From Pseudomonadota bacterium (GTDB lineage Bacteria > Pseudomonadota > Gammaproteobacteria > Burkholderiales > Burkholderiaceae_C), in NCBI GenBank assembly GCA_020161065.1, contig JAIUPH010000026.1, positions 164,621 through 228,620 on the forward strand: 64,000 nt of DNA, written 5' to 3'. The position numbers were made by a program, and so were the translations under genes. The notes below the pieces were generated by a model. The model did not search any database. It saw only the letters and a list, made by a program, of their open reading frames with translations, and was not told the origin of the DNA. This document shows, in pieces, positions 1 through 64,000 of the stretch (within the stretch, counting starts at the first letter, position 1; every line of letters starts with the position of its first letter).

Positions 1-100
1 GTCGAACGGCCTTGATGCAGCCCAACCCGGCAACGGAACTCCGGCGGCGGCCCCGACTCCACCTCGGCGCGACAACCGTCCCGAACACGAAAGGAACTCC
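1..100 (+). other. window edge and upstream region of dsbA
   Basis: Only the last codons of a preceding gene could lie here. One frame stops at 13-15 and another stops inside dsbA at 102-104, so the upstream gene cannot be identified. An AAAGGA ribosome binding site at about 90-95 sits just before the dsbA start. Nothing else is recognisable. Confidence 0.4.
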
Positions 101-760
101 ATGAAGCGGCGCGATTTCTCCATCCAACTGGCAGCCGGCGCGGGCCTCGCCCTCGGCGGGCTGCCCCTTGCGGCGCAGGCCCAGGGACAAGCGCCGGTGG
201 AAGGCAGCCAGTTCATCAAGCTGTCGCAACCCCTGCCGGCCAGCATGCTGCCGCCGGCCGGCAAGATCGACGTGAGCGAGTTCTTCTGGTACGAGTGCCC
301 GCACTGCAACACCTTCGAGCCGCTGCTCGAAGCCTGGGTCAAGACCGTTGCGGCCGACGTCGCCTTCCGCCGCGTGCCGGTGGGCTTCACCGCGCGCCAC
401 CAGGTGGGGCAGAAGATGTTCTACGCGCTGGAGGAGATGGGCGCGATCCCGGCCGTCCACCGCAAGGTGTTCGCCGCCATCCACGGCCAGGGCCAGCGCC
501 TCACCAGCGAGAGCGACGCCGTCGCCCTGGCCGCCGCGGTGGGCGTCGACAAGGCCAAGTTCGCCGAGGCCTACAAGTCCTTCGCGGTCAACACCAAATG
601 TGCCAAGGCGCGCCAACTCTCCGACGCTTACAAGGTCGACGGCGTGCCGCTGATGGGCATCAATGGCCGATACTTCACCTCCGCCTCGCTGGCCGGCAGC
701 CACGAGCGCGCGCTGGCGGTGGCCGACTACCTGATCCAGCGCTCGCGCAAAGGCGGCTGA
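101..760 (+). CDS. dsbA: thiol:disulfide interchange protein DsbA
   Basis: Periplasmic thiol oxidase that introduces disulfide bonds into exported proteins. The 219-aa length is usual for the family. A signal peptide covers about residues 1-28; it starts KRRDF, which also resembles a Tat motif. The active site CPHC is at residues 66-69 inside FFWYECPHC, and a VPLMGING segment near residue 183 carries the expected cis-proline. The ATG at 101 is chosen because AAAGGA lies just upstream. The gene is followed after a short gap by lptA, so both neighbours belong to envelope biogenesis. Confidence 0.95.
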   Translation: MKRRDFSIQLAAGAGLALGGLPLAAQAQGQAPVEGSQFIKLSQPLPASMLPPAGKIDVSEFFWYECPHCNTFEPLLEAWVKTVAADVAFRRVPVGFTARHQVGQKMFYALEEMGAIPAVHRKVFAAIHGQGQRLTSESDAVALAAAVGVDKAKFAEAYKSFAVNTKCAKARQLSDAYKVDGVPLMGINGRYFTSASLAGSHERALAVADYLIQRSRKGG

Positions 761-826
761 AGTCACGGTTTTCGCGCTCCCGGGGCCGGTCTTGCACCTA
801 TACTGATTGCAAGATTCGTGCCCCAG

Positions 827-1447
827 ATGACTCCCTACCCTTCGCTCCGTCCCCTCCGCATCCTCGCGCTGCTGGCCGCCGTCACCGCCGGCGGGCCGGC
901 GCTGGCCGAGAAGGCCGACCGCGGCAAGCCGATGGAGGTGCTGGCCGACAAGTCCAGCACCAACAACCTGAAGGACCAGATCAGCCGCTTCAACGGCAAC
1001 GTGGTCGTCACCCAGGGCACGATGACGCTGAAGGCCGACCGCGTCGAAGTGCGCCAGGCCACCGATGGCTACTACGCCGGCACCGCCTGGGGCACCCCCG
1101 GCGTGCCGGTGACCTACCGGCAGAAGCGCGACAACGTCGATGAATGGCTGGAGGGCGCCGCCGACCGCGTGGAGTTCGACGGCCGCACCGAAGTGCTCAA
1201 GCTGATCGGCAGCGGCGTCGTCCGCCGGCTGCGCGGCAAGGAGGTGGTCGACGAGATCACCGGCAGCCTGATCACCTGGAACCAGGGCATCGAGGAATTC
1301 GCGGTGCAAGGCGCCAGCGCCGCGCCCGGCGGCAGCGCCTCGGCGCCGCGCGCGCGCATGGTGTTCACGCCGCCGCCGGGCAGCGCCGCGGCGTCGCAGG
1401 CCGGCAGCGGCCGCGCGCCGGCGCGCGCCGCCTCGGAGCCGCGTTGA
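827..1447 (+). CDS. lptA: lipopolysaccharide transport periplasmic protein LptA
   Basis: Periplasmic bridge protein of the Lpt machine that carries LPS from the inner to the outer membrane. A short signal peptide ends at about ALA-EKADRG. The body has the OstA/LptA-like beta-jellyroll sequence ([19 protein letters not shown], then [13 protein letters not shown]). The C-terminal tail is rich in Ala, Pro and Gly. A GTG at 818 would add three residues; the ATG at 827 is preferred. lptB begins 5 bp after the stop, which supports one operon. LptC, usually upstream, is not seen; dsbA takes that place. Confidence 0.88.
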
Positions 1448-1452
1448 CGGCG

Positions 1453-2214
1453 ATGCAGGCCGCCCGGCCCGCGGTGAGCCGGCTGCAGGCCGAGCACCTG
1501 GCCAAGACCTACGGCGCGCGCCGCGTGGTGCACGACGTGCACCTGGCCGTCAGCGCCGGCGAAGTGGTCGGCCTGCTGGGCCCCAACGGCGCCGGCAAGA
1601 CGACGACCTTCTACATGGTGGTGGGCCTGGTGCGCGCCGACGAAGGCCGCATCAGCATCGACGGACAGGCGATCGAGGGCATGCCGATCCACCGCCGCTC
1701 GCGCATGGGGCTGTCGTACCTGCCGCAGGAAGCGTCGATCTTCCGCAAGCTCAACGTCGAGGAGAACATCCGCGCCGTGCTCGAGCTGCAGATCGGCCCC
1801 GACGGCCGGCCGCTGCCGCCGACGCGCATCCGCGAGCTGCTGGAGCAGTTGCTGCACGAGCTGGGCATCGAGAAGCTGCGCGACTCGCCGGCGCCGGCGC
1901 TGTCCGGCGGCGAGCGCCGGCGCGTGGAGATTGCGCGTGCGCTGGCCACGCAGCCGCGCTTCATCCTGCTCGACGAGCCGTTCGCCGGCGTCGACCCGAT
2001 CGCGGTGATCGAGATCCAGCGCATCATCGGCTTCCTGCGCCAGCGCGGCATCGGCGTGCTGATCACCGATCACAACGTTCGAGAAACGCTGGGCATCTGC
2101 GACCGCGCCTACATCATCAGCGAAGGCCGCGTGCTGGCCGAAGGCACGCCGGCCGAGATCGTCGAGAACGCCGAGGTGCGCAAGGTCTACCTCGGCGAGA
2201 ACTTCAAGATGTGA
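1453..2214 (+). CDS. lptB: LPS export ABC transporter ATP-binding protein LptB
   Basis: Cytoplasmic ATPase that powers LPS extraction by LptFG. It has all ABC motifs: Walker [11 protein letters not shown] near residue 43, the signature [15 protein letters not shown], Walker [14 protein letters not shown] and the H-loop [10 protein letters not shown]. The 253-aa length from ATG 1453 is close to other LptB proteins. A TTG at 1444 would add three residues. The gene lies between lptA and rpoN, a classic proteobacterial arrangement. Confidence 0.93.
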
Positions 2215-2217
2215 CAT

Positions 2218-2267
2218 GGCGCCCCCAGGCTGGTCGCTTCGCTCCTTCGCCACCCCCCGAGGGCGCC
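2218..2267. repeat. intergenic palindromic element between lptB and rpoN
   Basis: The gap between lptB and rpoN holds an imperfect inverted repeat: GGCGCCC (2218-2224) pairs with GGGCGCC (2261-2267) around a TCGCTTCGCTCCTTCGC-type centre. Elements of this look are often dispersed between genes in Burkholderiales genomes. One copy alone cannot show that it is a repeat family here, and it could instead act as an mRNA processing or stabilising stem within the operon. Confidence 0.45.
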
Positions 2268-2310
2268 GTCGCTGCGCCAGGGCGACCCCGACGCAGCGAG
2301 CCTTCGTGTG

Positions 2311-3882
2311 ATGAAGCCGTCGCTACAGGTCCGCCTCTCGCAGCACCTCGCGCTGACGCCGCAGTTGCAGCAGTCGATCCGGCTGCTGCAGCTGTCGACG
2401 CTGGAGCTGCACCAGGAGGTCGAGCAGATGCTGGAGCAGAACCCCTTCCTCGACGTGGAAGAGGACGCTGCCAGCCCCTTCGAGACGCCGCTGGACCGCA
2501 CGCTCAAAGACGACCGCGCGGCCGAGCGCACCACGCCCGCCGAGCGTGACGACGAAGCCGCCGGCAGCGCCGCTGCCGATGGCGGCGACGGCGGCGACGG
2601 CGAAGGGCTGGCCGAAGTCAGCGGCCAGGAGTTCGGCACCACCGAGCGCGAAGACTGGGAAAACGGCACCGAGGGCGACGACTTCGACGGCATCCGCGAG
2701 ACGCCGTCGTCGGCCGCCAGCGGCAGCGGCGACGACGACGGCCTCGAAGCGCAGGACCGCCGCGCCGCCGGCGCCAGCCTGCAGGACCATTTGCGCGCGC
2801 AGGTCGCCGGCTTGCGGCTGTCGGCCGACGACCTGGCGGCGCTGAACGTGCTGATCGAATCGCTCAACGACGACGGCTACCTCGACGGCCCGCTGCACGA
2901 GATCGCCGAGCGCCTGGCCGAGATGCTGGGCCTGGCCGGCGCCGATGCCGAGGCGCGCGAAGAGCTGGCGGCGCGGCTGCAGATGGCCTTGCGCCTGCTG
3001 CAAAGCCTGGAGCCGGCCGGCGTCGGCGCGCGCGGGCTGGAGGAATGCCTGGTGCTGCAGCTGCGCCAGACGCCGCCCTGCCGCGAGCGCCGGCTGGCCA
3101 TCACCATCTGCGAGAAGTACCTCGAACTGCTGGCGCGGCGCGACATGCGCCGCCTCACCGCGCTGACCGGCGGCACCGAAGACCAGGTGCGCCGCGCGCA
3201 GGCGCTGATCGTGCAGTGCGAGCCCAAGCCCGGCCGGCCCTTCAGCGACGCCGAGAGCAACATCATCGTGCCCGACGTCATCGTGCAGCGCGCCGGCCGC
3301 GGCCTGAAGGTGGTGCTCAATCCCGACGTCATGCCCAAGCTGCGCATCAACGACCTCTACGCGCAGGCGGTGCGCGGCCAGCGCGGCAACGGCAGCGGCG
3401 GCGGGCTGTCGTCGCGGCTGCAGGAGGCGCGCTGGTTCATGAAGAACATCCAGCAGCGCTTCGACACCATCCTGCGCGTCAGCAAGGCCATCGTCGAACG
3501 GCAGAAGAGCTTCTTCACCCACGGCGCGATCGCCATGAAGCCGCTGGTGCTGCGCGAGATCGCCGACGAGCTGGGCCTGCACGAAAGCACCATCTCGCGC
3601 GTGACCACCGCCAAGTACATGGCCACGCCCTACGGCACCTACGAGCTGAAGTACTTCTTCGGCTCCAGCCTCAACACCGATGCCGGCGGCAACGCCTCCA
3701 GCACCGCGGTGCGCGCGCTCATCCAGCAGCTCGTCACCGCCGAGAGCGCGGCCAAGCCGCTGTCGGACAGCCAGCTCTCGCAGATGCTCGAAGAGCAGGG
3801 CATCCACGTCGCGCGGCGCACGGTCGCCAAGTACCGCGAAGCGCTGAAGATCGCGCCCGCCTCGCTGCGCAAGACCATTTGA
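2311..3882 (+). CDS. rpoN: RNA polymerase sigma-54 factor
   Basis: Alternative sigma factor that recognises -24/-12 promoters and needs an AAA+ activator. The N-terminal activator-interacting region (LTPQLQQSIRLLQLSTLEL) is followed by an acidic Asp/Gly/Glu-rich region II at about residues 50-140, then the core-binding domain. The C-terminal RpoN box ARRTVAKYRE is present near residue 507. The 523-aa length is typical for betaproteobacteria. ATG 2311 is preferred over the adjacent GTG 2308. The stop overlaps the rlmL-like start (ATGA). The hpf and ptsN genes that often follow rpoN are absent. Confidence 0.95.
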   Translation: MKPSLQVRLSQHLALTPQLQQSIRLLQLSTLELHQEVEQMLEQNPFLDVEEDAASPFETPLDRTLKDDRAAERTTPAERDDEAAGSAAADGGDGGDGEGLAEVSGQEFGTTEREDWENGTEGDDFDGIRETPSSAASGSGDDDGLEAQDRRAAGASLQDHLRAQVAGLRLSADDLAALNVLIESLNDDGYLDGPLHEIAERLAEMLGLAGADAEAREELAARLQMALRLLQSLEPAGVGARGLEECLVLQLRQTPPCRERRLAITICEKYLELLARRDMRRLTALTGGTEDQVRRAQALIVQCEPKPGRPFSDAESNIIVPDVIVQRAGRGLKVVLNPDVMPKLRINDLYAQAVRGQRGNGSGGGLSSRLQEARWFMKNIQQRFDTILRVSKAIVERQKSFFTHGAIAMKPLVLREIADELGLHESTISRVTTAKYMATPYGTYELKYFFGSSLNTDAGGNASSTAVRALIQQLVTAESAAKPLSDSQLSQMLEEQGIHVARRTVAKYREALKIAPASLRKTI

Positions 3883-5123
3883 TGACGGCGATCTTCGTGC
3901 CCTGCGCGCAAGGGCTGGAAGCCTTGCTGACGGCCGAATTGAGCGGCATCGCCGGCCGCGCGGCCGAGGCCGGCCGCGGCGGCGCCTGGGTCGACGGCGA
4001 CCTGGCGCTTGCGATGCGCCTCAACCTCGAATGCCGGCTCGGCCAGCGCGTGCTGTGGCCGCTGATCGACGGCCCCTACCGCGACGAACACGCGCTGTAC
4101 GAACTGGCGCGCCGCGTGCCGTGGACCGACTGGATCACGCCCGAGCAGACACTGCGCGTCGACGTGCAGGCCCAGCATTCGCCGCTGAAGAGCCTGAACT
4201 TCGCCGCGCTGCGCATCAAGGACGCGCTGTGCGACGTGCTGCGCGACGCCACCGGCGCGCGCCCCAGCGTCGACACCCGCCACCCGACGCTGCCGCTGCT
4301 GCTGTTCCTCGGGCCCGAGCACGCCACGCTGTACGTCGACACCTCGGGCGAGGCCCTCTTCAAGCGTGGCTGGCGCGACGCCCGCGGCGGCAGCCAGGCC
4401 GTCAAGGGCGAGGCACCGCTGAAGGAAACGCTGGCCGCCGCCATGCTGGCTGCCGCCGGCTGGCAGGGCCGCGCCGAAGACGGCCCCTTGCTCGACCCCT
4501 GCTGCGGCGCCGGCACCATCGCCATCGAGGCGGCGCAACTGGCCTGCGGCATCGCGCCCGGCGCGCAGCGCCGCTTCGCTTTCGAGCGGCTGCGGCCCTT
4601 CCAGCCGCTGCGCGCGCGCTGGCAGCAGATGAAGGCCGAGGCTCAGGCACGCGTGCATGCGCCGGCAGTGCCGGTCTTCGCCGGCGACGTGAGCTTTCGC
4701 ATGACCGACTTCGCCGCGCGCAATGCCGAGCGCGCCGGCGTCGCGCACGCCATCGAGTTCAAGACCGCCGACGCCTTGCAGCGCCCGCCGCCGGCCGCCG
4801 CCGGCACGCTGATCATGAACCCGCCCTACGGCGAGCGCATCGCGCCGAAAGGCCAAGGCCAAGGCCACCAACCCCAGCATGCGCCGCGCGAAGCCTTCGA
4901 AGGCGGCGCCGACGCGCCGGCCTTCTTCTCCGCGCTGGCCGCAAACTGGAAGCGCCACTACGGCGGCTGGACCGCGTGGTGCCTGAGCCCCGAGATGAAG
5001 CTGCCCGGCCTGATGCGGCTGAAGGAATCGCGCCGCGTGCCGATGTGGAACGGCGCGATCGAATGCCGGCTGTTCCGCTTCGACCTGGTGGCCGGCAGCC
5101 ACCGCGATCGGCCGTTAGCCTGA
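3882..5123 (+). CDS. rlmL: THUMP-domain 23S rRNA guanine-N2 methyltransferase (RlmL N-terminal type)
   Basis: Probable SAM-dependent methyltransferase modifying a guanine in 23S rRNA. The N-terminal part (MTAIFVPCAQGLEALLTAEL) matches the THUMP-containing half of RlmL. The SAM-binding loop is LLDPCCGAGTIAIEAA and the catalytic motif NPPYGERI is near residue 313. At 413 aa it corresponds to the N-terminal methyltransferase only, without the second (RlmK) domain of the E. coli fusion, which is common in this group. It overlaps the rpoN stop by 4 bp, so translation is likely coupled. The next gene converges with a 2-bp gap. Confidence 0.85.
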   Translation: MTAIFVPCAQGLEALLTAELSGIAGRAAEAGRGGAWVDGDLALAMRLNLECRLGQRVLWPLIDGPYRDEHALYELARRVPWTDWITPEQTLRVDVQAQHSPLKSLNFAALRIKDALCDVLRDATGARPSVDTRHPTLPLLLFLGPEHATLYVDTSGEALFKRGWRDARGGSQAVKGEAPLKETLAAAMLAAAGWQGRAEDGPLLDPCCGAGTIAIEAAQLACGIAPGAQRRFAFERLRPFQPLRARWQQMKAEAQARVHAPAVPVFAGDVSFRMTDFAARNAERAGVAHAIEFKTADALQRPPPAAAGTLIMNPPYGERIAPKGQGQGHQPQHAPREAFEGGADAPAFFSALAANWKRHYGGWTAWCLSPEMKLPGLMRLKESRRVPMWNGAIECRLFRFDLVAGSHRDRPLA

Positions 5124-5125
5124 GC

Positions 5126-5797
5126 TCACCCGAAGGCCAGCAGCCGCCCCTTGACCACCTTGGACGGCCAGCGCTGGAGCGGCGCGTCGCCCACCGCCAC
5201 GCAGTCGCCGCTGGCCAGGTCGAACACCCAGCCGTGCTTGGGGCAGGTGAGGCGGCAGCCGTCCAGCGCGAGCGGCGGGATGTCGGTGGTCTGGTGCGGG
5301 CAGCGGCTGTCGTAGACGCGCCATTGCCGCGCGCCGCGGTGCACGAAGACGGCGCGGCCATCGCCCAGCGCCAATCGCTGCGTACTGCCGGCCGGCACGC
5401 CCGGCGTGGTGGCCATCAGGTCGTGCCACTGCGGTGCCGGTGCCGGCAATGGTGCTGGCGCCGGCGCCGGCGATGGCACGGCCGCCGCCTCGGGCGCGAA
5501 GCCCGGCAGGTCCATCGCCAGCATCACGTCCACCGCCCACAGGATCTTCGTCAGCCCGAGGGTCGGGAACGCCATCAGCAGCGCGTCCAGCACCTCGGCC
5601 GGCGAGCAGCCTTCCTTCAGCGCGCGCTTGAGGTACTGGCGCAGGCCGCGCTCGGTCTGCGCGTGGACCTTGGTGATCACGCTGATCAGGTTGCGCGTCT
5701 TCGGGTCGAGGTGCCGGCCGCAGTCCTTCAGGAACGCGAAGTAATGGCCCATCGCCTCGGGCCGGGCCTTCAGCAAGTAGCTCAACGCATCGCTCAT
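5126..5797 (-). CDS. carboxymuconolactone decarboxylase-like / Rieske [2Fe-2S] fusion protein
   Basis: Two-domain protein of 223 aa. Residues 1-100 look like a CMD/AhpD-type helical domain but contain no CxxC pair, so peroxidase-type redox chemistry is unlikely. After an Ala/Pro linker, residues 130-223 form a Rieske domain with both cluster-binding motifs: CPH, then CPKH about 18 residues later. It is probably cytoplasmic, because no signal peptide is seen. The start ATG overlaps the stop of the universal stress gene by 4 bp, so it is the last gene of that operon. The electron partner and substrate are unknown. Confidence 0.75.
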   Translation of the reverse strand: MSDALSYLLKARPEAMGHYFAFLKDCGRHLDPKTRNLISVITKVHAQTERGLRQYLKRALKEGCSPAEVLDALLMAFPTLGLTKILWAVDVMLAMDLPGFAPEAAAVPSPAPAPAPLPAPAPQWHDLMATTPGVPAGSTQRLALGDGRAVFVHRGARQWRVYDSRCPHQTTDIPPLALDGCRLTCPKHGWVFDLASGDCVAVGDAPLQRWPSKVVKGRLLAFG

Positions 5798-6711
5798 GAC
5801 GGCCCCTCGTCCGACGGGTACGCCGGCCGATCCCCCGGGGGGATGCGGGCCGGCTTGGGAGCGGCCCGGCGCTCGGCCCGCGGAAGATCGGCTTCCGCGA
5901 CCTGCACCAGCACCGGGCAGGTGGCCAGCCCCAGCACCTTCTGCGCCACGCCACCCAGCCAGGCGCGCTGCAGGCTTTCGGCGCGGTGGCGGCCGATCAC
6001 GATCAGGTCGGCGCCGGCATCGGCCGCGGCCTGCAGCACGGCCTGGTGCGGGCGGCCGCTGAGCAGTTCGCCATCGGCCGCCACGCCGGCGACGTGCGCC
6101 TGCGCCACCGCGGTGGCCAGCACCGCCTTCGGGTCGCCGCCGCCGTCGGCCACGCAGACCACCAGCAGCGGCAGCGCCCAGGCCGCGGCCAGCGCGGCGG
6201 CCTGGGCCACGGCGGCGCCATCGGGCGCCAGCGGGTCCAGCGCCAGCAGCACGCGGCGCTGCCACGGGCGGGCGTCGCGCGGCACCACCAGCACGCTGCA
6301 GGGCGAGTGGGCGACGACCTTGGTGACCATCTCGCCGACCAGCAGGTTGGCCAGGAAGCTGCGCTGGCCGCGGCGGCGGATGATCAGCAGGTCGTGCCGG
6401 CCCTCGGCCGCGGCGGCCACGATCTCGGCATAGGGCTCGGGGCCGCGGCGCACCGCCACCTGAAGCGCCACGCCGGCGGCCGCGGCCTGGGCCAGCAGGT
6501 CTTCGCGCCGCGCCGCGGCGGCGGCCTCGGCACGCGCCGCCCAGGCCGGCGCCACGGCCTCGAACTCGGGGTTGCTGGCCAGCGGCAGCACGGCGGCCAG
6601 CGGCAGCGCGGCGCGCTGCGCCAGCGTCAGCGCCAGGCCTTCGGCGCCGCGATCGAACTCGCCGTGCTCGGTGGCCAGCAGCCAGCGCGTGAAGACCGGC
6701 GGCGCCGTCAT
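5794..6711 (-). CDS. tandem universal stress protein (two UspA domains)
   Basis: A 305-aa protein with two UspA folds in tandem. Domain 1 covers about residues 1-150 and ends with the nucleotide-binding segment GEMVTKVVAHSPCSVLVVP; domain 2 starts at QRRVLLALDP and ends GGVAQKVLGLATCPVLVQV. Such proteins bind ATP or AMP and appear in stress and respiration-related contexts. The start overlaps the upstream small membrane protein stop by 4 bp, and the stop overlaps the CMD-Rieske start, so all are likely co-translated. Confidence 0.85.
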   Translation of the reverse strand: MTAPPVFTRWLLATEHGEFDRGAEGLALTLAQRAALPLAAVLPLASNPEFEAVAPAWAARAEAAAAARREDLLAQAAAAGVALQVAVRRGPEPYAEIVAAAAEGRHDLLIIRRRGQRSFLANLLVGEMVTKVVAHSPCSVLVVPRDARPWQRRVLLALDPLAPDGAAVAQAAALAAAWALPLLVVCVADGGGDPKAVLATAVAQAHVAGVAADGELLSGRPHQAVLQAAADAGADLIVIGRHRAESLQRAWLGGVAQKVLGLATCPVLVQVAEADLPRAERRAAPKPARIPPGDRPAYPSDEGPS

Positions 6712-7157
6712 CCCGCGCCCCCGGTCAGCCAGCCCGAGGCGGCCAGCCCGATCACCGCCACCTGGGCCAGCACCAGCGCCGCGTAGACCCGGTCGCCACC
6801 CCTCAGATAACAAGGCAGCAGCGCAAACAGCGCCGGCAGCGAACAGCTGGCCAGCCAGGCGATGCCGGCCAGCGACAGCATGTCGCCCTGCTGCAGCCGG
6901 CCCAGCCAACCCCAGCCGGTGGGCGAGCCCGACTGCCGCAGAAACTCCGCCAGCGGCAGCGACCACCACTCGGGCAGCCGCTGCAACGGCACGCCGGGCG
7001 CCAGCAGCCCGCTGCCGTAGGCGGCGAAGGCCAGCAGCGACAGCAGCAGCCCGGCGCGGGCGCCGCCCTCCAGCAGCCGGGCATAACGCCGTTGCTCAAC
7101 GCTTTGTTCGACGCCTTGTTCGACGCCGGTTCCGGCGCCGTCGGCCGTGGTCGTCAT
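6708..7157 (-). CDS. small membrane protein, DUF1634-like, coupled to a TauE/SafE permease
   Basis: A 149-aa protein with about three hydrophobic segments (around residues 34-52, 92-112 and 122-143) after a Glu/Gln-rich N-terminus. Its size, topology and place directly behind a TauE/SafE permease match DUF1634 proteins, which usually sit next to such transporters. The sequence match is only an impression, so the family name is tentative. It overlaps the genes on both sides by 4 bp. Confidence 0.6.
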   Translation of the reverse strand: MTTTADGAGTGVEQGVEQSVEQRRYARLLEGGARAGLLLSLLAFAAYGSGLLAPGVPLQRLPEWWSLPLAEFLRQSGSPTGWGWLGRLQQGDMLSLAGIAWLASCSLPALFALLPCYLRGGDRVYAALVLAQVAVIGLAASGWLTGGAG

Positions 7158-8113
7158 GGCCACACCCCCAGTCCCTTGAGCAGCGCGCGCAGGCCGGCGA
7201 ACAGCAGCACGACGATCACCAGGCGGCGGATCGCCGAGGCCTTGAGCAGGCCCAGCAGCCGCGCGCCGATGCGCGCGCCCAGCATCATGCCCACCACCGA
7301 GGGCACGGCGATCACCGGCAGCACCGCGCCCTTGTTGAGGTAGACCCAGGCCGCCGAAGAATCCACCAGCGACAGCACCAGCCCCGAGGTGCCGGCCGCC
7401 ACCTTCAGCGGCGCGCCCATCAGCAGGTTGAGCGTGGGCACGTTGGCCCAGCCGGCGCCGATGCCGAACAGCCCGGCCAGCACGCCGATGCCCAGGAACA
7501 GCAGCAGGCCGGGCGCGGTGCGGTGCACCTGCCAGGCCACACGGCGGCCGGCCGCGCCGTCGACGAACACGCCGTGCAGCGCCAGCGCCTGCGACAGCCG
7601 GTCGGGCCGCTCGACCAGCGGAAACTCCGAGCGCCGCGCCAGCAGCATCAGCGCGACGATGGCCAGCACCACCACGCCCAGCATCACCTGCACGACGTTG
7701 GCCGGCAGCGCCAGCCCGAGCATGGCGCCGCCGATCGAACTGGCCGAGGCCAGCAGCGCCAGCGGCAGCGCCAGGCGCAGGCTGGCCAGCCCGCTGCGCA
7801 GCAGCAGCGGCCCGGCCGCCAGCGCGCTGGCCAGCGCCACCAGCAGCCCGGCGCCGCGCACGAAATCGAGGTGGAAGGGAAAGAAGCTGCCGACGATGGG
7901 CACGAACAGCGTGCCGCCGCCGATGCCGGCCGGCACCGCGACGATGCCCAGCAGGAAGCAGACGACGAACAGCGCCAGCGGCCAGATCCACCAGGACAGC
8001 CACCAGGCCGGCGCTGCCGCGGCGTCGGCGACGGTGGCCGCCCCGACGGCCTGCGCCGAGGCGCCGGCCAGCAGCAGCACCAGGCCCGGCAGCGCGCGAG
8101 CGGCCGCCGGCAT
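7154..8113 (-). CDS. TauE/SafE family membrane permease
   Basis: Probable inner-membrane exporter of sulfite, sulfonate or another sulfur-containing anion. The 319-aa protein starts with a signal-like helix and has about eight transmembrane segments. The two family repeats are visible as VPAGIGGGTLFVPI (about residue 60) and FGIGAGWANVPTLNLLMG (about residue 215). It is the first gene of a four-gene translationally coupled run ending with the CMD-Rieske protein. Substrate is not known; the context would fit sulfur or redox stress. Confidence 0.85.
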   Translation of the reverse strand: MPAAARALPGLVLLLAGASAQAVGAATVADAAAAPAWWLSWWIWPLALFVVCFLLGIVAVPAGIGGGTLFVPIVGSFFPFHLDFVRGAGLLVALASALAAGPLLLRSGLASLRLALPLALLASASSIGGAMLGLALPANVVQVMLGVVVLAIVALMLLARRSEFPLVERPDRLSQALALHGVFVDGAAGRRVAWQVHRTAPGLLLFLGIGVLAGLFGIGAGWANVPTLNLLMGAPLKVAAGTSGLVLSLVDSSAAWVYLNKGAVLPVIAVPSVVGMMLGARIGARLLGLLKASAIRRLVIVVLLFAGLRALLKGLGVWP

Positions 8114-8566
8114 TCAGCGGCGCAGCAGCGCGCCGAGCAGGTCGCCCGCGTTGCCCAGGCCGCCCGCCGGCGCCTGGCCGTGCGGCGTGAGGTGGTCGAT
8201 GATCTGCGGCAGCACCTGCGACAACTGCCCCGCCGCATCGCCCGGCGACAGGCCGAGCTGGCGCGCCAGCGCGCCGATGACGTCGCCGCCCAGCACCTCG
8301 TGCAACTGGTCGCCCGAGACAGGCTGGTTCTGGCCGGTGCCGATCCACGACTGCAGCACGTCGCCCAGGCCGCCGCGCTGGAAGCGCGCCGCCAGCCCGG
8401 CCAGGCCGCCGAGCGCGGAATCGTTGCCCAGCATCGACAGCACGGCGCCGAGCAGGTCGCCCTGGCCCTGGCCGCCAAGGCCGCCCAAGCCGGGCAGGCC
8501 CGAGCCGCCTTGCTGTCCCTGTTGCGCCTGGCCCAGCGCACCGATGACCGAATCCAGCAGACCCAT
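8114..8566 (-). CDS. YidB family protein (DUF937)
   Basis: A 150-aa Gly/Gln-rich protein starting MGLLDSVIGALGQ, typical of the YidB/DUF937 family. The C-terminal half (GDQLHEVLGGDVIGALARQLGL, then LSQVLPQIIDHLTPHG) carries the helical repeats of the family. Function is not established. Its stop abuts the TauE/SafE start, so co-transcription is possible, though the two need not share a role. Confidence 0.8.
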   Translation of the reverse strand: MGLLDSVIGALGQAQQGQQGGSGLPGLGGLGGQGQGDLLGAVLSMLGNDSALGGLAGLAARFQRGGLGDVLQSWIGTGQNQPVSGDQLHEVLGGDVIGALARQLGLSPGDAAGQLSQVLPQIIDHLTPHGQAPAGGLGNAGDLLGALLRR

Positions 8567-8624
8567 GTTGGCTCCCTTGCGAGGTGAATGAGAGATCTGA
8601 TTCTGGGCAGCGCTGGAGGGCCGG

Positions 8625-9371
8625 TCAAGCTGAGTTGCCAGGGCCGGCGGACTGCCACGCCAGCACCGCCAACGCCGCCAGCGGCGCGGTCTCGGCGCGC
8701 AGCACGCGCGGGCCGAGCTGCACGGGCTGGAAACCCGCCGCCAGCGCCGCGGCCTCCTCGGCCGGCGACAGGCCGCCTTCGGGGCCGCTCAGCAGCAGCG
8801 TGGGCGCCGCCGGCGTCGCGGCCGCCGGCAGCGGCTGCGCGCCCGCGGGGCTGAGCAGCCAGCGTCGCACCGATTCGGTTGTTAGCATCGGCAGCCACTC
8901 GGGCAGGCGCAGCGGCCGCGCGATGTTCGGCACGCGCGTGCGGCCGCTCTGCTCGGCGGCGGCCACGGCCTGGGCCTGCCAATGCTCGCGCTTGCGCTCG
9001 GCGCGCTCGCCTTCCAGGCGCAGCACCGAGCGCTCGCACAGCAGCGGCTGGATCGCCGCGGCGCCCAGTTCGGTGGCCTTCTCCACCAGCCAATCCATGC
9101 GCTCGTTGGCGGGCATGCCGACGGCCAGCGTCACGGCCTGCGGCAGTTCGCGCTCGATGGCTTCGTGCGCGCCGATGCGCAAGCGCACCTGCTGCCGGCC
9201 CATCGCCAGCACCTCGGCCTGCCATTCGCCGCCGCGGCCGTCGAACAGCCGCAGTTCGTCGCCCGGCTGCAGCCGCCGCACCTGCACGTGACGCGCAGGG
9301 CCGGGGGGCAGTTCGAGCGTCAGGCCGGCCGCGAGCGGGGCGCCGGCGCCATCGACGAAGAGGCGAAGCAT
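8625..9371 (-). CDS. rsmE: 16S rRNA (uracil-1498-N3)-methyltransferase RsmE
   Basis: SPOUT-class methyltransferase that makes m3U1498 in 16S rRNA. Family motifs are MDWLVEKATELGAAAIQPL near residue 90 and the SAM-binding knot LLLSGPEGGLSPAEE followed by GPRVLRAETAPLAAL at the C-terminus. The start ATG at 9369-9371 gives 248 aa, the normal size. It is divergent from the DUF4148 gene, separated by a structured 180-bp gap. Confidence 0.93.
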   Translation of the reverse strand: MLRLFVDGAGAPLAAGLTLELPPGPARHVQVRRLQPGDELRLFDGRGGEWQAEVLAMGRQQVRLRIGAHEAIERELPQAVTLAVGMPANERMDWLVEKATELGAAAIQPLLCERSVLRLEGERAERKREHWQAQAVAAAEQSGRTRVPNIARPLRLPEWLPMLTTESVRRWLLSPAGAQPLPAAATPAAPTLLLSGPEGGLSPAEEAAALAAGFQPVQLGPRVLRAETAPLAALAVLAWQSAGPGNSA

Positions 9372-9387
9372 GGGGCGGCGATTGTCG

Positions 9388-9468
9388 GCCAGCGGCCGCG
9401 GTCGATGAAAAGCGCCAGATGACGAACTTGTCATCTGGCTGTCCGCTGGCGAGCGTTTGCGCTTTTCA
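9388..9468. other. overlapping inverted repeats in the rsmE / DUF4148 divergent gap
   Basis: Three perfect inverted repeats lie in about 80 bp. GCCAGCGG (9388-9395) pairs with CCGCTGGC (9443-9450). GCCAGATGAC (9414-9423) pairs with GTCATCTGGC (9430-9439) over a 6-nt loop. TGAAAAGCGC (9406-9415) pairs with GCGCTTTTCA (9459-9468). The first encloses the second; the third crosses the first, so these arms exclude each other or form a pseudoknot. The stretch could be a 5' leader, a small RNA or an operator array. Confidence 0.6.
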
Positions 9469-9551
9469 GAATTTCTTCCGTGGACAGCAAGTCCGCCGCC
9501 CACTGAAGCAACGAAACCTGAACCCCCCCCTTCTACCGAGAGGAACCGATC

Positions 9552-9902
9552 ATGAACCGCATCACCCGCATCGCCGCCATCGCCCTGTCGTTCGCCGCCG
9601 CCGGTTCGGCCTTCGCCGACGACATCACGATCGACCCCGTGCAACACCAGTCGCTGAAGAGCCGCGCCCAGGTGCAGACCGAGCTGGCGCAGTTCCAGGC
9701 CGCCAAGGTCAACCCCTGGAGCACCAGCTACAACCTGTCGACCGGCTTCCAGCCGCAAGTCAGCCGCGCCGAAGTGCGCGCCGAAGTGAAGGCCGCGCTG
9801 GCCAGCGGTGAACTGCAGCGCCTGACCGGCGAGGACGAGCTGTCCCGCATGCACGCCACCCCCGCGGTGCGCACCACCACCACCGTGGTTGCCGGCCGCT
9901 GA
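9552..9902 (+). CDS. DUF4148 family secreted protein
   Basis: A 116-aa protein with a clear signal peptide (MNRITRIAAIALSFAAAGSAFA, cleavage after about residue 22). The mature part contains the DUF4148 pattern SRAEVRAEVKAALASGEL and the acidic segment GEDELS. The family is common in Burkholderiales, often in several copies, and has no established function. GAGAGGAACC upstream provides a ribosome binding site. Confidence 0.85.
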   Translation: MNRITRIAAIALSFAAAGSAFADDITIDPVQHQSLKSRAQVQTELAQFQAAKVNPWSTSYNLSTGFQPQVSRAEVRAEVKAALASGELQRLTGEDELSRMHATPAVRTTTTVVAGR

Positions 9903-9922
9903 GTTTCGATGTCAGCCCGAAG

Positions 9923-9955
9923 CCCTGCCGCCGCCGCCCGCGGCGGGCGGCAGGG
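9923..9955. terminator. bidirectional hairpin between DUF4148 gene and fadD
   Basis: CCCTGCCGCC (9923-9932) pairs with GGCGGCAGGG (9946-9955), with further GC pairing in the loop. It lies between two convergent genes and has no T-run, so it may act as a weak or Rho-assisted terminator for both. Confidence 0.6.
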
Positions 9956-9957
9956 TG

Positions 9958-11625
9958 CTAACCCCGCAGTTCGCGGCGCAGGATCTTGCCCACCGGGGTC
10001 TTCGGCAGTTCGGTCCTGAACTCGATGATCTTCGGCCGCTTGTAGCCGGTGAGGTTGGCCTCGCAGAAGGCGCGGATGTCGGCCTCGGTGATCGCCGGGT
10101 CTTTCTTGACCACCACCACCTTGACCACTTCGCCGGCCTTGGCGTCGGGCACGCCGACCGCGGCGCATTCCAGCACGCCGGGCATCTGCGTGATCACGTC
10201 TTCCACCTCGTTCGGGTAGACGTTGAAGCCGCTGACCAGGATCATGTCCTTCTTGCGATCGACGATCTTGAAGTAGCCGCGCTCGTCGACCAGCCCCACG
10301 TCGCCGGTGCGGAAGAAGCCGTCGGCCGTCATCACCTTGGCCGTCTCGTCGGGGCGCTGCCAGTAGCCGGCCATCACCTGCGGGCCGCGGATGGCGATCT
10401 CGCCGGGCGTGCCCATCGGCACCTCGTTGCCGTCGTCGTCGAGCAGCCTCAGTTCGGTGTTGGGCATCGGCAGGCCGATGTTGCCGCTGTAGGCGGTGCT
10501 GTCCACCGGGTTGCAGGTGGCCGACGGGCTGGTCTCCGAAAGGCCGTAGCCTTCGCAGATCGGACAGCCGGTCTTCTCCAGCCACAGCTTGGCCGTCGCC
10601 TGCTGCACGGCCATGCCGCCGCCGACACTGATCTTCAGGTGGCTCCAGTCGACCTGGCCGAAGTCGGGGTGGTTGGCCAGCGCGTTGAACAGCGTGTTGA
10701 CCGCCGGCAGACTGTGGAAGCGGTGCTGCGACAGCTCTTTGAGCATGGCCGCGAAATCGCGCGGATTGGGAATCAGGATGTTGGCGCCGCCCATGCGCAT
10801 GCCCAGCATCATGTTCGTGGTGAAGCCGAAGATGTGGTACAGCGGCAGCGCGCAGATGGTCACGATCTGCTCGCCGGGCGGAATCTTCTTCAGCGCCGGC
10901 TGGTACCACGCTTCCGACTGCAGCACGTTGGCCACCAGGTTGCGATGCAGCAGCACTGCGCCCTTGCTGACGCCGGTGGTGCCGCCGGTGTACTGCAGCA
11001 CCGCGATGTCGTCGGGCCCCACGTTGGGCGGCGTGTAGGGCTTGTTGCGGCCGCTGGCCAGCGCGTCGTTGAAGCGCAAGGCACCGGGCAGCCGCCAGGC
11101 CGGCACCATCTTCTTGACGTTGCGCACCACGTGGTTGACCAGCGTGCCCTTCAGGAAGCCCAGCATGTCGCCGAACGAGGCCACCACCACCTTCTTGCTT
11201 GGCACGGCGTCGATCACCTGCTGCAGCACGGCGGCGAAGGGCTCGAGGATGACGATGGCCTTGGCGCCCGAGTCCTTGAGCTGGTGCTCCAGCTCGCGCG
11301 GCGTGTACAGCGGGTTGACGTTGACCACCACCATGCCGGCGCGCAGCACGCCGGCCACCGCCACCGGGTACTGTGGCACGTTGAGCATCATCAAGGCCAC
11401 GCGGTCGCCCGGCGCCAGGCCGATGGACTGCAGGTAGGCCGCGAAAGCGCGCGAGTGGTCATCGAGCCAGCCGAACGTGAAGGCCTTGCCCATGAACAGG
11501 TAGGCCTTCTGGTCGCGGTGCTTGCGAAAACTCTCCTCCAGCAAGGCCATCAACGACGGGTAGACGTCCGTCTTGACCTCGGCAGGAACGCCTGCCGGGT
11601 ACTGCTTCAACCAGATCTTCTCCAT
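9958..11625 (-). CDS. fadD: long-chain fatty acid-CoA ligase
   Basis: Activates long-chain fatty acids to acyl-CoA with ATP, feeding beta-oxidation. The 555-aa protein has the AMP-forming P-loop YTGGTTGVSKGA near residue 215, the motif YGLSETSP near residue 360, FFRTGDVG near residue 439 and the C-terminal catalytic lysine region TPVGKILRREL. The N-terminus MEKIWLKQYPAGVPAE is typical of FadD. It is divergent from the AfsR-like regulator, with an 87-bp gap. Confidence 0.93.
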   Translation of the reverse strand: MEKIWLKQYPAGVPAEVKTDVYPSLMALLEESFRKHRDQKAYLFMGKAFTFGWLDDHSRAFAAYLQSIGLAPGDRVALMMLNVPQYPVAVAGVLRAGMVVVNVNPLYTPRELEHQLKDSGAKAIVILEPFAAVLQQVIDAVPSKKVVVASFGDMLGFLKGTLVNHVVRNVKKMVPAWRLPGALRFNDALASGRNKPYTPPNVGPDDIAVLQYTGGTTGVSKGAVLLHRNLVANVLQSEAWYQPALKKIPPGEQIVTICALPLYHIFGFTTNMMLGMRMGGANILIPNPRDFAAMLKELSQHRFHSLPAVNTLFNALANHPDFGQVDWSHLKISVGGGMAVQQATAKLWLEKTGCPICEGYGLSETSPSATCNPVDSTAYSGNIGLPMPNTELRLLDDDGNEVPMGTPGEIAIRGPQVMAGYWQRPDETAKVMTADGFFRTGDVGLVDERGYFKIVDRKKDMILVSGFNVYPNEVEDVITQMPGVLECAAVGVPDAKAGEVVKVVVVKKDPAITEADIRAFCEANLTGYKRPKIIEFRTELPKTPVGKILRRELRG

Positions 11626-11712
11626 TCAGCAGGGCTCCATCCGTTGCGGACCATTCTGACCGAGCGCTTGCGGCACCAGCATCAGGGGATTCGATGAGCA
11701 TCTCCGGCCCCT

Positions 11713-14700
11713 ATGATTGCCCCGGGCGCCTCGATGGACATTGAACAGACACAAGCCGTGCCGCACCGCCGCGGCCCTGCGATGGCATCGGGCCGCTGGC
11801 ACGTGCGCCTGCTCGGCGGCTTGCAGTTGCAGGGCGCCGATCCGCGCCTGGGCCCGGTGCGTCTGCCCAGCCGCGCCTGCGGCGCCTTGCTGGCCCGGCT
11901 GGCGCTGTGGCCCGAGCGCGAACACGGCCGCGAGGAACTGATCGAGCTGCTGTGGCCCGGCGTCGATCTCGGCACCGGCCGCAACCGGCTGCGCCAGACC
12001 TTGTCGACGCTGAAGGCCTTGCTCGAACCGCCGGGCGCCGCCGCCGTGATCGTGGCCGACCGCCGCTCGCTGCGCGCCGCGCCGGGCGCGTTGAGCAGCG
12101 ATGCCCAGCAGTTCGAACAACGCCTGCGCGCCGGCCAGCCGCAGGCCGCCGCAGCGCTGTACGGCGGCGAACTGCTGCCCGGCTTCTTCGACGAGTGGAT
12201 CTGCGACGAGCGCCGGCGCCTGTGCGGCCTGGCCGAGCGGCTGCACGATCGCCTGCAGGGCGGCGGCGGCCATGGTCATGTCGATGGCGATGGTGGTGAC
12301 GCAGCCTCGGCCCGCGCCGCCAGCACCACGACGGCGCCAGACGCCCCGCTGCATGCGCCGCACGCGACACACGCGACACACGCGACACACGCGCCGCACG
12401 CGCCGCCCGCGGCGACGCCGGCGCCGGCATTGTCGCGCCACGCGCTGCCGACCTACCTGACGCGTTACTTCGGCATCGAGGCGCGCGCCGCGCGGCTGCG
12501 CGGGCAGGTCTCGGCGCACCGCCTGGTCACGCTGGTCGGCCCCGGCGGCATCGGCAAGACGCGGCTGGCGGTGGAACTGGCGCAGGCGCTGCGCGACACG
12601 CCCGACCTCGCCGGCGACGACGGCGAGCACCCGCGCTTCGACCTCGTGGCCTTCGTCGCGCTGGCCGGCTGCGACCACGTCGACACCATGCTCGACGCGC
12701 TGGGCCGCGCCTTCGGCCTGGGCGGCGCCAGCGCCGACCTCGGCGAGCGGCTGGCCACAGCGCTGGCCGGCCAGCGCGCGCTGCTGGTGCTGGACAACCT
12801 GGAGCAGTTGCTGCCCGCGGCGGCGAGCGTCGTCGCCGCGCTGCTGCAGCGGCTGCCGGCGCTGCACGTGCTGGCCACCTCGCGCCGCGTGCTGGCCATC
12901 GATGGCGAGCGCGAAGTCGCGCTGGCCCCGCTGCCGCTGCCCGCCGCCGACGCCGACCTCGCCGGCCAGGCCTTCAACCCCGCGGTGGCGATGTTCATCG
13001 ACCGCGCCCGCGCGGTGCGTGCCGACTTCCACCTCAACCCGCGCAACGCCGATGCCGTGGTGGCGCTGGTGCGGCTGCTGGGCGGCGCGCCGCTGGCCAT
13101 CGAACTGGCGGCCGCGCGGCTGCGCAGCGTGCCGCTGGCCGAGATGCTGCAGCGCCTGGACGGCCGCGCCGACGGCCGCTTCAACGGCGCCCCCGGCGCC
13201 GGGCTGGCGCTACTGGCGCGCGCCGGGCCGCGCGGCGGGCTGGACGCGCGCCACGCGGCGATGGCCGAGGTCATCGCCTGGAGCTGGAAGCTGCTGCCGC
13301 CGGCGCTGCAGCACACGCTGGCGGCGATGACGGTGTTCGTCGGCGGCTTCACCGCCGAGGCCGCCGCCGCGGTGCTGGGCACTGACGTGGCGCTGCAGCT
13401 CGACGAGGCGGTGCAGCACTCGCTGCTGACCGGCGAATGGCAGCTTGGGCAAGGCACCCCAGGTGCGCAGGGCGGGCCGGGCGGGCCGGGCGGGCCGGAC
13501 GCGCCCGACCGCCCAAGCGACGACACCCTGCGCTTTCGCTTCACCGAGCCGGTGCGCGAGTTCGCGCTCGCCTGGCTGCTGCAGCAGCAGCCGGCCGCCG
13601 AGGTGGCGCGGTTGCGCCGCGCCCACCGCGACTGGTGGCCGCGCTGGATGGCGGCGCTGGGCCCCACCGTGCCGCTGGCCGCCTTCCGCGCCGAGGGGCC
13701 CAACCTGGTGGCGGCGCTGGCCAGCGCCGAGGCCGACGGCGAGCCCGAAGCCGGCGTGCGCCTGGCGCTGGCGCTGCGCAGCGGCCTGGCCGTCGTGCCG
13801 CTGGCCGGCAGCGGCATCGACACCTTGCAGCGCCTGCTCGCGCGGGTCGACGACGCCGCGCTGCGCAGCGCGGGCTTGAGCCTGCTGGCGGTGCAGGAAT
13901 ACGAAGCCGGCCTGCGCGAACGCGCCGAGCAGCATGCGCAGCAGGCGCTGGACGCGGCGCCGCCGCGCTCGGCCCCACGCGCCAGCGCGCTGCAGATGCT
14001 GGCGCGGCTGCGCTGGACGGCCCACAACGACCGCGACGGCGCCTGCCGGCTGCTCGACGAAGCCGAGCCGCTGGCCGAAAGCCTGGGCGAGCACGCGCTG
14101 CTGGGCACGCTGCTGGCCCAGCGCGCCTACATCGATTGCCTGTCGCGTGGCCGCGCGGCCGAGGCCGGGCGCCTGTTCGAGCGCCAGCGGGCGCTGCTGC
14201 AGACGCTGGGCAACCGCCACGACTGCAACGCCGCGCTCTACCACCGCGTCAACCTCGACTACCAGCTCGACCGCTACGCCGAGTGCCTGGCCGGCGCCCG
14301 CGACCTGGCCGACCGCGCCCGCGCCGAGCAGGACTGGGCCTTGCTCAGCAAGGCCGACAACGTGCTGGGCGGCGCCTACGCCGAGGTGCGCCAGTGGCGG
14401 CACGCACTGCCGTGCTTCCTGGAGGCGGCCGAGGTCGCCTGGGCCGACGGCGCCCACTTCGCCTGGGCCTATGCGGTGTGGAACGTGCCGACCTCGCTGC
14501 TGCGCTGCGGCCAGGCCGAGGCCGCGGCGCGCCTGATGGCCTTTGCCGCCCGCCACTGGAGCAGCCGCTACGGCGAACTGAGCGCCTCCGACCTGCGCGC
14601 CCAGCAGCGCCTGGAACGCCTGGCGCGCCACCTGCTGGGCGCCGGCCGCGCGGCCGAGGCAGCGGCGCAAGGCCGCGCGCTGAACCCGGCGCAGGCCATG

Positions 14701-14778
14701 CAGGCGCTGCGCCGCGCCGTGACGGCCGCCACGTCCGACCCCCGGAAACCGGTGACACCCCCGCGAACAGGTGGGTGA
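11713..14778 (+). CDS. AfsR/SARP-like transcriptional regulator with NB-ARC-type ATPase (copy 1)
   Basis: Large (1021-aa) putative regulator. The N-terminal winged-helix and BTAD-like region covers about residues 30-180 (ELIELLWPGVDLGTGRNRLRQ). A P-loop ATPase follows, with Walker A GPGGIGKT at residues 276-283, Walker B LLVLDNLEQLL and the sensor LATSRR. The C-terminal 400 residues are helical and TPR-like. It is clearly paralogous to the gene at 21311. Low-complexity inserts occur at about residues 186-240 (Ala/Thr/His) and 575-600 (Gly/Pro). The start could also be ATG 11734. It lies upstream of a giant PEP-CTERM gene, which it may control. Confidence 0.82.
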   Translation: MIAPGASMDIEQTQAVPHRRGPAMASGRWHVRLLGGLQLQGADPRLGPVRLPSRACGALLARLALWPEREHGREELIELLWPGVDLGTGRNRLRQTLSTLKALLEPPGAAAVIVADRRSLRAAPGALSSDAQQFEQRLRAGQPQAAAALYGGELLPGFFDEWICDERRRLCGLAERLHDRLQGGGGHGHVDGDGGDAASARAASTTTAPDAPLHAPHATHATHATHAPHAPPAATPAPALSRHALPTYLTRYFGIEARAARLRGQVSAHRLVTLVGPGGIGKTRLAVELAQALRDTPDLAGDDGEHPRFDLVAFVALAGCDHVDTMLDALGRAFGLGGASADLGERLATALAGQRALLVLDNLEQLLPAAASVVAALLQRLPALHVLATSRRVLAIDGEREVALAPLPLPAADADLAGQAFNPAVAMFIDRARAVRADFHLNPRNADAVVALVRLLGGAPLAIELAAARLRSVPLAEMLQRLDGRADGRFNGAPGAGLALLARAGPRGGLDARHAAMAEVIAWSWKLLPPALQHTLAAMTVFVGGFTAEAAAAVLGTDVALQLDEAVQHSLLTGEWQLGQGTPGAQGGPGGPGGPDAPDRPSDDTLRFRFTEPVREFALAWLLQQQPAAEVARLRRAHRDWWPRWMAALGPTVPLAAFRAEGPNLVAALASAEADGEPEAGVRLALALRSGLAVVPLAGSGIDTLQRLLARVDDAALRSAGLSLLAVQEYEAGLRERAEQHAQQALDAAPPRSAPRASALQMLARLRWTAHNDRDGACRLLDEAEPLAESLGEHALLGTLLAQRAYIDCLSRGRAAEAGRLFERQRALLQTLGNRHDCNAALYHRVNLDYQLDRYAECLAGARDLADRARAEQDWALLSKADNVLGGAYAEVRQWRHALPCFLEAAEVAWADGAHFAWAYAVWNVPTSLLRCGQAEAAARLMAFAARHWSSRYGELSASDLRAQQRLERLARHLLGAGRAAEAAAQGRALNPAQAMQALRRAVTAATSDPRKPVTPPRTGG
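12361..12405 (+). repeat. 9-bp tandem repeat inside the first AfsR-like gene
   Basis: Three copies of CACGCGACA are followed by two of CACGCGCCG. They encode an Ala-Thr-His / Ala-Pro-His run in the linker between the BTAD-like region and the ATPase. The 9-bp unit keeps the frame, so copy number could vary without breaking the protein. Confidence 0.85.
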
Positions 14779-14803
14779 ACACTGCGCCTCGGCGCCACGA
14801 CCT

Positions 14804-14820
14804 CTAACGCTTGCCTAACG
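14804..14820 (+). promoter_or_regulatory. candidate SARP-type direct repeats upstream of giant gene
   Basis: CTAACG occurs at 14804-14809 and again at 14815-14820, an exact 11-bp spacing, 45-60 bp before the ATG of the giant PEP-CTERM gene. SARP and other OmpR-type winged-helix regulators often bind direct repeats one helical turn apart. This is only a candidate site; two hexamers can match by chance. Confidence 0.35.
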
Positions 14821-14864
14821 GTCGCTGCCCATCCTCGGCGCAAACCGCTCACGGGAGTCTGCGC

Positions 14865-17800
14865 ATGACCGTTCTTCGCCGCCCACGCACCCCTCAGTCG
14901 GCCCTGGCCCTGGCCGCCACGCTGGCGCTGGGCGCCGTGCCCTGGCACGACAGCCTGGCCGCCGCCTGCACCTTCATCCCGGCCAGCGGCAACTGGAACG
15001 TCGCCGGCAACTGGAGCTGCGGCGCGCTGCCCGGCGCGCTCGACACGGCCACCGTCGCCGCCGGCCGCGCCGCCGCCACGCAGGGTGGCACGTCCGCGGG
15101 GCCGACCAACCTGAGCAACGCCGGCAGCGTCACCATCAGCGACAACAGCGGCCTGACGCTGCTGGGCAGCAACCAGAACACCGGCAACATCGCGATCAGC
15201 TCGGGCGGCAACTTCACCGAACTGCGCATCAGCGGCGCGATGTCGCTGAACGGTGCCGGCACGGTCACCACCAGCAACAGCCTGAACAACCGCATCGTCG
15301 CCGCCAGCGGCGCCGGCGACGTGCTGACGCTGGGCGTGGGCCAGAGCATCCAGGGCGCGGCCAGCATCGGCGGCGGCGGTGCGCTGGGCGTGGTGAACAA
15401 CGGCAGCATCATCGCCAACCTCAGCTCCGGCATCACGCTCAACGCCCAGGGCGGCGTCACCAACAACGGCGTGCTGCGCGGCGACGGTGCGGTGCTGACG
15501 ATCCAGGGCTCCACGGTCGGCCAAAGCAGCAGCGGCGCGCTCAACGCCATCAACGGCGGCAGCGTGCGGCTGTCCAGCAGCAGCATCAGCGGCGGCATCT
15601 TCAGCACCGCCAGCGGCGGCACCATCAGCACCGCGTCGGGCACCAGCAACTCGCTGGCCGACGTCACCAACACCGGCGACCTCGTCATCGTCGACAACAG
15701 CGCCCTGCGGCTGACCGGCACCTTGACGAACAACGGCAAGCTGGCCATCAGTTCGGGCGGCAACTTCACCGACCTGGTCATCGTCGGCGCGCAGACGTTG
15801 GCCGGCACCGGCACGGTGACCTTGTCGAACACCACCAACAACCGCATCTCCGGCGACAACGCCACGTTCACGCTGGGCAGCGGGCAGACGCTGTCCGGCT
15901 CCGGCCAGATCGGCGCCGGCTCGGCCAACTTCCGGTTCAACAACGCCGGCACGGTGGTGGCGACGCAAGGCGCGCCGCTGCAGATCAACGCATCGGCCGG
16001 CGTCAACAACACCGGCACCTTGCGCGCCGACGGCGGCACGCTGCAACTGCAGACCACCGTCGACAGCGCCGGCGGCCAGATCGAAGCGCGCAACGGCTCG
16101 CGCGTCGAGCTGCTCAACGGCAGCGTGATCAACAACGCCGCGTTCTCGGCCACCGGCGCCGGCAGCGTGATCACCACCGTCGGCGGCGCCACCGTCAGCA
16201 TGGGCGGCGGCACGGTCAACGGGCCGATGACGATTGCCGACAACTCGGCGCTGCGGCTGACCGCCAACGCCACCTACAACGGCGTGCTGAGCATGGCCTC
16301 GGGCGGCAACTTCACCGAGCTGCGCATCGACGGCGCGCGCACGCTCGGCGGCACGGCGACGATCGAGACCTCGAACACGCTGAACAACCGCATCATCGCG
16401 GCCAACGCGTCCGGCGACTCGCTGACGCTCGGCGCCGGCATCACGGTGCAGGGCGCCGCCAGCATCGGCGGCGGCGGCACGCTCGGGCTGGTGAACAATG
16501 GCTCGCTGATCGCCAAGCTGAGCAGCGGCATGACGCTCAGCACCAGCGGCAACGTCACCAACAACAAGCTGATCCGCGGCGACGGCGCCACGTTCACGAT
16601 CAGCGGTACCACCGTCAACCAGGGCGCGTCCGGCGTGCTCAGCGCCATCAACGGCGGCAGCGTTCGCCTGACCGGCGGCAGCAGCATCGTCGGCGGCAGC
16701 CTGGCCAGCGCCGACACCGCCGCGGTGATCACGGGCAGCGGCAGCAATGCGCGGCTGAGTGGCGTCACCAACACCGGCACGCTGGTCGTCGTCGACAACT
16801 CCACCTTGTTCCTCGACGGGACGCTCACCAACAACGGCAGCTTGAACCTGAGCTCGGGCGGCAACTTCACCGACCTGGTGACCACCGGCAACCGCCTGAT
16901 CGACGGCACCGGCACCATCACGCTGTCGAACAGCGGCAACAACCGCATCTACGCCGCCGGCGCCGGCAACAGCCTGACGCTGGGCGCCAACCAGACGCTG
17001 CAAGGCGCCGGCAACATCGGCGCCGGCGGGTCGCTGAAGTTCACCAACAACGGCACGGTGATCGGCAACCTCGGCGCGGCGCTCACGCTGTCGAGCACCG
17101 GCACCGTCACCAACAACAAGACGATGCGCGCCGACGGCGGCACGCTGGCGATCACCGGCACCAACGTGGGCCAGAGCGCGGCCGGCTTGATCGAGGCGAT
17201 CAACGGCGGCAACGTCACCCTGGGCGCCAACGCCTCGATCAGCGGCGGCACGCTGGGCTCGGCCACCGGCGGGCAGGTGCGCACGGTGTCCGGCCAGACG
17301 GGGACCATCGGCAACCTGGTCAATGCCGGCACCTTCGCCGTCGTCGACAACTCGACGCTGGTGCTGCAAGGCACGGTCACCAACAACGGCGCGCTCAACG
17401 TCAGCTCGGGCGGCAACTTCACCGACCTGCTGGTCGCGGGCAATGCGACGCTGGGCGGCAGCGGCGTCACCACGCTGAGCAACACCACCAACAACCGCAT
17501 CATGGCGCAGGGCGCGGGCAGCCAGCTGACCATCGGTGCCGGGCAGACGCTGCAGGGTGCGGGCAGCTTCGGCAACGGCAGCGCGCTGAACATCGTCAAC
17601 CTGGGCACCGTCACCGCCAACCAGGGCGCGCCGTTGAACATCGCGGTCAGCGCGGCCGGCAGCGTGCAGAACCAGGCCGGCGGCCTGCTGCAGGCGACGA
17701 GCGGCGGCACGCTGAACCTGAACAGCGCGGTGCTCAACGGCGGCACCATCGGCGCCAACGGCGGCCTGGTCAACGCCAACGCCGGCTTCACGGGCAACGG

Positions 17801-20408
17801 CACGGCCATCACCACCGGCACCGGCGTGCTGACCCTGGGTGCCGCCAGCACCGTGGGCACGCTGCTCAACAACGGCAGCAGCGGCGGCGCGCTGGCGCTG
17901 GGTGGCAACAACATCACGGTGTCGGCCGACTACACCAACGCCAATGCCGGCAGCGGCAACAGCTTCAACCGCCGCGCCAACGTCACCGGCAGCGGCCAGA
18001 TCCTGGCCGGCGGCAACGCCAGCCAGGTGATCAGCGGCAGCGCGGTCAGCGGCGGCAACACGAACAACGCCACGCTGACGATCGGCAACGTGCACGTCGG
18101 CGCCAACAGCTACAACTACACCATCGGCAACGGCGGCACGACCGGGCCGACGCTGCGCGGCGCGATCCAGACCTCGGTCAACGGCGCCAACATCAGCGAT
18201 GCGCGGCTGTCCGGCAGCGGCGTGATGGCGGCCAACTACAACGCCGGCGCGCCGGCCGGCGCCGGCGCCGGGCAGACCGTGGTCTTCACCGCCGCCAGCG
18301 CCGGCACGCTGGCGCCCATGAGCGGCCAGGTGGTCAACCTGCGCAGCAACTTCGACAACATCGGCGACCAGAAGCTCAACATCGTGCTGGGCGCCGGCGC
18401 CGCGGCCTACAACCTGGCCGGCGGCAACGCCACCTCGCCGGTGACGGTGGCCAACCAGCGCGTCGGCGGCAGCAACACGGTGGCGCTGAACATCAGCAAC
18501 ACCGCAGCGAGCGGCAGCTTCAGCGAAGACCTGAACGCCGGCGTCGCCTCGGTCGGCGGCGCCGCCACGGCCAGTGGCGCGGTCACCGGCCTGCTGGCCG
18601 GCGCCAACAACGCCAGCGGCATCAACGTCGGCGTGAACACCGCCTCGGCCGGCGCCAAGACCGGCACCGTCAACCTGGCCTACGCCTCCGCCGGCACCGT
18701 GAACGGCGTCAGCAACGGCCTCGGGCAGACCAGCGTCGGCAACCAGGCGGTGACGGTCAACGGCAACGTCTACCAGGCGGCAGCCGGCCAGCTCGTCGGC
18801 AATCCGCTGAACTTCGGCACCTTGCAGGTGGGGCAGAACATCAGCCAGGACCTGGTGGTGCGCAACACCGCCAGCGGCGCGGCCGGCTTCGTCGAGGACC
18901 TGAACGCCTCGTTCGGCGCCGCCGGCAACAGCCAGATCAGCGGCAGCGGCTCGCTCAGCGGCATCACGGCCGGCAGCAACAGCACCGGGGCTAACGGCAA
19001 GATGACGGTCACCGTGACCGGCACGACGGCCGGCGCGCTGAACAGCAGCATCACGGTGAACTACGCCAGCGCCGGCACCGTGGGCGGCGTCAGCAACGGG
19101 CTGGGCGTGCTGGCCGTCGGCTCGGAGGCCTTCGGCGTCAACGGCACGATCAACGCCACGGCCAACGTCATCAACCTGGCCAGCCCGCAGTTCGGCAGCA
19201 CCAGCATCAACCTGGGCGCGGTGCGCGTCGGCGCGGCGTCGCCGACGGCGGCCCTCACGCTGACCAACCAGGCCACCACGGCCCCGCAAGCCGCGTTGAA
19301 CGCCAGCATCAGCAGCAACACCGCGGCGGTCACCGCCAGCGGCAGCGTCAACCTGCTGGCGCCGGGCGCCAGCAGCAGCGCGCTGCAGGTCGGGCTGAAC
19401 ACCGCAGTGGCCGGCAACTACACCGGCGCGAACGCCGGCAGCGCGACGGTGCAACTCGTCTCCGACGCCTCCAACGTCGGCGGCTGCGCGCCGAACTGCC
19501 AGGTCAGTCTGGCGCCGCAGACGGTCATGGTCTCGGGCAAGGTCTACACCGCGGCGGTGGGCCAGCTCGGCACGCCGGTGGTCGACTTCGGCATCGTCCG
19601 CGTGGGCGACACGGTCAGCGCGAAGAACATCACCGTCAGCAACACGGCCGCGGTGTCGGCGCTCAACGACACGCTGCGCGCCACGCTGTCGGGCGTGGCC
19701 GGGCCGTTCACCGGCGGCGCCGCGGCATCGGGCATCGCCGCGGGCAGCAGCGGGCAGATCAGCGTCGGGCTCAACACCGCCGGCGCCGGCGTCTTCACGA
19801 GCAACGGCAGCGTCGGCTTCCTCAGCCAGAACCCCGACATGGCCGACGTCGCCGCCGGCGCCAACGCCGCCGTGCAAGTGAAGGCGCAGGTCAACAACCT
19901 GGCCAACGCCGACTTCGACCTGCTGTCCGGCCTGGGCACGCTGACCGACCTGGGCAACGGCCACTACCGGCTCAACCTGGGCAACCTGGCGCTGGGCAGC
20001 AACGGCCACTGGACGCTGCAGATCGATAACGAGGTGACCGGCCCGGCCGACGCGCTGAAAGGCAGCTTCGACCTCGGCAGCGTCGACGACTTCTCGCTCG
20101 GCGGCTTCGGCTTGGTCGGCGTGCTGGAGGCCGGCCAGGCGCAAGGCGGCCTCGGCGTCGACTTCATGGCCACGCAGCTCGGGCAGTTCGAGGACACCAT
20201 CACCTTCAACGGCCTGAGCTTCAACGCGTCGGACCCCAACGGGCTGTCGCTGATCCGCAGCCTGCAGATCGTCGCCACCGTGTTCGACCCCAACGGCAAC
20301 GGCACCGTGCCCGAGCCCGGCACGCTGGCGCTGCTGATGCTGGCGGCACTGGGCGTGTGGCGCGGGCGCGCCGCGGCCTTGCGGCGGCAGGCGAAGGAGC
20401 CGGCATGA
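14865..20408 (+). CDS. giant repeat-rich PEP-CTERM surface protein
   Basis: Predicted exported protein of 1847 aa. A signal peptide (ALALAATLALGAVPWHDSLAA) is followed by SGNWNVAGNWSCG. Five repeats of 182-185 aa follow, each with GGNFT(E/D)L and NNRI; the GGNFT motif begins at about 15203, 15755, 16301, 16856 and 17408. The C-terminal third has several choice-of-anchor-D-like beta-sandwich modules (FGTLQVGQ, FGIVRVGD). It ends with VPEPGTLALLMLAALG plus an Arg/Lys tail, the PEP-CTERM sorting signal recognised by exosortase. ATG 14865 is chosen because it starts the signal peptide. The stop overlaps the next start. Likely role: a cell-surface or matrix protein. Confidence 0.82.
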   Translation: MTVLRRPRTPQSALALAATLALGAVPWHDSLAAACTFIPASGNWNVAGNWSCGALPGALDTATVAAGRAAATQGGTSAGPTNLSNAGSVTISDNSGLTLLGSNQNTGNIAISSGGNFTELRISGAMSLNGAGTVTTSNSLNNRIVAASGAGDVLTLGVGQSIQGAASIGGGGALGVVNNGSIIANLSSGITLNAQGGVTNNGVLRGDGAVLTIQGSTVGQSSSGALNAINGGSVRLSSSSISGGIFSTASGGTISTASGTSNSLADVTNTGDLVIVDNSALRLTGTLTNNGKLAISSGGNFTDLVIVGAQTLAGTGTVTLSNTTNNRISGDNATFTLGSGQTLSGSGQIGAGSANFRFNNAGTVVATQGAPLQINASAGVNNTGTLRADGGTLQLQTTVDSAGGQIEARNGSRVELLNGSVINNAAFSATGAGSVITTVGGATVSMGGGTVNGPMTIADNSALRLTANATYNGVLSMASGGNFTELRIDGARTLGGTATIETSNTLNNRIIAANASGDSLTLGAGITVQGAASIGGGGTLGLVNNGSLIAKLSSGMTLSTSGNVTNNKLIRGDGATFTISGTTVNQGASGVLSAINGGSVRLTGGSSIVGGSLASADTAAVITGSGSNARLSGVTNTGTLVVVDNSTLFLDGTLTNNGSLNLSSGGNFTDLVTTGNRLIDGTGTITLSNSGNNRIYAAGAGNSLTLGANQTLQGAGNIGAGGSLKFTNNGTVIGNLGAALTLSSTGTVTNNKTMRADGGTLAITGTNVGQSAAGLIEAINGGNVTLGANASISGGTLGSATGGQVRTVSGQTGTIGNLVNAGTFAVVDNSTLVLQGTVTNNGALNVSSGGNFTDLLVAGNATLGGSGVTTLSNTTNNRIMAQGAGSQLTIGAGQTLQGAGSFGNGSALNIVNLGTVTANQGAPLNIAVSAAGSVQNQAGGLLQATSGGTLNLNSAVLNGGTIGANGGLVNANAGFTGNGTAITTGTGVLTLGAASTVGTLLNNGSSGGALALGGNNITVSADYTNANAGSGNSFNRRANVTGSGQILAGGNASQVISGSAVSGGNTNNATLTIGNVHVGANSYNYTIGNGGTTGPTLRGAIQTSVNGANISDARLSGSGVMAANYNAGAPAGAGAGQTVVFTAASAGTLAPMSGQVVNLRSNFDNIGDQKLNIVLGAGAAAYNLAGGNATSPVTVANQRVGGSNTVALNISNTAASGSFSEDLNAGVASVGGAATASGAVTGLLAGANNASGINVGVNTASAGAKTGTVNLAYASAGTVNGVSNGLGQTSVGNQAVTVNGNVYQAAAGQLVGNPLNFGTLQVGQNISQDLVVRNTASGAAGFVEDLNASFGAAGNSQISGSGSLSGITAGSNSTGANGKMTVTVTGTTAGALNSSITVNYASAGTVGGVSNGLGVLAVGSEAFGVNGTINATANVINLASPQFGSTSINLGAVRVGAASPTAALTLTNQATTAPQAALNASISSNTAAVTASGSVNLLAPGASSSALQVGLNTAVAGNYTGANAGSATVQLVSDASNVGGCAPNCQVSLAPQTVMVSGKVYTAAVGQLGTPVVDFGIVRVGDTVSAKNITVSNTAAVSALNDTLRATLSGVAGPFTGGAAASGIAAGSSGQISVGLNTAGAGVFTSNGSVGFLSQNPDMADVAAGANAAVQVKAQVNNLANADFDLLSGLGTLTDLGNGHYRLNLGNLALGSNGHWTLQIDNEVTGPADALKGSFDLGSVDDFSLGGFGLVGVLEAGQAQGGLGVDFMATQLGQFEDTITFNGLSFNASDPNGLSLIRSLQIVATVFDPNGNGTVPEPGTLALLMLAALGVWRGRAAALRRQAKEPA

Positions 20409-20719
20409 GCCGCTTCGTGCAAGGCCTGAGCACGCTGCTGGCGTTGCTGGCGCTGGCGGCCGCGGTGGCGCTCGTCGGCCTCGGCCAGCACAACGCCGCG
20501 GCGCGGCGCGAGCTGGCGCAGCAGCAGCAGTACGTGCAGCAGTCGGTGCAGCTCGAAGGCCTGTACCGCGAGATGGTGCGGGCGCTGGCCGAGCTGTCGG
20601 CGCGCAACGGCGACGAGGCGCTGCGCTCGCTGCTGCAGCGCCACGGCATCAGCTACAACCTGCAGGCGCCGGCCGCCGCCCCCGCCAACCCGCCCGCCAC
20701 CTCGAAAGCCAAGCCTTGA
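20405..20719 (+). CDS. small membrane coiled-coil protein A (unknown)
   Basis: A 104-aa protein with one N-terminal membrane segment (about residues 8-26), then a Gln/Glu/Leu-rich coiled coil and the C-terminal pattern LLQRHGISYNL. Its ATG overlaps the stop of the giant PEP-CTERM gene by 4 bp, so translation is coupled. It resembles the next gene product in layout. No family is recognised. A type II membrane anchor or accessory for export or assembly of the giant protein is a reasonable guess. Confidence 0.7.
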   Translation: MSRFVQGLSTLLALLALAAAVALVGLGQHNAAARRELAQQQQYVQQSVQLEGLYREMVRALAELSARNGDEALRSLLQRHGISYNLQAPAAAPANPPATSKAKP

Positions 20720-21177
20720 GCAGCCTGCACAGCAACACCGTGGTCGCGATGCGCGACACCAAGCCCGGCGACGTCGACGGCGCCGCCGCCGAGCGGCCGG
20801 CCGCCGCGCGGGCTTCAGCGGCAGCGCGGACGCCGGCGCCGGCGCCGACGGCCGTCCACGGCCTGGCGCTGCCATTGCTGATCGGCCTGCTGGCGCTGCT
20901 GGTGTCGCTGGGCTACCAGGTCTGGCTGCTCGACCAGGACCGCCAGCAGCTGCAGCAGGCGCAGGCGCAGTTGCAGCCGACGGTGGAAAACGCGCAGCGC
21001 CTGCGCCGCTCGCTCGACCTGCTGGCCGCCGACACCCAGCGCCTGGCCGACGCCGGCAACGGCAGCGCGCGCGTGCTGGTCGAAGAGCTGAAGAAGCGCG
21101 GCATCACGATCAACCCCGCCGCCACGTCGGGCGCGGCCGCCGCTGCGGCCACGGCGGCCAGCGGCGCGGGGAACTGA
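20716..21177 (+). CDS. small membrane coiled-coil protein B (unknown)
   Basis: Up to 153 aa from the TTG at 20716, which overlaps the previous stop (TTGA). ATG 20749 is the alternative and would leave 142 aa. One membrane segment (LALPLLIGLLALLVSLGYQ) is followed by a coiled coil and then VLVEELKKRGITINP. That ending parallels LLQRHGISYNL in the preceding gene, so the two are probably old duplicates. The Ala-rich tail is low complexity. Function unknown. Confidence 0.65.
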   Translation: MSSLHSNTVVAMRDTKPGDVDGAAAERPAAARASAAARTPAPAPTAVHGLALPLLIGLLALLVSLGYQVWLLDQDRQQLQQAQAQLQPTVENAQRLRRSLDLLAADTQRLADAGNGSARVLVEELKKRGITINPAATSGAAAAAATAASGAGN

Positions 21178-21216
21178 GCGGTCCGGCGCCACCGGTGCAC
21201 GCCGCGGCGGAGGCAG

Positions 21217-21256
21217 CCCCCGCGTTTCGGGGGGCCGCGGGCGGCTTGCGCCCGCG
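21217..21256 (+). terminator. double GC hairpin after the giant-protein operon
   Basis: Two adjacent stems: CCCCCG (21217-21222) with CGGGGG (21228-21233), and CGCGGGC (21236-21242) with GCCCGCG (21250-21256). There is no T-run. They could end or weaken transcription of the giant-protein operon before the second AfsR-like gene. Confidence 0.45.
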
Positions 21257-21310
21257 AGCGTGCATTCGTGGCGCCGGCCGCGCCTGGGGGCTGGCCGAGC
21301 CGTTCCTAGA

Positions 21311-24220
21311 ATGGCGCGGCCCATGGCCAGCGTCAGCCCCGACCCACCCGACCTGCTGCCGGGCGCCACCGGCGCGGCGCCGGCCGAGGCCTTGTGGACG
21401 CTGCGGCTGCTGGGCACGGTGGAGGCCCGGCGCGGCGCCGAGCGCATCACCCGCTGGCCTTCGCGCGCCGCCGCGGCGCTGCTGGCGCGGCTGGCGCTGG
21501 CGCCGCAGCGCTCGCACCCGCGCGAGGAACTGGTCGAGCTGCTGTGGCCCGGCGTCGCCCTCGACGTCGGCCGCAACCGGCTGCGCCAGGTGCTGTCCAC
21601 GCTGCGCAGCCTGCTCGAAGGCGACGACGAAGACTCGCGGCTGATCGACGCCGACCGCCACAGCATCCGCCTGCGGCCCGAGCGGCTGCATTGCGATGTC
21701 GCCGATTTCGAGCGCCAGGTGCGCGCCGGCGACTGGGCGGCCGCGCGGCGCAGCTACGGCGGCGAGTTGATGCCCGGCCACTACGACGACTGGGTGCTGG
21801 AAGCGCGCGCCCACCTGGCCGCGCTGTTCGACCGCGTCGAGGCGCAGGCCGCCGTGGCGCCACCGCCACTGCCGCCGCCACCGGCGACACCCGCCGCGCC
21901 GACGAGCTGGGCCGACCCGCCGCTGCCGGCGAGCTGGACGCGCGTCTTCGGCATCGAGCACAGCGCGGCGCGGCTGCTGGCCTTGCTGCGCCACGAGCGG
22001 CTGGTCACCGTGGTCGGCCCCGGTGGCTGCGGCAAGACGCGGCTGGCGCTGGAAGTGGCGCGCGCGCTGCGGCAGACCGCGTCGCTGCCGCCGTGGCCGC
22101 CGGGCAGCACGGCAGTGGCCGATGCGCCGGCGCGCGTGATCTTCGTGTCGCTGGTCGAATGCGGCGACGAAGCGCAAGCGCTGGCGGCCCTGGCGCTGGC
22201 GCTGCACGTCAGCGGCCGCGAGCCGCTGCAGCAGATCCAGGCCAAGCTGGCCGACGCGCCGGCGCTGCTGGTGCTGGACAACTTCGAGCAACTGGTCGGC
22301 CGCGCGCAAGGCCTGCTGCTGCGGCTGCTGGAAGCGGCGCCTGGCCTGCGGCTGCTGGTCACCTCGCGGCTGCGGCTGAACCTGGCCGGCGAACAGGTCT
22401 TCGTGCTGCGCGGCCTGCCGCTGCCCGACGACGGCACGCCCGCCGACACCGACGCGACGCTGCTCAACCCCGCCGTCGCGCTGTTCGTCGACCGCGCCCG
22501 CGCGGTGCGGGCCGATTTCCATCCGTCCGCGGCCGAGCTGCCGGCGCTGTGCGCGCTGGTGCGCTGGCTGGCCGGCATGCCGCTGGCGCTGGAACTGGCG
22601 GCCTCGCGGGTGGCCAGCTTCGCGCCGGCGCAGATGCTCGAACTGCTGCGCCAGGCCGATGGCGGCGGCGACGGGCTCGACCTGCTGGCGCGCCGCGGCC
22701 CGCGCGCCGGCCACGACCCGCGCCATGCCTCGATGAGCGAGGTGATCCGCTGGAGCTGGCGGCTGCTGCAACCCGCCGAGCAGCGCCTGCTGGCCGCCTT
22801 GAGCGTGTTCGCCGGCGATGCCGGCGTGACCGGCGTCGCCGCGGTGCTGGGTCATCAGGCCGCGGGCCAGGGCCGGGATCACGGCATGGCCGGCGCGGCT
22901 GGCATGGCTGGCATCGCTGGCGTGACGAGCGTGACGAGCGTGGCGAGCGTTGCAGCAGGGCTCGACGATCTCGCCGGCCAGTCGATGCTGCAGACGCTGG
23001 CCGGGGCCGACGGCGAGCCGCGCTTCGCGCTGCTGGAGCCGGTGCGCGAGTTCGTGCGCAGCCGTTGGCCGGCACCCGAGCTGCAGGCGCTGCAGCAGGG
23101 CCTGCTGCGCTGGCTGCTGCAATGGGCGCGCTCGCTGGGCCGCTCGCCCAAGGCCGCGGCGGTGGCGGCCGAGATGCGCAGCGTGCTGTCGCTGCTGCAG
23201 CAGCCGGCGGCCGACGCCGAGAGCCGCATCGAGCTGGCGCTGGCGCTGCGCGCCACCTGGGACAGCGAAGGCCTGCCGCTGGCCCAGCAGACCGCGCTGG
23301 AGCAGGCGCTCGTCCAGTGGCCCGACGCGCCGCCGCTGCTGGCGAGCGACCTGCACGAGATGCTGGCCTACCTGCGCTTTGAGGCCGGCTTCCTGCCCGC
23401 GGCGCGCGAGCATGCCGAGGCCGCGCTGCAGGCCGCCGGCAGCGATGCCGGCCGCCGCGCCCGCGCGCTGACCCGCCGCGCCTGGGTAGAGCTGGCCGCC
23501 TGCCGCAGCGACGACGACAGCAGCCCGCAGACCGATGGCCTGCAGGCCGATTTGCAACAAGCGTTGAGCCTGGCCGAGGCCGCCGGCGACCGCGAAGCGC
23601 AGGCCCGCGCGCTGCACCAGCTGGCCGTCGTCACCAGCCAGATGCGCGACGACTGGGCGGCCGCCGAGGCGCTGCTGGCGCGATCGCAGGCCTTGTGGAC
23701 CGAGCTGGGCGACCGCCGCAAGGCGGCCGCCCGGCTGCGCAACCGCGGCCAGTGCTGGACCCGCCTGGGCCGCGGCGACGAGGCGTTGGCCTGCTTCGAA
23801 CAGTGCGAGCAGCAGGCGCGTGCCGACGGCGACTGGCTGGGCCAGATCGACAGCCTGCTGTCGCTGTCCACGCTGCGCGCCGAGCGCCGCCAATGGGCCG
23901 CCGCGCTCGCGCTCGACCGCACCTGCGTCGCGCTGTGCTGGCAACGCTGGCACCGGCACGGGCTGGCCTATGCGCTGTGGAACCCGCCGCTGGCGCTGGC
24001 GCGGCTGCGGCGGCCGGAAGCGGCGCTGCGCCTGATGGCTTTTGCCGCACGCTTCTGGGAGCAGAACTTCGGCCCCCTGGGCCGCGCCGACCGCCGCACG
24101 CTGCGCCGCGTGCGCCGGCTGGCGCAGGCGCAGCTCGGCGCGGCGCGCGCGCAAGGGCTGTGGGACGAAGGCCTGGGCCTCGACGTCGACCGCGCGGTGG
24201 CGCTGGCGCTGCAGGTTTGA
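21311..24220 (+). CDS. AfsR/SARP-like transcriptional regulator with NB-ARC-type ATPase (copy 2)
   Basis: Paralogue of the gene at 11713 with the same order: a BTAD-like N-terminus (ELVELLWPGVALDVGRNRLRQ, GGELMPGHYDDW), Walker A GPGGCGKT near residue 236, LLVLDNFEQL, the sensor VTSRLR and a helical TPR-like C-terminus ending in the LMAFAARFWEQNFG segment shared with copy 1 (LMAFAARHW). From ATG 21311 it has 969 aa; upstream in-frame starts and ATG 21323 are possible. A run of 9-bp repeats inserts a Gly/Ala/Val stretch between ATPase and TPR parts. A secretory or surface-protein regulator role is inferred from context only. Confidence 0.82.
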   Translation: MARPMASVSPDPPDLLPGATGAAPAEALWTLRLLGTVEARRGAERITRWPSRAAAALLARLALAPQRSHPREELVELLWPGVALDVGRNRLRQVLSTLRSLLEGDDEDSRLIDADRHSIRLRPERLHCDVADFERQVRAGDWAAARRSYGGELMPGHYDDWVLEARAHLAALFDRVEAQAAVAPPPLPPPPATPAAPTSWADPPLPASWTRVFGIEHSAARLLALLRHERLVTVVGPGGCGKTRLALEVARALRQTASLPPWPPGSTAVADAPARVIFVSLVECGDEAQALAALALALHVSGREPLQQIQAKLADAPALLVLDNFEQLVGRAQGLLLRLLEAAPGLRLLVTSRLRLNLAGEQVFVLRGLPLPDDGTPADTDATLLNPAVALFVDRARAVRADFHPSAAELPALCALVRWLAGMPLALELAASRVASFAPAQMLELLRQADGGGDGLDLLARRGPRAGHDPRHASMSEVIRWSWRLLQPAEQRLLAALSVFAGDAGVTGVAAVLGHQAAGQGRDHGMAGAAGMAGIAGVTSVTSVASVAAGLDDLAGQSMLQTLAGADGEPRFALLEPVREFVRSRWPAPELQALQQGLLRWLLQWARSLGRSPKAAAVAAEMRSVLSLLQQPAADAESRIELALALRATWDSEGLPLAQQTALEQALVQWPDAPPLLASDLHEMLAYLRFEAGFLPAAREHAEAALQAAGSDAGRRARALTRRAWVELAACRSDDDSSPQTDGLQADLQQALSLAEAAGDREAQARALHQLAVVTSQMRDDWAAAEALLARSQALWTELGDRRKAAARLRNRGQCWTRLGRGDEALACFEQCEQQARADGDWLGQIDSLLSLSTLRAERRQWAAALALDRTCVALCWQRWHRHGLAYALWNPPLALARLRRPEAALRLMAFAARFWEQNFGPLGRADRRTLRRVRRLAQAQLGAARAQGLWDEGLGLDVDRAVALALQV
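22884..22955 (+). repeat. 9-bp degenerate tandem repeats inside the second AfsR-like gene
   Basis: About eight 9-bp units of the form GCNTGGCTG or GCGTGACGA encode a Gly-Met-Ala-Gly / Val-Thr-Ser run. The unit size keeps the frame. It lies at a different point in the protein from the His/Thr repeat of copy 1, so the two inserts arose separately. Confidence 0.75.
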
Positions 24221-24255
24221 CGGCGGCTCCGCCGCACCCCTGAAACCGGGGGTGC
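24221..24255 (+). terminator. hairpins after the second AfsR-like gene
   Basis: Immediately after the stop, CGGCG (24221-24225) pairs with CGCCG (24230-24234), and GCACCCC (24234-24240) pairs with GGGGTGC (24249-24255) over an 8-nt loop. It lacks a T-run; a factor-dependent terminator is plausible. Confidence 0.5.
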
Positions 24256-24291
24256 TCCGCGGCGCGGATGACGCCAATGGTTACCTCATCC

Positions 24292-24299
24292 CCCTAGGG
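24292..24299. promoter_or_regulatory. CCCTAGGG palindrome upstream of PEP-CTERM gene
   Basis: A perfect 8-bp palindrome 44-51 bp before the ATG of the PEP-CTERM gene at 24343. It could be an operator for a dimeric regulator such as a LuxR-type response regulator, but only one site is seen. Confidence 0.25.
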
Positions 24300-24342
24300 C
24301 TGCGATACGCTCGTCGGCTCGTCCAAGGGAAGGGAGCACGTC

Positions 24343-25065
24343 ATGCAACGAAATCTGGCCTTGCCGCTTGCCTCGGCCGCAGCCGCCTGCTCGCTGCTGA
24401 TGTCCGGTGCGCTGGCGTCCACCGTCAGCAGCACCTTCGACGGCGGGCTCGACGGCTGGACCACCTACGCCAACGGCGGCGATGCCAGCCTGGTTTGGGA
24501 GCCCACCGACGGCCAGTCGGGCGGCTACCTGCGCGACATCGACACCACCGACGAATGGGGCTGGCTGCTGGCGCCCGCGACCTACACCAATCCGCTGCGC
24601 ACGCCCGATGCCGGCGGCAGCCTGAGCTTCTACCTGCGCACCTTCTCCGGCAACGATGCGCCGCAGTATCCGGTGCGCATCGCCATCAGCAACGGCAGCC
24701 TGACGTTGATGGCCGCAGGGATCCCCTTTCCCAACGACAACAGCTTCAACGCCTACAGCTTCAACTTCGACGCCAGCACCGCGTGGCACATCGTGCGCAA
24801 CGATCTGCAGCAGGCCTTCGACAGCACCGACCCGTTGGCGAGCAGCGCCCAGATCGCCGATGTGCTGGCCGGGCTGACCGGGCTCTACATCGCGGCCGAC
24901 TACAACAGCAGCAACGTCGCCGTGGGCGGCGTGGACCACACGCTGCTGGACACGGTGGCACTCGACGTCGTGATCCCCAACGCGGCGCCCGAGCCTGTCA
25001 GCGCCGGCCTGGCACTGGCGGCGATGGCCGGGCTGTTGGCGCAGCGCCGCCGGCGCCGCGGCTAA
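24343..25065 (+). CDS. PEP-CTERM sorting domain protein, laminin-B-like
   Basis: Exported 240-aa protein. The signal peptide (about residues 1-25) precedes STFDGGLDGWTTYANGG and a beta-rich body that resembles laminin B / carbohydrate-binding jellyroll domains. The C-terminus APEPVSAGLALAAMAGLLAQ plus Arg residues is a PEP-CTERM signal, with Val in place of the usual Gly or Ser after PEP. AAGGGAGCACGTC precedes the ATG. It is probably anchored or secreted through an exosortase system that is not in this window. Confidence 0.8.
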   Translation: MQRNLALPLASAAAACSLLMSGALASTVSSTFDGGLDGWTTYANGGDASLVWEPTDGQSGGYLRDIDTTDEWGWLLAPATYTNPLRTPDAGGSLSFYLRTFSGNDAPQYPVRIAISNGSLTLMAAGIPFPNDNSFNAYSFNFDASTAWHIVRNDLQQAFDSTDPLASSAQIADVLAGLTGLYIAADYNSSNVAVGGVDHTLLDTVALDVVIPNAAPEPVSAGLALAAMAGLLAQRRRRRG

Positions 25066-25128
25066 CGATCGACGAACGGTGACGGCGCAAGATCGCCGGC
25101 ACGGCAACCCCCTCTTCTTCATCTCGAG

Positions 25129-25644
25129 ATGTTGTTCGACATGAAACCGCTGTCCGCCTCCCGCCGCAGCCCGTCGCGCGATTTGCGCTGGCGCGGCGTC
25201 GTCCACCTGCTGACCGGCGGCACCGGCTTGTTGTTGCTGGCCGGCGCCAGCGTGCTGGGCCTGCAGCACGGTGCGCCGGCGGGGTCGCAGCACCTGCTGG
25301 CGTTTGCCCCGTCGCTGGCCTTGCTGGCCTTCCCGTGGTGGCGGCAGCGCGTGCGCGTCAGCGAGCAGGGCCTGCGCGTCAACTTGAGCTTTGCCCGCAG
25401 CCGCGGCTGCGCCTGGGACGACATCGCGGCCAGTTCGGTGCGCGGCGTCGACCCGCTGCTGCGCAGCAGCGGTCACCTCGATCTCTACATCGATGCCGCG
25501 GGCCGGCGCGAGATGCTGTCGATCACGCTGACACCGCTGCGCGCCGAAGACCGGCGCTGGCTGCTCGACCGCGTCGAGCAGGCCACGCAGTGCCGCCAGC
25601 AGCGCTCGGCCGCGGCGGCGGCAGCCGCTACTCCACGGCCTTGA
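25129..25644 (+). CDS. small membrane protein with PH-like soluble tail (unknown)
   Basis: Up to 171 aa (ATG 25129; ATG 25141 also possible). Two membrane segments (residues 24-44 and 51-67) are followed by a soluble region, RVRVSEQGLRVNLSFARSRGCAWDDI, that has the look of a bacterial PH domain. The last 17 bp overlap the convergent pntB end. No family name is certain. Confidence 0.55.
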   Translation: MLFDMKPLSASRRSPSRDLRWRGVVHLLTGGTGLLLLAGASVLGLQHGAPAGSQHLLAFAPSLALLAFPWWRQRVRVSEQGLRVNLSFARSRGCAWDDIAASSVRGVDPLLRSSGHLDLYIDAAGRREMLSITLTPLRAEDRRWLLDRVEQATQCRQQRSAAAAAAATPRP

Positions 25645-27052
25645 CCATCTCCTCGACGACCTTCTTGGCGTCGCCGAAGACCATCATGGTCTTGTCCATG
25701 TAGAACAGCTCGTTGTCCAGCCCGGCGTAGCCGCTGGCCATCGAACGCTTGTTGACGATCACCGTCTTGGCCTTGTAGGCCTCGAGGATGGGCATGCCGT
25801 AGATCGGGCTGCCCTTTTGCAGCGCCGCCGGGTTCACCACGTCGTTGGCGCCCAGGATGATGGCCACGTCGGCCTGGCCGAATTCGCCGTTGATGTCTTC
25901 CATCTCGAACACCTGGTCGTAAGGCACCTCGGCCTCGGCCAGCAGCACGTTCATGTGGCCCGGCATGCGGCCGGCCACCGGGTGGATGGCGTACTTGACG
26001 GTCACGCCTTTCTCGGTGAGCTTGGTCGCCAGCTCCTTCACCGCGTGCTGCGCGCGCGCCACCGCCAGGCCGTAGCCGGGCACGATGATCACGGTCTCGG
26101 CGTTGCCCAGGATGAAGGCCGCGTCGTCGGCGCTGCCGCTCTTGACGTTGCGCTGCTGCGCGCCGCCGGCGGCCGCCGCGCCGGCGGCTTCGCCGCCGAA
26201 GCCGCCGAGGATAACGTTGAAGAACGAGCGGTTCATCGCCTTGCACATGATGTAGCTCAGGATCGCGCCCGAGCTGCCCACCAACGACCCCGCGATGATC
26301 AGCATGCTGTTGTTCAGGCTGAAGCCGATGCCCGCCGCCGCCCAGCCCGAGTAGCTGTTGAGCATGCTCACCACCACCGGCATGTCGGCGCCGCCGATCG
26401 GGATGATGATCAGCACGCCGAGGATGAAGCCCAGGGCGCAGATCAGCGCGAAGTCGAGCGCGCTTTGCGAGTGCCAGAAGCCGAAGACGAAGAACACCGC
26501 CGCCAGCCCGAGCGCGAGGTTGAGCTTGTGCTGGCCGGCAAACACCACCGGCGCGCCCTGGAACAGGCGGAACTTGTACTTGCCGCTGAGCTTGCCGAAG
26601 GCGATGACCGAGCCGCTGAAGGTGACCGCGCCGATGAAGGCGCCGAGCGCCAGCTCGATGCGGTTGCCGCCCGGGATGGCCCCGCCCTTGGTGGTGATCT
26701 GGAAGGCCCAGGGCTCGGCCACCGCGGCGATGGCGATGAACACCGCGGCCAGGCCGATCATGCTGTGCATGAAGGCCACCAGCTCGGGCATCTTGGTCAT
26801 CTCCACGCGCTGCGCCATCGTGGCGCCGATGCCGCCGCCGACCACCAGGCCGAGCAGCACCCAGCCCAGGCCGCTGGCCGAGCCGGCGAGCTTGACGATC
26901 AGCGCCGCGGTGGTCAGCACGGCGATGGTCATGCCGACCATGCCGAACAGGTTGCCGCGGATGCTGGTGGTCGGGTGGCTCAGGCCCTTCAAGGCCTGGA
27001 TGAAGCAGACGCTGGCAACGAGGTACAGCAGCGTGACGAGGTTCAGGCTCAT
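25628..27052 (-). CDS. pntB: NAD(P) transhydrogenase subunit beta
   Basis: Membrane beta subunit of the proton-translocating transhydrogenase that links NADH/NADP+ exchange to the proton gradient. The 474-aa protein has about nine membrane helices, then the NADP(H)-binding domain III with VIIVPGYGLAVARAQHAVKEL, HPVAGRMPGHMNVLLAEA and VNKRSMASGYAGLDN. ATG at 27050-27052 overlaps the preceding small gene stop by 4 bp. It is the last gene of the pnt operon. Confidence 0.95.
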   Translation of the reverse strand: MSLNLVTLLYLVASVCFIQALKGLSHPTTSIRGNLFGMVGMTIAVLTTAALIVKLAGSASGLGWVLLGLVVGGGIGATMAQRVEMTKMPELVAFMHSMIGLAAVFIAIAAVAEPWAFQITTKGGAIPGGNRIELALGAFIGAVTFSGSVIAFGKLSGKYKFRLFQGAPVVFAGQHKLNLALGLAAVFFVFGFWHSQSALDFALICALGFILGVLIIIPIGGADMPVVVSMLNSYSGWAAAGIGFSLNNSMLIIAGSLVGSSGAILSYIMCKAMNRSFFNVILGGFGGEAAGAAAAGGAQQRNVKSGSADDAAFILGNAETVIIVPGYGLAVARAQHAVKELATKLTEKGVTVKYAIHPVAGRMPGHMNVLLAEAEVPYDQVFEMEDINGEFGQADVAIILGANDVVNPAALQKGSPIYGMPILEAYKAKTVIVNKRSMASGYAGLDNELFYMDKTMMVFGDAKKVVEEMVKAVE

Positions 27053-27228
27053 TCTTGTTCTCCGCGCTGCTTGAGCTTGGACTGCGCAAAAGCCGTGGCC
27101 AGCGCGCCGGCCGCGATGGCGATGACGACGCGGAACTCGCCGCCGAAGTCCATCAGGTTGAGCAGCAGCACCAGCGGGATCGACACCGCCAGGAACACCA
27201 GCACCGGCACCCAGTGTTGCGGCTTCAC
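27049..27228 (-). CDS. 59-aa membrane protein embedded in the pnt operon
   Basis: A short gene from GTG 27228 whose start overlaps the preceding pntA C-terminal subunit stop (GTGA) and whose stop overlaps the pntB start (ATGA). The product has two hydrophobic stretches ([18 protein letters not shown] and [15 protein letters not shown]) and a charged C-terminus. Double translational coupling argues that it is real and expressed in step with the transhydrogenase. It could be an assembly or stabilising subunit. No family recognised. Confidence 0.65.
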
Positions 27229-27545
27229 TTGGCGGCCTCCTTCTTGGCGGCCGGCCGTTCCTTCTTCTTGAACATCTCCAGCATGCGCCGCGTGACCAGG
27301 AAGCCGCCGAAGACGTTGACGGCCGCCAGCGCGACGGCCAGCACGCCCATGGTCTTGCCGACACCGCCTTCGGTCAGCGCGGCGGCCAGCATGGCGCCGA
27401 CGATCACGATGGCCGAGATCGCGTTGGTCACCGCCATCAGCGGCGTGTGCAGCGCGGGGGTCACGGTCCACACCACGTGGTAGCCCACGTAGATGGCCAG
27501 CACGAAGATGATCAGGTTGGTGATGGTGGGGCTGACGATGTCCAT
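27225..27545 (-). CDS. pntAB: NAD(P) transhydrogenase subunit alpha, C-terminal membrane part
   Basis: A 106-aa membrane protein with about four helices ([35 protein letters not shown]), equal to the C-terminal membrane domain of E. coli PntA. In this organism the alpha subunit is split in two, as in Rhodospirillum-type enzymes. A Lys-rich tail ends the protein. It lies 3 bp after pntA. Confidence 0.92.
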
Positions 27546-27548
27546 GAC

Positions 27549-28664
<1,116 letters not shown>

Positions 28665-28782
28665 GCAGATCTCCTCGGCACGGTTGTTTCCGTGTGCGCG
28701 CCACGGCGCACCCACGGCTTGTGGCCAGCGAGCTTACCTTACACGCCACGGCGCGCCCGACCCGTCCGGGACAATGCGCTGC

Positions 28783-29283
28783 ATGAGTGCTGCACGCTGG
28801 ACCCCGAACGTCACCGTCGCCGCCATCATCGAGGCCGATGGCCGCTACCTGCTGGTGGAAGAAGAAACCCGCGAGGGCCTGCGACTGAACAACCCGGCCG
28901 GCCACCTGGAGCGCGGCGAATCGCCGCTGCAAGCCGTGGTGCGCGAGGCACTGGAAGAGACTGCCCGCACCTTCAGCCCCGCGGCGCTGGTGGGCATCTA
29001 CCTCGCGCGCTTCGACATCGGCGGCGGCGGCGCCGACGACGACGTGACCTATTTGCGCTTTGCCTACGCCGGCACGGCGGGCGAGCCGCTGCCGGGGCGA
29101 AAGCTCGACACCGGAATCGTGCGCACGCTGTGGCTGACGGCTGCCGAGGTGCGCGCCAGCGCCGCGCGCCACCGCAGCCCGCTGGTGCTGCAAGGCATCG
29201 AAGACCACCTGGCCGGACGCCGCCACCCGCTGGACGTGGTGAGCGCGCACCCGAGCCTGGCGCGGCCATGGCGGCCGGGATAA
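28783..29283 (+). CDS. nudJ: Nudix hydrolase, NudJ-like
   Basis: A 166-aa pyrophosphohydrolase. The Nudix box is [20 protein letters not shown]; the residue that is usually Gly after EE-x is Ala here (EETA). The opening [21 protein letters not shown] is typical of NudJ, which acts on thiamine and nucleotide pyrophosphates. ATG 28774 is another possible start. It sits just upstream of mnmA, the usual nudJ-mnmA pairing in proteobacteria. Confidence 0.85.
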
Positions 29284-29291
29284 TCCAGGGC

Positions 29292-30377
29292 ATGGGCGAA
29301 CGAGTGGTGGTGGGCTTGAGCGGCGGCGTCGATTCGGCCGTCACGGCCTGGCTGCTCAAGCAGCAAGGCTTCGAGGTCGTCGGCATCTTCATGAAGAACT
29401 GGGAGGACGACGACGACAGCGAATACTGCTCGTCGAACGCCGACTTCGTCGACGCCGCCGCGGTGGCCGACGTGGTGGGCATCGAGCTGGAGCACGTCAA
29501 CTTCGCCGCCGCCTACAAGGACCGCGTGTTCGCCGAGTTCCTGCGCGAGCACCAGGCCGGCCGCACGCCCAACCCCGACGTGCTGTGCAACGCCGAGATC
29601 AAGTTCAAGGCCTTCCTCGACCACGCGATGCGGCTGGGCGCGCGCAAGATCGCCACCGGCCACTACGCCCGCGTGCGTGAGGTGGCCGGCCGCTTCGAGC
29701 TGCTGAAGGGGCTCGACGACGCCAAGGATCAGAGTTATTTTCTGCACCGCCTGACGCAGGCCCAACTGTCGAAGTCACTGTTCCCGATCGGCGAGATGCG
29801 CAAGACCGAGGTGCGCCGCATCGCCGCGCAGATCGGCCTGCCCAACGCGAAGAAGAAGGACTCCACCGGCATCTGCTTCGTCGGCGAGCGGCCGTTCCGC
29901 GAGTTTTTGCAGCGCTACCTGAAGAACGAGCCAGGGTCGATGCTCGACGAGCGCGGCCGCGAGGTCGGTCGCCACGTCGGCCTGTCGTTCTACACGCTGG
30001 GGCAGCGCCAAGGCCTGGGGATCGGGGGAGTCAAATCGGGCGGCGGCGCACACGAGCCCTGGTACGCGGCGCGCAAGGAGATCGAACGCAACGTGCTGCG
30101 CGTGGTGCAGGGGCACGACCATCCTTGGCTGCTGTCGTCCACGCTGCAGGCGGGCGATTGCAGTTGGATCGCCGGCACGCCGCCCACCCTGGAGCGCGTG
30201 GCCGCCAAGACGCGCTACCGCCAGGTCGACGCGCCGTGCCGGCTAGCCTTGCGGCCGGAGGCCTTCAGCCTGCAATTCGACCAGCCGCAATGGGCGGTGA
30301 CGCCGGGGCAATCGGCCGTGCTCTACGACGGGGAGGTCTGCCTCGGCGGCGGCGTGATCGACGCGGCGGCGGACTAA
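29292..30377 (+). CDS. mnmA: tRNA-specific 2-thiouridylase MnmA
   Basis: Thiolates U34 of Glu, Gln and Lys tRNAs. The PP-loop GLSGGVDSA lies at about residues 8-16. Catalytic cysteines are in the motifs [12 protein letters not shown] and [10 protein letters not shown]. The 361-aa length is normal. ATG 29268 would add eight residues but overlaps the Nudix gene; ATG 29292 is chosen. Confidence 0.94.
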
Positions 30378-30390
30378 CCGGCGCCGCGCG

Positions 30391-30520
30391 GCGCTCACGC
30401 GCGCGATGTGAATCAGGCGGCACCGCGCTCACGCGCGGTGGGGATCAGGCGGCACCGCGCTCACGCGCGATGTGAATAAGGCGGCCCCGCGCTCACGCGC
30501 GGTGAGGATCCGACGGCGCC
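30391..30520. repeat. four tandem copies of a 32-bp unit
   Basis: Units begin at 30391, 30425, 30457 and 30489 with GCGCTCACGCGCG and end GGCGGCACC or a near variant; copy 1 is 2 bp longer. Copies 1 and 3 share GATGTGAAT, copies 2 and 4 share GGTG(G/A)GGAT, so the array looks like a doubled 64-bp pair. The last copy contains the stop codon and final codons of the minus-strand gene. There are no spacers, so it is not a CRISPR array. Confidence 0.9.
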
Positions 30521-31212
30521 GCGCTGCCGCTGCGCCCGCGGCGCCGCCGCGAGCGGCCGCCCTTCGCATGCTGCGTCGTGCCGTCGCTGTGGCGGTGCCG
30601 GTGGTGGCGCCACTGCTGCGAATTGACCCACAACAGCGCCATCGCCACCAGCACCAGCGGCAACACCACCCATTGCAGCGTGGCGCGCTGCTGGCGCAGC
30701 GCTTCGACGTCGGGCAGCGCCGTGCCGGCCGACGGTGCGGCGGGCGTCGCCGGCGAGGTGGCGGCCTCGGCGGCGATCGGCCGCTCGTCCAGCGCGTCGT
30801 CGCCATCGCTGCCGTCGGGCGAGGTCTGCGGCGCGAAGTCGCCCAGCGCCTGCTCGGCGGCCAGCGTCTTCTCCACCGCCGGCAGCCCCACTTCGGCGGG
30901 GGCGGCCAGCGCCAGGCCGCTGATCTCGGTCACCGGCTCGATGATGACGTGCGGCAGCGTTTCGGTGGCGCCCAGCGGCACCTCTTCGTCGGGTTCGGCC
31001 GACGGCGCCGCCGACGGCTGGCGCCCGGCCACCACGTACTGGGCCTGCGGGCTGGCGCCCGCCTGCTCGGCGGCCAACTCGGGCGCGTCCAACGCGGCCA
31101 GGCTGACCTGCAACGGCATCGCCGCTGCCGGTTGGATGGATGCGCACAGGCCGGCCATCGCCAGGGCCAGCACCCACATCGGGCGTTTGGGTCGTTGAGG
31201 GCTGTCTTGCAT
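30493..31212 (-). CDS. unknown exported or membrane protein with basic C-terminal tail
   Basis: A 239-aa protein from ATG 31212 (GTG 31215 adjacent). It has a signal peptide (VLALAMAGLCASIQPAAA), a long Ala/Pro/Glu-rich low-complexity region, one late membrane helix (VVLPLVLVAMALLWV, near residue 190) and a His/Arg-rich tail. The tail ends within the 32-bp tandem repeat. The layout is like an anchored envelope protein; no domain is recognised. Confidence 0.55.
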   Translation of the reverse strand: MQDSPQRPKRPMWVLALAMAGLCASIQPAAAMPLQVSLAALDAPELAAEQAGASPQAQYVVAGRQPSAAPSAEPDEEVPLGATETLPHVIIEPVTEISGLALAAPAEVGLPAVEKTLAAEQALGDFAPQTSPDGSDGDDALDERPIAAEAATSPATPAAPSAGTALPDVEALRQQRATLQWVVLPLVLVAMALLWVNSQQWRHHRHRHSDGTTQHAKGGRSRRRRGRSGSAAPSDPHRA

Positions 31213-31390
31213 CACGACGTGAATCTAGTGCGAAAAAATGCCGTATGCGCGCCGCAAACGCAAACGCCCGCTGGATTTGCAACCAACGGTTGCGCAACGG
31301 CGGTGTTAGGCCCGCCAAACCTTAAATCTTCTTGCGGCCGGGGCTTGAAGCGACAATCGCGGGCCACCAAGAACCACAACAAAGGCCCGC
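31213..31390. promoter_or_regulatory. divergent promoter region with overlapping palindromes
   Basis: The gap before amn contains GCAACC (31279-31284) paired with GGTTGC (31288-31293), overlapped by the perfect palindrome GTTGCGCAAC (31289-31298). This could be an operator serving either divergent gene. No clear -10/-35 pair was identified. Confidence 0.35.
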
Positions 31391-32881
31391 ATGACCGCCC
31401 TGCCGCTCTTCATCGCTCCCATCCGCTTCGACGACGCCGAATCGGCGCTGGCCCAGGTGCGGCGCATCTACGACGCCAGCATCGCCCATTTGCGCGACAG
31501 CCTGCAGCGCTTCGTCGCCGGCGACGACGTCGGCGACCACGTGCGCGCCTGCTACCCCTTCGTGCGCGTGCACACCAGCACCGTGGCGCGCGCCGATTCG
31601 CGCCTGGCCTACGGCTTCGTCGCCGGCCCCGGCACCTTCGAGACCACGCTGACGCGGCCCGACCTGTTCGGCCGCTACTACCGCGAGCAGTTCGAGCTGC
31701 TGCTGAAGAACCACAACGTCGCGCTGGAGGTGGGCACCAGCACGCAGCCGATCCCGCTGCACTTCAGCTTCGCCCAGCACGACCACGTGGAAGGCGAGTT
31801 GCCGCGCGAGCGCCGGCTGCGCCTGCGCGACGTGTTCGACCTGCCCGACCTCGCGGCGATGGACGACGGCATCGCCAACGGCACGCACCAGGTGCGCCGC
31901 GGCGACCCCGAGCCGCTGGCGCTGTTCATCGCGCCGCGCGTCGACTACTCGCTGCAGCGGCTGCGCCACTACACCGGCACCGCGCCCGAGCACTTCCAGA
32001 ACTTCGTGCTCTTCACCAACTACCAGTTCTACATCGACGAGTTCATCAAGCTCGGCCACGAGCAGATGCAGGACCCGGCCAGCGACTACCTGGCCTTCGT
32101 CGAGCCCGGCAACGTGGTGACGCGCCGCGCCGGCGAAGCGCCGCAGCCCGGCGACGAACTGGGCCTGGCGCCGCCGCGGCTGCCTCAGATGCCGGCCTAC
32201 CACCTGATGCGCGCCGACCACGCGGGCATCACGATGGTCAACATCGGTGTCGGCCCGGCCAACGCCAAGACCATCACCGACCACATCGCGGTGCTGCGCC
32301 CGCATGCCTGGCTGATGCTGGGCCACTGCGCCGGCTTGCGCAACAGCCAGCAGCTCGGCGACTATGTGCTGGCCCACGGCTACGTGCGCGAAGACCACGT
32401 GCTCGACGAAGACCTGCCGCTGTGGGTGCCCATCCCGGCGCTGGCCGAGGTGCAGGTGGCGCTGGAGCAGGCGGTGGCCGATGTGACGCAGTTGAGCGGT
32501 TATGAGCTCAAGCGCGTGCTGCGCACCGGCACCGTGGCCAGCACCGACAACCGCAACTGGGAGCTGCTGCCCTCGCGCGGCGCCAGCTCGCCCGAGCGCC
32601 GCTTCAGCCAGAGCCGCGCGGTGGCGCTGGACATGGAAAGCGCCACCATCGCCGCCAACGGCTTCCGCTTCCGCGTGCCCTACGGCACGCTGCTGTGCGT
32701 GTCGGACAAGCCGCTGCACGGCGAGATCAAGCTGCCCGGCATGGCCAACCACTTCTACCGCGAGCGCGTCGACCAGCACCTGCGCATCGGCATGCGCGCC
32801 ATCGATCTGCTGCGCCAGCAGCGCCCGGGCCGCCTGCACAGCCGCAAGCTGCGCAGCTTTGCCGAGGTGGCGTTCCAGTAA
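31391..32881 (+). CDS. amn: AMP nucleosidase
   Basis: Hydrolyses AMP to adenine and ribose 5-phosphate, adjusting adenylate pools. The 496-aa length matches Amn. The N-terminal regulatory domain (RVHTSTVARADSRLAYGFV) is followed by the nucleoside phosphorylase fold, with MVNIGVGPANAKTITDHIA, WLMLGHCAGLRNSQQLGDYV and ALDMESATIAANGFRFRVP, where the acid-base residues of the family lie. It appears to be a single gene; the efflux operon starts 51 bp later. Confidence 0.92.
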   Translation: MTALPLFIAPIRFDDAESALAQVRRIYDASIAHLRDSLQRFVAGDDVGDHVRACYPFVRVHTSTVARADSRLAYGFVAGPGTFETTLTRPDLFGRYYREQFELLLKNHNVALEVGTSTQPIPLHFSFAQHDHVEGELPRERRLRLRDVFDLPDLAAMDDGIANGTHQVRRGDPEPLALFIAPRVDYSLQRLRHYTGTAPEHFQNFVLFTNYQFYIDEFIKLGHEQMQDPASDYLAFVEPGNVVTRRAGEAPQPGDELGLAPPRLPQMPAYHLMRADHAGITMVNIGVGPANAKTITDHIAVLRPHAWLMLGHCAGLRNSQQLGDYVLAHGYVREDHVLDEDLPLWVPIPALAEVQVALEQAVADVTQLSGYELKRVLRTGTVASTDNRNWELLPSRGASSPERRFSQSRAVALDMESATIAANGFRFRVPYGTLLCVSDKPLHGEIKLPGMANHFYRERVDQHLRIGMRAIDLLRQQRPGRLHSRKLRSFAEVAFQ

Positions 32882-32932
32882 GGGTTGATCGGGCGCGGCG
32901 GCTTTACTTTACAAACGGGCCATAGTGGGGCC

Positions 32933-34405
32933 ATGCCGCCCGCGTACAAACCCGCAGTGCACGCCCGACGCCCTTTCCCCTTCCGCTCTCGCTTGCGGTC
33001 CCCGCGCCTGCCGGGATTGATCGCCGCCGCCGTCCTGGCCGGCTGCAGCAGCCTGCAGCCCTCGCCGCCGGCCGGCGACACGCCAGCGCCGCCATTGCCC
33101 ACGTCCTGGCAAGGCAGCGCGCCGGCGGCCGAATCTACGGGCGACGGCCTGGCCGGTGGCGCCTGGCAAGGCTTTGCCGATCCGCTGCTGGCCGCGCTGG
33201 TCGACGAGGCGCTGGCCGCCAACCTCGACCTGCAGACGGCGCAGGCGCGGCTGGCGCAGGCGCGCGCGCTGGTCGACGTGGCGGCCGCCGGCCAGCAGCC
33301 GACGCTGGGCAGCAGCGCCAGCGCCGGCCGCAGCCGCAGCAGCAACCAGACCGGCAACAGCCTGCGCGTCGGGCTCGACGCCAGCTGGGAGGCCGACCTC
33401 TTCGGCGCCAACGCCGCCGCCACGCGCGCCGCGCGCGCCGGCGCCGAGTCCAGCGCTGCCACGCTGCAGGCAACCCGGCTGGCGGTGGCCGCCGAAACCG
33501 CGCTGGCCTACGTCGCCTGGCAGGGCGTGCGCGAACAGTTGCGCGTGGCCGAGGCCAGCCTGGCCAGCCAGCGGCAGACGCTGGAACTGGTGCAGGCGCG
33601 CGTCAGCAGCGGCCTGGCCGATCACCTGGAACTGCAACAAGCGAACAGCACGCTGGAACAAGTGCAGGCGCGCGTGCCGGCGCTGCGCCTGACGCTGGCG
33701 CAGAACGAACACGCACTGGCGCTGCTGCTCGGCCAGCCGCCGGCCGCGCTGTCGGCGCGCCTGGCGGCCGCGCCGCAGGCGCTGCCGCGGGCACCGGCGC
33801 TGCCCGCGCTGCCGCTGCCGGCCGAACTGCTGCGCCGCCGCCCCGACCTGCGCGCCGCCGAACTGCAGATCGACGCCGAACTGGCCACGCTGGCGCAAAC
33901 CGAGGCGCAGCGCAAGCCGAGCTTCACGCTCAGCGGCAACCTCGCGCTGCAGGCGGCCACGCTGGCGGGCCTGGGCCATGCGGCGGCGCTGGTCGCCGGG
34001 CTGGCGGCCGGCGTCGACTGGACGATCTTCGACGCCGGCGCCGGCGCGGCGCGCGTGGCGGCGCAGCGCGCCGCGCTCGACCTCGCGCGCATCGCCTGGC
34101 GCAGCGCCGTGCTGGTGGCCTTGCAGGACGTGGAAGACGGCCTCGCCGCGCTGGCGCTTGGCGAGCAGCGCGTGGCCACGCTGCAGCGCGCCAGCGCCGC
34201 GGCCGACGAGGCAGCGAGCTTCGCGCGCATCCGCTGGCAGGCCGGGCTGACCGACTTCACGACGCTGCTCGACGCCGAGCGCAGCGCGCTCAATGCCGGC
34301 GACAGCCTGGCCAGCGCGCGCACCGACCTCGCCAGCGCCCACATCCGGCTGCTCAAGTCGCTGGGCGGCGGCATCGGAATTCCTTCTTCCGCCCTTTCAT
34401 CATGA
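32933..34405 (+). CDS. TolC/NodT-type outer-membrane efflux lipoprotein
   Basis: Outer-membrane channel of a tripartite efflux pump. The lipobox VLAGC gives an N-terminal lipid anchor. Two OEP repeats follow, with WQGFADPLLAALVDEALAANLDLQTA and RRRPDLRAAELQIDAELA as family marks. The 490-aa length is usual. The stop overlaps the adaptor start by 4 bp (ATGA), so the pump genes are coupled. Confidence 0.9.
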   Translation: MPPAYKPAVHARRPFPFRSRLRSPRLPGLIAAAVLAGCSSLQPSPPAGDTPAPPLPTSWQGSAPAAESTGDGLAGGAWQGFADPLLAALVDEALAANLDLQTAQARLAQARALVDVAAAGQQPTLGSSASAGRSRSSNQTGNSLRVGLDASWEADLFGANAAATRAARAGAESSAATLQATRLAVAAETALAYVAWQGVREQLRVAEASLASQRQTLELVQARVSSGLADHLELQQANSTLEQVQARVPALRLTLAQNEHALALLLGQPPAALSARLAAAPQALPRAPALPALPLPAELLRRRPDLRAAELQIDAELATLAQTEAQRKPSFTLSGNLALQAATLAGLGHAAALVAGLAAGVDWTIFDAGAGAARVAAQRAALDLARIAWRSAVLVALQDVEDGLAALALGEQRVATLQRASAAADEAASFARIRWQAGLTDFTTLLDAERSALNAGDSLASARTDLASAHIRLLKSLGGGIGIPSSALSS

Positions 34406-35733
34406 CCGACTCCGCCGACCTGCAGACCTTGCTCGAACAGCACCAGCGCCCCTGGTGGAAGCGCGCCACCACGTGGATCGTGCTGGCCGCGCTGGCGCTG
34501 GCCGCCGGCGGCTGGTGGCTGTGGCAGGACCATTCGCGCGCGGCCGCCGCGCCGCGCTACGTGACGCAGCCGGTGACGCGCGGCAACCTGGCCATCAGCA
34601 TCACCGCCACCGGCACGCTGCAGCCCACGCGCTCGGTGGCGGTGGGCAGCGAGCTGTCGGGCACCGTCACGCGGGTGCTGGTCGACGTCAACGACCGCGT
34701 CAAGAAGGGCCAGCTGCTGGTCGAGCTCGACCGCGCCAAGCTGCAGGACTCGGTCAACGCCTCGCGCGCCGCGCTGCAGTCGGCGCGCGCCACGCAGACC
34801 CAGGCCGAGGCCACGCTGCGCGAGTCGAAGGCCAGCCTGGCGCGGCTGGTCGAGGTGCAGCGCCTGTCGGGCGGCAAGCTGCCGGCGGCCACCGAGCTGG
34901 ACACCGCGCGCGCCACCGCCGACCGCGCCGCCGCCGCGCAGGCGGTGGCGGTGGCCGGCGTCGCGCAGGCCGCGGCCGCGCTGGCCACCAACGAGACCAA
35001 TCTGTCGAAGGCGGCCATCCGCTCGCCGATCGACGGCGTGGTGCTGGCGCGCAACGTCGAGCCGGGCTATGCGGTGGCGGCTTCGCTGCAGGCCGTCACG
35101 CTGTTCACGCTGGCCGAAGACCTGGCGTCGATGAAGCTTTCGGTCAACGTCGACGAAGCCGACGTCGCGCAGCTCAAGAATGGCCAGCGCGCGCGCTTCA
35201 CCGTGGCCTCGCAGCCGGGGCGCGACTTCGCCGCCGTGGTCTCGCGCGTGGCTTTCGGCTCGACCACCACCGACAACGTGGTGACGTACACGACGCAGCT
35301 CGACGTCGACAACAGCGACCTCGTGCTGCGCCCCGGCATGACGGCCACGGCCACCATCGCGACCACCGAGCGCAGCGGCGTGCTGCTGGTGCCCAACAGC
35401 GCGCTGCGCTTCACGCCGACCGGCGGCGATGCGGCCGCGCCGGCGCGCGGCGGCAGCGGCGCCAGCGAGCCGGCGGCCGCCGGCGGCATCCTCTCCAAGC
35501 TGATGCCGCGGCCGCCGGGCATGAACCGCCCGCGCCGCGCCGGCGGCAACGCGCCCGGCGGCGCCGCCGCCAACGTGCCGCGCGAAGGCACGGTGTGGGT
35601 GCTGCGCGATGGCCAGGCGGTGGCGGTGGCCGTGCAGCGCGGCCTGTCCGACGGCCGCCAGACCGAGGTCAGCGGCCCCGGTCTGGCCGAAGGCATGGCG
35701 GTCATCGTCGACCAGAGCAGCGCGCCGAAATGA
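34402..35733 (+). CDS. macA: MacA-like periplasmic adaptor protein
   Basis: Membrane-fusion protein joining the MacB-type transporter to the outer-membrane channel. One N-terminal membrane helix (WIVLAALALAAGGWWLW) is followed by the biotinyl-lipoyl half-motifs around GTLQPTRSVAVGSELSGTV and IRSPIDGVVLARNVEPG, with a helical hairpin between them. A Pro/Gly-rich insertion at about residues 350-395 is unusual. 443 aa. The specific substrate is not deducible. Confidence 0.88.
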   Translation: MTDSADLQTLLEQHQRPWWKRATTWIVLAALALAAGGWWLWQDHSRAAAAPRYVTQPVTRGNLAISITATGTLQPTRSVAVGSELSGTVTRVLVDVNDRVKKGQLLVELDRAKLQDSVNASRAALQSARATQTQAEATLRESKASLARLVEVQRLSGGKLPAATELDTARATADRAAAAQAVAVAGVAQAAAALATNETNLSKAAIRSPIDGVVLARNVEPGYAVAASLQAVTLFTLAEDLASMKLSVNVDEADVAQLKNGQRARFTVASQPGRDFAAVVSRVAFGSTTTDNVVTYTTQLDVDNSDLVLRPGMTATATIATTERSGVLLVPNSALRFTPTGGDAAAPARGGSGASEPAAAGGILSKLMPRPPGMNRPRRAGGNAPGGAAANVPREGTVWVLRDGQAVAVAVQRGLSDGRQTEVSGPGLAEGMAVIVDQSSAPK

Positions 35734-35791
35734 GCGCGCGTGGCCGCTCCCAAGCGCTCGCTCCGGAGCGCGCCAGCGCGGAGGTTGCCCG

Positions 35792-36540
35792 ATGAGCGCT
35801 TTGGTTGCGCTGCGCGGCATCACCAAGACCTATGGCAGCGGGCCGGCGGCGTTCCAGGCCCTGCGCGGCGTGGACCTCGACATCGAACGCGGCGAGTTCG
35901 TCGCCGTGATGGGGCCCAGCGGCTCGGGCAAGTCCACCGTGATGAACCTCATCGGCTGCCTGGACACGCCCACCAGCGGCAGCTATCGCTTCCAGGGCGT
36001 GGCGGTGGAGACGTTGTCGCGCGACCAGCGCGCGCTGCTGCGGCGGCACAAGATCGGCTTCATCTTCCAGGGCTTTCACCTGCTGGCGCGCACCTCGGCG
36101 CAGGAGAACGTCGAGCTGCCGCTGCTGTACCGCGGCGCCGGCGCGCGCGAGCGCAAGGCCGCCGCGCGCGAGGCGCTGGCCCAGGTGGGCCTGACCGGCT
36201 GGGAGCACCACACGCCGGCGGAACTGTCCGGCGGCCAGCAGCAGCGCGTGGCGATCGCGCGCGCACTGGTCACGCGGCCTGAGTTGCTGCTGGCCGACGA
36301 GCCCACCGGCAACCTGGACAGCGAGCGCTCGCGCGAGATCATGGTGCTGCTGTCGACGCTGCAGCGCCAGCGCGACATCACCGTCGTGATGGTCACGCAC
36401 GAAAGCGACATGGCGGCCTACGCCGGCCGCGTGGTGCGCTTCAAGGACGGCGTGATCGCCGGCGACGAACGCCAGCATGCGCTGGGGGCCGCTGACGGAG
36501 CTGACGCTGCCGACGCCGCCGCCGGCGCGGAGACGCAAGC

Positions 36541-36544
<4 letters not shown>
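35792..36544 (+). CDS. MacB-type ABC transporter ATP-binding protein
   Basis: A 250-aa ATPase with Walker A GPSGSGKS, the signature LSGGQQQRVAIARAL and Walker B LLLADEPTGNLD. In E. coli MacB this domain is fused to the permease; here they are separate genes. A 58-bp gap after macA holds the stem GCGCTC (35754-35759) / GAGCGC (35766-35771). An Ala/Asp-rich tail ends the protein and the stop overlaps the permease start. Confidence 0.92.
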
Positions 36545-37752
<1,208 letters not shown>

Positions 37753-37766
37753 GCGGCCGCTGTACT

Positions 37767-37790
37767 CCCTCTCCCGCGTGCGGGAGAGGG
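37767..37790. terminator. CCCTCTCCCG / CGGGAGAGGG hairpin
   Basis: A perfect 10-bp stem (37767-37776 with 37781-37790) around a CGTG loop, 14 bp after the efflux permease stop. The same palindrome type is widespread as a dispersed repeat in beta- and gammaproteobacteria, so it may be a REP-like unit acting as terminator or mRNA end. Confidence 0.65.
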
Positions 37791-37825
37791 CCGGGGTGAG
37801 GGCTCTTTCGCGCGACACTCCCACG

Positions 37826-39061
37826 ATGAACGAGCTGCAGCTTTGGCACCACGCCCGCCTGGCCACGCTGGCCGGCAGCGATTGGGGGCTGATCGACGAC
37901 GGCGTGGTCGTCACCGAGGGCGATCGCATCCGCTGGGTCGGGCCGGCGGCCGAGCGGCCGGCCGAACTGCGGCCGGCGCTAACGCACGATCTCGGCGGCC
38001 TGCTGCTCACGCCGGGGCTGGTCGACTGCCACACCCACCTGGTCTACGGCGGCCAACGCGCCGACGAGGCGGAGCTGCGGCTCAACGGCGCCAGCTACGA
38101 GCAGATCGCGCGCGCCGGCGGCGGCATCCGCTCCACCGTCGCGGCGACGCGCGCGGCCGACGAGGCGGCGCTGTTCGACGCCGCCGCCGCCCGCGCGCGC
38201 GCGCTCATCGCCCAGGGCGTGACGACGCTGGAGGTCAAGTCGGGCTACGGCCTGGCCGCCGAGGCCGAGGCGCGCTGCCTGCGCGTGGCGCGCCGGCTGG
38301 GTGCCGAGCTGCCGGTCACCGTGCTGACGAGTTATCTCGGCGCCCACGCGCTGCCGCCGGAGTTCGACGGCCGCACCGACGACTACATCGACGCCGTCTG
38401 CGCCTGGCTGCCGGCGCTGCAGGCGCAAGGCGTGGTCGACGCGGTCGACGCCTTCTGCGACACGATCGGCTTCACGCCGGCGCAGACGCGCCGCGTGTTC
38501 GAGGCCGCGCAACGCCTGGGCCTGCCGGTGAAGCTGCACGCCGAGCAGTTGTCCGACCAGGGCGGCGCGGCGCTGGCCGCCTCGTTCGGCGCGCTGTCGT
38601 GCGACCACCTGGAGCATTTGTCGGCCGACGGCATCGCCGCGATGCGCGCCGCCGGCAGCGTGGCGGTGCTGCTGCCCGGCGCCTTCTACATGCTGCGCGA
38701 GACCAGGCTGCCGCCCATCGACGCCTTGCGCGCCGCCGGCGTGCCGATGGCGGTGTCCACCGACCACAACCCCGGCACCTCGCCGGCGCTGTCGCTGCCG
38801 CTGATGGCGCACATGGCCTGCAGCTTCTTCCGCCTGACGCCGCTGGAGGCGGTGCAAGGCATCACCGCGCACGCCGCGCGCGCGCTGGGCCTGGCCGACC
38901 GCGGCCGCCTGGCCGCCGGCCAGCGCGCCGACTTCGCGCTGTGGCGCTTGAGCCACCCCAACGAGCTGTGCTACTGGTTCGGCGGCAACCCCTGCCGCGG
39001 CACGGTGGTGGGCGGTCGCGCGACGGCGGCTGCTGCGGCGACAGCGGCGACTTTGAGCTGA
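37826..39061 (+). CDS. hutI: imidazolonepropionase
   Basis: Third step of histidine degradation, opening imidazolonepropionate to N-formimino-glutamate. A 411-aa amidohydrolase with the metal-binding motif [10 protein letters not shown], a further metal ligand region [12 protein letters not shown] and the catalytic motif [10 protein letters not shown]. No other hut genes lie in the window, so it is either a detached hut gene or at the edge of a rearranged cluster. It lies just ahead of the Fur-controlled haem locus. Confidence 0.93.
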
Positions 39062-39086
39062 ATCAGACCCTTCGTCGTCGCCGCAC

Positions 39087-39115
39087 TTGCTAATGCGAAT
39101 TGTTCGCATTAGAGT
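39087..39115 (+). promoter_or_regulatory. Fur-box-like operator and promoter of the haem locus
   Basis: CTAATGCGAA (39090-39099) and TTCGCATTAG (39103-39112) form a perfect 10-bp inverted repeat around TTG. The GCGAAnnnTTCGC core matches betaproteobacterial Fur boxes. A possible -35 TTGCTA (39087-39092) and -10 TAGAGT (39110-39115), 17 bp apart, are covered by the operator, so bound Fur would block transcription of hemP when iron is high. Confidence 0.7.
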
Positions 39116-39121
39116 CGGTGC

Positions 39122-39379
39122 ATGTCGATGGCCCTGCCCGCTTCCAACGCCGCCGCGCGCTCTGCCGCCGCCAGCGCGATCGCGCCAGAAGCGCCTGCCG
39201 CGCGGGTGCCATCGCCATCGCCATCCCCGCCGCCCCGCGAGACGGCCATCGCCGCCGGCTCGCCGCGCTGGCAGACCGAGCATCTGTTCGGCACGCGCAG
39301 CGAGGTGGAGATCGAGCACCGCGGGGCGATCTACCGCTTGCGCATCACCTCGCTCGGCAAGCTGATCCTCACCAAGTGA
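39122..39379 (+). CDS. hemP: haemin uptake protein HemP
   Basis: An 85-aa protein whose C-terminal 35 residues (LFGTRSEVEIEHRGAIYRLRITSLGKLILTK, cited by its ends LFG and LTK) are the conserved HemP domain. The N-terminal half is an Ala/Pro/Ser low-complexity extension, so a later start is possible. HemP (HmuP) is required for expression or uptake of haem in related bacteria. It directly follows the Fur operator and opens the locus. Confidence 0.88.
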   Translation: MSMALPASNAAARSAAASAIAPEAPAARVPSPSPSPPPRETAIAAGSPRWQTEHLFGTRSEVEIEHRGAIYRLRITSLGKLILTK

Positions 39380-39472
39380 GGCGGCGCCGCCTGCCGCCCC
39401 GTTCCCTCCCGCCGTCAATGCACCAGCCAGCGCCGCGCCAGCACGTGCCCGATCTTGCGAAAGGATCGTCCC

Positions 39473-40003
39473 GTGCCGCTTGTCTGCCTGTTGCCCGCCG
39501 TGGCCCTGCCGCGGCCCCTGCCGCCGTTCTGGCGATCGCCCACTGAAGCCCCGCCGGCGCGCCCGGCGGCCTTCGAACCCGGCGCGCAACGCGACCTGGA
39601 CTGGCCCTGCCTGCGCCAGCGCGACGCCGCCGAGGCCTTGCACGACCTGCTGTGGCGCGCCCTGCAGGCCGGCGTGGGCCTGCGCCTGGGCCTGCACGGC
39701 GGCGCGCGGTCGCTGCAGGTCGACTGCGAACTGCGCCGCCTGTGCGCCGACGGCGGCCGCCTGCGGCTGGAAGCGCCGGGCCTGCAATGGCAGATCGACG
39801 AGGCGGCGATCGCCGAACTGCGCTGCCTGCGCCTCAGCACCGCCGGCGGCGTGCGCCATCGCATCGAGGCGCTGGATGCCAGCGGCCAATGCCTGCTCGA
39901 CCTGCAGGCCCAGACGGCGCCCGGCCGCCGCGAGCCCTGCGCCTGGCGGCTGCTGGTCGACAGCGTCGGCCGCGACGCGATGGAGCCGGAGCGCCCCCAA
40001 TGA
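39473..40003 (+). CDS. HemS/ChuX-like haem-handling domain protein (tentative)
   Basis: A 176-aa protein from GTG 39473, which has AAAGGA upstream; TTG 39455 would add six residues. The segment RIEALDASGQCLLDL followed by PGRREPCAWR resembles the LELFDADG...KPGQPE..AWR region of HemS/ChuX haem-binding or haem-degrading proteins. The match is partial and made by eye. It overlaps the DUF3501 gene by 4 bp. A cytoplasmic haem carrier or degrading role is inferred from location. Confidence 0.5.
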   Translation: MPLVCLLPAVALPRPLPPFWRSPTEAPPARPAAFEPGAQRDLDWPCLRQRDAAEALHDLLWRALQAGVGLRLGLHGGARSLQVDCELRRLCADGGRLRLEAPGLQWQIDEAAIAELRCLRLSTAGGVRHRIEALDASGQCLLDLQAQTAPGRREPCAWRLLVDSVGRDAMEPERPQ

Positions 40004-40662
40004 CCGCCCGCTTCCTGCGCCGCCGCGCGCCGCTGGAGCAGATGCTGCACCTGCTGCAGGACGACATCGACCAGGGCCGCGTGCGCCAGCGCCTGCAGGC
40101 TTACCGCCGCATGCGCACCGTCGCGCTGGGCCCTTGCATGCGGCTGCAGTTCGAAGACCCGGTGACCGTGCAGCACCAGGCCTACGACAGCCTGCCGCCG
40201 CCGCTGCGCCGCGACGGCGCCGCGCTGGCGCGCGCGCTCGCCGAGCGCCGCCACCTGCTGCCCGAGGGCCTGGACTGGCGCGCCACGCTGCAGCTCGGCT
40301 TGCAGGACCTGCGCCGCGTGCCGCGCCCGGGGCTGCCGCCGGTCGACGCGCTGCAAGCCATCCACCTCGACGTGGCGCCCGGCACGCCGGCCGCGACGCG
40401 CGTGCGCGCCGAGCTGCGGCCCGGCGCCGGCGCGCACCCGCTGCTGCGCTTCGCCCTCACGCCGCGGCTGGCGCAGGCGCTGCTGGCCGGCGCCGGCGCT
40501 TCGCTGGGCTGCAACCACCCGGCCTACGCCTGGCGCCACCTGCTGCCGCCGGCCACGCTGAAGCTGCTGCGCCGCGACCTGCACGGCAGCCGCGCCAGCG
40601 CCGCCGACGGCTGGCAGCCCGCCGCCGAACCACTACCGCTGCCGCTGGGCCAGGCCGCCTGA
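40000..40662 (+). CDS. DUF3501-like protein
   Basis: A 220-aa soluble protein. The run TVALGPCMRLQFEDPVTVQHQ resembles the RRVALGPHMTLLFEDRLTMQYQ part of DUF3501, and later LDWRATLQL and LGCNHPAYAW match conserved spots of that family. Function is unknown; DUF3501 proteins are often found near iron or redox genes. Coupled by a 4-bp overlap to the preceding gene. Confidence 0.65.
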   Translation: MTARFLRRRAPLEQMLHLLQDDIDQGRVRQRLQAYRRMRTVALGPCMRLQFEDPVTVQHQAYDSLPPPLRRDGAALARALAERRHLLPEGLDWRATLQLGLQDLRRVPRPGLPPVDALQAIHLDVAPGTPAATRVRAELRPGAGAHPLLRFALTPRLAQALLAGAGASLGCNHPAYAWRHLLPPATLKLLRRDLHGSRASAADGWQPAAEPLPLPLGQAA

Positions 40663-40671
40663 CACCCGACG

Positions 40672-41916
40672 ATGCCGAACGCCATGCCGCCGCTCGAAGC
40701 CCGCCCCATCGTGCCCCTCCTCAGCACCCAGCCCACGCCCAACCCGTCGCTGCCGGGTTCGCGCCGGCGCCGGCTGTGGGAGCTGCCGGGCCATGCGCAT
40801 TGCCCGGTGGTCGGCGTCTGCCTGCCGCTGCCGGCGCTGCGCCGCCTGGTGGCCAAGGCCGGCGGACCCGCCCAGCGGCTGGACGACTACGAGCTGCACT
40901 GCACCGCCGTCAGCGAATGCAAGCGCCGCGGCCCGCTGACCGAGGCGCTGCAGCGCGAGCTGGACCGCCGCGGCCTGCTGGCGCTGCGCCGCGCCGCGCA
41001 GGCCAAGGACGAGCCGGCGCTGGCCGCGTGGTGGCGCGAGGCCTCCGCCGGCAAGGACCTGGGCAGCGCGCTGTGGGCGCTGCTGACGCACCCGTCGTGC
41101 ACGCCGGCGCTGGAAGACCGCGTGCTGGCCGAGGTGCACATGCTGCAGCACCAGGTGGGCATGGCCACGCGCGTGGAGCTGGCGCGCTTCGAGGCGCTGA
41201 TCGACGAGAACGCCGTACTGGCGCGCGAGCTGGCCGGCGCCCAGCAGCGCTGCCTGCGCCAGGCCGCCGACTTCGGCCGCCGCAGCCAGGCGCTGGAGGC
41301 GCAAGCGCTGCGCACCCGCGCCGACCTGATCACCCGCGGCACCGAGCTGGCCCAGGCGCGCGACGAACTGCAGGCGCTGCAGCAGGCCGACCCCGCGCTG
41401 GCCGACCGCCTGGCGCTGGCGCAGGAGAACGCGGCGCTCAAGCAGCGCCTGACGGAAGTGCAGCGCGCGCAGCAGGCGGCCGAGCAGCAAGCCGAACGCC
41501 AGCGCCGCCGCGCCGACGACGCGCAAGCGCTGCTCGCCTTGCGCCAGCAGGCCGCGGCCGCCGAGCCGCCGGCCGCCGCCGCAACGGCAGCCGGCCCCTG
41601 GCTGGCCGAACGCGCGGTGCTGTGCGTGGGCGGCCGCTCGGCCAGCGTGCCGGTCTACCGCCGGGTGGTGGAAAGCACCGGCGGCCGCTTCCTGCACCAC
41701 GACGGCGGCTCGGAAGACAGCCCGCACAAGCTGGACGCCACGCTCGCCGCCGCCGACCTGGTGATCTGCCAGACCGGCTGCGTCAGCCACGACGCCTACT
41801 GGCGCGTGAAGGACCACTGCAAGCGCACCGGCAAGCGCTGCGTCTTCGTCGAGGCGCCCAGCCGCGCCGCGCTGGAACGCGCGCTGGCCGCGGCGGCCAC
41901 CGAGGTGGACGCATGA
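40672..41916 (+). CDS. DUF2325 domain protein with coiled coil
   Basis: A 414-aa protein. Residues 20-150 form a helical N-terminal region, 165-300 a long Gln/Ala/Arg coiled coil, and about 315-414 the DUF2325 domain: VLCVGGRSASVPVYRRVVES, GRFLHHDGG, and LVICQTGCVSHDAYWRVKDHC. Two conserved cysteines (QTGC, KDHC) could bind metal or haem. It is found in haem loci of other Burkholderiales, but its role is unknown. Its stop overlaps the next start. Confidence 0.8.
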   Translation: MPNAMPPLEARPIVPLLSTQPTPNPSLPGSRRRRLWELPGHAHCPVVGVCLPLPALRRLVAKAGGPAQRLDDYELHCTAVSECKRRGPLTEALQRELDRRGLLALRRAAQAKDEPALAAWWREASAGKDLGSALWALLTHPSCTPALEDRVLAEVHMLQHQVGMATRVELARFEALIDENAVLARELAGAQQRCLRQAADFGRRSQALEAQALRTRADLITRGTELAQARDELQALQQADPALADRLALAQENAALKQRLTEVQRAQQAAEQQAERQRRRADDAQALLALRQQAAAAEPPAAAATAAGPWLAERAVLCVGGRSASVPVYRRVVESTGGRFLHHDGGSEDSPHKLDATLAAADLVICQTGCVSHDAYWRVKDHCKRTGKRCVFVEAPSRAALERALAAAATEVDA

Positions 41917-42317
41917 AACAACAGGTCCAGGACCTGCCGCGCGAGGTGTTCCTGCGCCAGCGCTGGGACCGCATCGGCCTCGGCGTGCGCCTGGCCTACA
42001 ACCCCTGGTACCCGGGCGTCATCCGCTGCTACCTGCAGGCCGGCGCGCTGCTGGTCCGCGCCGGCGTGCTGCCCGAGCTAACGGTGCAACAGCGCATGCT
42101 GCAAGTGCTGCTGCAGACCGCCGCCGACCCCGGCCTGCCCTGGGCCTGGCGCAGCGCCTGCCACGAACACATGGTGTTCCCGCTGGCCCGCCTGGCCACC
42201 CTGGCCCGCCTGGGCCTGGGCCCGGCACCCACGGCGTGGCAGCAGCGTGTCGACGCCTGCGCCCGCTTGCTCGACCGCTGCCGCCCCGGCGCCGGCGGTC
42301 CGCAGCGACCGTCCTGA
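41913..42317 (+). CDS. 134-aa protein of unknown function in the haem locus
   Basis: Soluble 134-aa protein starting MKQQVQDLPREVFLRQRW, with many Trp/Tyr and several Cys residues (RCYLQAG, SACHEHM, DACARLLDRC). It contains NPWYPG near residue 30. Its ATG overlaps the DUF2325 stop, so it belongs to the haem operon. No domain is recognised; cysteines and the CHEH pattern would allow metal or haem binding. Confidence 0.65.
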   Translation: MKQQVQDLPREVFLRQRWDRIGLGVRLAYNPWYPGVIRCYLQAGALLVRAGVLPELTVQQRMLQVLLQTAADPGLPWAWRSACHEHMVFPLARLATLARLGLGPAPTAWQQRVDACARLLDRCRPGAGGPQRPS

Positions 42318-42390
42318 TTTCCCGCCACCGCCAGCTTCGCCGCCAGCCGCCTCTCGACGACATCCCCACCCCCTTCCAGGAGACCCTGCC

Positions 42391-44730
42391 ATGGCGCGCG
42401 CTCGCCTTCTTCGTCATGCCTATCCTCGCCCGCCGGCGGCTGCCCCGGCGCTGACGCCGCTGGCCACGGCCGCGTTCGCCGCGTTCGCCGCGTGCACCGC
42501 GTGCGCCGCGTTGCTGGCCCCGGCCCCGGCCCGCGCCCAGGCGCAGGCCGCGGCCCAGCCGCCGACCGCACCGAAGCTCACCGTCTCGGCCACCCGCATC
42601 GAAAGCGCCGAGGACGCGGTGCCCGCCACCGTGACCAGCAAGACCGCGCAGGAGATCGAGCGCGCCGCCGCGCGCGACCTCAAGTCGCTGCTCGAAGACG
42701 AGCCCGGCGTCGCCGTGCGGCTGCAGCCGGCGCGCATGTCGGCGGTGTTCGGCGCGGTCGGCCGCGGCGGCAACGAGGGCATCAACATCCGCGGCCTGGA
42801 AGGCAACCAGGTGCTGCTGCAGACCGACGGCGTGCGCCTGCCGATGACCTATGCCAGCGGCCCCTACGTCGCCGGCCGCGGCGACTACATCGACGTCGAG
42901 GCCTACAAGCGCGTCGAGCTGCTGCGCGGCCCTTCGTCCACCTCGTACGGCAGCGACGGCCTCGCCGGCGCGGTGAGCTTCGTCACCAAGGACCCGGCCG
43001 ACCTGCTGCCGCTGGGCAAGGACTGGCAGGGCTCGCTCAAGCTCGGCTACTCGTCGGCCGACCAGGCCTGGCTGGCCGTGCCCTCGTTCGCCATCAAGAG
43101 CGGCGGCCTGCAGGCCATGCTGCTGGCCAGCGTGCGCCGCGGCCACGAGCTGGAGAACAAGGGCACCAACGAATCACTCGACTGGAACCGCACCGCGCCC
43201 AACCCGCAGGACCGGCGCTCCGACTACCTGCTGGGCAAGCTGATCCTCGACGTGGCGCCGGGCCACCAGCTCAAGGCCTCGCTGGAGCAGATCGACCGCG
43301 ACATCACCACCCGCCCGATCTACACCGTGGTCGGCATGCCCTTCGTCAACGCCAACATCATCGACGCCGACGCCAGCGAGCACGTCAACCGCCGCCTGGG
43401 CAAGCTGGAGTACCAGTACGCCGACAACCGCAACCCCTGGCTGCAGCGGCTCAACGCCTACGTCTTCGACCAGGCGGCGACCAACCGCCAGCTCGGCAGC
43501 GAGCGCTACCGCAGCCCGCCGGCCTCGTGGGCGCGGCGCGACCGCGACACGCTGTACGGCGAAGACAGCCAGGGCCTGGGCCTGCAGGCCGAAAGCAACT
43601 TCGGCGGCGCCGCCGTCGCGCACCGGCTGCTGTGGGGCGTGGACGCGTCCGACACCCGCGTCTACTCGCTGAAGAACGGCGCGCACTACACGGCCGCCGG
43701 CACGCTGATCACCGGCAGCCTGGGCTTCGTGCCCAACCAGAGCTTCCCCGATACCGACTACCGGCTGCTCGGCGCCTTCGTGCAGGACGAGATCAGCATC
43801 GGCCCGGTGACGATCACGCCGGCGCTGCGCTTCGACCGCTTCGAGCTCGACCCCGAGGTCGGCAACCCGCTCTACACCGTCAACAACAAGGTCACGCCGT
43901 CCAAGCTGTCGGGCGACGAACTGTCGCCGCGGCTGGGCCTGACGTGGACGCTGGCGCCGCAGCTGCAGCTGTTCGCGCAGTACGGCCACGGCTTTCGCGC
44001 GCCGACGCCCAGCCAGGTCAACGGCGGCGTCAGCAACACCACGGCCAACCCGCCGTATCGCTCGATCGGCAACCCCGACCTCAAGCCCGAGACCAGCGAC
44101 TCGGTGGAAGTCGGCGCGCGCGGCCGCTTCGGCCCGGTGAAGCTCGGCCTGGCGGTCTTCAAGTCGCGCTACCGCAACTTCATCGACGCCGACATCGACG
44201 TCACCGCCAGCACCACGGTGCCGCTGGACCCCGGCATGGCGGCCAACACGCGCACCTTCCAGTCGGTCAACCTGCGGCGCGCCGAGATCAGCGGCGTCGA
44301 GCTGTCGGCGAACTGGACGATCAGCCGCGAATGGTCGGCCGAGGCGCGCTACGCCCACGCGCGCGGCACCGCCATCAGCGACGGCACGCGCACGCCGATG
44401 GCCAGCATCGAGCCCGACAAGCTGCTGCTGAAAGGCATCTACGAACGCAAGGGGGTGTGGGGCGCCGAGCTGTCGCTGGTGGCGCAGCAACGCCAGAAGC
44501 GGCCCTATGCCGACGGCCTGTACCTGCCGGCCGGCTACGTCGTCGCCGACCTCTCGGCCTGGTGGGACATCAGCCGCCAGTGGCAGTTGCTGGCCGCCGT
44601 GCACAACCTCGGCGACCGCAAGGTCGTGCTGTGGAGCGACGTGCGCGGCCTGGCCGCCAACACCACGCTGGCCGATGCTTACTCGCAACCCGGGCGCAAC
44701 TTCAGCACCAGCCTGAAGTACGTGTTCTGA
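42391..44730 (+). CDS. TonB-dependent haem/haemoprotein outer-membrane receptor
   Basis: A 779-aa receptor. Signal peptide to about residue 50, TonB box region KLTVSATRIES, a plug with INIRGLEGNQVLLQTDGVRL, then a 22-strand barrel ending SLKYVF with terminal Phe. FRAPTPSQVNGG and IGNPDLKPE (about residues 535-570) are the FRAP and NPNL-type boxes of haem receptors. No His lies between these boxes, where HemR-type receptors keep one. CCAGGAGACC precedes ATG 42391. It is followed after 2 bp by the CobN-like gene. Confidence 0.9.
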   Translation: MARARLLRHAYPRPPAAAPALTPLATAAFAAFAACTACAALLAPAPARAQAQAAAQPPTAPKLTVSATRIESAEDAVPATVTSKTAQEIERAAARDLKSLLEDEPGVAVRLQPARMSAVFGAVGRGGNEGINIRGLEGNQVLLQTDGVRLPMTYASGPYVAGRGDYIDVEAYKRVELLRGPSSTSYGSDGLAGAVSFVTKDPADLLPLGKDWQGSLKLGYSSADQAWLAVPSFAIKSGGLQAMLLASVRRGHELENKGTNESLDWNRTAPNPQDRRSDYLLGKLILDVAPGHQLKASLEQIDRDITTRPIYTVVGMPFVNANIIDADASEHVNRRLGKLEYQYADNRNPWLQRLNAYVFDQAATNRQLGSERYRSPPASWARRDRDTLYGEDSQGLGLQAESNFGGAAVAHRLLWGVDASDTRVYSLKNGAHYTAAGTLITGSLGFVPNQSFPDTDYRLLGAFVQDEISIGPVTITPALRFDRFELDPEVGNPLYTVNNKVTPSKLSGDELSPRLGLTWTLAPQLQLFAQYGHGFRAPTPSQVNGGVSNTTANPPYRSIGNPDLKPETSDSVEVGARGRFGPVKLGLAVFKSRYRNFIDADIDVTASTTVPLDPGMAANTRTFQSVNLRRAEISGVELSANWTISREWSAEARYAHARGTAISDGTRTPMASIEPDKLLLKGIYERKGVWGAELSLVAQQRQKRPYADGLYLPAGYVVADLSAWWDISRQWQLLAAVHNLGDRKVVLWSDVRGLAANTTLADAYSQPGRNFSTSLKYVF

Positions 44731-44732
44731 GC

Positions 44733-47700
44733 ATGCGCGCCTTCTTGCTCGGCCTGCTGTGGTTCGTGACGATGGCGGCGCCGGCCGCGGCGCAAGCCGC
44801 CGGCCGCGTGCTGATCGTCACCGCCAGCCCGGTGGCGCCGGGCAAGTTCGTGACGCTGGCGCGCGAGGCCCAAGCGCAGGGCCTGAGCATCGAGGCACGC
44901 TACGCCGAGAAACTGGGCGCCGAGCCCGGCCCGGCGTTGTGGGACGGCGCCGACCTCGTGCTGATCGACGCGCCGCGCCAGCACATCGAAGACTACGTGC
45001 GCGCCAAGCTCGGCGCCGCGCTGCCGGCGCTGGCGGCCAAGCCCCACGTCTGGCTGCCGACCCAGGCGCCCAAGCCCGGCGGCGGGCTGGACGCCGCGTT
45101 CGCGCAGCGGCTGCACGCCTACTACGTCAACGGCGGCCGCGCCAACACGCGCGCGCTGCTGCAGTTGCTGGACGCGCAGATCCGCCGCCAGGACTGGCGC
45201 GGCCTGCCGCCGCCTCAAGTGTTTCCGCCGGCCGCGCTGTACCACCCGGCGCTGCCGTCCACCGTGGTCGCCACGGCCGCCGAATACCTGGCCTGGAAAG
45301 GCGTCGACCCCAGGCAGCCGCACCCGCCCATCGTCGGCATCGCCTTCCACCAGCAGACGGTGTCGGCCGAGCAGACCGGCCTGATCGACGCGCTGGTGCA
45401 GCGCATCGAGGCCGGCGGCGCGATCGCGATGCCTTTCTACAGCCCGGTGCTCGACCCCGACGCAATGCGCCGCCTGCTCAGCGTCGACGGCAAGCTCATC
45501 GCCGACGTGCTGATCAACACCCAGATCACGCTCAGCCCCGAGCTGCGGCGCAACGAGCTGCAGGCGATGGGCATCCCGGTCGTGCAGGCCATGGTCTACC
45601 GCCGCGGCGACGCCGACGCCTGGCGCGCCGACCCGCAGGGCGTGCCGCTGATGGACGTGCCCTTCTACCTGGCGCAGGCCGAGTACACCGGCATCAGCGA
45701 CATCCAGACCGCCGCCGCCACGCGCAAGAGCGACGAGCAGCTCGAAGCCATCGCGCCGCAGGCCGACGCGGTGGCCGCCAAGGCGCTGAACCTGGCGCGG
45801 TTGCGCCACCTGCCGGCGGCCGACAAGAAGCTGGCGATCTTCTTCTGGAACTACCCGGCCGGCGAGAAGAACCTCTCGGCCAGCTTCATGAACCTGCCGC
45901 GCAGCCTGAGCGGCACGCTGGCCGCGCTGCACGACGCCGGCTACCGCACCGAGCGCGTGGCCGAGACGCCGCTGACGCTGCAGCTCCAGCGCCTGCTGGC
46001 CCCTGGCTACCGAGCGCCGCAGGACCAGAGCGCCTTGCGCGAACTGCTGCGCGACGGCCTGGCGGCCAAGCTGCCGCTGGCCGCCTACCGCGCCTGGCTG
46101 ACCACGCTGCCGGCCGCGGTGCAGGCGGCGCTGCGCGACCGCTGGGGCGACCCGGCGCGGTCGAGCATGGTGCTCGACGACGCCTTCGTGATCCCGCGGC
46201 TGCAGCTCGGCAACGTCACGCTGCTGCCCCAGCCCGGCCGCGGCGAGCGCGGCGACGACCGCGAGAAGGCGCTGTACCACTCCACCAGCGCCGTGCCGCC
46301 GCACCACTACCTGGCCGCCTACCTGTGGGTGCGCCAGCCGTTCAAGGCCGACGCGCTGGTGCACTTCGGCACCCACGGCACGCAGGAATGGCTACCCGGC
46401 AAAGAGCGCGGATTGTCGGTGCATGATTGGCCGATGCTGGCCGTCGGCGACGTGCCGGTGCTCTACCCCTACATCGTCGACAACATCGGCGAGGCCACGC
46501 AGGCCAAGCGCCGCGGCCGCGCGGTGATCATCAGCCACCAGACCCCCGCCTTCGCGCCGGCCGGGCTGCACGACAAGCTCACGCGCATCCACGACCTGCT
46601 GCACCAGTGGCTGGCGCAGGACGCCGGCGGCGTGAAGGACCGGCTGCGCGCGCAGTTCCTCGACGGCGTGCGCGCCGAGCGCATCGACCGCGACCTGGGC
46701 TGGGCGGCCGAGCGCATCGAGCAGGACTTCCCGCGCTTCCTGAGCGAGGTGCACGACCACCTGCACGAGCTGGCGCACAGCGCGCAGCCGATGGGGCTGC
46801 ACAGCTTCGGCCAGGGCAGCGGCGAGCAGTGGCGCATCGCCACCGTGCTGATGATGCTGGGCAAGGATTTCTGGGAAGGCGTGGCCGACACCGCGGCCGG
46901 CGAGGAAGCCGACGAGATGCTGGTCGGCGACTACACGAAGCTCCCCGAGTCCAAGCCCTATCGAACCTTGGCCGCGCTGCTCAAGGACGGCACGCTGCCG
47001 CCCGGCCTGAAGCCCGAGCGCGCGGGGCAGGCGCGCGACTGGTACGACCAACTGGGCGCGCAAGGCGAGCTGCGCGGCCTGCTCGACGGGCTGGCCGGCC
47101 GCTACATCCCCACCAGCTACGGCGGCGACCCGATCAAGAACCCCGACGCGCTGCCCACCGGGCGCAACCTCTACGGCTTCGACCCCAGCCGCGTGCCGAC
47201 CAAGGCCGCATGGGAGGCCGGCCAGCAGGCGCTGCAAGCGCTGCTGGCGGCGCACCGCGCCAAGACCGGCAAGCTGCCGGCCAAGCTGGCCTTCACGCTG
47301 TGGTCGGTGGAGACCATGCGCCACTTCGGGCTGCTGGAAGCGCAGGCGCTGTGGGCGCTGGGCGTCGAGCCGGTGTGGGACGCCGGCGGCCGCGTCAGCG
47401 ACGTCAGGCTGGTGCCGCGCGACCGATTGGGCCGCCCGCGCGTCGACGTCGTGCTGTCGGCCACGGGCCTGTACCGCGACCACTTTCCCAACGTGATGAA
47501 GCAACTGGCCCGCGCGGCGCAGCTGGCATCCGAGGCCGACGAGGCCGACAACCCGGTGGCCGACAACGCGCGCCGCATCGGCGCGCAACTGCAGCGCCAG
47601 GGCGTGCCCGCGGCGGAGGCCCGGCGCGCCGGCGCGACGCGCATCTTCTCCTCTGAATCCGGGCGTTATGGCACCGGGCTGGACGACGCCGCGCTGGCCA

Positions 47701-48719
47701 CCGACAGCTGGAAGACGCAAGCCGAGGGCGACCGCAAGCTGGCGCAGCTCTACCTGTCGCGCATGCAATACGCCTACGGCCCGGACGAAGCCGAATGGGG
47801 CCGCTCCGGCGTCTCCACCGCGGGCAAGTTGAACCTCTACGCCGAGCATTTGCGCGGCACCGAGGCCGCGGTGCTGGCGCGCAGCAGCGCGCTGTACGGC
47901 ATGCTGACCACCGACGACCCCTTCCAGTACCTGGGCGGCATCGGCCTGGCGGTGCGCCAGCTCGACGGCAAGGCGCCCGAGCTCTACATCAGCAACCTGC
48001 GCGGCAGCGGCGCCGGCAAGGTCGAAGGCGCGGCCGGCTTCCTGGCCAAGGAGCTGGCGACGCGCAACTTCCACCCCGGCTACATCCAGGGCCTGATGGC
48101 CGAAGGCTACGCCGGCACGCTGCAGGTGCTGGACGGCGTCAACAACTTCGCCGGCTGGCAAAGCGTGGCGCGCGAGATCGTGCGCGACGACCAGTGGCAG
48201 GAATTCATGGACGTCTACGTGCGCGACAAACATAACCTTGGACTCAAACGCTGGTTCGAGGCCCACAACCCGCACGCGCTGGCGCAAAGCATCGAGCGCA
48301 TGCTGGAAGCCGCGCGCCTGGGCCAGTGGAAGGCCGATCCGCAAAGCGTGGCCGAGTTGAAAGCGCGCTACCGCGAGCTGGCCCAACGCCACGACGTGCG
48401 CAGCGACAACGCCACCTTCAAGGCCTACGTCGACGCCGGCTTCGGGCTGCAGGCGCCGGCTGCCGCGCAGCCGCCGGCTGCGGCCGCCGCGGCGCAAGCC
48501 GCGCCAGCCACCGCAGAACCGCCATCGCCGGCACCGCCCCCACCGCCGCCGATCCGCGGCCTGCGGCTGGACCGCGTGCTGCCCACCGTCACCCCCAGCG
48601 ACCTGCCCGGCACGCTGCTGGCGCTGCTGCTGATCGTGCTGGCCACCGCCGGCGGCGCGTGGCGCGCGCGGCCGCTGTCGCGCCCTGAATCGACACCCTT
48701 GACCCCGAGCCCCGCATGA
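44733..48719 (+). CDS. hmuS: periplasmic, membrane-anchored CobN-like chelatase (HmuS type)
   Basis: A 1328-aa CobN/BchH-family protein. Unlike cobaltochelatase CobN it starts with a signal peptide (FLLGLLWFVTMAAPAAAQAAG) and ends with a Pro-rich linker (about 1245-1270) and a membrane helix (LLALLLIVLATAGGAW, about 1293-1308), placing the body in the periplasm. Chelatase motifs are present: HFGTHGTQEWLPGKE (about 544), EVHDHLHEL and SSESGRYGTG (about 974). In Bacteroidetes, HmuS of this kind removes iron from haem. No CobS/CobT ATPase genes are near. The stop overlaps the ExbB-like start, so it probably works with that pair. Confidence 0.85.
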   Translation: MRAFLLGLLWFVTMAAPAAAQAAGRVLIVTASPVAPGKFVTLAREAQAQGLSIEARYAEKLGAEPGPALWDGADLVLIDAPRQHIEDYVRAKLGAALPALAAKPHVWLPTQAPKPGGGLDAAFAQRLHAYYVNGGRANTRALLQLLDAQIRRQDWRGLPPPQVFPPAALYHPALPSTVVATAAEYLAWKGVDPRQPHPPIVGIAFHQQTVSAEQTGLIDALVQRIEAGGAIAMPFYSPVLDPDAMRRLLSVDGKLIADVLINTQITLSPELRRNELQAMGIPVVQAMVYRRGDADAWRADPQGVPLMDVPFYLAQAEYTGISDIQTAAATRKSDEQLEAIAPQADAVAAKALNLARLRHLPAADKKLAIFFWNYPAGEKNLSASFMNLPRSLSGTLAALHDAGYRTERVAETPLTLQLQRLLAPGYRAPQDQSALRELLRDGLAAKLPLAAYRAWLTTLPAAVQAALRDRWGDPARSSMVLDDAFVIPRLQLGNVTLLPQPGRGERGDDREKALYHSTSAVPPHHYLAAYLWVRQPFKADALVHFGTHGTQEWLPGKERGLSVHDWPMLAVGDVPVLYPYIVDNIGEATQAKRRGRAVIISHQTPAFAPAGLHDKLTRIHDLLHQWLAQDAGGVKDRLRAQFLDGVRAERIDRDLGWAAERIEQDFPRFLSEVHDHLHELAHSAQPMGLHSFGQGSGEQWRIATVLMMLGKDFWEGVADTAAGEEADEMLVGDYTKLPESKPYRTLAALLKDGTLPPGLKPERAGQARDWYDQLGAQGELRGLLDGLAGRYIPTSYGGDPIKNPDALPTGRNLYGFDPSRVPTKAAWEAGQQALQALLAAHRAKTGKLPAKLAFTLWSVETMRHFGLLEAQALWALGVEPVWDAGGRVSDVRLVPRDRLGRPRVDVVLSATGLYRDHFPNVMKQLARAAQLASEADEADNPVADNARRIGAQLQRQGVPAAEARRAGATRIFSSESGRYGTGLDDAALATDSWKTQAEGDRKLAQLYLSRMQYAYGPDEAEWGRSGVSTAGKLNLYAEHLRGTEAAVLARSSALYGMLTTDDPFQYLGGIGLAVRQLDGKAPELYISNLRGSGAGKVEGAAGFLAKELATRNFHPGYIQGLMAEGYAGTLQVLDGVNNFAGWQSVAREIVRDDQWQEFMDVYVRDKHNLGLKRWFEAHNPHALAQSIERMLEAARLGQWKADPQSVAELKARYRELAQRHDVRSDNATFKAYVDAGFGLQAPAAAQPPAAAAAAQAAPATAEPPSPAPPPPPPIRGLRLDRVLPTVTPSDLPGTLLALLLIVLATAGGAWRARPLSRPESTPLTPSPA

Positions 48720-49204
48720 CCCCCTGGATCGAAAACACCATGTACGCGGTGGCGCAGCTCTTCTTGCTGCCCACGCTGGCGCTGATTGCGCTGCTGTTCC
48801 TCTACGCCTTCTGGCTGCTGGGCGAGTTCGCGGTGCTGGCTTGGGCGCGGCGCCACGGCGGCGGGCGCCCGCTGGTCGCGGCGCAGCGTGCGCAAGGACC
48901 CTTGAGCGCCGACGAACTGGACCTGCGCGCCCACAAGCTGCTGGAAGGCCCGCGCATCGCCAGCCGCGTGGCGCCGCTCTTGGGCCTGGTGGCCACGATG
49001 ATCCCGATGGGCCCGGCGCTCAAGGGCCTGGCCGACGGCAACCTGGCGCAGGTCTCGCAGAACATGACGGTGGCCTTCTCGGCGGTGATCCTGGCGCTGA
49101 TCGCGGCGGCCCTCGCGTTCTGGATCTCCAACGTGCGACGTCGCTGGCTGGCCGAGGAGCTGCTGGAGATCGGCGCTGCGGCCGCGCCCAAGGCCGGGGC
49201 CTGA
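48716..49204 (+). CDS. MotA/TolQ/ExbB-like proton-channel protein of the haem locus
   Basis: A 162-aa membrane protein with an N-terminal helix (LFLLPTLALIALLFLYAFWLL) and two more (about 84-104 and 115-136) bearing APLLGLVATMIPMGPALKGL, the ExbB/TolQ signature region. It is shorter than the canonical ExbB at 56057. Its ATG overlaps the CobN-like stop by 4 bp. Together with DUF2149 it likely forms a motor dedicated to this haem system. Confidence 0.88.
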   Translation: MTPWIENTMYAVAQLFLLPTLALIALLFLYAFWLLGEFAVLAWARRHGGGRPLVAAQRAQGPLSADELDLRAHKLLEGPRIASRVAPLLGLVATMIPMGPALKGLADGNLAQVSQNMTVAFSAVILALIAAALAFWISNVRRRWLAEELLEIGAAAAPKAGA

Positions 49205-49207
49205 GCG

Positions 49208-49546
49208 ATGGCCATCAAGCTGCTGCACGAGCCCGACAGCGACGACCCCATCCTGTCGGTCGTCAACCTGATCGACATCTTTCTGGTCATCATTGCGGCA
49301 TTGCTGATCACCGTCGCGCAGAACCCGCTGCTCAACCCCTTCAACCCGCGCGACGTCACCGTCATCACCGACCCCGGCAAGCCCAACATGGAAATCGTCG
49401 TCAAGAAGGGCGAGAAGATCGAGCGCTACAAAGCCAGCGGCGCCATCGGCAGCGGCGACGGCGAGAAAGCCGGCGTCGCCTACCGCATGAAGGACGGCTC
49501 GATCGTCTACGTGCCCGAAGGCGCCAAGGCCGGTGGCGGGCCGTGA
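49208..49546 (+). CDS. DUF2149 protein, ExbD/MotB-like partner
   Basis: A 112-aa protein: one membrane helix with an Asp at its start (LIDIFLVIIAALLITVA, about residues 20-36), then a small periplasmic domain (VVKKGEKIERYKASG). An Asp in the helix fits an ExbD-like proton-carrying residue. DUF2149 proteins accompany ExbB-like and HmuS genes. It overlaps the ChaN start by 1 bp. Confidence 0.85.
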   Translation: MAIKLLHEPDSDDPILSVVNLIDIFLVIIAALLITVAQNPLLNPFNPRDVTVITDPGKPNMEIVVKKGEKIERYKASGAIGSGDGEKAGVAYRMKDGSIVYVPEGAKAGGGP

Positions 49547-50421
49547 TGCGCCGACGTCAAGTGTTAGGCAGCGGCGGCTTGCTGCTGGCCGGCTGCGCCG
49601 CAACGCCGGCCGCGGCCGAAGACCGCATCGTCGACACCGCCAGCGGCCGCGAGATCGGCCGCGGCGAACTGGTGGCCCGCCTGCGCGCCGCCGACCTCGT
49701 GCTGCTGGGCGAGCAGCACGACAACGTGCACCACCACCGGCGCCGCGCCGCGCTGATCACCGAGCTGAGCGCGGCGCCCGGCGCGGCCACCGTGATCGTC
49801 GCCGAACACCTGCCGCGCGGCCAGCGCGTGGGCCCCGGCGCCGAGCCGCTGTCGCGGCTGCAGGCCGCCGGCTTCGACCCCAAGGGCTGGGGCTGGCCGC
49901 AGCACGAAGGCCTGTTCGCGCCGCTGCTGGCCGCCGGCATCCCCGTGCTGGGCGGCAACGCGCCGCTGGACGTGGTGCGCGCCGTGGCCCGACAGGGCGA
50001 CGCCGCGCTGCCGCCCGACCTGGCCGCGGCCATCGCCGCCGCGCCGCTGCCGCCCGCGGCCCAGGCCGCGCTGGACCACGAGCTGCTGGACAGCCACTGC
50101 GGCCAGTTGCCCGCGGCCCGCGTGCCCGCCATGCGCGCCGCCCAGCGCCTGCGCGACGCCAGCATGGCCGCCGCCTTGCTGGCCGCCGCCGACGCCGGCG
50201 CCAAGCCCGCCCTGCTGGTGGCCGGCAACGGCCACGTGCGCAGCGACCTCGGCGTGCCCGTGCTGCTGCGCGCGCAGCGCCCGGCGCTGCGCATCGTCAG
50301 CGTCTGCTTCGTCGAGTCGGATGCATCCACCATGCCCTGCGACTACCGCTGGATCACGCCCGGGCCGCCAACGCCGCGGCAGGACCCTTGCGCGGGGTTC
50401 AAGATGCCGGCGCGTGGGTGA
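49546..50421 (+). CDS. ChaN family haem-binding lipoprotein
   Basis: A 291-aa protein with a lipobox at LLLAGC (residues 12-17), preceded by an RRR stretch that could suit Tat export. The ChaN motif LLGEQHDNVHHHRRRA is near residue 45 and the C-terminal VAGNGHVRSDLGVP near residue 225. ChaN binds haem with histidines and belongs to the same family as PhuW. It closes the haem operon and would act at the membrane near the chelatase. Confidence 0.87.
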   Translation: MRRRQVLGSGGLLLAGCAATPAAAEDRIVDTASGREIGRGELVARLRAADLVLLGEQHDNVHHHRRRAALITELSAAPGAATVIVAEHLPRGQRVGPGAEPLSRLQAAGFDPKGWGWPQHEGLFAPLLAAGIPVLGGNAPLDVVRAVARQGDAALPPDLAAAIAAAPLPPAAQAALDHELLDSHCGQLPAARVPAMRAAQRLRDASMAAALLAAADAGAKPALLVAGNGHVRSDLGVPVLLRAQRPALRIVSVCFVESDASTMPCDYRWITPGPPTPRQDPCAGFKMPARG

Positions 50422-50479
50422 ATGCCGAGGTGCTGCGAGTCGTTGTCCTCCGCAGCCGCCTTGCGCTTAACCTCCCCCC

Positions 50480-51550
50480 ATGACCACCCTGCACCCCTTC
50501 TGCACCCGGATGGGCCTGCGCCATCCCATCATCCAGGCGCCGATGGCCGGCGTGGCGACGCCGGCGCTGGCGGCGGCGGTCAGCGGGGCCGGCGGCTTGG
50601 GCTCGCTGGGCATCGGCGCCAGCACGGTGGCGCAGGCGCGGCAGATGATCGAGCAGACGCGCGCGCTCGGCGTCGGGCCGCTCAACGTCAACGTGTTCTG
50701 CCACGCGCCGGCGGTGCGTGATGCGGCGCGCGAGGCGGCCTGGCTGCAGCACCTGGCGCCGCTGTTCCGGCCATTCGGCGCCACGCCGCCGGCGGCGCTG
50801 GCCGAGGTGTATCGCAGCTTCGTCGGCGACGACGAGGCCTTCGAGATGCTGCTGCAACAGCGGCCGGCGGTGGTCAGCTTCCACTTCGGGCTGCCGCCGC
50901 GCGAGCGCATCGCGGCGCTGCAGGCCGCCGGCTGCCTGACGCTGGCGACGGCCACCAGCCTCGACGAGGCGGCGCAGATCGAAGCGGCCGGCGTCGACGC
51001 CATCGTCGCCCAGGGCATCGAGGCCGGCGGCCACCGCGGGCTGTTCGACCCCACGGCCGACGACCAGCGCTGGAGCACCGCCGTCTTGCTGCGGCTGCTG
51101 CGGCGGCACACGCGGCTGCCGCTGGTCGCTGCCGGCGGCATCATGGACGGCGCCGGCATCCGCGCGATGCTGGACCTCGGCGCCGCCGCGGTGCAGATGG
51201 GCACGGCTTTCGTGCCGTGCCCGGAGTCGTCGGCGTCGCCGGCCTATCGGGCGCAGTTGAAGGACCCGCGTCGCGCGGCGCGCACGCGGCTGACGGCGGT
51301 GCTCTCCGGTCGCCCGGCGCGCGGCCTGGTCAACCGGTTGATCGAGCATGGCGAGGCGCCCGGCAGCCCGCCGCCGGCGGCCTATCCGCTGGCCTACGAC
51401 GTGGCCAAGCAGCTTCACGCCGCGGCCGCCGCGCAGGGCCAGCACGAGTTCGCCGCGCACTGGGCCGGCCAGGGCGCGCCGCTGGCGCGCGAGCTGCCGG
51501 CGGCCGAGCTGGTGGCGCGGCTGGTGGACGAGTGGCAGGCGGCTGAGTAG
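50480..51550 (+). CDS. nitronate monooxygenase / 2-nitropropane dioxygenase family FMN enzyme
   Basis: FMN-dependent TIM-barrel enzyme of 356 aa that oxidises alkyl nitronates (or a related enoyl substrate). Motifs: [28 protein letters not shown] (start IIQAP, end SLG) at residue 16 on, GIEAGGHRG near residue 175, and [12 protein letters not shown]-type [11 protein letters not shown] near residue 214. It follows chaN by 58 bp and may be read through from it, though no haem link is known. Confidence 0.88.
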
Positions 51551-51603
51551 CGGGCGAAGTGAGGCGGAAGGGCGACGGACGGGCGGCCGAGCCGCCTGCC
51601 CAA

Positions 51604-52779
51604 TCAGCCCAGCGGCACCAGGTGGTTGTCGATCGCCAGCGCGATCGGCCAGCGCAGCATCTTGGCCGGCTGGCTGGGGTGCCAGCGCGCCAGGCCGCGC
51701 GCGGCGGCGATGTACACGCCGTCGGGGCTGGTGCGGCCGTCGTCTTCGGTGCGCCAGGGCGCCAGCGCCCCGGCGCGTTCCAGCTCGCCCACGGTCTGCA
51801 GCGTCTCGGGCCGGCGCGGGTCCCAGCGCAGCACGTGATGTGAGCGTTCGCTCGCCAGGAAGAAACCACCCACCGGGCCGGGTGCGATGTCGCTGGAATA
51901 GCCTTTGCCGATGGCCTGGCGGCTGGGGACGACGAATCGCTGGCCGTCGCAGACGGCCAGCAGCGGCGCTTCGGCGCGGCGGCCGGGGTCGTCGTGCTCG
52001 GCCTGCAGGGCCACGCCGACCAGCGGCTCGCTGCCGTGGCCGATGGCCAGGTGGCGCAGGCTCAGGCGCGGGTCGTCCAGTTCCCAGCGGCCGATCTGGG
52101 CGCCGCTGGCCACGTCCAGCGCCACCAGCGAGGGCTGCATGCGGTCGAGGTCGCGCTTGCGGTCCAGCGCGGCGCGCAGGATGCCGCCGTTGGCGATCCA
52201 CAACCGGCCCGCGGCGTCGAAGCGGATGTCGTGCGGCTCGATGCCGCCGCTCGGCCACTCGCCCACGCGGCGCAGCGTCTGCGGGTCGCGCAGGCTGATC
52301 CAGCCGGCGCTGTCGGCAGCGTCGGTCTCGCTGGTGACGAGGTGGCGGCGATCGGGCGTCCAGGTCACGTGGCCGTTGAAGGTGCGGCGGTTGCCTTCGT
52401 CGGCCAGCGCGTGGCGCGCCAGCACCTCGCCGCGGCCGCCCACGTGCAGCAGCCAGCGGCCCGGCCGGTAGGCCACGGCGAAGAAGCCGCCGCTGCCGTC
52501 GGCCAGCAGGCCATGCACGCGGTCGGGCACCGGCACGGCGGCGCGGATCAGCAGCCGGCCGTCGTCCCAGTCGGGCTCCAGGATGCCCACGTGGTCGCGC
52601 TCCGGCCCGTCGCCCAGCACCTCGCCCTGCGGCGAGAGCGTCTGCGCGCAGCGCCAGGCGGCGGCCACGGCCATCGGCTTGGCGGCGCCGGCCTGCGCGG
52701 CCGCGCCCAGCGGCCAACCGGCCATGACGGCGGCGGCGGCCAGCCAGTGGCGACGGCGCTGATCGATCGGCAAAGGCAT
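51604..52779 (-). CDS. DUF1513 exported beta-propeller protein
   Basis: A 391-aa protein with an N-terminal signal containing RRRHWLAAAAVMAGWPLGAAA, compatible with Tat export. The rest shows propeller-like repeats: RTFNGHVTWTPDRRHLVTSE, IEPHDIRFDAAGRLWIANGG, LRHLAIG. DUF1513 proteins are found in iron-acquisition clusters (for example with EfeO-like lipoproteins). A Fur-box-like site lies about 10 bp upstream of its start. Confidence 0.85.
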   Translation of the reverse strand: MPLPIDQRRRHWLAAAAVMAGWPLGAAAQAGAAKPMAVAAAWRCAQTLSPQGEVLGDGPERDHVGILEPDWDDGRLLIRAAVPVPDRVHGLLADGSGGFFAVAYRPGRWLLHVGGRGEVLARHALADEGNRRTFNGHVTWTPDRRHLVTSETDAADSAGWISLRDPQTLRRVGEWPSGGIEPHDIRFDAAGRLWIANGGILRAALDRKRDLDRMQPSLVALDVASGAQIGRWELDDPRLSLRHLAIGHGSEPLVGVALQAEHDDPGRRAEAPLLAVCDGQRFVVPSRQAIGKGYSSDIAPGPVGGFFLASERSHHVLRWDPRRPETLQTVGELERAGALAPWRTEDDGRTSPDGVYIAAARGLARWHPSQPAKMLRWPIALAIDNHLVPLG

Positions 52780-52789
52780 GGCGGATCTC

Positions 52790-52815
52790 TTGAGAATGAG
52801 AATGAATCGCGATTG
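52790..52815 (-). promoter_or_regulatory. Fur box upstream of the DUF1513 gene
   Basis: Read on the minus strand the site is AATCGCGATTCATTCTCATT followed by CTC, with overlapping repeats of the GAGAATGA / TCATTCTC hexamer type. It sits just before the DUF1513 ATG (52779) and 212 bp from the EF-G-like start on the other side. Iron repression of DUF1513 is likely; an effect on the GTPase is possible but less so. Confidence 0.68.
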
Positions 52816-53027
52816 TGCAAAGTGCGGCCGGACCCGGTTTGCGGTGGCGCAAGCCGCCGGCGTTCTGCCGGGCGCCGACGCGACAGGCCGGCGCCGCCGC
52901 CCGGCTGCTGGTTGTGGCGCGGCGCCGAAAGGCGTACGCTGGCTTTCGCGCCCGTGCGAGCCTGAACACGTTTTTCAACGACACAGCCCGCCAAGTGGCG
53001 CAAGGGCCGGCTGCAGGAGATGACCTC

Positions 53028-55088
53028 ATGCCAAGCCCAGCCCACGGCGCCAGCGCCGCGATCGAACGCATCCGCACGCTGGCGCTGGTCGGCCCTTCGG
53101 CCGCCGGCAAGACGCTGCTGGCCGAAGCGCTGCTGCAACGCGCCGGCGCCATCGGCGCCATGGGCAGCATCGAACGCGGCAGCACGGTCAGCGATGCCGA
53201 CCCGCTGGAACGCCGCATGCAGCATTCGCTGAACGGCAGCGTGCTGCACCTGGACCACGCCGACACCCGCATCCACCTGATCGACACCCCCGGCGGCGCC
53301 GACTTCCTGGGCCAGAGCCTGCCGGCGCTGGAGGCGGTGGAGACCGCGGCGGTGGTGATCAACGCGGCCACCGGGATCGAGCCGATGGCGGTGCGCATGA
53401 TGGAGTACGCCGCCTCGCGCCACCTCGACCGGCTGATCGTCGTCAACCGCATCGACGCCGCGCCCGAGAAGCTGCCCGCGCTGCTGGCGCAGATCCAGGC
53501 CACCTTCGGCAAGGAGTGCCTGCCGCTGAACCTGCCCGACAACGGCGCCGCCCGGGTGGTGGACTGCTTCTACAACCGCGAAGGCCACAGCGACTTCGGC
53601 GCCGTCGACGCCGCGCACCGCGCGCTGGTGGAGCAGGTGGTGGAGGTCGACGCGGCTTTCGTCGACCGTTACCTGAACGACGGCGACGTCGACGCCGCCG
53701 AGCTGCACGCGCCGCTGGAGCAGGCGCTGCGCGAGGGGCACCTGATCCCCGTGTGCTTCGTCTCCGCGAAGACCGGCGCCGGCGTGGCCGAGCTGCTGGA
53801 CGTGATCGTCAAGCTGCTGCCGAACCCGACCGAAGGCAACGCGCCCGACTTCCTCAACGGCGAGGGCGAGGCCGCGCAGCCGATGCACGCCACGCCCGAC
53901 CCGGCGCTGCACGTGCTGGCGCATGTCTTCAAGGTCACGGTGGACCCCTACGTCGGCAAGATGGGCATCCTGCGCGTGCACCAGGGCACGGTCACGCCCA
54001 ACAGCCTGCTGTACGTGGGCGACGGCCGCAAGCCTTTCAAGGTGGGCCATTTGTTCCTGCTGCAGGGCAAGGAGCACGTGGAGGTCAACAAGGCGCTGCC
54101 GGGCGACATCGTCGCCGTCGCCAAGGTCGACGAACTGCACTTCGACGCCGTGCTGCACGACGCCGCCGAGGACGACCACATCCACCTGGCGCCGCTGGAG
54201 TTTCCGGTGCCGGTGCACGGGCTGGCGATCGAGCCCAAGCGCCACGGCGACGAGCAGCGCATGTGGGAGATCCTGACCAAGCTGGTCGACGAAGACCCGT
54301 GCCTGAAGGTGGAGCACGTGGCCAGCACCAACGAGACCATCGTCTACGGCCTGGGCGAGCTGCACCTGCGCGTGCTGCTGGAGCGGCTGCGCGAGGTCTA
54401 CAAGTTCGAGGTCAACACGCGGCCGCCGCGCATCGCCTACCGCGAGACCGTCACCGCGCCGGCCGAAGGCCACCACCGGCACAAGAAGCAGACCGGCGGC
54501 GCCGGGCAGTTCGGCGAGGTGTTCCTGCGCATCGAGCCGCTGCCGCGCGGCGGCGGCTTCGAGTTCGTCGACCAGGTCAAGGGCGGCACCATTCCCGGCC
54601 AGTTCATCCCCGCGGTCGAGAAAGGCGTGCGCGAGGTGCTGGCGCACGGCGCCATCGCCGGCTACCCGGTGGTGGACGTGCGCGTGGTGGTCTACGACGG
54701 CAAGCACCACAGCGTGGACAGCAAGGAGATCGCGTTCGCGACGGCCGGCCGCAAGGCCTTCCTCGACGCCATCGGCAAGGCCCGGGCCATCGTGCTGGAG
54801 CCCATCGTCGCGGTGGAGATCAGCGCGCCCGACCAGTCCATGGGCGACATCACCGGCGACCTGTCGGCCAAGCGCGGCATGGTGACCGGCACCGCCAACC
54901 TGGCGATCGGCACCGTGGTCATCAAGGGCCAGGCGCCGATGTCGGAGCTGTCGGCCTACCAGAACCGGCTGAACGCGCTGACCGCCGGACAGGGGCGCTA
55001 CACGATCGCCTTGTCGCACTACGAGGCGGTGCCGCCGGCGGTGCAGCAGCAGCTCACGAGCGGCTTCAAGATTCGCGATGAGGAGTGA
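53028..55088 (+). CDS. elongation factor G-like GTPase (FusA2 type)
   Basis: A 686-aa translational GTPase with EF-G domain order. G1 is GPSAAGKT (residues 22-29) instead of the AHIDAGKT of true EF-G; G3 is DTPG and G4 NRID. Domains II-V follow, including HKKQTGGAGQFGEVFLRIEP and the C-terminal GDITGDLSAKRG. Proteins of this class are second copies whose role is unclear (ribosome or stress related). CAGGAG lies before ATG 53028. It is not near rpsL/rpsG, as true fusA would be. Confidence 0.85.
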   Translation: MPSPAHGASAAIERIRTLALVGPSAAGKTLLAEALLQRAGAIGAMGSIERGSTVSDADPLERRMQHSLNGSVLHLDHADTRIHLIDTPGGADFLGQSLPALEAVETAAVVINAATGIEPMAVRMMEYAASRHLDRLIVVNRIDAAPEKLPALLAQIQATFGKECLPLNLPDNGAARVVDCFYNREGHSDFGAVDAAHRALVEQVVEVDAAFVDRYLNDGDVDAAELHAPLEQALREGHLIPVCFVSAKTGAGVAELLDVIVKLLPNPTEGNAPDFLNGEGEAAQPMHATPDPALHVLAHVFKVTVDPYVGKMGILRVHQGTVTPNSLLYVGDGRKPFKVGHLFLLQGKEHVEVNKALPGDIVAVAKVDELHFDAVLHDAAEDDHIHLAPLEFPVPVHGLAIEPKRHGDEQRMWEILTKLVDEDPCLKVEHVASTNETIVYGLGELHLRVLLERLREVYKFEVNTRPPRIAYRETVTAPAEGHHRHKKQTGGAGQFGEVFLRIEPLPRGGGFEFVDQVKGGTIPGQFIPAVEKGVREVLAHGAIAGYPVVDVRVVVYDGKHHSVDSKEIAFATAGRKAFLDAIGKARAIVLEPIVAVEISAPDQSMGDITGDLSAKRGMVTGTANLAIGTVVIKGQAPMSELSAYQNRLNALTAGQGRYTIALSHYEAVPPAVQQQLTSGFKIRDEE

Positions 55089-55219
55089 GCGAGGCGCGTT
55101 CCTCGCCGTCTGACACAGCCGGGGCCGCGGTCCACTTCGTGGCCCGCTGCATGGCCCGCGTCATGGCCCGCTTTGCGCCAACGCAAGGCCGGGCCGCGCC
55201 TGTCGTTTTGCGACAACGT

Positions 55220-55250
55220 AATTGCGAATCATTCTCAGTAAAGTTATAGT
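55220..55250 (+). promoter_or_regulatory. Fur-regulated promoter of tonB-exbB-exbD
   Basis: AATTGCGAATCATTCTCAGT (55220-55239) is a strong Fur box. A -35 TTGCGA (55222-55227) and -10 TATAGT (55245-55250) are 17 bp apart, with the Fur box covering the -35 and spacer. A small stem, GTCG (55202-55205) with CGAC (55211-55214), lies just upstream. Confidence 0.78.
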
Positions 55251-55269
55251 TCACGGCTGAAACCGAACT

Positions 55270-56043
55270 TTGCCGGCCGCTTGGCGGACCGCGAAGACCT
55301 CGTCGTCGACTGCCTTGAACACTTCCGCGCCACCCCCGCCGCTGCCCGTTGCGCTGCTCAGCCAGCACGACGCCGAATTGCGCCCGGCCGAACGGCGGCT
55401 GCTGGTCGGCGGCGTGGGGGCCGTCCACGTGTTGGCGCTGTGGGGGCTGCTGCAGATCGACGTGGTGCGCAACGCCGTGCGCGACGTGGCGCCGCTGGTG
55501 GTCGACTTCGTGACGCTGGCGCCGCCCAAGCCCGAACCACCCGCACCGCCGCCGCCCCGGCCGCCGCGCCCGCAGCCGCAGCGCCAGGCCGTGCAGCCGC
55601 CGCCGGTGCTGTCGGCGCCGCCCACGCCGCAGGCGGCGCCGGCCGCCTTCGTGGTGCCGCCGCCGCCCGTCGAGCCGGCGCCCGTGGTGCAGCACGTGGT
55701 GCCTGCGCCGGTGGCCGCCCCGGCACCGCCCGCCCCGCCGCCCCCGGCACCGCCGCCGCCCAAGCAAATTCCGGCCAGCGAGGTGGCCTACCTGGTGCCG
55801 CCGCCGATCGAGCTGCCGATGGCCTCGCGCCGCCTGAACGAGCAAGGCACCGTGGTGCTGCGCGTGCTGGTGGGCACCGACGGCCAGCCGCGCCAGGTGA
55901 GCCTGCAGCGATCGTCGGGCCACGGCCGGCTGGACGAGCAGGCGATGTGGGCGATGAGGCGCGCCCGCTTCAAGCCACAGACGGAAAACGGCGTGCCGAT
56001 CGAATGGATCGTGATCGCGCCGCTGCAATACGAACTTCAGTGA
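55270..56043 (+). CDS. tonB: TonB energy transducer
   Basis: Couples the inner-membrane proton motive force to outer-membrane receptors. A membrane helix (VGGVGAVHVLALWGLLQI, about residues 47-64) is followed by a Pro-rich periplasmic spacer and the C-terminal TonB domain (LNEQGTVVLRVLVGTDGQPR, WAMRRARFKPQTENGVP). No ATG exists before the helix. The TTG at 55270 is only about 13 bp from the expected transcript start, so TTG 55315 is a good alternative. Followed closely by exbB and exbD. Confidence 0.88.
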   Translation: MPAAWRTAKTSSSTALNTSAPPPPLPVALLSQHDAELRPAERRLLVGGVGAVHVLALWGLLQIDVVRNAVRDVAPLVVDFVTLAPPKPEPPAPPPPRPPRPQPQRQAVQPPPVLSAPPTPQAAPAAFVVPPPPVEPAPVVQHVVPAPVAAPAPPAPPPPAPPPPKQIPASEVAYLVPPPIELPMASRRLNEQGTVVLRVLVGTDGQPRQVSLQRSSGHGRLDEQAMWAMRRARFKPQTENGVPIEWIVIAPLQYELQ

Positions 56044-56056
56044 AGGACTGACAGAG

Positions 56057-56809
56057 ATGGACGCCACGCAAGGCCTGGGCTTCGGCCACTTCCTGAGCCA
56101 GAGCGACGCCGTCGGCAAGACGCTGCTGGTGCTGCTGCTGGCGATGTCGATCGCCTCGTGGGTGCTGATGGCGCTCAAGGGCCTGGCGCAGGCGCGCCGC
56201 CGCCGCCGCGGCGCCGCCTTCCTGGAACTGTTCTGGAACGCCAGCACGCTGGACCAGGTGCGCCACGAGTTGCAGACGCACGGCGCGCACGACCCCTTCT
56301 CGCACCTGGCCGCACACGCGCTGCACGCGCAAGGCCACCACGCCCGCCACGGCGCCACCCGGCTGGCCGACGCCGGCAGCGCCAGCGACTTCATCACCCG
56401 CACGCTGCGCAAGGTGCTTGATGAAGAAACCTTGCGCATGGAGCGCGGCCTGACGCTGCTGGCCACGGTGGGCGCGACGGCGCCTTTCGTCGGCCTGTTC
56501 GGCACCGTGTGGGGCGTGTACCACGCGCTGGTGGCCATCGGCATGAGCGGCGCTGGCACGCTGGACAAGGTGGCCGGCCCGGTCGGCGAGGCGCTGATCA
56601 TGACCGGCCTCGGCCTGGCCGTCGCCATCCCCGCGGTGGTGGCCTACAACGCCTTCACGCGCGCGAACCGCGTGCTGGCCGCGCAGCTCGACAGCTTCGC
56701 GTTCGAGCTGCACAGCTTCCTGACGCTGGGCGAAGCGCCGGGCGCCGCCACCGCGCACGCCCAAGGCGCCGCCGGCAAGGTGCAGGCGCTGCGGCCGGCG
56801 GCCGCCTGA
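56057..56809 (+). CDS. exbB: biopolymer transport protein ExbB
   Basis: A 250-aa MotA/TolQ/ExbB channel protein with three helices: near residues 17-35, and two around TLLATVGATAPFVGLFGTVWGV (about 135-157) and VGEALIMTGLGLAVAIPAVVAYN (cited by its ends VGE and YN). It forms the proton channel that energises TonB. 13 bp after tonB, 21 bp before exbD. Confidence 0.93.
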   Translation: MDATQGLGFGHFLSQSDAVGKTLLVLLLAMSIASWVLMALKGLAQARRRRRGAAFLELFWNASTLDQVRHELQTHGAHDPFSHLAAHALHAQGHHARHGATRLADAGSASDFITRTLRKVLDEETLRMERGLTLLATVGATAPFVGLFGTVWGVYHALVAIGMSGAGTLDKVAGPVGEALIMTGLGLAVAIPAVVAYNAFTRANRVLAAQLDSFAFELHSFLTLGEAPGAATAHAQGAAGKVQALRPAAA

Positions 56810-56830
56810 CGCGAGGACGGGAGACCTGCG

Positions 56831-57250
56831 ATGGCCTTCGCCTCCTTCGACGCCAAGCGCACGCCGATGCCGATGTCGGAGATCAACATGGTGCCGTTGA
56901 TCGACGTGATGCTGGTGCTGCTGGTGATCTTCATCGTCACCGCGCCGCTGCTGACGCACGCCGTCAAGCTGGAACTGCCCAAGGCCAGCGCCGAGGTCAA
57001 CCAGCTCAGGCCCGACAAGATCGAGCTGGCCATCGACGCCCAGGGCCGGCGCTTCTTCAACGGCGAGCAGCTCAGCCGGCAGCAGATGGCCGAACGTTTC
57101 ACGCAAGCCGGCAAGGTGCAGCCGCTGCCCGAACTGCACCTGCGCGCCGACCAGGCCGTCAGCTACCGCGTGGTGGCCGAGACGCTGGCCGATGCCTCGC
57201 GCGCGGGGCTCAGCAAGATCGGCTTCGTCAGCGAGCCTGAAGCCCCTTAG
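56831..57250 (+). CDS. exbD: biopolymer transport protein ExbD
   Basis: A 139-aa protein with the membrane helix INMVPLIDVMLVLLVIFIVT, whose Asp is the proton-carrying residue of ExbD, then the periplasmic domain (LPKASAEVNQLRPDKIELAI). GGGAGACCTGCG precedes the ATG. Completes the TonB motor used by both receptors in this window. Confidence 0.93.
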   Translation: MAFASFDAKRTPMPMSEINMVPLIDVMLVLLVIFIVTAPLLTHAVKLELPKASAEVNQLRPDKIELAIDAQGRRFFNGEQLSRQQMAERFTQAGKVQPLPELHLRADQAVSYRVVAETLADASRAGLSKIGFVSEPEAP

Positions 57251-57365
57251 CCCCTTAGCCCCGATTTCACTTCCCTCGGTACGCCCAGCCACGCGGCAGC
57301 CTCGATCGCTGCGCCAGCCAAGCCAACCGCCTGACTGACCCACGAACGAGAGAGAGAGACCGCCC

Positions 57366-59675
57366 ATGAGCCGAAGCGCCGACGCCAAACCCTCCCACCC
57401 CTTGCTGCCGCTGGCCGCCTTGGCCGCCGGCCTGGGCCTGTCGGCCGGTGCCGGCGCCCAGTCGGCCACCGCCCCTGCCGCTGCCGCCGCGCCGGCCTCG
57501 GCCGCCGCCGCCTCGGCGCAGGCCACCACCATCGCGCAGGCCCGCTCCGAGACCGTGATGCCGGTGGTCACCGTGACCGGCGCGCGCGAGCCGCAAGGCA
57601 AGGACAGCCTGCAGGCCACCACCAGCAACATCGGCAAGGGCAAGCAGGAGCTGCGCGACATCCCGCAGTCGGTGACCGTCGTCACCGAGAAGCTGATCGA
57701 CGACCGCCACCTCGACACGATGAAGGAGGTGCTGAAGAACACCGCCGGCATCACCTTCATGGCGGCCGAAGGCGGCGAGGAAGACATCCGCCTGCGCGGC
57801 TTCCCGCTGCAGGGCTCGGGCGACGTCTTCGTCGACGGCATGCGCGACCCGGCCTTCTACGACCGCGACACCTTCTTCTACGACCGGCTCGAAGTGCTGC
57901 GCGGCTCGGCCTCGATGCTGTTCGGCCGCGGCTCCACCGGCGGCGCGGTCAACCAGGTCAGCAAGCTGCCGCGCACGGTGGACGAGCACCAGGTCGACCT
58001 GACGCTGGGCAACCACAACTACGGCCGCGTGGTCGGCGACTTCAACTTCCGCCTGGGCGACGAGGCGGCGCTGCGCATCGGCGCCATGGCCACCAAGGCC
58101 GACAACAACGGCGCCGGCAGCTCGATCGACAAGAACGGCGTCGCCGCCACCGTGCGCTGGGGCATCGGCACGCGCGACGAGTTCTCGGTCGCCGGCTACT
58201 ACCTCAACAACAACAACGGCATGAACTACGGCATGCCTTGGATCCTGCCGCGCGCCGGCGCCGCCACCGCCGAGACCACGCTGCTGCCGCTGGACCCCAA
58301 GGCCTACTACGGCATGGCCAGCGACTACAACGCCGGCGATGCCGCGACGCTGACCGGCACCTGGACGCACCGCTTCGACCGCAACAGCGAGATCACCACC
58401 AAGATCCGCCACGGCCAGTACGAGCGCGACCAGCGCGCCGGCACCGTGCGCTTCGCCGGCGCCGCCTCGCAGCCCGACCGCACGGCCGTGACGCTGGCCA
58501 CCTTCGGCCCCAACTCGGTGATCAATCGCGGCACGCAACTGAAGATCCAGGACCTCGACACCTGGTTCGCGCAAAGCGACTACAGCGGCAAGTTCAATGC
58601 GCTGGGCGTCAAGCACGAGGTGCTGGCCGGCATCGACTACGCGCGCGAGGAGAAGAAGGTCTACGGCGCGCGCACGGCCGCCCAGGGCGGCGTCAACCTG
58701 ACCAAGCCCACCACGACGGTGGGCACGCCCGACGACGGCACCTGGATCGACGAAGGCAGCCGCGTGCTGCGCACGACCAGCGACTACAAGTCCGACGGCT
58801 TCGGCGTTTATGCGCAAGACCTGGTGGAGGTGATCCCGAACTGGAAGCTGCTGGTGGGCCTGCGCTACGACAAGCTGACCGGCGACTACAACACCTACGC
58901 CATCCCGAACAACGCCGCCGGGCCCGAGACCGTCGCCAGCTACCGCATGACGGTCTCCGAATGGAGCAAGCGCCTGGGCGTGCTGTTCCAGCCGACGCCG
59001 CTGGCTTCGTTCCACTTCTCGGCGGCGACGTCATTCAACACCTCGGGCGACGCCTATTCGCTGTCGGCCGCGAACGTCGACATCCCGCCCGAGCAGTCGA
59101 TCAACCTCGAGCTCGGCGCCAAGCTGGACTCGGCCGACGGCAAGCTCTCGACCCGCATCGCGGCGTTCCGCTCGACCAAGCTGCACGAGCGCAACACCGA
59201 TCCGCTGGTGAACCTGGTCACGCTGTCGGGCAAGCGTCACGTGGCCGGCATCGACATGGACGTGGCCGGGCGCATCACCTCGGCCTGGGAGCTGTTCTTC
59301 TCGTACATGTGGCTGCCGGTGGCCAACATCGACGAAGGCGTCGAGGGCAGCGAAGGCAAGGGCACGCGGCCGTCGCTGACGCCGAAGCATTCGGGCACCG
59401 TGTGGTCGACCTACCAGGTGACGCCCAAGCTGCGCGTCGGCGCCGGCATCAACTTCCGCTCGTCGCAGACGCCCAACCGCAACCCGGGCTTCGCGGCGCC
59501 GAGCTTCATCACCGGCGACCTGATGGCCGAGTACGCGGTGATCCAGAACCAGCTGACGCTCAAGCTCAACGTCACCAACGTCAGCAACAAGCTCTATGCC
59601 GATTCGCTGTACACCGGCCACTACATCCCAGGCGCCGGGCGCTTGGTGCAGTTGACGGCGAGCTGGAAGTATTGA
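57366..59675 (+). CDS. TonB-dependent catecholate siderophore-type receptor
   Basis: A 769-aa outer-membrane receptor of the Fiu/CirA type. The signal peptide runs to about residue 31, then an Ala-rich stretch, TonB box region MPVVTVTGARE, and a plug with LRDIPQSVTVVTEKLIDDR and DIRLRGFPLQGSGDVFVDG. The barrel ends VQLTASWKY with terminal aromatic residue. Probably co-transcribed with tonB-exbBD and so iron-regulated. The exact ligand is not known. Confidence 0.9.
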   Translation: MSRSADAKPSHPLLPLAALAAGLGLSAGAGAQSATAPAAAAAPASAAAASAQATTIAQARSETVMPVVTVTGAREPQGKDSLQATTSNIGKGKQELRDIPQSVTVVTEKLIDDRHLDTMKEVLKNTAGITFMAAEGGEEDIRLRGFPLQGSGDVFVDGMRDPAFYDRDTFFYDRLEVLRGSASMLFGRGSTGGAVNQVSKLPRTVDEHQVDLTLGNHNYGRVVGDFNFRLGDEAALRIGAMATKADNNGAGSSIDKNGVAATVRWGIGTRDEFSVAGYYLNNNNGMNYGMPWILPRAGAATAETTLLPLDPKAYYGMASDYNAGDAATLTGTWTHRFDRNSEITTKIRHGQYERDQRAGTVRFAGAASQPDRTAVTLATFGPNSVINRGTQLKIQDLDTWFAQSDYSGKFNALGVKHEVLAGIDYAREEKKVYGARTAAQGGVNLTKPTTTVGTPDDGTWIDEGSRVLRTTSDYKSDGFGVYAQDLVEVIPNWKLLVGLRYDKLTGDYNTYAIPNNAAGPETVASYRMTVSEWSKRLGVLFQPTPLASFHFSAATSFNTSGDAYSLSAANVDIPPEQSINLELGAKLDSADGKLSTRIAAFRSTKLHERNTDPLVNLVTLSGKRHVAGIDMDVAGRITSAWELFFSYMWLPVANIDEGVEGSEGKGTRPSLTPKHSGTVWSTYQVTPKLRVGAGINFRSSQTPNRNPGFAAPSFITGDLMAEYAVIQNQLTLKLNVTNVSNKLYADSLYTGHYIPGAGRLVQLTASWKY

Positions 59676-59757
59676 GTTCGCACCGAGGGCCGGCTCAGCC
59701 CGGCCCGCGTCTCCCCTCGGAATAGCCGCCGTCAAGGCGGCTTTATCATTGCGGCCG

Positions 59758-60360
59758 ATGACGAACGGCCCTCCCGATCTGGCGCAAGTCCGCCTGGACA
59801 ACGCCATGCTGCTGTTCGAGGAATTCGTGCGCCAGACGGCGCGCCATGCCGATGCGGCCACCCTGCGCGGCCTGGAACGGCGCTTCGCCGAGCGCGTGCA
59901 GATCCAGCCCAGCTACTGGAGCCAGATCAAGAGTCGTTCACGCCAGATCGGCGAACGCCTGGCGCGCCAGTTCGAGCACCTGTGCCACAAGCCGCGCGGC
60001 TGGATGGACGTGCCGCACGATGCCGCCGCCGTGGCGACCGATGCGGAGGCGGGCCGCGGCAGCGAATCGGAGCCGCGCGACGACGACGAGCGCTTCATCG
60101 TCGGCCTGGTGCTGACCTACTACCGCCGGCATCCGCAACGCGCGCGCGGCCGCCTGCTGGACCTGCTGGGTGAAGTGCTGTTGCCCTCCGCGGCGCCGCC
60201 GCCGGGCGCGGCCGCGCGTGCGGCGGGCGGTGTGACGGGCGGTGCGACGGGCAGCGCGACAGGCAGCGCGTTGCCCGCCAAGCCGCCAGGCGCCGACGAC
60301 GGCACCGAGCTGTGGCGGCGCTCCAGCAGCGGCGTGGCGCCGCTCAAACAGAAGAAGTAG
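59758..60360 (+). CDS. putative DNA-binding protein (unknown)
   Basis: A 200-aa protein from ATG 59758. The N-terminal part AERVQIQPSYWSQIKSRSRQ, then IGERLARQFEHLC, looks like a helix-turn-helix of the Cro/C1 kind. The middle is acidic and the C-terminal 60 residues are Ala/Gly/Thr low complexity. A regulatory role is inferred from the HTH-like segment alone. Confidence 0.5.
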   Translation: MTNGPPDLAQVRLDNAMLLFEEFVRQTARHADAATLRGLERRFAERVQIQPSYWSQIKSRSRQIGERLARQFEHLCHKPRGWMDVPHDAAAVATDAEAGRGSESEPRDDDERFIVGLVLTYYRRHPQRARGRLLDLLGEVLLPSAAPPPGAAARAAGGVTGGATGSATGSALPAKPPGADDGTELWRRSSSGVAPLKQKK

Positions 60361-60385
60361 CTCCCTACCATTGGGGATGCCACGC

Positions 60386-60426
60386 GCTTGCGCACAGATA
60401 ACGTCATCTTTATCATCCGCGCAAGC
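60386..60426. other. nested stem-loop before the small-gene cluster
   Basis: GCTTGCGC (60386-60393) pairs with GCGCAAGC (60419-60426), and inside it GATAA (60397-60401) pairs with TTATC (60410-60414). It stands between the HTH-like gene and the 46-codon ORF, and could be a leader element, operator or terminator. Confidence 0.5.
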
Positions 60427-60493
60427 TTGTGAATCGACCTTGCCCTGTCGATCAGCCGGCGACACCCCGCCCCTCAACCTTGCCCGGAGCCTC

Positions 60494-60634
60494 ATGTCCC
60501 TCACCACGCCATCGCCGTTGAACCGCCTGCCCCTGGCCGGCGCGCACGACGGCGGCTGGGTCGGCATGGCGGCGACGTGCCTGTTCAGCGTCGGCTTCAA
60601 CGCCAGCCGTTGCCCGGTTGCCTCGATGCGTTGA
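60494..60634 (+). CDS. 46-aa putative small protein or leader peptide
   Basis: ATG 60494 with GGAG four bases upstream. The product begins MSLTTPSPLNRLPL and ends SRCPVASMR. Its stop lies at the base of a small stem TGAGAG (60632-60637) / CTCTCA (60644-60649), followed by a larger hairpin. This layout would suit a regulatory leader peptide, but coding is unproven. Confidence 0.35.
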   Translation: MSLTTPSPLNRLPLAGAHDGGWVGMAATCLFSVGFNASRCPVASMR

Positions 60635-60654
60635 GAGAACCTGCTCTCAGCCGC

Positions 60655-60685
60655 GCGGCCCGGGTTGCATCAGCACCCGGGCCGC
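60655..60685 (+). terminator. strong hairpin between small genes
   Basis: GCGGCCCGGGT (60655-60665) pairs perfectly with ACCCGGGCCGC (60675-60685) over a 9-nt loop. GCTTTGGGG follows, not a T-run, so it may be an attenuator or processing stem and not a simple terminator. Confidence 0.55.
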
Positions 60686-60720
60686 TGTGCTTTGGGGCCC
60701 GACAACCGAAGGAGTCACTC

Positions 60721-60891
60721 ATGAACCGCATCAGCATCAAGACCCTCAAGCCGCGCAACCCGCTGGCCGTCGCCGGCCGCCTGCGCCACGCCGGCGTGCA
60801 CCGCCGCAGCGGCGGCGGCCAACGGCAAGGCGCCGAGCGCGGCCTGCAACGCGAGCTGGCGGACCTGCGCCGCCTGCGACACAGCCCCTGA
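60721..60891 (+). CDS. 56-aa basic small protein (unknown)
   Basis: ATG 60721 has a very good ribosome binding site, GAAGGAGTCACTC. The product (MNRISIKTLKPRNPLAVAGR...) is rich in Arg, His and Gly with no membrane segment; it could bind nucleic acid. It lies directly after the hairpin at 60655-60685. Confidence 0.5.
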   Translation: MNRISIKTLKPRNPLAVAGRLRHAGVHRRSGGGQRQGAERGLQRELADLRRLRHSP

Positions 60892-60946
60892 AGAACGAAA
60901 CCCTTGGACGCGCGCCGCTGGAGGCGCCGCGTCGGGAGACCTCACG

Positions 60947-61186
60947 ATGACCACGAAGGAATGGTTCTTGCGCCCCGAGGCGCACCCCGGCAGACGGCTG
61001 GCGGCGCTGGCGCTGCGCGGCGCGAGCCGGGTGCTGAGCCGGCTGGCGCGCCGGCTGGCGCCCGCGCGCCGGGGGCCGGCGCTGCCGCCGGTGCTGGAGT
61101 TCTACGCCGAAGCCGGTGCGCCCGAAGGCGCCTTGTACGTGGACGGCAAACTCGTCGGCCACTTGCCCGGAGTGACGCGGCTGTGA
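60947..61186 (+). CDS. 79-aa basic small protein (unknown)
   Basis: ATG 60947 follows GGGAGACCTCACG. The N-terminal half is Arg/Ala-rich and amphipathic (RRLAALALRGASRVLSRLARR); the C-terminal half is FYAEAGAPEGALYVDGKLVG. The stop overlaps a GTG start (GTGA) of the next frame, so coupling is likely. No family recognised. Confidence 0.55.
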   Translation: MTTKEWFLRPEAHPGRRLAALALRGASRVLSRLARRLAPARRGPALPPVLEFYAEAGAPEGALYVDGKLVGHLPGVTRL

Positions 61187-61821
61187 ACGGCGGTCTCGAC
61201 GCCGGGCTGCGCTTGCTGGTGGCGGGCCGCTCGCTGCAGCACTTGCGCTGGACGACCGAGCCCGACGCGCCGGCCGGTCGCCCGCTGGTGGAGGGTGAAG
61301 TGCGGCTGGCCATCCACGGCGTCGACTTCGGGGCGGCTGACTTGGCGCGGCTGCAGGCCAGGCTGCTGCACGCCGAGGCGGGCGGCGCCCAGCGCTGGCT
61401 GATGCTGGAAGCGCCGGGCCTCGGCGAGGTGGTCGAGTCGCGCGCCGGCGGCTGTCCGGTGGGCAGCATCCTGCGCGGGCCGCTGCACTTGGGTAGCCAT
61501 CGCGTGCTGCGTCCGGCCGCGATCGATGCGCACGGCATCGTCGCGGTAGCGGTAGCGGCTGGGGCTGGGGCTGGGGCTGGGGCCGGGGCAGAACCGGCAC
61601 CGCGCTATGCGTGGTCGACCGGGCCACTGCACGGGCACCGCGCGATGGGGATCGACGCCGTCGAGCGGGCACTGCTGCCCTTGCGTGATCAAGCCCACGG
61701 TGTTGAGATTGCCCGACCGCTGAGCTTGTCGGTGCTGGGCTCAAGGCGCGACGCACCGCTTCCGATAAACCTTGCATCATGTCTGCGCACCCGGACTTCG
61801 CACGCTTCGGCGCCGGGCTGA
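61183..61821 (+). CDS. unknown protein coupled to the 79-aa gene
   Basis: From GTG 61183, 212 aa. The first 120 residues look like a folded domain (LRLLVAGRSLQHLRWTTEP, QRWLMLEAPGLGEVVESRAG). A hexanucleotide repeat then encodes a Val/Ala/Gly run. The C-terminus overlaps the HDOD gene start by 43 bp and looks non-native, so the original end may have been lost after a frameshift in the repeat. Confidence 0.45.
   Translation: MNGGLDAGLRLLVAGRSLQHLRWTTEPDAPAGRPLVEGEVRLAIHGVDFGAADLARLQARLLHAEAGGAQRWLMLEAPGLGEVVESRAGGCPVGSILRGPLHLGSHRVLRPAAIDAHGIVAVAVAAGAGAGAGAGAEPAPRYAWSTGPLHGHRAMGIDAVERALLPLRDQAHGVEIARPLSLSVLGSRRDAPLPINLASCLRTRTSHASAPG
61543..61590 (+). repeat. hexanucleotide tandem repeat
   Basis: Eight 6-bp units: GCGGTA twice, GCGGCT, GGGGCT three times, GGGGCC, GGGGCA. 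They encode alternating Val/Ala and Ala/Gly. Such tracts can slip in length; six bases keep the frame. Confidence 0.85.
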
Positions 61822-62648
61822 CAGGCCGCGCGCCTGGCTCGGTGGCGGAATGGGCCGCCTGCTTCGACGCCGGCAGCCTGCCGGTGCTGCGCAGCTCGGC
61901 CCTGGCCATCGAAGAACTGCGCGCCAATGAAGATGCGGTGGACGCCCACCTACTGGGCGAGACCCTGGCCGACGACCCGCTGTTCACGCTGAAGGTACTG
62001 GCGCACGTGGCGCAGCTTCGCCGCGGGCGCGAGGGAACCGATGCCGAAACGCTGACCGCGGCGCTGGTGATGCTGGGCATCCCACCCTTCTTCCGCCACT
62101 TCGGCCCGCAGCTCTGCGTGGAAGATCATCTGGCCGCCCAGCCGGAAGCGTTGGCCGGGCTGCAGGCGGTGCTGCACCGATCGCACCGCGCCGCCCGCTT
62201 TGCGCTGGCGTTCGCCGTTCATCGGATGGACCACGACGCCACCGTCATCCGCGAGGCCGCGCTGCTGCACGACTTCGCCGAACTGTTGTTGTGGCTGCAT
62301 GCGCCCGCGCTGGCGCTGGAAATCCAGCGCCGACAAGCGGCTGACGGGCAGTTGCGCTCGGCGGCGGTCCAGCGTGAGTTGCTCAACATCGAGCTGCCGC
62401 AGCTTCAGCATGCGCTGATGCAGAAATGGCGGCTTCCCATGCTGCTGGTCGACATTGCGGACGACCAGCGCCAATCCGTCTCGGTGCAGGCGCGCAACGT
62501 GCTGCTCGCCATCCGGCTGGCTCGGCACACGGCGCAGAGCTGGGACAACCCGGCGCTCGGTGACGACATCCGCGACATCGCCGCGCTGCTCAACATGGCG
62601 CCCGAGCCGACCTTGGCCTTGCTGCGGGATCTTGACGATCAGGCTTGA
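61779..62648 (+). CDS. HDOD domain protein
   Basis: A 289-aa protein with an HDOD-like helical fold: FDAGSLPVLRSSALAIEEL, DDPLFTLKVLAHVAQLR, LVMLGIPPFFRHFG, and IREAALLHDFAELLLW. HDOD proteins are regulatory relatives of HD phosphohydrolases in signalling. The HD pair appears as HD in LLHDFAE. ATG 61779 is chosen; a GTG-started ORF overlaps it upstream. Confidence 0.78.
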   Translation: MSAHPDFARFGAGLTGRAPGSVAEWAACFDAGSLPVLRSSALAIEELRANEDAVDAHLLGETLADDPLFTLKVLAHVAQLRRGREGTDAETLTAALVMLGIPPFFRHFGPQLCVEDHLAAQPEALAGLQAVLHRSHRAARFALAFAVHRMDHDATVIREAALLHDFAELLLWLHAPALALEIQRRQAADGQLRSAAVQRELLNIELPQLQHALMQKWRLPMLLVDIADDQRQSVSVQARNVLLAIRLARHTAQSWDNPALGDDIRDIAALLNMAPEPTLALLRDLDDQA

Positions 62649-62688
62649 CTGACCGTCGAAGGCTCGAAACCGCCGCCGGCGGCCACAT

Positions 62689-63438
62689 ATGCCGCTGATG
62701 ACCGAAGAAGCGCTGCAGCAACTGGCCGTCGTCGACGCCGAACGCCGGGCGCGGGCGGCGGATCCGGCTTTCGCCTCGCGTGTCCTCAAGATCAAGCGAT
62801 ATCAGCAACGTCGCTTCGAGCTTTGCTACGCCGATCTGCTGGCGTCGGCTCGCTACCAGCCCGCAGCGCGCTTCTTTTTGCAAGAGCTTTACGGCCCCAC
62901 TGACTTCGTCGAACGCGACCGGCAGTTTGCGCGCGTGCTGCCGAAGATCGCGGCGATGATGCCGGCTGAAGTGATGGCGACGGTTGGCGACTTGGCGCGA
63001 TTGCACGCGATTTCCGAGCGGCTGGACAGCGAAATGGCTCGGGCGCTGGCCGGCGATGAGGTCGACCCGGCGTCCTACGTGCGCGCTTGGCAGCGCGTCG
63101 GGCAGGACGGGCTGCGCCGGGCGCAGATCGAACTGGTGCTGTCGATTGGCGCGGCGCTCGATCGCTTTACCCGCCGTGCCTGGATCCTGGCCGCGCTGCG
63201 CTTCATGCGCGGGCCCGCTCACGCGGCAGGGCTGGCGGCCTTGCAGGCTTTTCTGGAATCAGGCATGGGCAGCTTTCGATCGATGCGCGGCGCCACAGAA
63301 TTCCTGTCCATCGTTCGCGAGCGGGAAACCGCGCTGATGAACGCCTTGTTCGACACCGAACTGGAGGCGGGTTTCAGCAACGCCAAATTGACCGAAAAGC
63401 TATCGAGCCCGCTGCAGAAACTACCAGAAACGGCTTGA
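62689..63438 (+). CDS. FFLEELY-motif helical protein (unknown)
   Basis: A 249-aa all-helical protein containing ARFFLQELYGPTDFVERDRQF at about residues 59-79, the mark of a betaproteobacterial family named after FFLEELY. Start could be ATG 62689 or 62698. Function is unknown. It lies 40 bp after the HDOD gene and ends before the shared terminator. Confidence 0.7.
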   Translation: MPLMTEEALQQLAVVDAERRARAADPAFASRVLKIKRYQQRRFELCYADLLASARYQPAARFFLQELYGPTDFVERDRQFARVLPKIAAMMPAEVMATVGDLARLHAISERLDSEMARALAGDEVDPASYVRAWQRVGQDGLRRAQIELVLSIGAALDRFTRRAWILAALRFMRGPAHAAGLAALQAFLESGMGSFRSMRGATEFLSIVRERETALMNALFDTELEAGFSNAKLTEKLSSPLQKLPETA

Positions 63439-63464
63439 TCAAAAAAGGCAGGGCAGAAATGGAG

Positions 63465-63492
63465 AAGGGCCCGATCTTTCGATCGGGCCCTT
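63465..63492. terminator. bidirectional terminator between rrn operon and the preceding gene
   Basis: AAGGGCCCGATC (63465-63476) pairs perfectly with GATCGGGCCCTT (63481-63492) over TTTC. On the minus strand the stem is followed after about 15 bases by a T6 run (complement of AAAAAA at 63441-63446). It would end rRNA transcription from the right and the mRNA from the left. Confidence 0.85.
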
Positions 63493-63503
63493 TCGCAATA
63501 TTA

Positions 63504-63617
63504 GCCTGACAATGTCCTACTTTCACACGGGAGTCCGCACTATCATCGGCGCTGAGGCGTTTCACTGTCCTGTTCGGGATGGGAAGGAGTGGGACCACCT
63601 CGCTATGGTCATCAGGC
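63504..63617 (-). rRNA. rrf: 5S ribosomal RNA
   Basis: On the minus strand the sequence runs from GCCTGATGACCATAGCGAGG to AGGACATTGTCAGGC, with the typical CCCATCCCGAACAGGACAGT centre. The ends pair (GCCTGA with TCAGGC). About 114 nt, normal for betaproteobacteria. It follows the 23S gene after a spacer of about 107 bp that has no tRNA. Confidence 0.96.
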
Positions 63618-63724
63618 TTGACGGGTTGCCATCCTGCAGTTGGCAGGACAGCCAATTCATAGAATCGATTCAGCTTGATTGCGTCACACTTGGCATAACA
63701 CTTCGACTCATCGTCAAAGTTATA

Positions 63725-64000
63725 GGGTCAAGCCTCACGAGCAATTAGTACCGGTTAGCTTAACTGGTTACCCAGCTTCCACACCCGGCCTATCAACGTC
63801 CTGGTCTCGAACGACTCTTCAGGGGGCTCGAGGCCCCGGCAAGACTTATCTTAAGACGAGTTTCCCGCTTAGATGCTTTCAGCGGTTATCTCTTCCGCAC
63901 ATAGCTACTCGGCAATGCCACTGGCGTGACAACCGATACACCAGAGGTGCGTCCACTCCGGTCCTCTCGTACTAGGAGCAGGCTCTCTCAATCTTGCAGC
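63725..64000 (-). rRNA. rrl: 23S ribosomal RNA, 3' end (partial)
   Basis: The minus strand carries the conserved 3' region of 23S rRNA: CCTAGTACGAGAGGACCGGA (the sarcin-ricin loop is just upstream of this), and the end GCTAACCGGTACTAATTGCT then CGTGAGGCTTGACC. The gene continues beyond the window. The exact 3' end is set from similarity to E. coli and may be off by a few bases. Confidence 0.95.

Follow-up and report, generated by a model that had tools for sequence, protein, structure and literature searches.

A probably iron-repressed haem operon of a beta-proteobacterium with a CobN-like chelatase homologue where relatives carry a haem ABC importer

The use of haem iron by proteobacteria is usually drawn as ABC import followed by cleavage by an oxygenase, and in this classical system HemS is the cytoplasmic carrier of the imported haem. 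A CobN-like dechelation route has so far been known mainly from gut Bacteroidota, where HmuS is a haem de-chelatase, which has a haem site at its head and neck (Met79/His254) and removes iron in an NADH-dependent reaction to give protoporphyrin IX. According to the available part of one report, HmuS removes iron from haem and the H538A substitution abolishes this removal (PMC12583661). The BtuS family, for which PMC6460266 cites Rodionov 2003, is also among the closest known systems; in the available part of that paper a btuS1 btuS2 double mutant of B. fragilis still produced protoporphyrin, which we count against the proposal made below. The PA1922-1925 operon of P. aeruginosa is described as Zur-controlled in the accessible portion of PMC4542158.

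The locus described here lies in a window of 64 kb, by which the whole stretch of DNA that was analysed is meant, and consists of a run of ten genes, all on the plus strand as the initial annotation had it (Table 1). Curated family cut-offs (Pfam, NCBIfam) were reached by eight of the ten genes, confirming the families that had been named for hemP, DUF3501, DUF2325, the receptor, the CobN-like protein, the ExbB-like protein, DUF2149 and ChaN; the receptor was above the cut-offs for both TIGR01786 (323.75 bits) and TIGR01785. The DUF2149 protein may have an ExbD-like topology. The same annotation had described most junctions as 4-bp overlaps, which holds for at most four of the nine: HemS/DUF3501, DUF2325/134-aa, CobN/ExbB and, if ChaN begins at GTG 49543, DUF2149/ChaN. 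Three further junctions have gaps of 9, 2 and 3 bp, the gap between the 134-aa gene and the receptor is 73 bp, and the hemP/HemS junction is given without a figure because the HemS start codon is uncertain (e.g. TTG 39455). The start of hemP, formerly placed at 39087, is most likely ATG 39122.

Table 1. Features of the ten-gene run and its operator, with positions in the window
Feature	Position	Strand	Evidence
Operator, perfect 10-3-10 palindrome, Fur-box-like	39090..39112		CTAATGCGAA-TTG-TTCGCATTAG
hemP, haemin uptake protein	39122..39379	+	PF10636, 58 bits
HemS C-terminal half-domain, degenerate	39380..40003	+	PF05171, 13 bits, sub-threshold
Divergent DUF3501 protein	40000..40662	+	PF12007, 56 bits
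DUF2325 protein	40672..41916	+	PF10087, 85 bits
134-aa protein	41913..42317	+	no Pfam/NCBIfam family
TonB-dependent haem/haemoglobin-type receptor	42391..44730	+	TIGR01786, 381.5 bits; TIGR01785, 345 bits
CobN-like class I chelatase homologue, 1328 aa	44733..48719	+	PF02514, 995 bits
ExbB/MotA/TolQ-like proton channel protein, HmuU-like (Bacteroidota)	48716..49204	+	PF01618 (MotA_ExbB), 32 bits
DUF2149 protein, single-TM, HmuV-like (Bacteroidota)	49208..49546	+	PF09919, 100 bits; TM 11-45 (hydropathy)
ChaN-like haem-binding lipoprotein	49543..50421	+	PF04187, 129 bits; LLLAGC lipobox read in sequence

The palindrome upstream of hemP, by the Fur consensus a putative Fur site, is the only perfect palindrome of its kind with 10-bp arms in the window. 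The pattern AATGNNAANNNTTNNCATT has a single match in the whole genome, so that a genome scan for other such sites, as a confirmation of Fur, returned only the hemP operator. Similar sites precede hemP in two other loci with the CobN-ExbB-DUF2149 module (L006, L008) and in the classical haem operons L155, L166 and L167, and thus in three of the four relatives of the same genus with such an operon; none was found upstream of hemP in the fourth, L164. Fur-like sites (≤4 mismatches) were found upstream of the receptor in 36 of 66 module loci, against 0/66 control stretches and 3/1320 shuffles, and were divided between loci with haem-type receptors (28/47) and those with CirA-type receptors (8/21). 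The perfect palindrome and the similar sites at corresponding places support the earlier reading of a Fur-type haem locus, and the operon is probably iron-repressed with Fur as the putative regulator. Zur control of the module loci was rejected, as a Zur-like site (≤2 mismatches to a 13-mer) was present in 0/66 of them.

Comparison of gene order with relatives, which the initial annotation had called for, showed a classical hemP-receptor-HemS-permease operon in four members of the same genus (G003, G008, G031 and G032), with a binding protein and an ATPase also present in the two that were checked, G031 and G032. The window receptor is 38-39% identical to receptors of classical haem operons. 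Two of the four also carry DUF2325, and one carries ChaN and a relative of the 134-aa protein. By gene order, CobN-ExbB-DUF2149 occupies the place of HmuTUV, while the accessory genes, being present in the relatives' classical operons, are part of haem uptake in general. For the same reason we no longer regard DUF2325, the 134-aa protein and ChaN as candidate partners of CobN.

Carriers of the module include Rubrivivax, Paucibacter, Rhodoferax, Zoogloea and Azonexus. Among loci with full flanks, hemP, DUF2325, ChaN or HemS lay within 9 kb in 31 of 36 with a haem-type receptor and in 0/16 with a CirA-type receptor (1/22 when all CirA-type loci are counted). These CirA-type loci without haem markers raise the possibility that the chelate handled by the module is a different one, of zinc or cobalt or a metallophore, and that the adjoining haem genes are a separate unit, as could be suggested also by the like core under Zur in PA1922-PA1925 (available parts of PMC4542158, PMC8531726 and PMC13083405) and by a catalytic motif that is identical in haem-type and CirA-type loci. 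However, in the window the ten genes share a strand and follow a single operator, the receptor exceeds the haem/haemoglobin cut-offs, and the haem genes near most haem-type loci and the lack of Zur-like sites in the 66 loci also argue against it. We think it quite unlikely.

The first half of the operon, called unexplained in the initial annotation, is now partly explained, since relatives with a classical haem ABC operon also have hemP, DUF2325, the 134-aa protein and, from the second half, ChaN in it, and since the HemS-like gene has decayed to half of an ordinary HemS. The call of HemS/ChuX stands insofar as the product matches the C-terminal half of two-domain HemS by BLAST (best E 7.5e-7, HemS L139) and iterated HMM; it scores 13 bits, however, against a Pfam cut-off of 24, and neither the N-terminal half nor the DTH(D/E)FF segment is present. 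Longer HemS-like genes, with scores above the cut-off (27, 64 and 72 bits), adjoin hemP in L004, L006 and L008. The haem-ligand histidine of DTHDFF is kept in L138-L140 and lost in the HemS-like proteins of the window and of these three loci. No further HemS was found in the genome.

The DUF2325 protein was modelled (pLDDT 84, pTM 0.46) with a helical N-terminal domain, a long coiled coil and a small alpha/beta C-terminal domain, and has an invariant His and Cys in an alignment of 17. The 60 matches listed for its profile among solved structures cover the coiled-coil stretch only, and comparison of its fold brought no match of E ≤0.001, the top-ranked entries being small alpha/beta domains. 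The 134-aa protein has no match in Pfam or NCBIfam and its model is too poor for use (pLDDT 51). An ORF of G032's classical haem operon (L166:4695-5093), likewise without a Pfam match, shares 55% identity with it over 85 aa. A literature search on ChaN found nothing relevant. The genome holds a second copy of DUF3501 outside the operon, next to an ORF that resembles Fe-S oxidoreductases.

The CobN-like protein, the one CobN/ChlH-type (PF02514) protein of the genome, has a hydrophobic N-terminal stretch (3-22) and a C-terminal TM segment (about 1285-1312), and this hydropathy supports the periplasmic location proposed earlier, with the protein exported and membrane-anchored. Its best match in the PDB is HmuS (9d26, 407 bits). 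His548 in the HFGTHG motif corresponds to the catalytic His538 of HmuS, a histidine that is superfamily-wide (120/120 aligned rows). The HmuS motif LSLDHxxEFMGG, which holds His1209 and Glu1212, is replaced by LTTDDPFQYLGG, where Asp1062 and Gln1065 take the two places; of the 84 family rows reaching that place all have Asp at the first and 83 have Gln at the second, which are the letters of canonical CobN. His254, the head/neck ligand of HmuS, aligns to Ile in a weakly aligned region, where its column is a gap in 84/85 family rows. The Met-rich insertion is also missing: about 162 residues separate the aligned blocks, versus about 327 in 9d26, and a 167-residue stretch at its place holds 4 Met. 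In a quick tree the protein forms a clade apart from both HmuS and canonical CobN; HmuS and L160 are on long branches, and the tree is no guide to how near they stand.

The CobN-like protein is thus homologous to the HmuS of Bacteroides and belongs to another clade, and strict membership of HmuS was rejected on the replacement of His1209/Glu1212 and the absent insertion. What remains of the earlier proposal of an HmuS-type dechelatase is the homology and the kept catalytic histidine; His1209/Glu1212 are replaced, the insertion is absent and His254 seems unmatched. In view of these differences de-chelatase activity is something we infer, and as the motif is common to the CirA-type loci the enzyme need not be haem-specific. 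An ordinary cobaltochelatase subunit for B12 could be suspected from the NF004644 family ('cobaltochelatase subunit CobN', 1397.5 bits, cut-off 1248), from the Asp/Gln pair and from a cluster of B12 genes in the genome, which on reading contains a CobQ-like stretch. This explanation is highly improbable and was rejected: the signal-like N-terminus and membrane anchor, the separate clade, HFGTHG versus HVGKHG in canonical CobNs of the same genus, and a receptor, ExbB and DUF2149 as partners all speak against it, as does the lack of cob genes in the ten-gene run (Pfam).

The initial annotation saw no haem permease or haem oxygenase at the locus and would have counted against its proposal a haem ABC transporter plus oxygenase elsewhere that fully account for haem use; genome-wide, neither a FecCD-type haem permease nor a PF01126 haem oxygenase was found. 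Two FecCD permeases of the genome were above the cut-off. The first, 42% identical to the haem permease HmuU and its best match there, is a B12 permease clustered with a BtuB-like receptor (TonB-B12, 455 bits) and BtuC/BtuF-like genes. The second (cluster C7) lies beside a DUF2478 protein and an HTH protein; a molybdate reading of this cluster is weak, based on DUF2478, HTH_1 just under the cut-off, and position. A hidden FecCD-type haem importer was looked for and none was found. An HmuU orthologue was found in 0/52 module genomes (best 46% identity), of which at least nine are CirA-type, while the positive controls G003, G007, G008, G031 (the query source) and G032 gave 69-100%; these are all of the same genus, and the search may have overlooked HmuU of greater divergence. 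The comparison of 0/52 with 5/56 gives p = 0.058, as a crude count that ignores kinship. The search for haem degradation covered the PF01126 oxygenase, which was absent from the genome and from 44/52 module genomes; strong matches occurred in G061 and G107, two of the ten genomes that form the subclade of the window. FeoB is present.

A module in the place of HmuTUV with no HmuU orthologue found beside it could also import intact haem, with the CobN-like protein as periplasmic receiver, ExbB/DUF2149 and the anchor passing haem inward, and the iron freed inside by another enzyme. Class I chelatase subunits bind tetrapyrroles, and DUF2325 with its invariant His/Cys could handle cytoplasmic haem. 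However, the operon has no permease-like protein (Pfam), PF01126 is mostly absent as above, HemS has lost its ligand segment, and HmuS, the nearest solved relative, demetallates; we regard intact-haem import as unlikely.

The best explanation, which we favour by a modest degree of confidence, is a haem-iron operon whose periplasmic CobN-like protein and ExbB/DUF2149 pair replace HmuTUV, with iron removed from haem in the periplasm. We infer haem as the substrate, and the removal of iron, the energy coupling and the fate of protoporphyrin are likewise conditional. Haem would enter the periplasm through the receptor, driven by TonB, and might there be bound by ChaN. The CobN-like protein, held at the inner membrane by its anchor, would take the tetrapyrrole into a central cleft and release the iron with the conserved histidine of HFGTHG, while the proton-motive ExbB/DUF2149 pair perhaps provides the work that ATPase partners provide for CobN and ChlH. 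The freed iron would enter as Fe(II) via FeoB. The decay of HemS to a half without the haem ligand would follow from haem no longer reaching the cytoplasm. The earlier proposal that iron is stripped in the periplasm and imported alone is in this way favoured by context and FeoB, but the signature residues of HmuS are not matched.

More tentatively, CobN-like, ExbB and DUF2149 may form a portable periplasmic metal-extraction motor that works with varied TonB receptors, of which the beta-proteobacterial haem form would replace HmuTUV, HemS and often the oxygenase. Its active site, a His with Asp/Asp and Gln, is unlike that of HmuS, and it could be a second clade of haem de-chelatases, outside Bacteroidota and usable by aerobes. 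If iron is indeed removed from haem in the periplasm, a whole beta-proteobacterial set obtains it outside the cytoplasm by means of an enzyme that current annotation calls a B12 protein. The clade also provides a naturally occurring variant of the HmuS active site, and it connects both DUF2325 and the family of the 134-aa protein with haem.

Among the known systems, the second half of the operon matches the HmuR-HmuS set of Bacteroidota, as the initial annotation had noticed, with a core of HmuR-HmuS-HmuU-HmuV. A TonB haem receptor, an exported and anchored chelatase homologue, ExbB-like and DUF2149 proteins follow in the same order as in HmuYRSTUV, iron-type control is shared, and His538 with HFGTHG is kept. 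Unlike HmuYRSTUV, the window has a CobN-like protein without the His1209, Glu1212 and Met-rich insertion of HmuS and with His254 unmatched, and adds hemP, the HemS remnant, DUF3501, DUF2325, the 134-aa protein and ChaN; no HmuY hemophore was matched by Pfam among its ten genes, and its host is a beta-proteobacterium whereas HmuYRSTUV hosts are gut anaerobes. The PA1921-PA1925 operon of P. aeruginosa similarly joins TonB receptor, CobN-like and ExbD-annotated genes, but under zinc/Zur control and with no haem genes reported in the available part of the source (PMC4542158). With the proteobacterial HmuRSTUV/BhuRSTUV the locus shares hemP, a haem receptor, the HemS remnant and the operator and, in some relatives, DUF2325, the 134-aa protein and ChaN; it differs in that HmuTUV is replaced by the CobN-like, ExbB and DUF2149 proteins and that HemS is a half without the ligand segment.

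The ten genes from hemP to ChaN lie on one strand, as initially annotated; the 4-bp overlaps claimed for most junctions were not borne out, being present at no more than 4 of the 9. By Pfam and NCBIfam, hemP, DUF3501, DUF2325, CobN/Mg-chelatase, ExbB-like, DUF2149 and ChaN genes were identified, the TonB receptor scored above the cut-offs of two receptor families, haemoglobin/transferrin and haem, and the fifth gene (134 aa) matched no family. The second gene scored 13 bits against a HemS cut-off of 24 and resembles the C-terminal half of HemS (best BLAST E 7.5e-7; an iterated HMM agrees). Longer HemS-like genes above the cut-off (27, 64 and 72 bits) are placed between hemP and DUF2325 at the related loci L004, L006 and L008.

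A TonB/ExbB/ExbD-like trio adjoins the module (CobN-like, ExbB-like and DUF2149) in several relatives. Upstream of the module at the Rhodoferax locus L027, a DUF1513-family gene is grouped with genes for a di-haem oxidoreductase and an imelysin-type protein. Divergent DUF3501 copies adjoin DUF2325 genes at L157 and L158 (G016:C450), unlike the other DUF3501 copy of the window's own genome, which adjoins an Fe-S oxidoreductase-like ORF.

Coordinates of features in the window and at two related loci
Feature	Location	Position	Strand	Remark
1865-aa secreted-looking ORF between two ~1000-aa ORFs	window	11713-24220		
Perfect palindrome CTAATGCGAA-TTG-TTCGCATTAG	window	39090-39112		ends 9 bp 5' of the hemP ATG
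Ten-gene run	window	39122-50421	+	
DUF1513 protein	window	51604-52779	-	directly downstream of the run
TonB-, ExbB- and ExbD-like ORFs, second TonB receptor	window	55270-59675		~5 kb downstream of the run; ExbB and ExbD assigned by eye
Divergent DUF3501 copy with adjoining DUF2325 gene	L157 (G045:C122)	2239-4906		
CobN-like protein with HmuS-type histidine, ExbB, DUF2149 and receptor	L160 (G051:C33)	3844-10944		SNHHAYEYLGG in the CobN-like protein; same genus

The first half of the run had been left unexplained, and hemP, HemS, DUF2325, the 134-aa gene and ChaN can now be tied to classical haem operons. In G003, G008, G031 and G032, hemP, a receptor (38-39% identical to that of the window), full HemS and a FecCD-type permease occur together, with a binding protein and ATPase also present in G031 and G032, the two checked; PF05171 was above cut-off in 8 of 60 same-genus genomes. 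DUF2325 is also found in the operons of G003 and G032, and the latter has in addition a TonB-like gene, a relative of the 134-aa protein (55% over 85 aa) and ChaN. The genes of the first half are therefore haem-uptake accessories, and gene order places the module in the position of the ABC importer HmuTUV. At L002 and L159 (G013:C42) the order is hemP-DUF2325-CobN with no receptor gene between, showing that loss of the module's own receptor can occur.

The DUF2325 protein (predicted to comprise a helical and an alpha/beta domain along with a long coiled coil) has invariant His76, 140, 156, 160, 342, 343 and 373 and Cys318, 366, 370, 383 and 390 in an alignment of 17. In Campylobacter, a DUF2325 gene is reported to lie near katA and a haem-trafficking gene (PMC9426514). 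Our guess is a haem- or redox-responsive factor.

The initial claim that no haem permease or haem oxygenase is visible held, for FecCD-type permeases and PF01126 oxygenases, across the own genome (G000; 98.7% complete), which carries FeoB and, as its single PF02514 protein, that of the window. It has two FecCD permeases above cut-off: one in a B12 cluster with BtuC/BtuF-like genes, a CobQ-like gene (by reading) and a BtuB-like receptor (TonB-B12 455 bits, under the equivalog cut-off of 599.7), the other, perhaps for molybdate, next to genes for DUF2478 and for an HTH_1 protein that scored 24.5 bits against a cut-off of 26.6. No haem oxygenase of the PF01126 type was found, a search distinct from the HutZ/HugZ, IsdG, ChuW and DyP types, and no HemS match besides the window's weak one. 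With the G031 permease as query, the positive controls (G003, G007, G008, G032 and G031 itself) gave 69-100% identity, and no orthologue appeared in 52 module genomes (best 46%; values of 47-51% are attained by non-haem permeases in this genus), namely the 49 behind 50 of the 80 sampled loci, at least nine of them CirA-type, plus G000, G013 and G049. None appeared either in G012, which has HemS but no PF02514, or in G014, which has a HemS-like half and an unclassified split PF02514 gene. The permease occurs in 0/52 module genomes vs 5/56 genomes of the genus presumed to lack the module (p = 0.058 without correction for kinship), a few of the latter having unclassified split PF02514 genes and G051 the L160 variant. 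PF01126 was found in 8/52 module genomes (strong in two, G061 and G107, both of the window's subclade) and in 22/60 genus genomes, none of them G000, G013, G023 or G049; set against the 56 without these four, p = 0.009, uncorrected.

Loss from HemS could be a consequence of this arrangement. The classical HemS proteins L138-L140 retain a DTH(D/E)FF segment (alignment A2), whose histidine we take to be the haem ligand of PhuS/ChuS. The window's protein lacks the entire segment and those of L004, L006 and L008 lack the histidine, as would be expected if haem no longer reaches the cytoplasm. The HemS-like protein of L145 (G014) also lacks the histidine, yet no module was seen in its 17-kb contig.

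The palindrome before hemP is the sole one of its kind in the 64-kb window, and the own genome has a single occurrence of its core pattern. From its likeness to the Fur consensus, we presume that it is a Fur box. A pattern scan of relatives gave 23 sites (the own copy, L082, not counted twice), preceding hemP in three of four classical operons (L155, L166 and L167; none before hemP in L164) and hemP, DUF2325 or the receptor at module loci; three (L070, L079 and L154) had no clear placement of this kind. Using two Fur-like consensus forms, sites with up to 4 mismatches were found at 36 of the 66 module loci whose receptor gene immediately precedes the CobN-like gene (18 with up to 3), compared with 0/66 stretches within the CobN gene and 3/1320 shuffles. 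A Zur-like 13-mer (up to 2 mismatches) occurred at 0/66 loci, 0/66 controls and 10/1320 shuffles. Of the Fur control first proposed, the Fur-like palindrome and recurring sites stand, with Fur itself as the putative regulator.

Gene order was compared across genomes, as initially suggested, and the module core recurs across beta-proteobacteria (80 loci from 227 confirmed relatives). By nearest labelled reference, 48 receptors were haem-type and 22 CirA-type, with none called at 10 loci. Haem markers (hemP, DUF2325, ChaN or HemS) lay within 9 kb at 36/48 haem-type vs 1/22 CirA-type loci, or 31/36 vs 0/16 with full flanks only (Fisher p 2e-9, kinship not corrected). Fur-like sites were present at 28/47 and 8/21, and ABC/NnrS-like neighbours, named by reading, at 4/48 and 7/22, respectively. 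As the enzyme motif is the same in both types, haem is indicated by the receptor and the neighbouring genes rather than by the enzyme. Seven loci (L031, L043, L047, L055, L057, L059 and L063) have a CirA-type receptor (named for L055) and ABC and NnrS-like genes (by reading) with no haem genes, and no Fur-like site under 6 mismatches at the six measured (L047 excluded); at these loci the ligand of the core is apparently a different one. PA1922-1925 of P. aeruginosa, reported as a Zur operon (PMC4542158, PMC8531726 and PMC13083405), looks like the CirA-type kind.

The second half of the run had been equated with the HmuR-HmuS set, and HmuS (9d26) is indeed the best solved match of the CobN-like protein at 407 bits, followed by CobN (7c6o, 366) and ChlH (4zhj, 348). 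The protein has a hydrophobic stretch at its N-terminus and a transmembrane stretch at its C-terminus, with no AAA+ partner by Pfam within the run. In a quick tree the family (85 rows) forms one clade and the window's protein falls in a subclade of 11 (SH-aLRT 100 for both). The HmuS His538 position is kept in 120/120 aligned rows; the family has Asp for His1209 in all 84 rows reaching it and Gln for Glu1212 in 83. Canonical CobN rows (n=3, HVGKHG) likewise have Asp, and BchH-like rows of the genus read VD(N/T)YFDTLGG in this region. Only 9d26 and L160 have His1209 among the 120 rows. L160, accompanied by DUF2149 and ExbB and by a receptor whose weak resemblance to haem receptors stays below the cut-offs, is possibly a true HmuS outside Bacteroidota.

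Among the open papers inspected, with subscription papers mostly outside the search, CobN-like haem use was described for Bacteroidota only. The haem-iron reading of the locus is well supported by context, with the de-chelation chemistry putative. LSLDHxxEFMGG is called strictly conserved across the HmuS family (PMC12583661). It holds His1209/Glu1212, whereas the window's family has Asp/Gln and shares His538; by these residues, the CobN-like protein is therefore a relative and not a member of HmuS.
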